Source: a virus | DNA length: 28,949 nucleotides | Virus record (IMG/VR): IMGVR_UViG_3300008221_001522 | Coordinates: 1-28,949 of that record | Strand: one strand, 5' to 3' | Part shown: in pieces, positions 1 through 28,949 of the stretch | Position numbering within the stretch: position 1 is the stretch's first letter | Layout of the letters: every line of letters begins with the position of its first letter | Notes under the pieces: generated by a model | What the model was told of the DNA's origin: nothing | Seen by the model: the letters and a program-made list of their open reading frames with translations, nothing else | The model's database searches: none | Translations under genes and position numbers: made by a program

Positions 1-489
1 ATGAATATCCCCAACCGCATTCAGATTTATGACCTGAGCGCCATGGAGGTGGCGGACATTGCCTCTCTGCCGGTCGAACAGCTGATCGCATTGCAAGGTG
101 AAATCGCCGAACGCCTCACCATCACAAAGCTGATGAAGGATCGGTTCGACAGTGCTCTTGAGTGCCGGTTTTCCCTTCAGGCGAGAGAAGCCCGCGCAGC
201 CCTCGGCAAAGACACGGGCACGGTTCGCTTCAATGAAGGTCCGGCGCAGGTCGTTGCCGATCTCCCCAAAAAGGTCTCCTGGGACCAATCCCAGCTGGCT
301 CAGCTTGTCGAGCGCATGAAGGCCGAGGGCGATGACCCGGCTGAATACGTCGACATCACCATCAAGGTTTCCGAACGCAAATACGTCGCTTGGCCGAGCC
401 ACATCCGCTCGGCGTTTGAGGGCGCAAGGACCGTGCGTGTCGGCAAAGCCTCCTACGAAATTTCCCTGAACGATGAGGTGCAATCATGA
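1..489 (+). CDS. Hypothetical early phage protein (162 aa)
   Basis: I do not recognise this protein family. It is a soluble, charged protein of 162 residues with no signal peptide or membrane segment. The N-terminal half (about residues 15-65) looks helical and polar. The C-terminal half carries alternating short hydrophobic stretches ending in a Lys/Arg-rich segment (about residues 120-135). The window begins exactly on its ATG, so an earlier start cannot be excluded. Its stop overlaps the next start by 4 bases (ATGA), so it belongs to the same transcription unit as the RecA-like ATPase two genes downstream. The position at the head of a replication/recombination block suggests an accessory early function, but this is inference from context only. 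Confidence 0.75.
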   Translation: MNIPNRIQIYDLSAMEVADIASLPVEQLIALQGEIAERLTITKLMKDRFDSALECRFSLQAREARAALGKDTGTVRFNEGPAQVVADLPKKVSWDQSQLAQLVERMKAEGDDPAEYVDITIKVSERKYVAWPSHIRSAFEGARTVRVGKASYEISLNDEVQS

Positions 490-782
490 CCGCCAAGACC
501 AAACTCGAACGCCTGCGCGAAGACAACAGCTATCTCGCGGATCTTCCCGATACCATCCGGATCCCGCCTTTGGGCGATCGCCAGGAAGAGGTGATCAAAC
601 CCATTGAGGCGGCGTCCATTGATGACATCGCTTTTGCCCAGTTGGCCCTACAGGCCAAATCTTCCGCTCTTTACGGTAAAATCGATGCGCTGCGTCGGGT
701 CTACGACATGGCCCGCAAGAACGGATCCTTGGGGGCAGACAATGCCCTTGATGCGGTGACTTCGAAGAAGGGGGGCAAGTGA
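486..782 (+). CDS. Hypothetical small early phage protein (98 aa)
   Basis: A 98-residue, lysine-rich soluble protein without a recognisable domain. A long amphipathic stretch, about residues 35-75, is probably helical, and the C-terminus is basic (ends TSKKGGK). Translation should be coupled to the upstream gene through the ATGA overlap and to the downstream ATPase through a TGATG overlap. The tight spacing argues that it is real and co-expressed with the replication genes. No function can be assigned. Confidence 0.72.
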   Translation: MTAKTKLERLREDNSYLADLPDTIRIPPLGDRQEEVIKPIEAASIDDIAFAQLALQAKSSALYGKIDALRRVYDMARKNGSLGADNALDAVTSKKGGK

Positions 783-1663
783 TGACGCTCCCCATCATTT
801 CCGCCGATGAACGGTTGTCTGAGCAGCGCGGGATCAAAGGCTGCATCTTCGGAAAATCCGGTATCGGCAAAACCTCACTGCTTTGGACGCTGGAAGCCCA
901 GTCCACCTTGTTCTTCGATTTGGAGGCAGGGGATCTGGCGATCGAAGGCTGGTCCGGGGACACCATTCGCCCTCGCACCTGGATTGAATGCCGTGATTTC
1001 GCGGTCTTCATCGGCGGTCCAAACCCGGCCTTGCGTGACGATCAGGTCTATAGCCAGGCCCACTATGACGCGGTTTGTGAGCAGTTTGGCGATCCGGCAG
1101 CGCTGGATAAGTACCAGACCGTCTTTATCGACAGCATCACGGTTGCGGGACGTCTGTGTTTCCAATGGGCCAAAGGCCAGCCGCAGGCCGTTTCTGAGCG
1201 CACCGGCAAGCCTGACATGCGAGGTGCTTATGGTCTCCACGGCCAGGAGATGATTGCCTGGCTCACGCACCTTCAGCACACCCGTGGCAAGAACGTTTGG
1301 TTTGTCGGAATCCTCGACGAGAAGCTCGATGATTTCAATCGCAAGACCTTCGTTCCCCAAATCGACGGCTCCAAGACCGGTAACGAACTCCCCGGCATCG
1401 TCGATGAAGTCATCGCCATGGCCGAAGTCAGCCCGGATGGCACGGATCCCTACAGAGCGTTTGTTTGCCACACGCTGAACCCGTTCGGCTTTCCCGCAAA
1501 GGATCGCAGCGGTCGGCTAGATCAAATCGAAGAACCCCATCTTGGCCGTCTGATGGAAAAGATCGGCGGCCCCGCAAAACCGGCAGGTGAAAGGCTGACT
1601 TTTAGTCGCCCCGTACCACCAGCCGAGACCCCCAACCCTGAAGACGACAAAGGAGCACAGTAA
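782..1663 (+). CDS. RecA-like P-loop ATPase (AAA_24-type phage nucleotide-binding protein)
   Basis: A 293-residue ATP-binding protein of the kind found in phage replication/recombination modules. The Walker A motif GKSGIGKT is at residues 24-31. A hydrophobic strand ending in Asp (VFIDS, Asp117) is the likely Walker B. The last 35 residues are Pro/Glu-rich and probably disordered. Members of this group are RecA/RadA-fold ATPases, and the neighbours (putative ssDNA-binding protein, helicase, Cas4-like nuclease) fit a role in recombination or replication-fork processing. I chose ATG 782 because it has a purine-rich ribosome-binding site (AAGGGGGG) and a TGATG overlap with the gene before. A GTG one codon upstream (779) is the alternative. 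The family call is firm at P-loop ATPase level; the exact role is inferred. Confidence 0.85.
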   Translation: MTLPIISADERLSEQRGIKGCIFGKSGIGKTSLLWTLEAQSTLFFDLEAGDLAIEGWSGDTIRPRTWIECRDFAVFIGGPNPALRDDQVYSQAHYDAVCEQFGDPAALDKYQTVFIDSITVAGRLCFQWAKGQPQAVSERTGKPDMRGAYGLHGQEMIAWLTHLQHTRGKNVWFVGILDEKLDDFNRKTFVPQIDGSKTGNELPGIVDEVIAMAEVSPDGTDPYRAFVCHTLNPFGFPAKDRSGRLDQIEEPHLGRLMEKIGGPAKPAGERLTFSRPVPPAETPNPEDDKGAQ

Positions 1664-1665
1664 TT

Positions 1666-2289
1666 ATGACTGGTGCATGGAACGACTATAACGACGCGGA
1701 ATCCCAAACATCCTACGACCTGATCCCAAAGGGCACCATTGTACCGGTGCGTATGACCATCAAGCCCGGTGGCTATGACGATCCGGCTCAGGGTTGGACG
1801 GGTGGATACGCAACCCACAACGATACGACCGGCTCGGTCTATCTGAACGCCGAGTTTGTCATCCTCGAAGGTCCGTTTGCCAAGCGCAAGGTCTGGAGCC
1901 TAATCGGGCTTCGCAGCCTAAAGGGTCCGGAATGGGGCAACATGGGCCGGTCCTTTGTGCGGGGTATCCTGAACTCGTCACGGGGCCTTTCCGACAAAGA
2001 CAATTCCCCTCAGGCGCAGGCTGCTCGCCGTATCAACGGTTTCACGGATCTGGATGGCATTGAGTTTCTGGCCAAGATTGATGTCGGCAAGGATGCCAAT
2101 GGCGACCCGAAAAACGATATCCGGTTTGCAGTGGCTCCCAACCACAAGGATTGGGATACGTTCAAGTCTGGTGGCGGTCTCTGGACGCCGAGCCAATCGG
2201 CCCCTGCCGCAACGGCCCAGCCGATGGCCAATGCCAACACAGAAGCGCAACCGGCTTCAAACCCCAATCGCCCGTCTTGGGCTCAGTAG
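1666..2289 (+). CDS. Putative ssDNA-binding protein of the recombination module
   Basis: A 207-residue protein with a globular N-terminal part (about 1-165), rich in beta-type segments and aromatic residues, followed by a low-complexity Ala/Pro/Gln/Asn tail ending RPSWAQ. A folded domain plus disordered tail, directly after a RecA-like ATPase, is what phage single-strand-binding or DUF669-like proteins look like. No diagnostic motif is visible, so this is inference from architecture and position. The ribosome-binding site AAAGGAG lies about 9 bases before the ATG. It sits 2 bases after the ATPase stop and 12 bases before the helicase, in the same operon. Confidence 0.6.
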   Translation: MTGAWNDYNDAESQTSYDLIPKGTIVPVRMTIKPGGYDDPAQGWTGGYATHNDTTGSVYLNAEFVILEGPFAKRKVWSLIGLRSLKGPEWGNMGRSFVRGILNSSRGLSDKDNSPQAQAARRINGFTDLDGIEFLAKIDVGKDANGDPKNDIRFAVAPNHKDWDTFKSGGGLWTPSQSAPAATAQPMANANTEAQPASNPNRPSWAQ

Positions 2290-2301
2290 GGGAGGCTGGT
2301 C

Positions 2302-3978
2302 ATGTTACTCCGTCCCCGCCAGAAAACCTTCGTCGAGCGCAGTGTTCAAGCGCTCGGCGAACACGGCAACACGCTGGCTGTTGCCTCCACCGGATTTGGG
2401 AAAACAATCGCGCTGGCCGGTGTCACCGGTCAGCTGCTGAAAGGCAATGATGCCAAGGCCTGTGTGCTTGCCCATCGCGATGAGCTGACAAGCCAAAACG
2501 AGGCAAAGTTCAGTCGGGTCAATCCGGGGCTGAGTACGTCGGTCGTCGATGCCAAAACCAAATCCTGGCAGGGGCGGACCACGTTCGCCATGGTTCCGAC
2601 CTTGGCGCGCAAATCCAACCTTGCTGCCATGCCCGCTCTGGAGCTTCTGGTGATTGATGAAGCTCATCATGCGGCAGCCGACAGTTACCGTCGCATCATT
2701 GATCAGGCCAGGGACAAAAACCCGGACGTTAAGATTTTCGGTGTGACGGCCACTCCCAACCGGGGAGACAAAAAGGGTTTGCGTCCGATCTTTTCCAATG
2801 TTGCCGATCAAGTCTTCATTGGAGAACTGGTTGCTTCCGGACATCTGGTGCCGCCGCGCACCTTTGTAATTGATGTTGGCGCACAGGAAGCGCTCAAGTC
2901 GGTTCGCAAGACCGTAGATGACTTCGACATGATGGCTGTGGACGCCATCATGAACAAAGCACCGATCACGGATGCTGTGATCCAGCACTGGCGGGAGAAG
3001 GCGGGTGATCGTCAAACCGTTGTCTTTTGTTCGACGGTCGATCACGCCCGCAATGTGCGTGACGCCTTTCGCACCCGAGGTGTCCAGGCCGCCATGGTCT
3101 ATGGCGACTTGGGCGCTTCTGAACGGCGCGATGTCCTAAAGGCCTATGAGCGGGGGGAAACCCAGGTTCTCGTTAATGTCGCGGTTCTGACCGAAGGCTG
3201 GGATCATCCGCCGACCAGCTGTGTCGTCTTGCTGAGGCCGTCTTCTTATAAATCCACCATGATCCAGATGGTTGGGCGTGGCCTGCGTACCGTTGATCCC
3301 AGCGAACATCCGGGCGTGGTCAAAAGCGACTGCATTGTGCTCGATTTTGGCACCTCCAGTCTTCTGCATGGCAGTCTTGAGCAGGACGTAAACCTTGATG
3401 GCAAGGTTGGCTCCGGTCCTGCCCTGACCAAGGAATGCCCTGAGTGCGCCGCCAATGTGCCGCTGGCCGTCATGGAATGCCCGTTGTGTGGTTACCACTT
3501 CCAATCGGAGGGTAAGGAAGGCCAACAGCCGATCTCTGATTTCGTCATGTCGGAAGTGGATCTGCTCAAGCGTTCCAGTTTCCAATGGTGCGATCTCTTT
3601 GGCGATGATGCGGCGCTGGTCGCAAATGGCTTCAACGCCTGGAGCGGCATTTTCTTTCATCAGGGCCGCTGGCATGCCGTCGGCGGTGGCAAGGGCCTCA
3701 AATCGCATTTGTTGGCCATGGGTGAGCGCACCATTTGCCTGGCCGCAGCCGATGACTGGCTGAATGAAAACGAGACCGACGAAAGTGCCTATAAATCACG
3801 CTCCTGGCTCAATCAGTCGGTCACCACCCGTCAGCTTCAATTCTTACCGCCCGAATACCGTCAAGATTTTGGCCTGACCCGGTATCACGCATCGGCTCTG
3901 CTGACATTTCAATTCAATAAGGCCGCAATCACCAATCTGGTGTTGAATGCTCCTGAAGATAGCCGGAGGGCGGCATGA
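2302..3978 (+). CDS. SF2 DEAD/DEAH-box helicase with C-terminal zinc finger
   Basis: A 558-residue superfamily-2 helicase. Walker A STGFGKT is at residues 29-35, motif II DEAH at 119-122, motif III TAT at 149-151, motif V around LTEGWDHP (296-303) and motif VI QMVGRGLR at 322-329. These define two RecA folds as in the RAD3/UvrB/type III restriction helicase group. A four-cysteine zinc finger follows (Cys379, Cys382, Cys393, Cys396), then a C-terminal region of about 160 residues that I do not recognise. It probably unwinds or remodels DNA during phage replication or recombination. The ribosome-binding site GGGAGG is 6 bases before the ATG. Neighbours on both sides are nucleic-acid proteins, consistent with the early operon. 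Confidence 0.9.
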   Translation: MLLRPRQKTFVERSVQALGEHGNTLAVASTGFGKTIALAGVTGQLLKGNDAKACVLAHRDELTSQNEAKFSRVNPGLSTSVVDAKTKSWQGRTTFAMVPTLARKSNLAAMPALELLVIDEAHHAAADSYRRIIDQARDKNPDVKIFGVTATPNRGDKKGLRPIFSNVADQVFIGELVASGHLVPPRTFVIDVGAQEALKSVRKTVDDFDMMAVDAIMNKAPITDAVIQHWREKAGDRQTVVFCSTVDHARNVRDAFRTRGVQAAMVYGDLGASERRDVLKAYERGETQVLVNVAVLTEGWDHPPTSCVVLLRPSSYKSTMIQMVGRGLRTVDPSEHPGVVKSDCIVLDFGTSSLLHGSLEQDVNLDGKVGSGPALTKECPECAANVPLAVMECPLCGYHFQSEGKEGQQPISDFVMSEVDLLKRSSFQWCDLFGDDAALVANGFNAWSGIFFHQGRWHAVGGGKGLKSHLLAMGERTICLAAADDWLNENETDESAYKSRSWLNQSVTTRQLQFLPPEYRQDFGLTRYHASALLTFQFNKAAITNLVLNAPEDSRRAA

Positions 3979-3981
3979 CCC

Positions 3982-4386
3982 ATGGTGACTTCAGGAAACG
4001 CTGCCGCCCGTTTGAGGCTATGGCATCCGCACGGGGAGCTCTGTGCCGTCTGTCGGCGACCAACCCGTGGTTTTGGCTGGTTCGACCGCCATTCAACGAA
4101 GCGTCCGCGAATTCAGCGGTGGTTCTGCTCCATGGACTGCCAGGGTTTTTGGTCGCGCTTGGCGAAGGAGGGCTTGGGCATGGTTGATTTGAGCGAACAA
4201 GAAAAAGCCGCCCTGCGCCATGCCGTCAAAATGCTGGCCGAAGTGATGGAAGAGATCGGTTGGGAAACCCGGTTGATTGATCTCACAGAAGCCCAGGTTC
4301 TCACTCTCGCTGAAGTCTGCGTTGGCGGGTTCCAGGACGCCATGCTGTCGATTGCCAAAGGCGAAGATACGGAGGTCCCCTTTTGA
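3982..4386 (+). CDS. DUF6511 zinc-finger phage protein
   Basis: A 134-residue protein. The N-terminal half holds paired cysteines (CAVC, then FCSMDC about 30 residues later) around a conserved-looking GFGWFD segment, which should bind one zinc. The C-terminal half is a helical, acidic domain. The pattern matches my recollection of DUF6511, found beside helicases and Cas4-like nucleases in alphaproteobacterial phages; its function is not established. The ATG at 3982 lies 3 bases after the helicase stop. An ATG at 3975 opens a different frame without the cysteine pattern. The GGAGG at 3965-3969 is about 12 bases away, a little long. The stop overlaps the next gene's ATG by one base. Confidence 0.75.
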   Translation: MVTSGNAAARLRLWHPHGELCAVCRRPTRGFGWFDRHSTKRPRIQRWFCSMDCQGFWSRLAKEGLGMVDLSEQEKAALRHAVKMLAEVMEEIGWETRLIDLTEAQVLTLAEVCVGGFQDAMLSIAKGEDTEVPF

Positions 4387-5147
4387 TGTTGGACTACAAT
4401 TCCTCCCAAACATTCGCCGATCAGGTGAACGCTCATATCGATGAGGCTTTGGTTGCCGAGAACCAACGCCAAACACCGCGCCAATATCTCGGTGGCTCCC
4501 GTCTTGGCGTTGCCTGTGAACGGGCTCTGCAATTCGAATACGCCCAGGCCCCGAAGGACGATGGTCGCGATTTCGATGGGCAAACCCTGCGTATCTTTGC
4601 TGCCGGTCACGTCTTTGAGGACCTGGCCATTGATTGGCTGCGCAAGGCTGGCTTCGAGCTCTATACGACCAAAGGCAACAAGCCTGGAGGAGAGCAATTC
4701 GGTTTCAGTGTCGCGACTGGCCGTATTCGCGGTCATGTGGACGGCATAATCAACGCAGCCCCGGTCATGGATGGCTTCCCAGCCCTTTGGGAATGCAAAT
4801 CACTTAACAACAAGTCCTGGAATGACACCGTCAAACGCGGGGTCACGGTTTCCAAGCCGGTTTATGCCGCGCAGATCGCCACCTACCAGGCCTATATGGA
4901 AGCCTCGGTTCCGGGCATTTCTCAAAACCCGGCACTGTTTACCGCCATCAACAAGGACACAGCGGAGCTTCACCATGAGCTGGTTGCGTTTGATGGCGGG
5001 CTTGCCCAACGCATGAGCGATAAAGCGGTGCGCGTGATTCAGGCGACAGAAGCCGGTGAGTTGCTGCCCCGTATCGCGCAATCGGCTGATTTCTTCGAGT
5101 GCAAATTCTGCGACTGGTCTGATCGGTGCTGGAGAACCGGCGGATGA
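4386..5147 (+). CDS. Cas4/RecB-like PD-(D/E)XK nuclease with Fe-S cysteines
   Basis: A 253-residue nuclease. PD-(D/E)XK motifs are visible: a GH motif at 74-75, Asp119 in GHVDGI, Glu136 and Lys138 in WECKSL, and the QxxxY helix motif (Gln163, Tyr167). One N-terminal cysteine (Cys44 in GVACERA) and three C-terminal ones (Cys239, Cys242, Cys248) reproduce the four-cysteine iron-sulfur pattern of Cas4/AddB-type nucleases. Phage proteins of this type are single-strand exonucleases in recombination or replication. No CRISPR or cas1/cas2 gene is nearby, so this is a replication nuclease rather than an adaptation protein. I prefer ATG 4386 (GGAGG 10 bases upstream, TGATG overlap) to TTG 4383. The stop overlaps the primase start (ATGA). 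Confidence 0.87.
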   Translation: MLDYNSSQTFADQVNAHIDEALVAENQRQTPRQYLGGSRLGVACERALQFEYAQAPKDDGRDFDGQTLRIFAAGHVFEDLAIDWLRKAGFELYTTKGNKPGGEQFGFSVATGRIRGHVDGIINAAPVMDGFPALWECKSLNNKSWNDTVKRGVTVSKPVYAAQIATYQAYMEASVPGISQNPALFTAINKDTAELHHELVAFDGGLAQRMSDKAVRVIQATEAGELLPRIAQSADFFECKFCDWSDRCWRTGG

Positions 5148-7348
5148 GCAATGAGGTTGTAAACATTAATGACTGGCGGGATTTCAATTCAGCCGCCCCC
5201 CAGCGCCAGGACGATGCCCGCCAAACAGGGCTCGCGGTTGATGAGATCAAGGCGCGGCTCAATGCCAATTTGCGTGGCCTTCTGTCCTACCTTTTTCCCG
5301 CCGGTGTTTTCCGTCATGGAAAATTTCTGGTTGGCGATGTCCGAGGCAACAAGGGCGAAAGCCTGAGTGTTGAGCTCACCGGGCCCAAAGCCGGGATGTG
5401 GCATGACTTTGCGACAGGTGAGGGTGGGGACGTGCTCGCACTCTGGGCTGCGGCAACAGGGCGCAACACCCAATCGGATTTCCCATCGTTATTGGATGAC
5501 GTTCGCCAGTGGCTGGGCGAGCCGCGACCGGAAACTGTAACTGCTGAACCGGAACGTACCGTGCCGATGGACGAGTTGGGGCCGGTGACAGCCAAGTGGG
5601 ACTATGTTGATGGAGAAGGCGCTTTGTTGGCCTGTGTCTATCGCTATGACCCGCCCAGTGGAAAGCAGTTTAGGCCTTGGGATGTCACTTGCCGGAAGAT
5701 GAAGGCTCCGGAACCGCGACCACTTTATAACCAGCCCGCCATGAAATCCGCCATGGATGTGGTGTTGGTCGAAGGCGAGAAGGCGGCAGATGCCTTAATC
5801 AGCCAGGGCGTTTGTGCCACGACGGCCATGAACGGGGCTAAGGCACCGGTTGAGAAAACCGACTGGTCACCGCTTTGTGGCAAACGGGTATTGATCTGGC
5901 CCGACAAGGATGCGGCAGGTTGGCAGTACGCGGAAGCTGCTGCCGAGGCGGCTCTTCGTAGCGGTGCACTTTCCGTAGCCATTCTTATGCCGCCTCTGGA
6001 TAAACCGGAAAAGTGGGATGCGGCGGACGCTGTCGATGACGGCATGGATATTGATGCCTTCATTGCCAACGCACCGCGTCAATCCATCGTAAGCCCGAGG
6101 TCCAATGCGCAAGCCTTTAGCCTGAAGCAGTTGCTGGGTGATCGCTCTGCCATGCCGGACGACATCATTGCGCCTCGTGTCCTGACACCATCAGGCCTGC
6201 TGGTTTTTGGCGGTGCGCCCAAGGTTGGCAAAAGCGATTTCTTGCTCTGCTGGTTGGTTCACATGGCCGCAGGCATTGAGTTTCTGTCCTTTACGCCACC
6301 GCGTCCTTTGCGCGTTTTCTATCTGCAGGCCGAAATCCAGTACCACTATCTCCGCGAACGTCTTCAGGAAATCTCGTTGCAGCCTGAGGTGATCCGCCAA
6401 GCCCATGACAATCTCGTCATCACGCCGCAGCTCAAGCTCATTTTGAATGAAGCGGGCATTCAGACGGTTGGCGCTTTAATCCGAAAACACTTCCCCGATG
6501 GGCTGGACATCATCGTCATTGATCCGATCCGAAACGTCTTTGATGGCGGTGAAGCGGGGCCCAGTGAGAACGATAACAATGCCATGTTGTTTTTCTTGCG
6601 CGATCGTGTTGAGAAACTTCGTGACGCCGTGGACCCGGACGCAGGCATCATTCTCGTCCATCACACCCGCAAGCTTTCAAAGAAACAGGTTGATGAGGAT
6701 CCATTCCAGGCGCTTTCCGGCGCAGGGGCGCTTCGGGGGTATTACAGCTCAGGCATGATCCTGTTTCGCCCTGATGAAACGCGCTCTGAACGCAAGCTCA
6801 TCACGGAACTGCGTAACGGCCCAGCCCTGGCGGCAAAGATCGTCGATAAGGACGGTGGCCAATGGGTTGAGATTGATCCGTCATCAGAGAGGCTGATCCG
6901 TCAGGAATATGGCGAAAAGCTAGATGCCGAGCGTCTCCGTAAACGCGACGTTATTCTTCAGGTTCTCTTCGAAGAAGCTCTGGGCGGGCGGGTTTACACC
7001 GCGACCCAATTTGCCGAGCGGTTTGAAAACCGGGCCGGTTTGGGTGGCCGGAGTACCATTGCTGAACGCGTCAGTGTTCTGACCACCAAAGGCTACATCA
7101 AATACTTCCGCAATCCCGAAGATCACGACCTGCCGCCTCTGCCGCGCACCCGCTACGGCTATCTCTGCGTTCAAGGCATGCAGCTGGGTGAGGCCGAGGA
7201 CGTTATGGATGAGGAGACCGGTGAGGTTTTTCAAAGCGTCCACCAGCTCCTTCCGACCCATTACAAGTGCCACCAGTCAGGAGCCGTTCTGGAGGTCGAA
7301 AGCCCCCACAACTGGGTCTATCACGATGAGGAGATGGACCATGAATAG
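5144..7348 (+). CDS. Toprim primase / RecA-fold replicative helicase (DUF3987/AAA_25-like)
   Basis: A 734-residue replication protein. The N-terminal 130 residues resemble the DNA-binding part of phage primases. A Toprim domain follows (catalytic Glu210 in LVEGEKAAD; DxD Asp254/Asp256 in IWPDKD). Then comes a RecA-fold ATPase of the RepA/AAA_25 type: Walker A GGAPKVGKS (356-364), Walker B IIVIDP (456-461), and the sensor-like LVHHTRK (504-510). The last 130 residues probably form winged-helix segments. It likely makes primers and unwinds the fork. I chose ATG 5144, which overlaps the nuclease stop and has GGAG 9 bases upstream, over GTG 5126. The gene ends the first early block and is followed by a non-coding repeat region that may be an origin. 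Confidence 0.9.
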   Translation: MSNEVVNINDWRDFNSAAPQRQDDARQTGLAVDEIKARLNANLRGLLSYLFPAGVFRHGKFLVGDVRGNKGESLSVELTGPKAGMWHDFATGEGGDVLALWAAATGRNTQSDFPSLLDDVRQWLGEPRPETVTAEPERTVPMDELGPVTAKWDYVDGEGALLACVYRYDPPSGKQFRPWDVTCRKMKAPEPRPLYNQPAMKSAMDVVLVEGEKAADALISQGVCATTAMNGAKAPVEKTDWSPLCGKRVLIWPDKDAAGWQYAEAAAEAALRSGALSVAILMPPLDKPEKWDAADAVDDGMDIDAFIANAPRQSIVSPRSNAQAFSLKQLLGDRSAMPDDIIAPRVLTPSGLLVFGGAPKVGKSDFLLCWLVHMAAGIEFLSFTPPRPLRVFYLQAEIQYHYLRERLQEISLQPEVIRQAHDNLVITPQLKLILNEAGIQTVGALIRKHFPDGLDIIVIDPIRNVFDGGEAGPSENDNNAMLFFLRDRVEKLRDAVDPDAGIILVHHTRKLSKKQVDEDPFQALSGAGALRGYYSSGMILFRPDETRSERKLITELRNGPALAAKIVDKDGGQWVEIDPSSERLIRQEYGEKLDAERLRKRDVILQVLFEEALGGRVYTATQFAERFENRAGLGGRSTIAERVSVLTTKGYIKYFRNPEDHDLPPLPRTRYGYLCVQGMQLGEAEDVMDEETGEVFQSVHQLLPTHYKCHQSGAVLEVESPHNWVYHDEEMDHE

Positions 7349-7367
7349 GGGGCAAATTCTCGGCTGT

Positions 7368-7530
7368 GATTTCTGGAGTCCATGGAGTCCAGACATACTC
7401 TGGATTCAAAGTTTCAATGAAAACAGTCGGTTAGGGTCAATTCAGAAATCCAGCCGGATTCCTGTCTGGATTTCTGGATTCCTGACGAAACATGAGGATT
7501 TCTGCGGCTTTCAGACCCCCATCAGAAATC
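7368..7530. repeat. Cluster of five GATTTCTG motifs (iteron-like array) after the primase gene
   Basis: The 316-base gap 7349-7664 has no convincing gene. Its left half holds five exact copies of the octamer GATTTCTG: three on the plus strand (7368-7375, 7469-7476, 7497-7504) and two inverted (7443-7450, 7523-7530). All three plus-strand copies and the inverted ones lie in a wider context close to GGATTTCTGGA. A perfect 9-bp tandem repeat, TGGAGTCCA twice, is at 7374-7391, and GGATTCCTG occurs twice (7456-7464 and 7477-7485). Clustered short repeats beside a replicative primase-helicase suggest an origin or a protein-binding array. That role is inference. Confidence 0.55.
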
Positions 7531-7541
7531 CAAGTGAATAC

Positions 7542-7595
7542 CTCCCCCTAAAGGGGGAGAGGGCTACGCCAGCGCTGACGCTTGGCGAACCCTCT
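7542..7595. terminator. Double-hairpin structured element (possible terminator or palindromic repeat unit)
   Basis: Two adjacent inverted repeats. CTCCCCC (7542-7548) pairs perfectly with GGGGGAG (7553-7559) around TAAA. AGAGGG (7558-7563) and CGCCA (7567-7571) pair with CCCTCT (7590-7595) and TGGCG (7583-7587) around an inner GCG/CGC stem. There is no T-tract after either hairpin, so intrinsic termination is not assured. The look is that of short palindromic interspersed elements seen in alphaproteobacterial intergenic DNA, which I recall but cannot verify here. It lies 70 bases before the RuvC-like gene. Confidence 0.45.
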
Positions 7596-7664
7596 TCGCC
7601 ATGGTCGTCGATCCTGCCCGGCCATTTCTCCCATCAGCATTGTTCAATCAATATGGAGGCAATT

Positions 7665-8186
7665 ATGCCAGCACCAACCTCTGTTCAAGTTCTACCTGAC
7701 CCGTGTGACGGTCCACTCAAAATTCTAGCCCTCGATCTCGGCACCAAAACCGGATGGGCTGTCTATTTGCCTGACCGAACAATCACCAGCGGTATTGCCG
7801 AATTTAAAAATGATCGCTGGCAAGGCGGCGGCATGCGTTTTCTTCGGTTCAAGCAATGGCTCACCGAGGTCAAGCAAATGGCCGGTGGTCTGGATGCTGT
7901 GTTCGTTGAGGAGGTTCGTCGTCATGCCGGTGTGGATGCCGCCCATGTCTACGGTGGATTTCTCGCCCATGTGACCGCCTGGTGCGAACACCACGCCATT
8001 CCTTACGAGGCTGTCCCGGTCGGCACGATCAAACGTCACGCAACAGGCAAAGGGAACGCCAACAAGGAAGCCATGATTGAGGCCGCTCGCCAGCGCGGGT
8101 TTGAGCCTGCCGATGACAACGAAGCCGACGCCTTAGCGATCCTTGATTGGGCCAAGGTCAATCGTGGGGGAGGGGTGGATCAATGA
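7665..8186 (+). CDS. RuvC-like Holliday junction resolvase
   Basis: A 173-residue RNase H-fold nuclease. The acidic active-site residues sit in LALDLGTKTGWA (Asp near residue 23), VFVEEV (Glu near 82) and the C-terminal DNEADALAI helix, the RuvC/phage resolvase arrangement. The usual RuvC length is about 170 residues, so it looks complete. It would resolve branched DNA made during replication and recombination before packaging. The start at 7665 has GGAGG 6 bases upstream. The frame stays open into the preceding region and even into the primase gene, but that extension crosses repeats and hairpins and lacks a credible start. The stop overlaps the next ATG (ATGA). Confidence 0.88.
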   Translation: MPAPTSVQVLPDPCDGPLKILALDLGTKTGWAVYLPDRTITSGIAEFKNDRWQGGGMRFLRFKQWLTEVKQMAGGLDAVFVEEVRRHAGVDAAHVYGGFLAHVTAWCEHHAIPYEAVPVGTIKRHATGKGNANKEAMIEAARQRGFEPADDNEADALAILDWAKVNRGGGVDQ

Positions 8187-8440
8187 ACGGCGAAATGATG
8201 CTCAAACAGGCTGCTGCTATTGTGGGCAATCGCCGTGAGACTTATGGCGAGCCGTCCGCCTCTATGTCGGCCATTGCCAAACGCTGGTCGATCACCTTGG
8301 GCCAGCCAATCACGCCCTCGCAGGTGGCTCTGTGCCTGATTGATCTGAAACTGGCGCGGCTGGCCCATGACCCCGGACATCTCGACAGCATGATTGATGT
8401 TGCGGGCTATGCCGCCGTGCTGAAGGAGGTGAGCCGATGA
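8183..8440 (+). CDS. DUF6378 phage protein (85 aa)
   Basis: An 85-residue protein with the pattern I associate with DUF6378: an N-terminal helix, the RRETYGEP turn, a middle IDLKLARLAHDP segment and the ending DSMIDVAGYAAVL. The function of the family is not established. The pattern of conserved Asp and Arg in helices resembles small nucleotide-binding or MazG-like helical folds, but this is only an impression. The ATG overlaps the resolvase stop, and its own stop overlaps the next start by 4 bases; the whole set is translationally coupled. Confidence 0.8.
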   Translation: MNGEMMLKQAAAIVGNRRETYGEPSASMSAIAKRWSITLGQPITPSQVALCLIDLKLARLAHDPGHLDSMIDVAGYAAVLKEVSR

Positions 8441-8631
8441 GATGGCACCCTCCCGGATATGGCGGTACGCGCCGCAATGCCGATCAGGTCAAGCGTGATG
8501 GTTGGCAGGAGCAGGGCATGTTGGCGGTTTCCATTGAGGATGATCGCCTGACCTGGCCTGAGAAGGAACTCGTTCGCCAATTAGGCGACAGGCTCTATGG
8601 CAAACGAAAGGATGTAATTCATGAGCAATGA
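8437..8631 (+). CDS. Hypothetical small phage protein (64 aa)
   Basis: A 64-residue, highly charged protein beginning MRWHPPGYGGTRRNADQVKR. The N-terminal third is rich in Gly, Arg and aromatic residues; the remainder should be helical. A strong ribosome-binding site (AAGGAGG) precedes the ATG, which overlaps the previous stop by 4 bases. Its end overlaps the DUF6362 gene by 11 bases. I do not know its function. Similar short proteins sit next to DUF6378 and DUF6362 in related phages as far as I recall. Confidence 0.7.
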   Translation: MRWHPPGYGGTRRNADQVKRDGWQEQGMLAVSIEDDRLTWPEKELVRQLGDRLYGKRKDVIHEQ

Positions 8632-9064
8632 TCAATGGACAGCCTCACTTGTGGAGGAGCGGTTGGCGGAAGCCGCAGGGGTGTTGAAACGCCTGCCTGA
8701 AGAAAAGGTGCAGGGCTATTTCTCGGCCTGGCCTGATGTGGTTCACAACATCCATGAATCCTTTGGCTGGCATGATCCTGTGCTGCGCAGACCCTGGCCG
8801 TCACCCGGATCCATTGACCGGATGGATGAGGCGATGCAATGGCTGCAGTGGCTGGAAGCAGACGTTGCCAAGATCTGTTGGTTTCGGGCGGCGGGTGAAC
8901 GCTGGAAGAAGATCTGCGGACGGGTCGGTCTGCAGCGGACGGCAGTCCATCAACGCTACCTTTTTGGCCATTGTGTCATTGCCTGGAAGCTTAACGGTCA
9001 TAGGGTGCCGCGTAATTGTTCGCGCCGCAAAGTGATAGAAATAGTTCAATCGGCGAAGGCATGA
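8621..9064 (+). CDS. DUF6362 protein, probable HTH regulator
   Basis: A 147-residue protein matching my memory of DUF6362: a WPDVVHN segment, RPWPSPGSIDRMDEAMQWL (about residues 65-85) and a C-terminal helix-turn-helix-like part, RWKKICGRVGLQRTAVHQRY (about 99-118). The basic C-terminus and the helix-turn-helix suggest DNA binding. It is the last gene before the cos region, so it could be a late-gene regulator, but that is inference. The gene overlaps the previous one by 11 bases. A terminator-like palindrome follows 12 bases after the stop. Confidence 0.75.
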   Translation: MSNDQWTASLVEERLAEAAGVLKRLPEEKVQGYFSAWPDVVHNIHESFGWHDPVLRRPWPSPGSIDRMDEAMQWLQWLEADVAKICWFRAAGERWKKICGRVGLQRTAVHQRYLFGHCVIAWKLNGHRVPRNCSRRKVIEIVQSAKA

Positions 9065-9075
9065 GTAGGGGATAG

Positions 9076-9098
9076 AAAGGTGTTCGGCGAACACTTTT
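9076..9098. terminator. Terminator-like palindrome at the end of the early operon
   Basis: AAAGGTGTTC (9076-9085) pairs with GAACACTTTT (9089-9098) around GGC, one G-U pair included. The A-tract before and T-tract after make it compatible with a bidirectional intrinsic terminator, although the T-tract is short and forms part of the stem. It lies 12 bases after the DUF6362 stop. An operator palindrome is the alternative reading. Confidence 0.45.
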
Positions 9099-9211
9099 CG
9101 CGCGGACAAAAACGGCTGAATAGGCTACATTTTTTACCAAGCTTGCGAGAGGCGCGTCCGGGACGGGATGCCCTAAAGCAACAAAAATCCATCGAATTTG
9201 AGCGAAGTCAC

Positions 9212-9412
9212 GGGTCCTTCCTGGCCGATATCCTATGCGGGCGGGCTCAGCGCGGGATTTTCCTAGTGACGCCCTGAAAAAAGCCATTTCGTTTCGTTTG
9301 GACCGCAGCCGTCATCGCGGCTTGTCCGGCGGAAACGTTGGTGATGCGGACATCGCTCGCACGATCGATAAAACGAAACCAGCCCCCTGACCATTTCGTT
9401 TCAAAGCGAAAT
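9212..9412 (+). other. Putative lambda-type cos site (cosQ-cosN-cosB)
   Basis: GGGTCCT at 9212-9218 equals the lambda cosQ heptamer. Twenty bases further, GCGGGCGGGCTCAGCGCGGG (from 9237) closely resembles the lambda cosN context, including the CGCGGG followed by a short TTTT run (9251-9262). By alignment with lambda the 12-base cohesive end would be GGGCGGGCTCAG (9239-9250). Downstream, CCATTTCGTTTC occurs twice (9284-9295, 9391-9402). An inverted GTTTCGTTTT-type copy lies at 9370-9379, and CGAAAT follows at 9407-9412. These resemble in layout the terminase-binding R sites of cosB. The window also carries Nu1-like and gpA-like terminase genes, the family that uses such sites. The similarity is from memory of the lambda sequence; cutting is inferred. 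The region 9065-9448 otherwise holds no supported gene. Confidence 0.65.
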
Positions 9413-9448
9413 GCCATCGGTCTTGGCTATCCATTTAACGAGGTCATT

Positions 9449-10705
9449 TTGAGCGCACAGATCATCAATGTTGGTGACAAGGTCGAGATGGTTGCCATTG
9501 GCGATCTGGCCTGCCATCCGGAAAACCCGCGTCGGGGGAACCTTGATGAAATCCGCTCCAGCATCCGTGTGAACGGATTTTATGGGGCGCTGGTCGTTCA
9601 ACGCTCCACCGGTCACATCCTTGCGGGCAATCACCGCTTCATGGCCGCAGAGGCCGAAGGGCTGGGTAAGGTTCCGGTCATCTATGTGGATGCCGATGAC
9701 GATGATGCAAAAGCCATTCTGGTTGGAGACAATCGGCTTTCCGATCTGGCAGAGAATGATCCGGAATTATTGGCTGCCTTGTTGCAGGCGATCCAGTCGC
9801 GCGACGAAGGGCTGACTGGTACAGGCTACTCAGATGACGACCTTGCTCAAATGCTGGCCCAAGCCGCCGGTGATATGGGTGCAGAACTCGAAGGGGAAGA
9901 TGATATCCCCGACACCCCGGAACAGCCGGTAACCCGGCCCGGGGACCTCTGGACGCTTGGGAACCATCGACTGATTTGCGGTGATGCAACCATTGCCACC
10001 GATATTGAACGCTTGCTCGGTTCGGTCAAACCGCTGCTCATGGTCACCGACCCGCCCTATGGGGTCGAGTATGATCCGGACTGGCGGAACAAGGCTGGGG
10101 CTGCAGCGACCAAGCGCACGGGCAAAGTGCTTAATGATGATCGGGCCGATTGGTACGATGCTTGGGTCTTGTTCCCAGGTGACGTTGCCTATGTCTGGCA
10201 CGGCGCGTTGCATGCGACGACAGTTGCCGACAGCTTGGAACGCGCTCACTTCAATGTTCGCTCCCAGATTATCTGGGCCAAGGAACGTCTGGTGCTTAGC
10301 CGTGGTGATTACCATTGGCAGCATGAACCTTGCTGGTATGCGGTCAAAAAGACCGGCAAGGGGCACTGGGCTGGTGACCGGAAGCAAACGACGCTCTGGC
10401 AGATCTCCAGCCGTGACCAAGATGCGGAAACCGTGCACGGGACGCAAAAGCCAGTGGAATGTATGCGCCGTCCCATTTTGAACAATTCGAGCCCGGGCCA
10501 GGCTGTCTATGAACCCTTCATGGGATCGGGGACGACCCTGATTGCAGCCGAAAGCACGGGGCGGGTCTGTTATGGCGTAGAATTAAATCCGGCCTACGTG
10601 GATGTCGCTATTGCGCGCTGGCAAAACGTCACTGGTCAAAAAGCCATATTGGACGGCGACGGCCGTTCGTTTGAAGAAATCAAGAGTGGGAGGCTGGATA
10701 CGTGA
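9449..10705 (+). CDS. ParB-like domain fused to DNA methyltransferase (DPPY class)
   Basis: A 418-residue fusion. The N-terminal 110 residues are a ParB/sulfiredoxin-like domain (HPENPRRG at 23-30, GALVVQRSTGHILAGNHR at 46-63). A linker follows, then a beta-class methyltransferase: catalytic DPPY (201-204) first and the SAM-binding FMGSGTT (357-363) last. DPPY enzymes methylate adenine N6 or cytosine N4; the target site cannot be read from sequence. It probably protects phage DNA or acts in regulation; no cognate restriction gene is adjacent. I prefer the TTG at 9449 (GAGG 5 bases upstream, start right before the ParB domain). ATG 9344 would extend the protein into the cos region. The stop overlaps the next GTG. 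Confidence 0.87.
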   Translation: MSAQIINVGDKVEMVAIGDLACHPENPRRGNLDEIRSSIRVNGFYGALVVQRSTGHILAGNHRFMAAEAEGLGKVPVIYVDADDDDAKAILVGDNRLSDLAENDPELLAALLQAIQSRDEGLTGTGYSDDDLAQMLAQAAGDMGAELEGEDDIPDTPEQPVTRPGDLWTLGNHRLICGDATIATDIERLLGSVKPLLMVTDPPYGVEYDPDWRNKAGAAATKRTGKVLNDDRADWYDAWVLFPGDVAYVWHGALHATTVADSLERAHFNVRSQIIWAKERLVLSRGDYHWQHEPCWYAVKKTGKGHWAGDRKQTTLWQISSRDQDAETVHGTQKPVECMRRPILNNSSPGQAVYEPFMGSGTTLIAAESTGRVCYGVELNPAYVDVAIARWQNVTGQKAILDGDGRSFEEIKSGRLDT

Positions 10706-10929
10706 GACAGTCCAGACGTATGTCTTTTTTGGAATCACTAACCAACGTCGCCGTTGGCTACGGCGTGGCGGTTACAGCCCAGATCGCTGTATTCCCTTTG
10801 TTCGGTCTCCATGTGCCGCTTGCCGATAATCTTATGATCGGCGCGATTTTCACAGCCATCTCGATTTTACGCAGTTATACCCTGCGCCGTATCTTCGAAG
10901 AAATTCGGGTTCGGAAGGTCTGGAGCTGA
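10702..10929 (+). CDS. DUF7220 small membrane protein (75 aa)
   Basis: A 75-residue protein with two hydrophobic segments (about residues 14-33 and 42-58) separated by a short loop. It has a basic N-terminus and a C-terminus ending in Arg-rich RRIFEEIRVRKVW. It matches the DUF7220 pattern (ANVAVGYG-like and RSYTLRR segments) that I recall from alphaproteobacterial phages. It should sit in the inner membrane; holin-like or regulatory roles are possible but unsupported. The start is GTG, overlapping the methylase stop (GTGA), with GGGAGG 9 bases upstream. The stop lies 1 base from the end of the leftward DUF3489 gene, so the two transcription units converge with no terminator between them. Confidence 0.75.
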   Translation: MRQSRRMSFLESLTNVAVGYGVAVTAQIAVFPLFGLHVPLADNLMIGAIFTAISILRSYTLRRIFEEIRVRKVWS

Positions 10930-10930
10930 G

Positions 10931-11371
10931 TCACGCTTCGGTGTGAATACGATAGACCTGCTTGCCGCTGTAAGACTGCTCGTTGACCACATTGAGGCCG
11001 AGTTTCTTGCGTAGCACATTGCTGATGGCTCCGCGCACCGTGTGTGGCTGCCAACCGGTCGCTTTCGTCAGTTCTTCGATAGAAGCGCCTGAGCCGGTTT
11101 GAAGCATATCAATGAGGATGGATTGTTTGGTGATCCGCTTGGGTCGAGCTGTTTTGACCTTTTGGGGAACGACAGGTTTTGGCGCTTCGATCATAGTCAA
11201 TCCAGCGGCCTGAAGGATCTCACCCTGGGTCAGCTTGTGCTCTTTCATCAGCTCCATGACCCGATCAATGGCCTTGGATTTGTAATTGAAAGATTTGGCG
11301 GTGGTTGGCGTTCCAGTGATGGTTTCGATCGCACGGGCCAGTTGGCTGACTTTGAGTTTCTTGATTTCCAT
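10931..11371 (-). CDS. DUF3489 winged-helix protein
   Basis: A 146-residue basic protein. The N-terminal 55 residues are helical, a Pro/Lys linker (about 64-80) follows, and the C-terminal 65 residues form a winged helix-turn-helix characteristic of DUF3489 (SILIDMLQTGSGASIEELTK, then TGWQPHTVRGAISNVLRKK). The fold indicates DNA binding, probably transcriptional regulation of its own operon or of the late genes starting 300 bases away. The start has GGAG 9 bases upstream and lies 15 bases after the stop of the 82-aa gene, so the two form a leftward operon. It is oriented against all surrounding phage genes. Confidence 0.83.
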   Translation of the reverse strand: MEIKKLKVSQLARAIETITGTPTTAKSFNYKSKAIDRVMELMKEHKLTQGEILQAAGLTMIEAPKPVVPQKVKTARPKRITKQSILIDMLQTGSGASIEELTKATGWQPHTVRGAISNVLRKKLGLNVVNEQSYSGKQVYRIHTEA

Positions 11372-11386
11372 GGTTTTCGTCTCCGC

Positions 11387-11635
11387 TCAGTAATTTTCTT
11401 TGAAGGCGTAAAAGCGGACGGTCTTGCCACCCGGCATGTTGACCCGGGCAATCGGCGCATCGAGGTCAATTCGGCTGGTGTCGATCATGTTGATCGCTTG
11501 GCTTTCGGTCTTGCCTGTGTGGTAGCCGATAAAGTGGGTGACCATTTCAATGAGCTCGTCCTGACTTGAGGCCCGGTTCCAAGGACGGGGCAATTTGGTG
11601 CTGTCGTCGTTCATCATGATGGCAATGCTGGTCAT
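11387..11635 (-). CDS. Hypothetical protein, first gene of leftward operon (82 aa)
   Basis: An 82-residue protein of unknown family, slightly acidic and soluble, with no membrane segment. The middle (about 24-50) should be helical, and the end (RVNMPGGKTVRFYAF) looks like two beta strands. A good ribosome-binding site (AAGGA) precedes the ATG at 11635; an in-frame ATG six codons in is the alternative. It is the promoter-proximal gene of the leftward unit and is followed by DUF3489. A 49-bp palindrome lies 9 bases upstream of the start, so expression is probably controlled there. Confidence 0.68.
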   Translation of the reverse strand: MTSIAIMMNDDSTKLPRPWNRASSQDELIEMVTHFIGYHTGKTESQAINMIDTSRIDLDAPIARVNMPGGKTVRFYAFKENY

Positions 11636-11643
11636 GGATTTTC

Positions 11644-11692
11644 CTTTCGATTCAAGCGTTTGACTGAATTCAGTAACGCTCTTAATCGAAAG
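11644..11692. promoter_or_regulatory. Extended 49-bp palindrome upstream of the leftward operon
   Basis: Three nested inverted repeats share one centre: CTTTCGATT/AATCGAAAG (11644-11652 and 11684-11692), AGCGTT/AACGCT (11655-11660 and 11675-11680), and ACTGAATTCAGT (11663-11674). Only 7 bases are unpaired. There is no terminal T-tract, so it is better read as an operator, or as a leader RNA hairpin, than as a terminator. The DUF3489 winged-helix protein is an obvious candidate binder. Confidence 0.6.
11660..11688 (+). promoter_or_regulatory. Weak candidate promoter for the terminase operon
   Basis: TTGACT (11660-11665), a good -35 box, is followed after 17 bases by TAATCG (11683-11688), a poor -10 box. 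It lies inside the palindrome and points toward the terminase genes. The overlap would let one repressor control both directions. The evidence is sequence resemblance to sigma-70 boxes only. Confidence 0.3.
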
Positions 11693-11699
11693 TGCATCA

Positions 11700-11712
11700 A
11701 GTCTAATAGACT
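11700..11712. promoter_or_regulatory. Second short palindrome before small terminase
   Basis: AGTCTAATAGACT is a perfect inverted repeat of 6-bp arms around one base. It lies 25 bases before the small terminase start and 8 bases after the 49-bp palindrome. A TGTAAT hexamer overlaps its right end. It could be an operator half of the same control region. Confidence 0.4.
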
Positions 11713-11736
11713 GTAATTAATCACCTTTTGGCGGTC

Positions 11737-12312
11737 ATGTCGGATAACACGCAGCCCATTTCCGTGATCTCGAGCCTGCTCGATATCTCCGAGCGTCGGG
11801 TTCAGCAATTATCGAAGGCAGGTGTCATTCCGAAGGCAGCAAGGGGCCGATACGAGCTTATTGGGTCCGTGCGCGGCTATATCCGCCATCTGCGTGATCT
11901 CAATCTTAAAGGAGAGGTGGGAAACGCCGATTATGGAACGGAACGTGCCCGGTTGGTGAAGGCCAAGGCTGACCTTGCGGAGATGGAGGCCTCCCAGATG
12001 CGAGGAGATTTACTCTCCGCTCCTGACGTGAAAGTGGCCTGGACGGAAATCGTGGCGCTGATGCGTGCACGGCTGCTGGTGCTGCCTGACAAAATCGCAC
12101 CGGTGGTTCATGAAACGACAAGCCTCAACCAAGCAAGGGACGTCATCAAAAAGGCAGTCCACGAAGTGCTCAAGGAAATCGCCGAAACGGACGTTGAAAT
12201 CGTCCATCACATTGATGGGGACGACAGCATTGCAGCTGGTGGCGAAACAAACGCTGGAAGCGGCAGCACCACCTCCAGATCTGACCGTAAGTCAGTGGGC
12301 GGACAAAAATAG
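11737..12312 (+). CDS. Terminase small subunit (Nu1-like DNA-packaging protein)
   Basis: A 191-residue protein. The N-terminal 60 residues form a winged helix-turn-helix as in lambda Nu1 (ISSLLDISERRVQQLSKAG, then GRYELIGSVRGYIRHL). A helical region with YGTERARLVKAKADLAEME (about 75-95) follows, which is the classic signature of this family. The last 35 residues are low-complexity Ser/Gly/Thr. It should bind the cos region and recruit the large subunit. The ATG at 11737 begins three codons after an in-frame TTG (11728); neither has a strong ribosome-binding site. It overlaps the large subunit gene by 98 bases. Confidence 0.87.
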   Translation: MSDNTQPISVISSLLDISERRVQQLSKAGVIPKAARGRYELIGSVRGYIRHLRDLNLKGEVGNADYGTERARLVKAKADLAEMEASQMRGDLLSAPDVKVAWTEIVALMRARLLVLPDKIAPVVHETTSLNQARDVIKKAVHEVLKEIAETDVEIVHHIDGDDSIAAGGETNAGSGSTTSRSDRKSVGGQK

Positions 12313-14152
12313 ACGGTTGAGCTCTGAAGCGAGCTCCGAACCCGGACAATGGGTAACGGAACGCGCCGAGTATCAACGTGGAATCATGAACGCCATTTCT
12401 GATGCCTCGGTGGAAACCATTGTCGTGAAGACCTCGGCCCAAGTCGGCAAGACGGAATGTATTCTGAACACGGTTGGTTATCACGTCGATCAAGACCCAT
12501 CACCCATCATGGTGGTGATGCCGACGGAACGAGATGCCGAGACCTGGTCGAAGGACCGCTTTGCACCCATGGCGCGGGATACGCCGTGTCTTCGTGGGAA
12601 GCTGTCGGATCCGAAGTCCAGGGATGGGTCAAACAAGATCCTGCATAAGAAGTTTACGGGTGGTCATCTGACGATCGTTGGTGCTAATGCTCCGTCCGGC
12701 TTGGCCATGCGCCCGATCCGGGTCTTGCTGTGCGATGAAGTCGATCGCTATCCGCCCAGTGCCGGTGCGGAAGGCGACCCAGTTAATCTGGCGCGAAAAC
12801 GGACAGTGACGTTCTGGAACCGCAAGATCGTTCTGGTCTCAACGCCGACGATCAAGGGCGTGAGCCGGATTGATGCGGCTTGGGAAGAGAGTGACAAACG
12901 GCGTTTCTGGGTGCCTTGCCCGGACTGCGGAACCCATCAGGTTTTGCGATGGGAACAGGTCCATTGGGAAAAAGACGCTGCTGGTGCCCACCTCCCGGAA
13001 ACGGCTCACTACGTTTGTGAGGAGTGTGGCTCGGTTTGGTCTGATGCACAGCGGTGGTCTGTAATCCGCCATGGTGAATGGCGAGCAGAAAACCCTTTCG
13101 CCGGGATCGCAGGGTTCCATCTGAATGAAATTTATTCGCCATGGGTTCGATTGGAAAACATGGTCCGAGCGTTTTTATCTGCCAAAGCCCAAGGGGCTGA
13201 GGGTATGAAGACCTTCGTGAATACCTCCCTTGGTGAGACCTGGGTCGAGACCGGCGAAGCCCCAGATTGGGAACGTTTATACGATCAGCGCCAGCTCTGG
13301 TCTCCAGGGACGGTGCCGAAGGGTGGTCTGTTTTTGACGGCGGGAGCCGATATTCAAAAAGACCGCATCGAAGCCGATGTCTGGGCCTGGGGGCGGGGAC
13401 TGGAAAGCTGGCTGGTTGATCACATTGTGATCGAGGGCGGTCCGCATGACCCAGACCCATGGCTGAAGCTGGAAGGTCTATTGGATCAATCCTGGCCCCA
13501 TGAAAGTGGTGCCCATCTTCGTATCGCCAAGTTGGCGGTCGATACCGGTTATGAAGCTTCGGCTGTTTATGCCTGGGCGCGGCGGGTCGGTTTTGGTCAG
13601 GTTGCACCCATCAAAGGTGTTGAAGGGTTCAATCGATCAAGCCCGGTGTCAGGCCCCACGTTTGTGGATGCGACCGATGGCGGCAAGAAGCTCAAACGCG
13701 GTGCGCGGCTTTGGACGGTTTCTGTCTCGACCTTCAAGTCTGAGACCTACCGTTTTCTAAGAGCGGCCCGCCCAACGGATGAGGAGAGAGCCGAGGGTGC
13801 CGAGTATTTACCGGGCACGGTTCATCTGCCGACATGGGTGGAGACGGAATGGCTGAAACAGCTGGTCGCCGAGCAGCTTGTCACCGTCAAGAACAAACGC
13901 GGGTTTACCCGCCTTGAATGGCAAAAACTGCGTGAGCGCAACGAAGCTTTGGATTGCCGGGTCTATGCCCGGGCTGCAGCCTGGATTGCGGGAGCTGATC
14001 GATGGTCTGATGAAAAGTGGTCAGACCTGGAAGATCAGCTTGGCGTTCCGGCTGGAGATACCGAAGCAGCGGGTATGATCAACCGCCCGTCCAACCCGCC
14101 GACGGAAAAGCGCCGTTCGGATTGGTTGGGGCGGCGCGAAAACTGGTTTTAA
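12215..14152 (+). CDS. Terminase large subunit (lambda gpA family)
   Basis: A 645-residue motor-nuclease close to the 641 residues of lambda gpA. The N-terminus carries SQWADKNRRLSSE, equivalent to the gpA WADANYYLPKES segment. Walker A is SAQVGKT (74-80) and Walker B LLCDE (Asp174/Glu175). Two CxxC pairs (235/238 and 268/271) suggest a zinc site. The nuclease domain carries Asp379 (AGADIQKD), Asp443 (AVDTGYE) and a late Asp in EALDCRVYA. It would cut cos and pump DNA into proheads. I chose ATG 12215 because it gives the gpA length; the frame is open upstream to 12065, but there it only mirrors the small subunit gene. Confidence 0.93.
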   Translation: MGTTALQLVAKQTLEAAAPPPDLTVSQWADKNRRLSSEASSEPGQWVTERAEYQRGIMNAISDASVETIVVKTSAQVGKTECILNTVGYHVDQDPSPIMVVMPTERDAETWSKDRFAPMARDTPCLRGKLSDPKSRDGSNKILHKKFTGGHLTIVGANAPSGLAMRPIRVLLCDEVDRYPPSAGAEGDPVNLARKRTVTFWNRKIVLVSTPTIKGVSRIDAAWEESDKRRFWVPCPDCGTHQVLRWEQVHWEKDAAGAHLPETAHYVCEECGSVWSDAQRWSVIRHGEWRAENPFAGIAGFHLNEIYSPWVRLENMVRAFLSAKAQGAEGMKTFVNTSLGETWVETGEAPDWERLYDQRQLWSPGTVPKGGLFLTAGADIQKDRIEADVWAWGRGLESWLVDHIVIEGGPHDPDPWLKLEGLLDQSWPHESGAHLRIAKLAVDTGYEASAVYAWARRVGFGQVAPIKGVEGFNRSSPVSGPTFVDATDGGKKLKRGARLWTVSVSTFKSETYRFLRAARPTDEERAEGAEYLPGTVHLPTWVETEWLKQLVAEQLVTVKNKRGFTRLEWQKLRERNEALDCRVYARAAAWIAGADRWSDEKWSDLEDQLGVPAGDTEAAGMINRPSNPPTEKRRSDWLGRRENWF

Positions 14153-14164
14153 GGAAAAACTCTG

Positions 14165-14374
14165 ATGACGTCTTGGTCAGGTACAGAACTGGCGGCGCTG
14201 AAACGCGCCTATGCCAGCGGGACGTTGCGCGTCAGTTATGACGGTAAATCCGTCGAATATGGATCGGCGGAGGATCTGCTCAGCCGGATCAGAACCATTG
14301 AGCGGGAGCTTGCCGGAGAAAACAAAACATTGCCAATAGCTGGGTTTGCTGGCTTTCGTCGGGGTAATTCCTGA
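14165..14374 (+). CDS. Head-tail joining protein gpW-like
   Basis: A 69-residue protein, lambda gpW being 68. The layout is the same: an N-terminal helix ending LKRAYASGTLRVSYDGKSV, a beta hairpin, a second helix with DLLSRIRTIERELAG, and a Gly/Phe/Arg-rich tail. gpW stabilises DNA in the filled head and forms part of the connector. It sits between terminase and portal exactly as in lambda. AAGGA lies 9 bases upstream of the ATG, and the stop overlaps the portal start by one base (TGATG). Confidence 0.85.
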   Translation: MTSWSGTELAALKRAYASGTLRVSYDGKSVEYGSAEDLLSRIRTIERELAGENKTLPIAGFAGFRRGNS

Positions 14375-15870
14375 TGACGGTAAGCTGGTTAGATAGAGCT
14401 GTTGCCGTAATTTCGCCCGTAACCGCAACAAAGAGAGCTTTGGCCCGTCAGGCGTTTGACGGTCTTGCTCGCGGTTACGATGGCGCGTCCAAGGGGCGCA
14501 GGACCGATGGTTGGCGAACGGCGGGCACATCTGCCGACACGGAAGTCGGTATGGCCAGTGCCCTGTTGCGCGATCGCATGCGTGATCTTGTCCGCAACAA
14601 TCCGCATGCGGCCAAGGCTGTATCCGTTCTGGTCAACAACATCATCGGCGCGGGCATCATGCCTCGGGCCGTTTCGGGGAATGAAGAACTCGATAAGGCC
14701 GTCAACAAACTTTGGGGCCAATGGTCTCGCCAGTGTGACGCCGATGGTCAATTGGATTTCTATGGTCTTCAGACCCTGATTTGTCGGGAAATGGTCGAAG
14801 CCGGAGAGGTGCTGGTTCGTCGTCGAATGCGAAAGACCTCTGATGGCCTGAACGTTCCGATGCAGATCCAGATTCTCGAAGCGGATTTCTTGGATGCGAC
14901 ACGGAACGGCGAGACTGCCGGGAAAGACCGCCTTGTCCAAGGTGTGCAATTCGATGGCATTGGCCGGAGAAAGGCCTACTGGATCCATGAGAGCCATCCC
15001 GGTGATGCCTTTGGTGCAATCCAAGGAGGCTTTCAAAGCAAGGCGATTTCTGCCGCCGATATCGTTCATGTTTATGAGAAACAGCGTGTGCAGGTTCGCG
15101 GTGTTCCATGGGGAGCGCCGGTCATCCGGTCTTTGAGGGATCTTGATGACTATGAGGTGGCTGAGATTGTCCGCAAGAAAACGGAAGCCTGTGTCACGGC
15201 GATTGTTTTTGGCGATGACGAAACCCAGCAGGGCGTTGCACCGGCGGTGACCGATGCAGATGGCAAACGCGTCGAACAGTTTGAACCTGGTTTGATCGCT
15301 TATGCCCGTGGCGGCAAGGACATCAAGTTTAACCAGCCTGCCGCAACAGGTGGATATGCAGAGTATAAACGAGCCAGCCTTCACACCGTATCGGCGGGGT
15401 TTCGGGTGCCCTATGAATTGCTCACTGGTGACTTGAGCCAGGTGAACTACTCCTCAATCCGTGCCGGCCTCGTTGAGTTCAGGCGCATGATTGATGCTGT
15501 TCAATGGCAGTTGTTCATTCCCATGCTTTGCCAGCCAGTCTGGAACTGGTTTACCGAGGCGGCATGGGTGGCAGGGCACATCCCTGAGCCGGTGGTGCCG
15601 GTTGAGTGGTCGCCGCCGAAATTTGAAGCCGTGGATCCCATGAAAGATGCCATGGCGGATCTACTCTCCATTCGTTCCGGCACCATGACTTTGGCGGAAG
15701 CCATTGCACGGCAGGGCCGCAACCCAGATGCCGTGCTGGCCGAGATCGCCAGCATGAACACCAAACTGGATGCAGCCGGGATCGTTTTGGATTCCGATCC
15801 AAGGCGGGTCACCAAAACCGGGAGCGCGCAAACAACGGACGCTTTTGCCGCCACCGACACCACAGACTGA
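14374..15870 (+). CDS. Portal protein, lambda gpB family
   Basis: A 498-residue portal subunit; lambda gpB has 533. Typical segments are ARGYDGASKGRRTDGWR near residue 30, MVEAGEVLVRRR (about 140-151), and the central LTGDLSQVNYSSIRAGLVEFRR (residues 350-371), the most recognisable feature of this family. It forms the dodecameric channel at one head vertex and docks the terminase. The C-terminus is low-complexity Thr/Ala. It is coupled to gpW upstream (TGATG) and followed after 13 bases by the protease/capsid gene. Confidence 0.92.
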   Translation: MTVSWLDRAVAVISPVTATKRALARQAFDGLARGYDGASKGRRTDGWRTAGTSADTEVGMASALLRDRMRDLVRNNPHAAKAVSVLVNNIIGAGIMPRAVSGNEELDKAVNKLWGQWSRQCDADGQLDFYGLQTLICREMVEAGEVLVRRRMRKTSDGLNVPMQIQILEADFLDATRNGETAGKDRLVQGVQFDGIGRRKAYWIHESHPGDAFGAIQGGFQSKAISAADIVHVYEKQRVQVRGVPWGAPVIRSLRDLDDYEVAEIVRKKTEACVTAIVFGDDETQQGVAPAVTDADGKRVEQFEPGLIAYARGGKDIKFNQPAATGGYAEYKRASLHTVSAGFRVPYELLTGDLSQVNYSSIRAGLVEFRRMIDAVQWQLFIPMLCQPVWNWFTEAAWVAGHIPEPVVPVEWSPPKFEAVDPMKDAMADLLSIRSGTMTLAEAIARQGRNPDAVLAEIASMNTKLDAAGIVLDSDPRRVTKTGSAQTTDAFAATDTTD

Positions 15871-15883
15871 AAACGAGGATCAG

Positions 15884-17911
15884 ATGGATAAAACCATTGA
15901 ACTCCCGGCCATGCGCCGGGCGGCGGAGCTTGCGCCGAATTCAGCGGATAAGGAGGCCCGAACCATTGACGTGGTCTGGTCAACGGGAGCTCGGGTTCGA
16001 CGCCAGCCTTTTCTGGGCGACCCTTACGATGAGGACCTGAGCCTTGAACCAGACCACGTTCGTCTTGAACGGCTGAACGGAGGGGCTCCGTTTCTGAAGG
16101 TGCATGAAACCGGTGAGCTTAATGCCGTCATCGGTTCTGTTCTTCCAGACAGCGCGCGCCTTGAGAACGGTCAGGGTATCGCGACGATCCGGTTCTCTGA
16201 GCGAGACGAGGTCGAGCCGATTTGGCGCGACATCGTCGCCGGTCACATCCGGGCGGTTTCCATTGGCTATCAGGTTCACCGCTACGAGGTGAGCAAGTCG
16301 GAAGCAGGCAGGGAACTTTGGCGGGCTGTCGATTGGACCCCCTTTGAAATTTCTGCCGTGCCTGTTGGGGCAGACCCTGCCGCAGGTTTTCGATCCAACC
16401 ACACCACCCAAACACATGAGTGCGTCGTGCAACGTGGCGACGCTGAAGATTGCAGCAAAAGGAATTCCACCATGCATGACGACGATACTCCCATCACCGA
16501 GGAAACTGAGATGACCGAAGATGCTGTGAGCACGGAGGATGCTCCCAAGGTTCAGGAGCCGCAGGAAAAGCGTGCCCTTGAGCAACGAAACAAGACGCCT
16601 GAGGTCCAGAAGCCCGATGCTGACGCATTGGTGACAAAGGCCCGTGATCTTGAGCGGGAACGTATCTCGACCATTTTTGATCTGGCAGGCAAACTTGATC
16701 TGGAACGCGGTGTCGCCGACGACCTGGTCAAACGCGGTGTTTCCCTTGATGAGGCACGCAAGATCATCCTGGATCAGGTTGCCACCAAATCAGAAGAAAC
16801 CCGCACCTTCTCGCAGGTTACCGTTCCCCTTGGCGGACAGGATGAGCGCGTGACCCGTCGCCAGGCCGTGAGCAACGCACTGCTTCATCGCTACAGCCCG
16901 ACACTGTTCCCGTTGGAAGATGCGGCCCGTGAATATCGTGGCATGACCCTGATGGAACTGGCGCGCGAGAGCCTTGCCAATGTGGGCGAAAATACTCGAG
17001 GGATGTCTCGAGACGAGGTCGCGACCCGTGCTCTTCATTCCACATCGGATTTCCCGGAAATATTGGCCGCCGTCACTAACAAGACGCTTCGCCAAGCATA
17101 CGATGTCTATCCACGAACCTTCACGCTTTTTTGCCGTCAGGTTCTGGCTACGGATTTCAAGGCCATGCACCGGGTGCAGTTGGGCGAAGCGCCGCAGCTT
17201 TTAAAGGTCAACGAAAGTGGCGAATTCAAACGGGGCACGCTTGGGGAGTCCAAGGAAAGCTATCGTATCGAAACCTATGGCCGGGTGGTCGCGATCACCC
17301 GTCAGGTTCTGATCAACGACGATCTGGACGCCTTTACCCGGATCCCCGCCATGTACGGCAACTCCATCGCCCAGCTTGAAAGCGACGTGGTCTGGGACAT
17401 CGTCACCGCAAACCCAGCGATGGCCGACAACAAGGCTTTGTTCCATGGTGATCACAAGAATCTGGCCGGAACCGGAGCAGCGCTCTCTGTTGATGCAGTT
17501 GGTGCTGCCCGCGCGGCCATGGCCAAACAAACCGGGATGGACAAGAAAACGGTTTTGAACATCCGTCCGTCGTTCTTGATCGTTCCAGCTTCTTTGGAGC
17601 TGAAGGCCGAGCAGATGGTGGCTCAGAACATTGTGCCAGCCGATACGGCCAATGTGGTGCCGCAGTCGATTCGCACCTTGTCGCCAATCTCCGAACCTCG
17701 CTTGGATGCTGTAAGTGAAAAGGCCTGGTATCTGGCAGCCAACCCGAATCAGATCGACACCATCGAATACGCCTATCTGGAAGGCCAGCAAGGAGCCTAT
17801 ATCGAAACCCGAAACGGCTTTGACGTGGACGGCGTTGAAATCAAGTGCCGACTGGATTTCGGGGCCAAGGCCATTGATTGGCGCGGGCTGTTCAAGAACC
17901 CCGGCGCGTAA
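15884..17911 (+). CDS. Prohead protease / major capsid protein fusion
   Basis: A 675-residue fusion. Residues 1-190 are an HK97-type prohead protease: His74 in LKVHETGE and Ser126 in AVSIGYQV are the expected catalytic pair. Residues 195-290 form an acidic, coiled-coil-like scaffold segment. Residues 300-675 are the major capsid protein, related to Mu gpT-like heads (TNKTLRQAYDVYPRTF, NGFDVDGVEIKCRLDFGAKA). One polypeptide thus supplies protease, scaffold and shell; the protease should cut itself away. I chose ATG 15884 (GAGG 6 bases upstream). An internal ribosome-binding site before Met197 could give a separate scaffold-capsid product of 479 residues. A hairpin follows the gene. Confidence 0.9.
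   Translation: MDKTIELPAMRRAAELAPNSADKEARTIDVVWSTGARVRRQPFLGDPYDEDLSLEPDHVRLERLNGGAPFLKVHETGELNAVIGSVLPDSARLENGQGIATIRFSERDEVEPIWRDIVAGHIRAVSIGYQVHRYEVSKSEAGRELWRAVDWTPFEISAVPVGADPAAGFRSNHTTQTHECVVQRGDAEDCSKRNSTMHDDDTPITEETEMTEDAVSTEDAPKVQEPQEKRALEQRNKTPEVQKPDADALVTKARDLERERISTIFDLAGKLDLERGVADDLVKRGVSLDEARKIILDQVATKSEETRTFSQVTVPLGGQDERVTRRQAVSNALLHRYSPTLFPLEDAAREYRGMTLMELARESLANVGENTRGMSRDEVATRALHSTSDFPEILAAVTNKTLRQAYDVYPRTFTLFCRQVLATDFKAMHRVQLGEAPQLLKVNESGEFKRGTLGESKESYRIETYGRVVAITRQVLINDDLDAFTRIPAMYGNSIAQLESDVVWDIVTANPAMADNKALFHGDHKNLAGTGAALSVDAVGAARAAMAKQTGMDKKTVLNIRPSFLIVPASLELKAEQMVAQNIVPADTANVVPQSIRTLSPISEPRLDAVSEKAWYLAANPNQIDTIEYAYLEGQQGAYIETRNGFDVDGVEIKCRLDFGAKAIDWRGLFKNPGA
16457..16474 (+). 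promoter_or_regulatory. Internal ribosome-binding site and in-frame ATG inside the protease/capsid fusion
   Basis: AAAAGGA (16457-16463) is followed by 8 bases and an in-frame ATG at 16472. That ATG is Met197 of the fusion, right after the protease domain and at the start of the acidic scaffold segment. Spacing and sequence are as good as for the main starts in this operon. Lambda uses an equivalent internal start (Nu3 within C). Use here is inference. Confidence 0.5.
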
Positions 17912-17935
17912 TACGGGCTTATTATAATCATTTCT

Positions 17936-17973
17936 GACGAGATGGGCGGCCAATAGGTCGCCCTTCGTCTTTT
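17936..17973 (+). terminator. Hairpin after the capsid gene, possible attenuator/terminator
   Basis: GGGCGGCC (17944-17951) pairs with GGTCGCCC (17956-17963), one G-U pair, around AATA. Flanking GACGA (17936-17940) pairs with TCGTC (17965-17969), and TTTT runs 17970-17973. It could end part of the transcripts after the capsid gene, or protect the capsid mRNA 3' end. The T-run is short, so read-through into the next gene is expected. Confidence 0.55.
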
Positions 17974-17990
17974 GGAAAAGGAAACCTTCC

Positions 17991-18326
17991 ATGAAAAATT
18001 ACATTCAACCCGGCAACACCATCACGCTTGCGGTTCCCTACGATGTCGCTTCCGGCGGGGGCTTCCTGCTTGGCGGTATTTTCGGTATCTCCAACATTAG
18101 TGCGGTTGCTGGCGATGAGGTTGAGGCAAGCCTTGTTGGCGTCTTTGATTTGTCCAAAGCTGCGTCTCAAGCCTGGAGTGCTGGTGACAAGGTTTATTGG
18201 GATGACACCAACAAGGTCGTGACCAAAACGGCGACAGGCAACACCCTTATTGGTGTGGCCGTTGAAGCCGTTGGGGGCACGGCCAGCGAGACAATTGGGC
18301 GCGTTCGCCTGAACGGCAGTTTCTGA
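17991..18326 (+). CDS. DUF2190 capsid-associated (decoration/cement) protein
   Basis: A 111-residue beta-rich protein with the DUF2190 pattern: NYIQPGNTITLAVPYDVASGG at the start, VFDLSKA and WSAGDKVYWDDTNKVVT in the middle, and LIGVAVEAV toward the end. The family occurs directly after capsid genes and is thought to be a head decoration or cement protein. AAGGAAA precedes the ATG after the hairpin. The stop overlaps the next start by one base. Confidence is high for family, moderate for role. Confidence 0.83.
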   Translation: MKNYIQPGNTITLAVPYDVASGGGFLLGGIFGISNISAVAGDEVEASLVGVFDLSKAASQAWSAGDKVYWDDTNKVVTKTATGNTLIGVAVEAVGGTASETIGRVRLNGSF

Positions 18327-18640
18327 TGACTGCTGTGGGCACGGCCATGGATGTGCTTTTTGCCGATTCGAATATCGCATCTGACGGTCTCTACATTCCG
18401 TCCGGTGAGGATGCCGTGCCTGTACGTCTCATCGCTCGACGGCCAGATGAAATTATTGGTTTTGGTGAAACCCGGGTTCATTCAGAGACTACTCTGTTTG
18501 ATGTCAGGGTTTCTGAAGTGCCTGAGCCAAGATCTGGCGATCAAGTGACTTTCAATGAAAGAAGCTATGTCGTGCAGGGGGAACCTGAACGCAAAGATCC
18601 TGATCGATTGATTTGGACATTGGATGTGAGACCTGCATGA
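18326..18640 (+). CDS. Head-tail connector, gpFII-like
   Basis: A 104-residue protein. The second half, TLFDVRVSEVPEPRSGDQVT followed by a short strand and an Asp-rich loop, parallels the lambda gpFII region LFVRTDEVRQLRRGDTLTIG. The length is near the 117 of gpFII. It would close the head and provide the tail docking surface. Start and stop are coupled to both neighbours (TGATG, ATGA). The match is by pattern and gene order, so the exact subfamily is uncertain. Confidence 0.7.
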   Translation: MTAVGTAMDVLFADSNIASDGLYIPSGEDAVPVRLIARRPDEIIGFGETRVHSETTLFDVRVSEVPEPRSGDQVTFNERSYVVQGEPERKDPDRLIWTLDVRPA

Positions 18641-19290
18641 AGCTCGCGGCCTCCATTGCCGGTTCCATGAAAGCCGATTTCAAAGCAGAACTACGCCAAA
18701 TTGAGAAAGCGGTTACTGGTGGGATCAAAGATGCCGGTGACGGGCTTAAGGGCAGCCTTCGGCGTCAGGTAATTTCTGCTGGACTGGGAACACGGTTGGC
18801 TCGCTCATGGCGCAGCCGGGCATATCCCAATAAGGGCTACGATGCAGCGAGCCTTGTCTGGTCAAAAGCACCGCAGATTGTCCGAACCTTTGATCGGGGA
18901 ACGGTCATCAAAAGCAAGTCTGGCTTTTGGTTGGCCATTCCAACGGCTGCGGCTCCGAAACGAGGTGTTGGGGGAAAACGGATAACACCATCCAGTTTTC
19001 CAGAGCATCGGTTTGGGCCACTGAGATTTGTGTATCGGCGTGGACAGCCTTCCTTGTTGGTCGTCGATGGCGTTCGTGTGAGCGGCAAGACCGGTCGCGT
19101 TGGTCGTCGTGCTAAAGGTGGTTCGTTTACCAAAACAGGTCGCATCAAATCAGGGATCACCACGGTGGTGATGTTTGTGATGGTGCCACAGGTGAAAATG
19201 CCCAAGCGACTGGATGTGCGCCGCGCAGCGGAAACCTGGTCTCGCCGAACACCGCACCTCATTGATCGCCATATGAAAGGGCCAAATTAA
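18637..19290 (+). CDS. DUF6441 minor tail / tail-completion protein
   Basis: A 217-residue basic protein fitting DUF6441 as I recall it: MKLAASIAGSMKADFKAEL at the start, VISAGLGTRLARSWRSRAYP near residue 50, VWSKAPQIVRTFDRGTVIKS near 75, and the segment FPEHRFGPLRFVYRR. Position between the head-tail connector and the tail terminator corresponds to lambda gpZ, a tail completion protein; that role is inference. The start overlaps the previous stop (ATGA). The stop codon shares bases with the stop of the YafQ gene on the other strand, marking the left boundary of the inserted toxin-antitoxin pair. Confidence 0.78.
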   Translation: MKLAASIAGSMKADFKAELRQIEKAVTGGIKDAGDGLKGSLRRQVISAGLGTRLARSWRSRAYPNKGYDAASLVWSKAPQIVRTFDRGTVIKSKSGFWLAIPTAAAPKRGVGGKRITPSSFPEHRFGPLRFVYRRGQPSLLVVDGVRVSGKTGRVGRRAKGGSFTKTGRIKSGITTVVMFVMVPQVKMPKRLDVRRAAETWSRRTPHLIDRHMKGPN

Positions 19291-19556
19291 TCAAACAGGT
19301 CGGAATGTGTGCCGGTGCGGATCAAGGTGACCGAGGTTTCGTCTTCGTCCCAGATCAATAGCCAATCTGGCTCAATGTGACATTCCCAGCATGGCTTCCA
19401 ATCGCCAGCAAGACGATGGGGCCTGTTTTTGGGTTCGAGCGCTTCGTTTGAGATGAGTTTGTCGAGAATGCTTTCGAGTTTGCTGAGGTCTTTTCGACGT
19501 TTCTTCGCTTTTTTGAGGTCCTTCTTGAATTGCGAAGTGACCTGAAGCTCACGCAT
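19287..19556 (-). CDS. YafQ-family type II toxin (mRNA interferase)
   Basis: An 89-residue RelE-fold protein that aligns end to end with E. coli YafQ (92 aa). The YafQ active-site set is kept: His47 and His60, Asp64-Trp65 in HIEPDW, His84 and Phe88 in GTHSDLF. Many lysines in the N-terminal helices (KKDLKKAKKRRK) fit ribosome or RNA binding. The toxin would cleave mRNA on the ribosome and be neutralised by the antitoxin encoded just upstream. I chose ATG 19556, giving an 8-base overlap with the antitoxin; TTG 19562 is the alternative. The pair lies opposite to the late tail genes, so it is likely a transferred cassette. Confidence 0.88.
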   Translation of the reverse strand: MRELQVTSQFKKDLKKAKKRRKDLSKLESILDKLISNEALEPKNRPHRLAGDWKPCWECHIEPDWLLIWDEDETSVTLIRTGTHSDLFD

Positions 19557-19812
19557 TGTCAATGTCGGCCATCAGGTCTTTGACACTGCCGTACTTGGTA
19601 AGGCTATCTTTGTTGCTGGCTTGGCGCATTGCGTCAAGCGTCTCCGCATTGGGTATTTTGACCTCAAAGGGAAGACCATGATGAAGGCTAACCTGCTTGT
19701 AGAACAATGTAATTGCCTCGGTGGCTGATAGGCCAAGGGCGGCAAAAACCTCTTCGGCCTCATGTTTGAGGTCTGGTTCGACGCGGGCGCGGATCATTTC
19801 TGTTTTGGGCAT
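19549..19812 (-). CDS. RelB/DinJ-family antitoxin
   Basis: An 87-residue antitoxin. The N-terminus carries the ribbon-helix-helix pattern (MIRARVEPDLKHEAEEVFAA, then LGLSATEAITLFYKQV), followed by LPFEVKIPN, the segment typical of RelB/DinJ where the C-terminal toxin-binding arm begins. It should dimerise, bind its own operator and block YafQ. It is the first gene of the leftward pair, with AAGGAG 7 bases before the ATG, and its stop overlaps the toxin start. The upstream 50 bases must hold its promoter and operator. Confidence 0.87.
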   Translation of the reverse strand: MPKTEMIRARVEPDLKHEAEEVFAALGLSATEAITLFYKQVSLHHGLPFEVKIPNAETLDAMRQASNKDSLTKYGSVKDLMADIDNA

Positions 19813-19862
19813 GGTTCAACTCCTTATGTCCATAATGTACCACATTTGGGGAACAATTCAAG
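19813..19862 (-). promoter_or_regulatory. Toxin-antitoxin promoter/operator region
   Basis: Reading leftward, TTGTTC (complement of 19851-19856) and TATGGA 16 bases later are weak sigma-70 boxes. ATGT (19826-19829) and ACAT (19842-19845) are short inverted arms that could belong to an antitoxin operator. AAGGAG (complement of 19820-19825) is the ribosome-binding site. The same 50 bases also provide the leader of the rightward tail terminator gene. Confidence 0.35.
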
Positions 19863-20297
19863 GTGCCGAGTAAAACCGAGCAGATTTTAATGGCTCTGCA
19901 GTCGGTCCTAAGGGCCATTCCTGATGTCACTGTCGAACGCAATTCAGCTGTGCCTGAGAAAATCCCGTCTGCTGGACTAATCATCCTTCGCGATGGAACG
20001 GCAGACGAACCCGAACAGCCTTTGGGTGGCTTTGGCGGGATCTATTGCCAACAGGACGTCGAGATTGAGATTTACGTTGAAAATGGGGATGCGCCATACC
20101 GCGATACCACCTTTGACACTCTGTTGCAGGAGGTCGGCGCAGCCCTTGATGCCGATCCAACTCTCGGCGGCTTGGCCTTCGGCCTGACCTATGGCCGCCC
20201 AGAAATCGACACCGAAGCGGTGGTCGGGGGCCCGGCCATTAAGGCTGGAACACTGATTGTCGCTATTGAGTTTGAAGCCGACACACCTCTCGGCTGA
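19863..20297 (+). CDS. Tail terminator protein (gpU-like)
   Basis: A 144-residue protein that looks like the tail terminator family: an N-terminal helix (TEQILMALQSVLRAIP), a central region of strands including QQDVEIEIYVENGD, a helix with FDTLLQEVGAALDADPTLGG, and a final strand VAIEFEADTPLG. Similar phage proteins are sometimes mislabelled acyl-CoA transferase. It would cap the tail tube and stop its growth. The start is GTG 19863 with GGGGA 8 bases upstream; an ATG nine codons later (19890) is possible. It lies immediately next to the toxin-antitoxin control region. Confidence 0.72.
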   Translation: MPSKTEQILMALQSVLRAIPDVTVERNSAVPEKIPSAGLIILRDGTADEPEQPLGGFGGIYCQQDVEIEIYVENGDAPYRDTTFDTLLQEVGAALDADPTLGGLAFGLTYGRPEIDTEAVVGGPAIKAGTLIVAIEFEADTPLG

Positions 20298-20322
20298 TTT
20301 TTTATAAACCAGGAGAATACCC

Positions 20323-21273
20323 ATGGCCCGAGCCTATGGTTCGAGCGCCACGCTGCTGCTCAAGCGGGAAACCGCTTATGGGCAAGCGGCCAGTGGCGAC
20401 TATATCCGCATGCCTTTTAATCGCTGCACTTTAGGCTCCGAACAGGGCCTCATTGATGATCCTGTTTTGGGACAAGGACGTGATCCTTTGGCCCCGTTGC
20501 AGGATGTCATCAATGACGAAGGCGAAGTGGTGGTGCCAATGGATCCCCGATACCTAGGTATCTGGCTCACCGGCCTGTTTGGTGATCCGGTTACCACGGA
20601 TAACGGCGATGGTACATTTGACCATGTGTTTGCCTCCGGGAATGACGCGTTGCCCAGTTACACGGCCGAGGTCGGCATGCCTCAGGTCCCCGCATTTTTC
20701 CAACATACCGGCGTTGTGCTGGGATCCATCGCGCTGGAATTTCAGAGATCGGGCGCGGCGGCGGCAACGCTTGGGGTCATCGCGCAGGGAGAGGTTCGCA
20801 ACGACACGTCCCAAGGCGGAACGCCGACATCTCTCGCTTTTACACGGATCAGCCAGTTTCAGGGCTCCATCACCCGAGGTGGTAGTCCGATCGGCAATCT
20901 GACAGGTGGGTCGCTCAATTACTCGAACAACCTCGAGAAAATCGAAACCATCCGCTCTGACGGCAAGATCGATGGGGCCGATCCCACGGTGGCAGCTTTG
21001 ACGGGTCGCATTGATGTGCGGTTTTCAGACACCACCCTGATTGATCTGGCTGCAAATGGTACGCCAGTGGACCTGACCTTCGGCTACACGGTTGGCAGCG
21101 CCAGCGTCATGTTTGCCGCTCACGAGGTCTACCTGCCGAAACCAAAGCTGGCCGTCGATGGACCTGGCGGTGTGCAGGCGAGTTTCAATTTTCAAGGGGC
21201 TCACAATGAGACCGCAGGACGCATGCTGGATGTCACCCTTACAAACGATCTGGATGGGAGTGATTACGCATGA
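20323..21273 (+). CDS. Major tail tube protein
   Basis: A 316-residue beta-rich protein with the long, Gly/Thr-rich strands of phage tail tube proteins (Phage_tube_2-type). It begins ARAYGSSATLLLKRETAYG, contains LGIWLTGLFGDP near residue 80 and a duplicated-looking core with SLNYSNNLEKIETIRSDGKI near 205. Its position, between tail terminator and tail chaperone, is the lambda gpV position. Many copies would form the tube. AGGAG lies 9 bases before the ATG. The stop overlaps the chaperone start by 4 bases (ATGA). Confidence 0.87.
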   Translation: MARAYGSSATLLLKRETAYGQAASGDYIRMPFNRCTLGSEQGLIDDPVLGQGRDPLAPLQDVINDEGEVVVPMDPRYLGIWLTGLFGDPVTTDNGDGTFDHVFASGNDALPSYTAEVGMPQVPAFFQHTGVVLGSIALEFQRSGAAAATLGVIAQGEVRNDTSQGGTPTSLAFTRISQFQGSITRGGSPIGNLTGGSLNYSNNLEKIETIRSDGKIDGADPTVAALTGRIDVRFSDTTLIDLAANGTPVDLTFGYTVGSASVMFAAHEVYLPKPKLAVDGPGGVQASFNFQGAHNETAGRMLDVTLTNDLDGSDYA

Positions 21274-21782
21274 TCTCCTTAAAACAACCCAGTGAGCCAT
21301 TCGATATTGAGCTGCCCTATGGTGTCACGGTCACCGTCAACCCCCTGACCACCGCAGGAATGGCAGCAGCCCAGGCTTCTGCCCGTCGGCGGGTCGAAGG
21401 TTTGGAAGTTCAGAGCAAGGAATTGTTGGAAGCGGGTTTAACCACCGAGGGCTTGCCGGATCTATCGGTTGATGCCGAGCGAGATGGTCTTTTCCAGGAT
21501 CTGTTGATCAAAGAATTGGCGCTTCGCCATATCACGACCTGGTCTGGCATTGAAGACGACCCGGATGTGACGCCGGAAAACGTTGCGGCCCTGATGTCGC
21601 TCTATCCTGTTGGTGAGCGGTTCTTTCAGGAATTCACCCTGAAGCAGGTGTTGCTCACCGCCGCAAAAAACGGATCCGGGCTCTCTGCCGCTGGCACTTC
21701 CAGCCAGGCGGAGGGCCCCAATACTGCGAAGGGTGTGAAACGGACTGCGGGCAAGCCTGTCCAAAACGCCGATACGCCCTGA
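21270..21782 (+). CDS. Tail assembly chaperone, zero-frame product (gpG-like)
   Basis: A 170-residue protein, mostly helical, in the position of lambda gpG between tail tube and tape measure. The N-terminus has beta strands (FDIELPYGVTVTVNPLT), then helices with LLIKELALRHITTW and NVAALMSLYPVGERFFQEF. The C-terminal 35 residues after the slippery site are low complexity. It should bind the tape measure and recruit tube subunits. A second, longer product arises by -1 frameshift at codons 133-134. Confidence 0.83.
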   Translation: MISLKQPSEPFDIELPYGVTVTVNPLTTAGMAAAQASARRRVEGLEVQSKELLEAGLTTEGLPDLSVDAERDGLFQDLLIKELALRHITTWSGIEDDPDVTPENVAALMSLYPVGERFFQEFTLKQVLLTAAKNGSGLSAAGTSSQAEGPNTAKGVKRTAGKPVQNADTP

Positions 21783-21994
21783 TCACCGTTGAAGAACATG
21801 AAGCCTGGGACGTGCTTCAAGCCTGCCTCGGGCAGATGCGCGTAACCACGTCCGGGCATGTGCTCGGCATTGATCTGGGCGTGGCGCTTCAAATCGCTAA
21901 AGCCCGTGGGGCAGACCTTTCGGTCACCTCTGAATTGCTGCAATCGGCAGAGGCCGGATTGGTCGAAGCTTTGAACTCACGAGAAGAAACCTGA
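21270..21994 (+). CDS. Tail assembly chaperone, -1 frameshift product (gpGT-like, 241 aa)
   Basis: Zero frame to Asn134, then -1 frame from 21671 to the stop at 21994, giving 241 residues. The added 107 residues include a four-cysteine stretch (Cys153, Cys156, Cys160, Cys164) and a helical part beginning ITVEEHEAWDVLQACLGQ. The -1 frame has no stop between the slippery site and 21994 and no good start of its own; the first start-like codon (GTG 21812) would cut into a helix. Lambda makes gpGT in the same way, and the T part contacts tail tube subunits. The stop overlaps the tape measure ATG by one base, which supports the frame being translated. Confidence 0.85.
21665..21718 (+). promoter_or_regulatory. 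Programmed -1 ribosomal frameshift site with stem-loop
   Basis: The heptamer A AAA AAC (21665-21671) is in the correct register for a -1 slip (codons AAA and AAC). After a 6-base spacer (21672-21677), GGGCTCTCTGCC (21678-21689) pairs over 12 bp with GGCGGAGGGCCC (21707-21718), two G-U pairs included. GCTGG (21690-21694) pairs with CCAGC (21700-21704) around CACTT, leaving a 2-base bulge. This is a complete cassette: slippery site, spacer and 17-bp stem. Confidence 0.87.
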
Positions 21995-24525
21995 TGGCCA
22001 AAGCCAAACATACATACGCCGTTCGACTGGCTGTCGAGGGTGGCAATAAGGTCAAAGCTGAGCTCGTCAATGTGGGTGAGAGCGGAGAGCGATCCCTTAA
22101 AAAGATCGAACGGGCTGGTGGGAAAGCCTCGCGCGGCCTGTCTTCCCTTGGGGAGCGCGCCCGAATGCTCACCACAGGTATGCGGGCACTGGGTGGTGCT
22201 TTGGTTGGCGCTGCTGCCGTGGGTGGTCTCGCGACACTGATTGATCGATCTATCTCTGCCGCCGATGCCATCGGCAAAACAGCGGACAAGCTCGGCGTCG
22301 GCATTGAGGCGCTGCAAGAATTGCGCTTTGCCGCTCAGTTGGCGGGCGTCCAGCAACAAACACTCGATATGGGATTGCAACGTTTTACCCGGCGTGTGGC
22401 CGAAGCCGCCAAAGGGACAGGTGAAGCCAAACAGGCCTTGACCGATATGGGCATCGCGCTCCGTGACCAGCATGGCAACATCCGTCGCTCCGAGGATTTG
22501 TTGAACGATGTTGCAGAGGCCTTCAAACGCACAGGAGACCCTGCTGAACGCCTACGTCTCGCCTTCAAACTGTTCGACAGTGAAGGTGTCGCGATGGTGA
22601 ATATGTTGGTTGGAGGTGCAGACGCGCTGGAAGCGACCCGCCGACATGCCCGCGATCTTGGGATTGTTCTGGAAGAAGACCTGGTCCGCAATGCCGAGAA
22701 GGCTCGCGACCAGTTAGACACCTTGGGCAAGGTGGTTTCTGCCAACCTAACCCGTGCGATGTTGGATTTGGCTCCGGCCATTGCCGACATCTCATCGGGG
22801 CTTGCTGATCTGGCTGCTGATGCGGCCACCGCCTATGAGCAGATCAAGCTGGCCTTGTCCGGTGATTTCAATTTCGAGGGGCTGTCGGAACGCTCGACGC
22901 GACGCATCGTCGAAGAACGCCGACAAGAACTCCAAGAGATCGCCCGAGAGCTTAATGAAATTGGCGACATCGGATTTCTGGATGACCCCATTGCCTGGGG
23001 TCGCAAGGTGGCACTCGAACGTCGCCTTCAGGAGCGGGTCGAACAATACCGCCAATGGGCAGCCAAGCTCGCCTGGATGCAAAGGGATAACGGCGATAGC
23101 GCTCCGGCACCCGATGGCACCACGACACCCGATACCATTGAGGCCGATATTCGTTCGGCTCAAGACCGGTCTCGACGGATTGCGCAGATTGAAACTGACC
23201 TTCAGCGCCAACTCTTCGAGGCTACCCATCAGGGGCCCGATCGCATTCGGGCTGAATATGAGCGCCTCATCTCTGAAATGCAGGGTTTGATCGAACCGGG
23301 CGGCGGTAATCTTGATCAGGTTGGCGAAATCATGGCCCGGGCGGCAGCTGTTCGTGATGCCAAACTATCCCGTCTGGCTGAACAGGAAGCCGAAGCCGTC
23401 CACAGAAAACAGGCTGCCAATACCAGGATCATCGAGGGCCTTAGGGCCGAGCGGGATGAATTGGCTTTGACCGATCGGCGGCGGTTCATTTCTCAGGCGC
23501 TTCGGCGATTGTCTGCCGAGGCGACGGACGCCGAACGGACCCAGGTCCAAGATCTAGCCGGAGCTCTCTTTGATGAAAAACAAGCCATTGAAGCCAGGAC
23601 AAAGGCCGAAGAAGACGCAGCCCGCATCAGAGAACAGGGCAAGGCTCTCACAGAAGAGCTTCGAACGGCTGAGGAAGCCTATGCCGCCGAGGTCAGAAAA
23701 CTAAATGAGCTGTTGGCTGCGGGGGCCATTGATCAGGAAACCTTCGCTCGGGCCTCTGAGCAGGCCTACGACCAGATGCGCCGTGCCAGTCAGGACTGGT
23801 CCGCTGGTGTTGTCCGAGCTTTGCGAGATTATGCCAGGGAATCATCTGATGCGGCCCAACAATTTGAGCAGGCAACCTCCAGGGCTTTGAAGGCCAGCGA
23901 GGACGCCTTTGTTCAATGGGCGACCACCGGCAAGGTGAGTGCGTCTGATTTGTTTAACTCCATCGCTGAAGAGGCGTTGCGGGCTGCTTACCGCATGGCG
24001 GTGGTCAAGCCTTTCGGGGCCTTGTTTGAAGGCATCTTTGGATCCATCGCTGGAAGTCTGTTCGGCGGATCTTCAGGGATGGTTGGGGACTTCCCAGCAC
24101 CCGGTCCTGTTCAGGTGGCTCATGTCGGTGGCGTCATTGGATCTGATCCTTTGCCGAGCCGATCTGTCCACCCGACAGTTTTTGACAATGCGCCCCGTTT
24201 TCATGGTGGCGGTGTTGTCGGTAACGAAGTGCCGATCATCGCACAGCGTGGGGAGACGGTTTTCACGCCGGGACAAATGCGGGCCCTTGGTTCTGAACTG
24301 GGTCAAAAGCCGGAAGTGAAAGTTAATGTCCATGTCGACAACCGGGCTCCGGGCACGGAAGCCAGAGCCCAGTGGCGCTCCGATGGCGGCGGTGGTCTTC
24401 GGCTCGACATCATCGTGGAGCAGATCGAAGGTCAGATTGCCCGCAACATCGGTCGCGGCGAAGGCTTAGCTCCGACCATGGAACGACGCTACGGGCTCAA
24501 TCCGGCAGCAGGGGCATATCGATAA
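21994..24525 (+). CDS. Tail tape measure protein
   Basis: An 843-residue protein. Residues 60-85 are a hydrophobic Gly/Ala segment (RALGGALVGAAAVGG), followed by ISAADAIGKTADKLGVGIEA, typical of tape measures. Long charged helices (about 380-650) form coiled coils. A second hydrophobic part, FGALFEGIFGSIAGSLFGG, is near 675. The C-terminal HGGGVVGNEVPIIAQRGETV is the family's hallmark. It sets tail length; at the usual 0.15 nm per residue the tail would be about 125 nm (rule of thumb). It begins on the frameshift product's stop codon. Confidence 0.93.
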   Translation: MAKAKHTYAVRLAVEGGNKVKAELVNVGESGERSLKKIERAGGKASRGLSSLGERARMLTTGMRALGGALVGAAAVGGLATLIDRSISAADAIGKTADKLGVGIEALQELRFAAQLAGVQQQTLDMGLQRFTRRVAEAAKGTGEAKQALTDMGIALRDQHGNIRRSEDLLNDVAEAFKRTGDPAERLRLAFKLFDSEGVAMVNMLVGGADALEATRRHARDLGIVLEEDLVRNAEKARDQLDTLGKVVSANLTRAMLDLAPAIADISSGLADLAADAATAYEQIKLALSGDFNFEGLSERSTRRIVEERRQELQEIARELNEIGDIGFLDDPIAWGRKVALERRLQERVEQYRQWAAKLAWMQRDNGDSAPAPDGTTTPDTIEADIRSAQDRSRRIAQIETDLQRQLFEATHQGPDRIRAEYERLISEMQGLIEPGGGNLDQVGEIMARAAAVRDAKLSRLAEQEAEAVHRKQAANTRIIEGLRAERDELALTDRRRFISQALRRLSAEATDAERTQVQDLAGALFDEKQAIEARTKAEEDAARIREQGKALTEELRTAEEAYAAEVRKLNELLAAGAIDQETFARASEQAYDQMRRASQDWSAGVVRALRDYARESSDAAQQFEQATSRALKASEDAFVQWATTGKVSASDLFNSIAEEALRAAYRMAVVKPFGALFEGIFGSIAGSLFGGSSGMVGDFPAPGPVQVAHVGGVIGSDPLPSRSVHPTVFDNAPRFHGGGVVGNEVPIIAQRGETVFTPGQMRALGSELGQKPEVKVNVHVDNRAPGTEARAQWRSDGGGGLRLDIIVEQIEGQIARNIGRGEGLAPTMERRYGLNPAAGAYR

Positions 24526-24543
24526 TCAGAAGGGCCTAAACAA

Positions 24544-25023
24544 ATGACGATCAACTGGCCCAAGACCCTGCCACTCCCGACGGTTGACGGCTATGGCGTT
24601 CATCCAGGCGAAGCGATCCTTCGCACCGAGATGGAGGCCGGACCTGCTCGTCAACGTCGGCGCTTTACACAGGTGCCAAGTCGCATCTCCGTGCGCTGGC
24701 TGTTTCGTCGTGAGCAATTTGCTCTTTTTGAAGCCTGGTATCGCTGGCATGCCAAGGAAGGCGGGGAATGGTTTGAAATCAATCTTTTGGGTGGGCTTGG
24801 TCTTGTCGGCCATGAAGCCCGCTTTACGCGCCAGTTTGAAGCTCGATTGAAAAACGGGGTTCTCTGGGAGGTCACTTCTGATCTGGAGATCCGAGAGCGG
24901 CCTACATTGGATGGGGATGCACTCGACATCTTCCTTGAAAACGATCCGGCTCTCTTGCTGTCGACCATCACTGATTTGAACACTCTTGTTCACCAAAAAC
25001 TGCCGGGTCCAATGGCCTGGTAA
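24544..25023 (+). CDS. Putative minor tail protein (159 aa)
   Basis: A 159-residue soluble protein directly after the tape measure, in the place of distal tail proteins. It has an Arg-rich segment (residues 36-60), aromatic-rich FALFEAWYRWHAKEGGEWFE, and C-terminal strands. Such W/F-rich proteins with a WFE(I/V) strand are common in alphaproteobacterial phages near tape measures. The call rests on position and composition; I cannot name the family. AAGGG lies 10 bases upstream of the ATG. Confidence 0.65.
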   Translation: MTINWPKTLPLPTVDGYGVHPGEAILRTEMEAGPARQRRRFTQVPSRISVRWLFRREQFALFEAWYRWHAKEGGEWFEINLLGGLGLVGHEARFTRQFEARLKNGVLWEVTSDLEIRERPTLDGDALDIFLENDPALLLSTITDLNTLVHQKLPGPMAW

Positions 25024-25035
25024 GGGAAATCTCTT

Positions 25036-25896
25036 ATGTCACTGCAAACTGATTTGGCGGCTGCCGTTGCACAAACAACGGCGGACGGACAGCTGCTGCA
25101 CCAAATCGTTCATGGCGATGACCAGTCTGTCGTTCAAACGGAAGGCGGAGCCGTCAAAACTGTGGCCAAGGCCATGGCCGATGTGGACGCCCAATTGCAG
25201 GGTAGTCTCACGACGTTGGACGAAATGGTGGCTTCGGCGACCGACAGCGAAGCGCAGGCTGCCACCAGTGCGGCCAATGCTCTCTCCCATGAGCAAAGTG
25301 TCTCCAACAGTGCTGTGGCGGCAGCGACCTCGGAAGCCAACGCCGAGGCCAGTGCTCAGTCAGCGTCGGATAGTGCCGATGCGGCAGCGTTGAGTGCTGC
25401 AAATGCCCAGACTTCTGAAGCCGGAGCCGCGTCTTCTGCAACGGCTTCTGGCCAAGCGCAGGTGGCGGCTGAACAAGCAGCGGCCAATGCCGAGGAATCG
25501 GCGCAAGCCGCAGCAACTTCTGCCGAGGCAGCGGAAACTGCATCCAGCTCCGCCACCAATTGCCAAGGTATCGCCCAAGGTCATGCGGAAGCCGCTGCCC
25601 TTTCTGCTGGGATCGCGGCCACCTCTGAAATAAACGCAGCGAATGCGGAAACCAATGCTGCCCAGTCGGCGGCTCAGGCAGAAGGCTCTTCTCTCTCCGC
25701 AAGCTCGTTTGCTGATGAAGCGAAAACGGCGGAGACCAATTCAACCTTCTGGGCCGGTGAAGCGGAAAGTGCGGCTGTTGCTGCGGAAGCGGCGGCGGTC
25801 ATTGTCGCCAATGCCACCGGTCTTGATCTGCAAACATTGATCGTATCGGCCAGACGCGGATCTGACTATCGCGCCCTTGGCATCGAACTGTTCTGA
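25036..25896 (+). CDS. Ala/Ser-rich coiled-coil tail-fibre-like protein (286 aa)
   Basis: A 286-residue protein dominated by Ala, Ser, Glu and Thr from about residue 65 to 255, in degenerate heptad-like repeats (SAxxAxxSA). It has a folded N-terminal domain (residues 1-60) and a short C-terminal part (IVSARRGSDYRALGIELF). The repeats resemble the shaft of lambda-type side tail fibres. The N-terminus would attach to the tail and the repeats would trimerise. AAGGGA precedes the start by 9 bases. It opens a five-gene block that ends at a terminator and has the look of a fibre module. Confidence 0.72.
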   Translation: MSLQTDLAAAVAQTTADGQLLHQIVHGDDQSVVQTEGGAVKTVAKAMADVDAQLQGSLTTLDEMVASATDSEAQAATSAANALSHEQSVSNSAVAAATSEANAEASAQSASDSADAAALSAANAQTSEAGAASSATASGQAQVAAEQAAANAEESAQAAATSAEAAETASSSATNCQGIAQGHAEAAALSAGIAATSEINAANAETNAAQSAAQAEGSSLSASSFADEAKTAETNSTFWAGEAESAAVAAEAAAVIVANATGLDLQTLIVSARRGSDYRALGIELF

Positions 25897-25907
25897 GGGA
25901 ACCTGAC

Positions 25908-26306
25908 ATGACGAACCTTGCCCACTATCAAACGCTCAAATCAGCCGAAGCCAATGCGCTCTCGGCCATCAGCGCCAAACTGGATCAGCCCAATATGCGC
26001 ATGGATGACTTCGCCCTCATGGTGAAGGCCATGGAGCTCATGGAAAACATCCAGGACCCGCTGGCCTATGAGGCCCTAAAGCAAAAGATCGCTCTGAAAT
26101 CCGTCGGCTTCTATTCCCCGGATTTGAGCGGGGAAGATTTGCTCATGCTGACCCGGGCAACCCGCATCGGTGATGTGCCTTTCGGTGGCGAGGAACGCTG
26201 GAAGCTGATGAACCGGGATAACAGCAATTTGGATCTCGCCGGTGACGTCATGGTCGGTGAGCGCTCTCTCGAAGCCTTTGGCGAAAGCGTCCTTGAAAAC
26301 CTGTAA
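25908..26306 (+). CDS. Hypothetical protein in fibre module (132 aa)
   Basis: A 132-residue, mainly helical, acidic protein with no domain I recognise. Residues 1-65 contain many Met and Ala helices (ALMVKAMELMENIQD), and the second half is more extended. No signal peptide or membrane segment. AGGGAA lies 9 bases before the ATG. Between the shaft-like protein and the YD-like protein it may be a fibre accessory or chaperone, which is inference from position. Confidence 0.65.
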   Translation: MTNLAHYQTLKSAEANALSAISAKLDQPNMRMDDFALMVKAMELMENIQDPLAYEALKQKIALKSVGFYSPDLSGEDLLMLTRATRIGDVPFGGEERWKLMNRDNSNLDLAGDVMVGERSLEAFGESVLENL

Positions 26307-26320
26307 TTGGAGAAACATCC

Positions 26321-26887
26321 ATGCCCCTCACAATCCCCCCCATTCCAGACACCTCGCCTTTTGCGACCTTCGATGAAGATATTGATATCTTCAGCAATTC
26401 GAAGGCCAAGGACATTCCAGCCAAGCTGAAGGCCATCACCGAAGCGTTGAAGGCGCATATCAATACGCTCTGGCTGGCCACGGCGACCGGATTTGTGAAC
26501 GATACGGTCATTGCGGACCTGAATACGGCGCTCGCCAACATCCAAGCCTTTAACAATGCCCTGGAAACCCAGATCAACGATCAATTGGCTGAGTTTGAGG
26601 TCAATCTCGGGAACTACTTGGGCGCTGGGGCTGGCTATTCGGTGGACGCAGCCAACGCAGCCTTGTTCACGGGCACCATCGTTTCTGGTGACCTGACCTA
26701 TGACCCCTTGGGGCGGGTCGTTTCTATCCAGCAAGGCCCGCGTCTCGTGGACAACATCACCTACGACGATCAAAGCCGAATGATGGGCTATGCCGAGACG
26801 CTGAGCATTGGCGGCATCGACTATGCCCGCAGCTTCACTTTCACCTATACGCCCGATGGGCAAATCGACGCCATCACGGAGGTCTGA
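26321..26887 (+). CDS. Hypothetical tail protein with YD-repeat-like C-terminus (188 aa)
   Basis: A 188-residue protein. The first 110 residues are helical (AKLKAITEALKAHIN, then NTALANIQAFNNALETQIND). The last 65 residues read like YD/RHS-type repeats: LTYDPLGRVVSIQQG, ITYDDQSRMMGYAE and FTYTPDGQIDAITEV, each with Tyr, Asp or Gly and a beta turn. A coiled-coil shaft plus beta repeats fits a fibre or tip component. GGAG is 8 bases upstream of the ATG. Function is inferred. Confidence 0.67.
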   Translation: MPLTIPPIPDTSPFATFDEDIDIFSNSKAKDIPAKLKAITEALKAHINTLWLATATGFVNDTVIADLNTALANIQAFNNALETQINDQLAEFEVNLGNYLGAGAGYSVDAANAALFTGTIVSGDLTYDPLGRVVSIQQGPRLVDNITYDDQSRMMGYAETLSIGGIDYARSFTFTYTPDGQIDAITEV

Positions 26888-26889
26888 CG

Positions 26890-28233
26890 ATGGATATTCT
26901 GACGTTTAACGCTGTCAAACAGCAGCAGCATCACATGAACACGGATCTCCTGGATCCGTGGAAGCGTCCGGCCTTTGCAGTGGTGACCATGTATAGCACC
27001 TCGCCTTGGGGCACCATTCTCTACAACCACTATCTTCAGGAAGTGGGGCGGCAGAACTATAACTCCACCAGCTACATGCAAGGGACCACCAGCGGCGAAG
27101 GTACCGAGTTCTTTAACAACTGGTATTCTTACGGTCAGACCAACTCCAACATCTCTTCAACGGACTCGTCATACGGCGACAACACGGCGCGCTGCGGCCA
27201 TTTGGGCCATATCTCGCTGGCTGTGGCTCCCGATGGCTCCATGATTGGCCGGGCGGCCCCTTATGCGGCAACAGCACTTCGTAATGTTGGCGTTTGGGTC
27301 AACAACAAGACCAATAAGAACCTCGCCCTCTTTATGGAAAACCAATACGCCGGGGTCGCGCCCCGTGCCATCGCGCCGGGCCGGTTATCTGGAACCGAAG
27401 GCTGGCACTTGGCCTGGACGGCGAACAAGTTCTACGCCCAGAACGATTTTGGCACCTACAGCAAATACGGGATGATCGGATACAACGAGAAAACCCGCAC
27501 CCTTGTGGTCAACGAAAATACCAACGGCGGCACGGGCATGCGTTTGCATGTTTACTCAAACGTGGCTCCATTCGACATACACGCCTCTGATCGCAAAACC
27601 TGGTTTGATGCTCTGGACGAGGCCAACCACACCTTCTTTGACTGGACGGCAAACTCGGCTGGATACAGTGAAAGTCTGTACCGTGCAGTTGTTCTGCCAT
27701 GCGATGATGGCAAGGTAATCATCGTTCGGATGGAGCCACACAGCTACTGCATGCTGGATCGGTTCACGCCCGATGGTGCTGGTGGCTTTACGCAAGAAGC
27801 GACCCACACGCTGAGCACTACAACGTCCTATGGGATGGAACAGGGGGACCGTAACGGTCTCCGCTTCCAGATCTCAAACGACGGCAAATATGTCATTTGT
27901 TACCAGCCCTATTACTACTACGGGGCTGGGGCCGAGGTGTTCCTGATCCGGGTGTCCGATGGCAAGTATGTGTTCTTGCAGCATCAGGACAGCAGTTATG
28001 GGCGCTCATTCGCGCCCATCCGCGACAGTGATTTCATGATCTCCTATAGCCCCAACTCTGACAGCGGCTACGGCATCTACATGTCGCACATCGACACCAA
28101 GAGCATTTTTGAGGCGATCGCAGACAAGGGCGACATGAGCTCCAATGTGCCGGGATTTAACGTCTACATCTTCGACAGCGCCTATCACTCCACCAACTAT
28201 CCCTACATCGTGCCGATCATCGGAGGTAACTAA
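26890..28233 (+). CDS. Large hypothetical tail-tip/receptor-binding candidate (447 aa)
   Basis: A 447-residue protein with no recognised family. It is strongly enriched in Tyr, Asn, Ser and Gly, with spaced strand-rich units (for example DGKYVICYQPYYYYGAG followed by VFLIRVSDGKYVFLQH) that suggest a beta-propeller or beta-helix. There is no signal peptide. Its position next to fibre-like genes and before a putative fibre chaperone makes it the best receptor-binding candidate in the window, which is inference. GGAGG lies 7 bases before the ATG, inside the end of the preceding gene. The stop is 2 bases from the next start. Confidence 0.7.
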   Translation: MDILTFNAVKQQQHHMNTDLLDPWKRPAFAVVTMYSTSPWGTILYNHYLQEVGRQNYNSTSYMQGTTSGEGTEFFNNWYSYGQTNSNISSTDSSYGDNTARCGHLGHISLAVAPDGSMIGRAAPYAATALRNVGVWVNNKTNKNLALFMENQYAGVAPRAIAPGRLSGTEGWHLAWTANKFYAQNDFGTYSKYGMIGYNEKTRTLVVNENTNGGTGMRLHVYSNVAPFDIHASDRKTWFDALDEANHTFFDWTANSAGYSESLYRAVVLPCDDGKVIIVRMEPHSYCMLDRFTPDGAGGFTQEATHTLSTTTSYGMEQGDRNGLRFQISNDGKYVICYQPYYYYGAGAEVFLIRVSDGKYVFLQHQDSSYGRSFAPIRDSDFMISYSPNSDSGYGIYMSHIDTKSIFEAIADKGDMSSNVPGFNVYIFDSAYHSTNYPYIVPIIGGN

Positions 28234-28235
28234 TC

Positions 28236-28673
28236 ATGGTCGATAAAATCAGCTTTCCCCATAGCGATGACTGGGGCGTGATTAGCCCTAACGGTCAATT
28301 CAAGCTGCCTGTGCCGTCCAAGCTCGGTCACCGCTTTCAATTGGTCGATGGTAAGGTTGTCGATCGCTATGGCGGCATCACTGACGATGAGGTTAAGCAG
28401 CAAGACGCCGATACTGTTGCATCTCAACAAGCGGCGGAATTGGAAGCGGCACGATCAGCTTTGATCGGTCGGATTAAATCGGAGGCTGGTGAGCGGATTG
28501 CGGCAACCGATTGGAAAGTGGATCGCGCCAGAGAGCGAGACGCCCTGAACAGCACCACGTCCTTGCAAGACGTTTACGCCGAGCGCGAAGCCATCCGAAC
28601 GGCCAGTGATGAAGCGGAAACGGCAATTGCTGCACTTACCACAATGGAAGAGATCCAGGCCTTCACCTGGTAA
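28236..28673 (+). CDS. Putative tail fibre assembly chaperone (145 aa)
   Basis: A 145-residue protein. The N-terminal 55 residues are strand-rich (ISPNGQFKLPVPSK, then FQLVDGKVVDRYGGIT). The C-terminal 90 residues are a helical, charged domain with RIAATDWKVDRARERDAL, resembling DUF4376/Tfa-type C-termini (an ATDW segment followed by Arg/Asp-rich helices). Such proteins help fold fibres and sit directly after the fibre gene. GGAGG precedes the ATG by 7 bases. A terminator follows 28 bases after the stop, closing the fibre block. Confidence 0.65.
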   Translation: MVDKISFPHSDDWGVISPNGQFKLPVPSKLGHRFQLVDGKVVDRYGGITDDEVKQQDADTVASQQAAELEAARSALIGRIKSEAGERIAATDWKVDRARERDALNSTTSLQDVYAEREAIRTASDEAETAIAALTTMEEIQAFTW

Positions 28674-28701
28674 CGACTGCTTTCCCGATCGAATTCAACC
28701 C

Positions 28702-28724
28702 ACCGGCCTTGAGCCGGTTTTTTT
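28702..28724 (+). terminator. Rho-independent terminator
   Basis: ACCGGC (28702-28707) pairs perfectly with GCCGGT (28713-28718) around CTTGA, followed by seven T (28718-28724). This is a classic intrinsic terminator, located 28 bases after the fibre chaperone stop and 18 bases before the next gene. It would end the transcript from the late operon or reduce transcription into the DUF1833 gene. Confidence 0.87.
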
Positions 28725-28742
28725 GTGTCTGCGTTTTGACCC

Positions 28743-28949
28743 ATGCCCGATCCAACTCTTAGCCAGGCCATCAGAGAGGCTTATGCAGCCGCTCCTTCCG
28801 ATGTGGTGATCCTGCATACACTCGAATTGCGCCATCCAGCCTTTGTCGATGATGACGGAAGCCCGACGGCCATTCGGGTGGTGCGCGATCACCAAGATCT
28901 GGAAGCCCGTCTGGAGGCGTCTGCACCCGTAAACGGTGGCGAGATGGTG
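28743..28949 (+). CDS. DUF1833 tail protein, partial (cut by window edge)
   Basis: The first 69 residues of a gene that runs past the right edge. It begins MPDPTLSQAIREAYAAAPSD and continues with LELRHPAFVDDDG and AIRVVRDHQDLEARLEASAP. This matches the DUF1833 pattern of phage tail proteins (a tail-tip component near lambda gpM/gpL in order). Family members are about 150-200 residues, so roughly half is missing. It follows the terminator by 18 bases; no clear ribosome-binding site is visible, so the exact start is a little uncertain. Confidence 0.78.
   Translation, partial: MPDPTLSQAIREAYAAAPSDVVILHTLELRHPAFVDDDGSPTAIRVVRDHQDLEARLEASAPVNGGEMV

Follow-up and report, generated by a model that had tools for sequence, protein, structure and literature searches.

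A probable lambda-type cos site 2.5 kb from its terminase genes in an uncultured phage, and its recurrence among alphaproteobacterial phages with GpA-type terminases

The window analyzed here, IMG/VR virus record IMGVR_UViG_3300008221_001522 at its full length (positions 1 to 28,949; 28,949 bases), very probably contains at 9212-9413 a complete lambda-type cos site (cosQ-cosN-cosB) that would serve the TerS and TerL encoded downstream and would place the left end of the virion DNA at 9239/9240. This reading draws on the sequence of the site, its conservation, its match to the published virion ends of relatives and the covariation of TerS with the cosB repeats. The site is composed as follows.

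9212-9218, plus strand: cosQ-like GGGTCCT, putative packaging termination signal, identical to lambda cosQ (GGKTCCT is nearly invariant among relatives)
9234-9250, plus strand: cosN, TATGC (9234-9238) followed by GGGCGGGCTCAG (9239-9250), aligned with the lambda ends and the published RcHotPocket and RcKemmy ends
9251-9271, plus strand: right flank of cosN, CGCGGGATTTTCCTAGTGACG, kept in relatives (lambda counterpart CGCGGGTTTTCGCTATTT)
9285-9300, plus strand: R3-like predicted TerS site CATTTCGTTTCGTTTG in cosB, bp 47-62 from cosN, core copy bp 47-57 (lambda R3, bp 53-66)
9370-9380, minus strand: R2-like inverted site (AAAACGAAACC), bp 132-142 (lambda R2, bp 109-124, likewise inverted)
9392-9402, plus strand: R1-like site CATTTCGTTTC, bp 154-164 (lambda R1, bp 151-166)
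9403-9413, minus strand: extra inverted R-like copy AAAGCGAAATG adjoining R1, from sequence indexing

The initial annotation had proposed cosQ, a cosN-like sequence with CGCGGG and downstream repeats in lambda order, all of which are present, and its gap of 20 bases between cosQ and cosN, as against about 23 in lambda, agrees with the 20 and 23 bases that we measured (lambda reference NC_001416; cos literature PMC4669245 and PMC9026076). Direct reading places CGCGGG immediately to the right of the cosN GGGCGGGCTCAG and, together with indexing, CGCGGGATTTT at 9251-9261. The combination of cosQ, 15-30 bases and GGGCGG N6 CGCGGG has a single match in the window and none in 1000 Markov shuffles of it. 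The R-type repeats span 9285-9413 in the lambda orientation, R3> <R2 R1>; exact copies of CATTTCGTTTC occur only twice in the 28.9 kb, at 9285-9295 and 9392-9402, and while these direct copies had been recognized, the two inverted ones (9370-9380 and 9403-9413) had been missed. The R2 of the window is a weak copy, and perfect inverted copies occupy the equivalent place in two relatives (L031 and L041). No IHF site within 1 mismatch was found between R3 and R2 in the window; such a site is present in 11 of 64 non-lambda loci against about 2.3 expected, in a set whose members are not independent. From the alignments, the top-strand nick is predicted either before 9239, as in lambda (12 nt), or before 9240, as in the Rhodobacter phages (11 nt), and that on the other strand at 9250/9251.

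The proposed check by alignment with lambda-family cos sites supports this placement, as the window cosN aligns with the ends of lambda and with those of two Rhodobacter phages. RcHotPocket and RcKemmy have defined ends with an 11-base 5′ overhang (PMC8601537); their records end with ...CTATGCG and begin with GGGGGCGGAAGCGCG, both ends falling inside the cos element (in RcHotPocket the end reads ...GGTTCTTCCGGACCCCTACGCTATGCG and the start GGGGGCGGAAGCGCGTTAAGTCCCTAGCGTGACA, and RcKemmy is likewise). Their junction matches CTATGC-12 bases-CGCG of the window, with the cut displaced rightward by one base relative to the lambda equivalent. In RcOceanus, the equivalent junction is internal to the record because the record was opened at the ParB gene. 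The earlier suggestion of a left end at 9239, with the early genes at the right end, is thus supported by the published ends of relatives, except that the nick may be at 9240. The gene order of RcHotPocket and RcKemmy (cos, ParB gene, leftward genes, TerS, TerL) is also that of the window, and about 2.1-2.3 kb with the ParB gene and leftward genes lie between their cos and TerS, which starts at 2305 in RcHotPocket and at 2067 in RcKemmy. The corresponding genes of the window are listed below.

9449-10705, plus strand: ParB-domain/N6-N4 methylase, leading gene at the predicted left end of the virion DNA (Pfam ParB_N and N6_N4_Mtase; PHROG 498)
10702-10929, plus strand: DUF7220 small protein (Pfam E 6.7e-34)
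10931-11635, minus strand: two leftward ORFs between cos and TerS (DUF3489, 10931-11371; unknown, 11387-11635)
11728-12312, plus strand: terminase small subunit TerS, HTH ERRVQQL (PHROG 57, E 2.6e-27)
12218-14152, plus strand: terminase large subunit TerL, GpA family (Pfam GpA_ATPase 1.7e-94, GpA_nuclease 6.8e-93)

Between cosN and the TerS start at 11728 there are about 2.5 kb, holding the ParB-methylase, DUF7220 and the two leftward ORFs, in line with the 2.4 kb with a methylase and leftward genes given initially. The portal belongs to the lambda family. Left of cos (1-9064) are replication-like genes, AAA/primase-like and helicase-like, and a DUF6362 gene (8621-9064) whose 31-33% identical relative occupies the final gene position in RcOceanus and RcKemmy and therefore sits beside their right end. 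Elsewhere in the window, head protease and major capsid protein are fused (15770-17911; PHROG 4523), as annotated in Rhodobacter RcC phages, and two adjacent leftward ORFs in the head/tail region (19287-19812) resemble a RelE/RelB-type toxin-antitoxin pair, as judged from translation.

With the window TerL as query, we collected 80 viral and 60 genome loci, and the relatives are spread across the Alphaproteobacteria. Among the 71 loci with more than 8.3 kb of upstream DNA, 69 have the cos element upstream of TerL, as a single copy on the TerL strand and 2.2-8.0 kb away; it was never found on the opposite strand in this set. In the two loci without it (L132 and L142), the TerL matches cover part of the query, and these may be degraded prophages. 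The ParB-methylase gene starts about 160-375 bases past cosN in most relatives. The consensus expression, which was refined on the same relatives later counted and is independently checked by shuffles, a reversed-pattern control and TerL position, gave no match in Markov shuffles totalling 55.9 Mb. Searching viral contigs by pattern alone returned 25, of which 19 hold a GpA TerL; the other six are records of 4.1-19.3 kb that may be fragments. Exact-pattern scans of bacterial genomes found 39 elements (reversed-pattern control, 0); in 30 cases a GpA TerL follows downstream on the strand and contig of the element. In another eight, the element sits on a different contig of a fragmented assembly, and at least six of these contigs stop within 5 kb further downstream. 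The remaining one lies on a 4.29 Mb contig in a genome without any GpA TerL (G233). Contig ends were considered as a proxy for virion ends, and none of the contigs examined stopped at the nick.

The element is thus conserved across divergent GpA-terminase phages, and in close relatives cosQ, cosN and the R sites are unchanged or nearly so while the flanks vary. Such constancy is difficult to reconcile with a vestigial cos in a virus that packages by headful from another site, an explanation to which we give very little weight. Headful packaging has been reported, from a heating test, for temperate and active Paracoccus phages; however, Pyei1, the Paracoccus phage with a GpA TerL that we examined, has no cos element in the 6 kb that precede TerL. 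No second cos-like element was found elsewhere in the window.

If the site is a working cos, the R repeats would be read by TerS. In 36 distinct loci, the segment at +44 to +64 from cosN (R3 lies at +46) was compared with the downstream DNA; in 27 of the 36, the best inverted and direct copies, taken together, scored above shuffles (p ≤ 0.05), a descriptive figure since the loci are related. Subfamilies differ in their R core (TTTCG, TTTCC, GTTTCC, GTTACC, YTACC, GTTGCC, GTGGCC and GAAGCC/GAGTCC), which is paired with the TerS helix: ERRVQQL goes with TTTCG, ERRVRQL with TTTCC, SHTAVRKA with GTTTCC, SHVAVLKA with GTTACC, SHTAVQKA with GTTGCC, and SRGAIQKA with GAAGCC or GAGTCC. RcHotPocket (SHTAVGKA and GTTTCC) is consistent with this pairing. 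On a FastTree phylogeny of 64 TerL sequences, weakly supported branches included, the TerS helix changes 11 times, the R class 12 times and the pair jointly 12 times. Contact between the TerS recognition helix and the R sites is established in lambda (PMC9026076), and we carry it over to the alphaproteobacterial GpA phages because their R repeats covary with the helix.

The same covariation argues against taking the R repeats for a centromere-like or operator site of the adjacent ParB-domain methylase, with an incidental resemblance to cosQ and cosN. That the ParB-methylase gene begins about 200 bp downstream of the repeats in many relatives would suit such a role, as would the ParB-directed modification proposed for ParB-Tls loci (PMC6536676). 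We nonetheless consider it highly improbable, given also that the published RcHotPocket virion ends lie in the cos element and that several loci with the methylase 1.5-3.7 kb away keep this element intact.

Two prophages of one strain (L114 and L116; PUHN01000022.1 and PUHN01000028.1) have almost identical TerL proteins and differ in both TerS helix and R repeats (GTGGCC vs GTTGCC), which looks as if specificity modules were exchanged. A separate observation concerns the orphan element of genome G233, where no GpA terminase was found. Here a complete cos element at L201:5343, whose repeats are of the GGGAATCCACC type, lies beside primase-like genes, a FitA/PIN toxin-antitoxin pair, type I restriction-modification genes, a Fic protein and HNH, in an island (L201:989-16691; G233:C1 about 3446990-3462690) with a serine recombinase abutting tRNA-Gln. 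No relative of the window methylase occurs within 1.5 kb of this cos, and a search for att repeats gave no useful repeat and no borders. The island may be a cos-dependent phage satellite carrying defence genes. A more general scheme, which we put forward tentatively and would not yet favor, is that alphaproteobacterial GpA phages combine a near-invariant cosQ-cosN with exchangeable cosB and TerS modules that change in concert across a distance of 2-8 kb, that one residue of the TerS helix seems to read the R-repeat base preceding CC (residue R pairing with T, L with A and Q mostly with G), and that cos-only islands such as L201 exploit the pairing as satellites.

For the window virus itself, we infer binding, cleavage and ends by way of a lambda-type cos. 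TerS, encoded 2.5 kb away, would bind the R repeats of cosB, and the GpA-type TerL would nick cosN in staggered fashion to leave an 11- or 12-base GC-rich 5′ overhang (9239/9240-9250). Packaging would then proceed rightward from cosN across the genes for methylase, terminase, head and tail and stop at the next cos on the concatemer, recognized via cosQ. The virion left end would open with the ParB-methylase gene and, with packaging starting at 9239/9240, the replication genes (1-9064) would belong to the right end. This likely fixes the physical genome map of an uncultured phage and indicates a lambda-type cos working at a distance from its terminase genes. From the consensus, virion ends can be predicted for many phages and prophages of Alphaproteobacteria, and it can locate terminase-less elements that may hitch-hike on such phages; the naturally matched TerS helices and R sites allow the reading of cosB by TerS to be tested directly. 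We found no statement of a shared cos consensus for alphaproteobacterial GpA phages in the open-access papers examined; the newer parts are this family-wide consensus, the TerS-R pairing and the one orphan cos in a terminase-less genome.

Among known systems, lambda shares with the window the cosQ GGGTCCT, placed 23 rather than 20 bases before cosN, the GGGCGG start of cosN, the CGCGGG and TTTT to the right of it, a set of three R sites of which R2 is inverted, a GpA-type TerL and an HTH TerS. The window differs in its R core CATTTCGTTTC, in having no clear IHF site and in the 2.5 kb between cos and TerS, which are directly adjacent in lambda; we regard this adjacency as typical of lambda, not as a functional requirement. 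In N15, cosB has been described as simpler, with a single R site. In the ParB-Tls locus of alphaproteobacterial prophages, the terminase is likewise preceded by a ParB-fused methylase and further genes, whereas no cos is mentioned at the head of the locus in the passages inspected (PMC6536676). Two further phages were considered and set aside: Aurantimonas phage AmM-1 (methylase 49% identical, TerL only 29%), in whose record, which starts at TerS, the element has no match, and Roseobacter phage CRP-811 (GpA TerL), without such an element in the terminase-proximal ends inspected. AmM-1 (L001:46221-46380) and Pyei1 (L218:5507-5682) share a different intergenic element, AGGGACCGT..CCC ... GGGTCGG ... 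CCCGAAA ... GCTAGTT or GCCAGTT; it lies close to the AmM-1 methylase and beside TerS of Pyei1 and could be another type of packaging site. Another parallel is with the RcC-cluster Rhodobacter capsulatus phages RcHotPocket and RcKemmy (PMC8601537), which carry the cos element at their published ends and encode TerL and portal proteins 46-47% and 54-56% identical to those of the window; as differences, their overhang, GGGGGCGGAAG, has 11 bases, their R repeats (GGTTTCCACTT) are directly oriented, their ParB gene has no fused methylase and GGTTCTT stands at the cosQ position. The distance between cos and terminase, which the initial annotation had presented as an oddity, is therefore real but less odd than it seemed, since cos apart from TerS is the norm among these alphaproteobacterial GpA-terminase phages and is already visible in the published Rhodobacter phage genomes.
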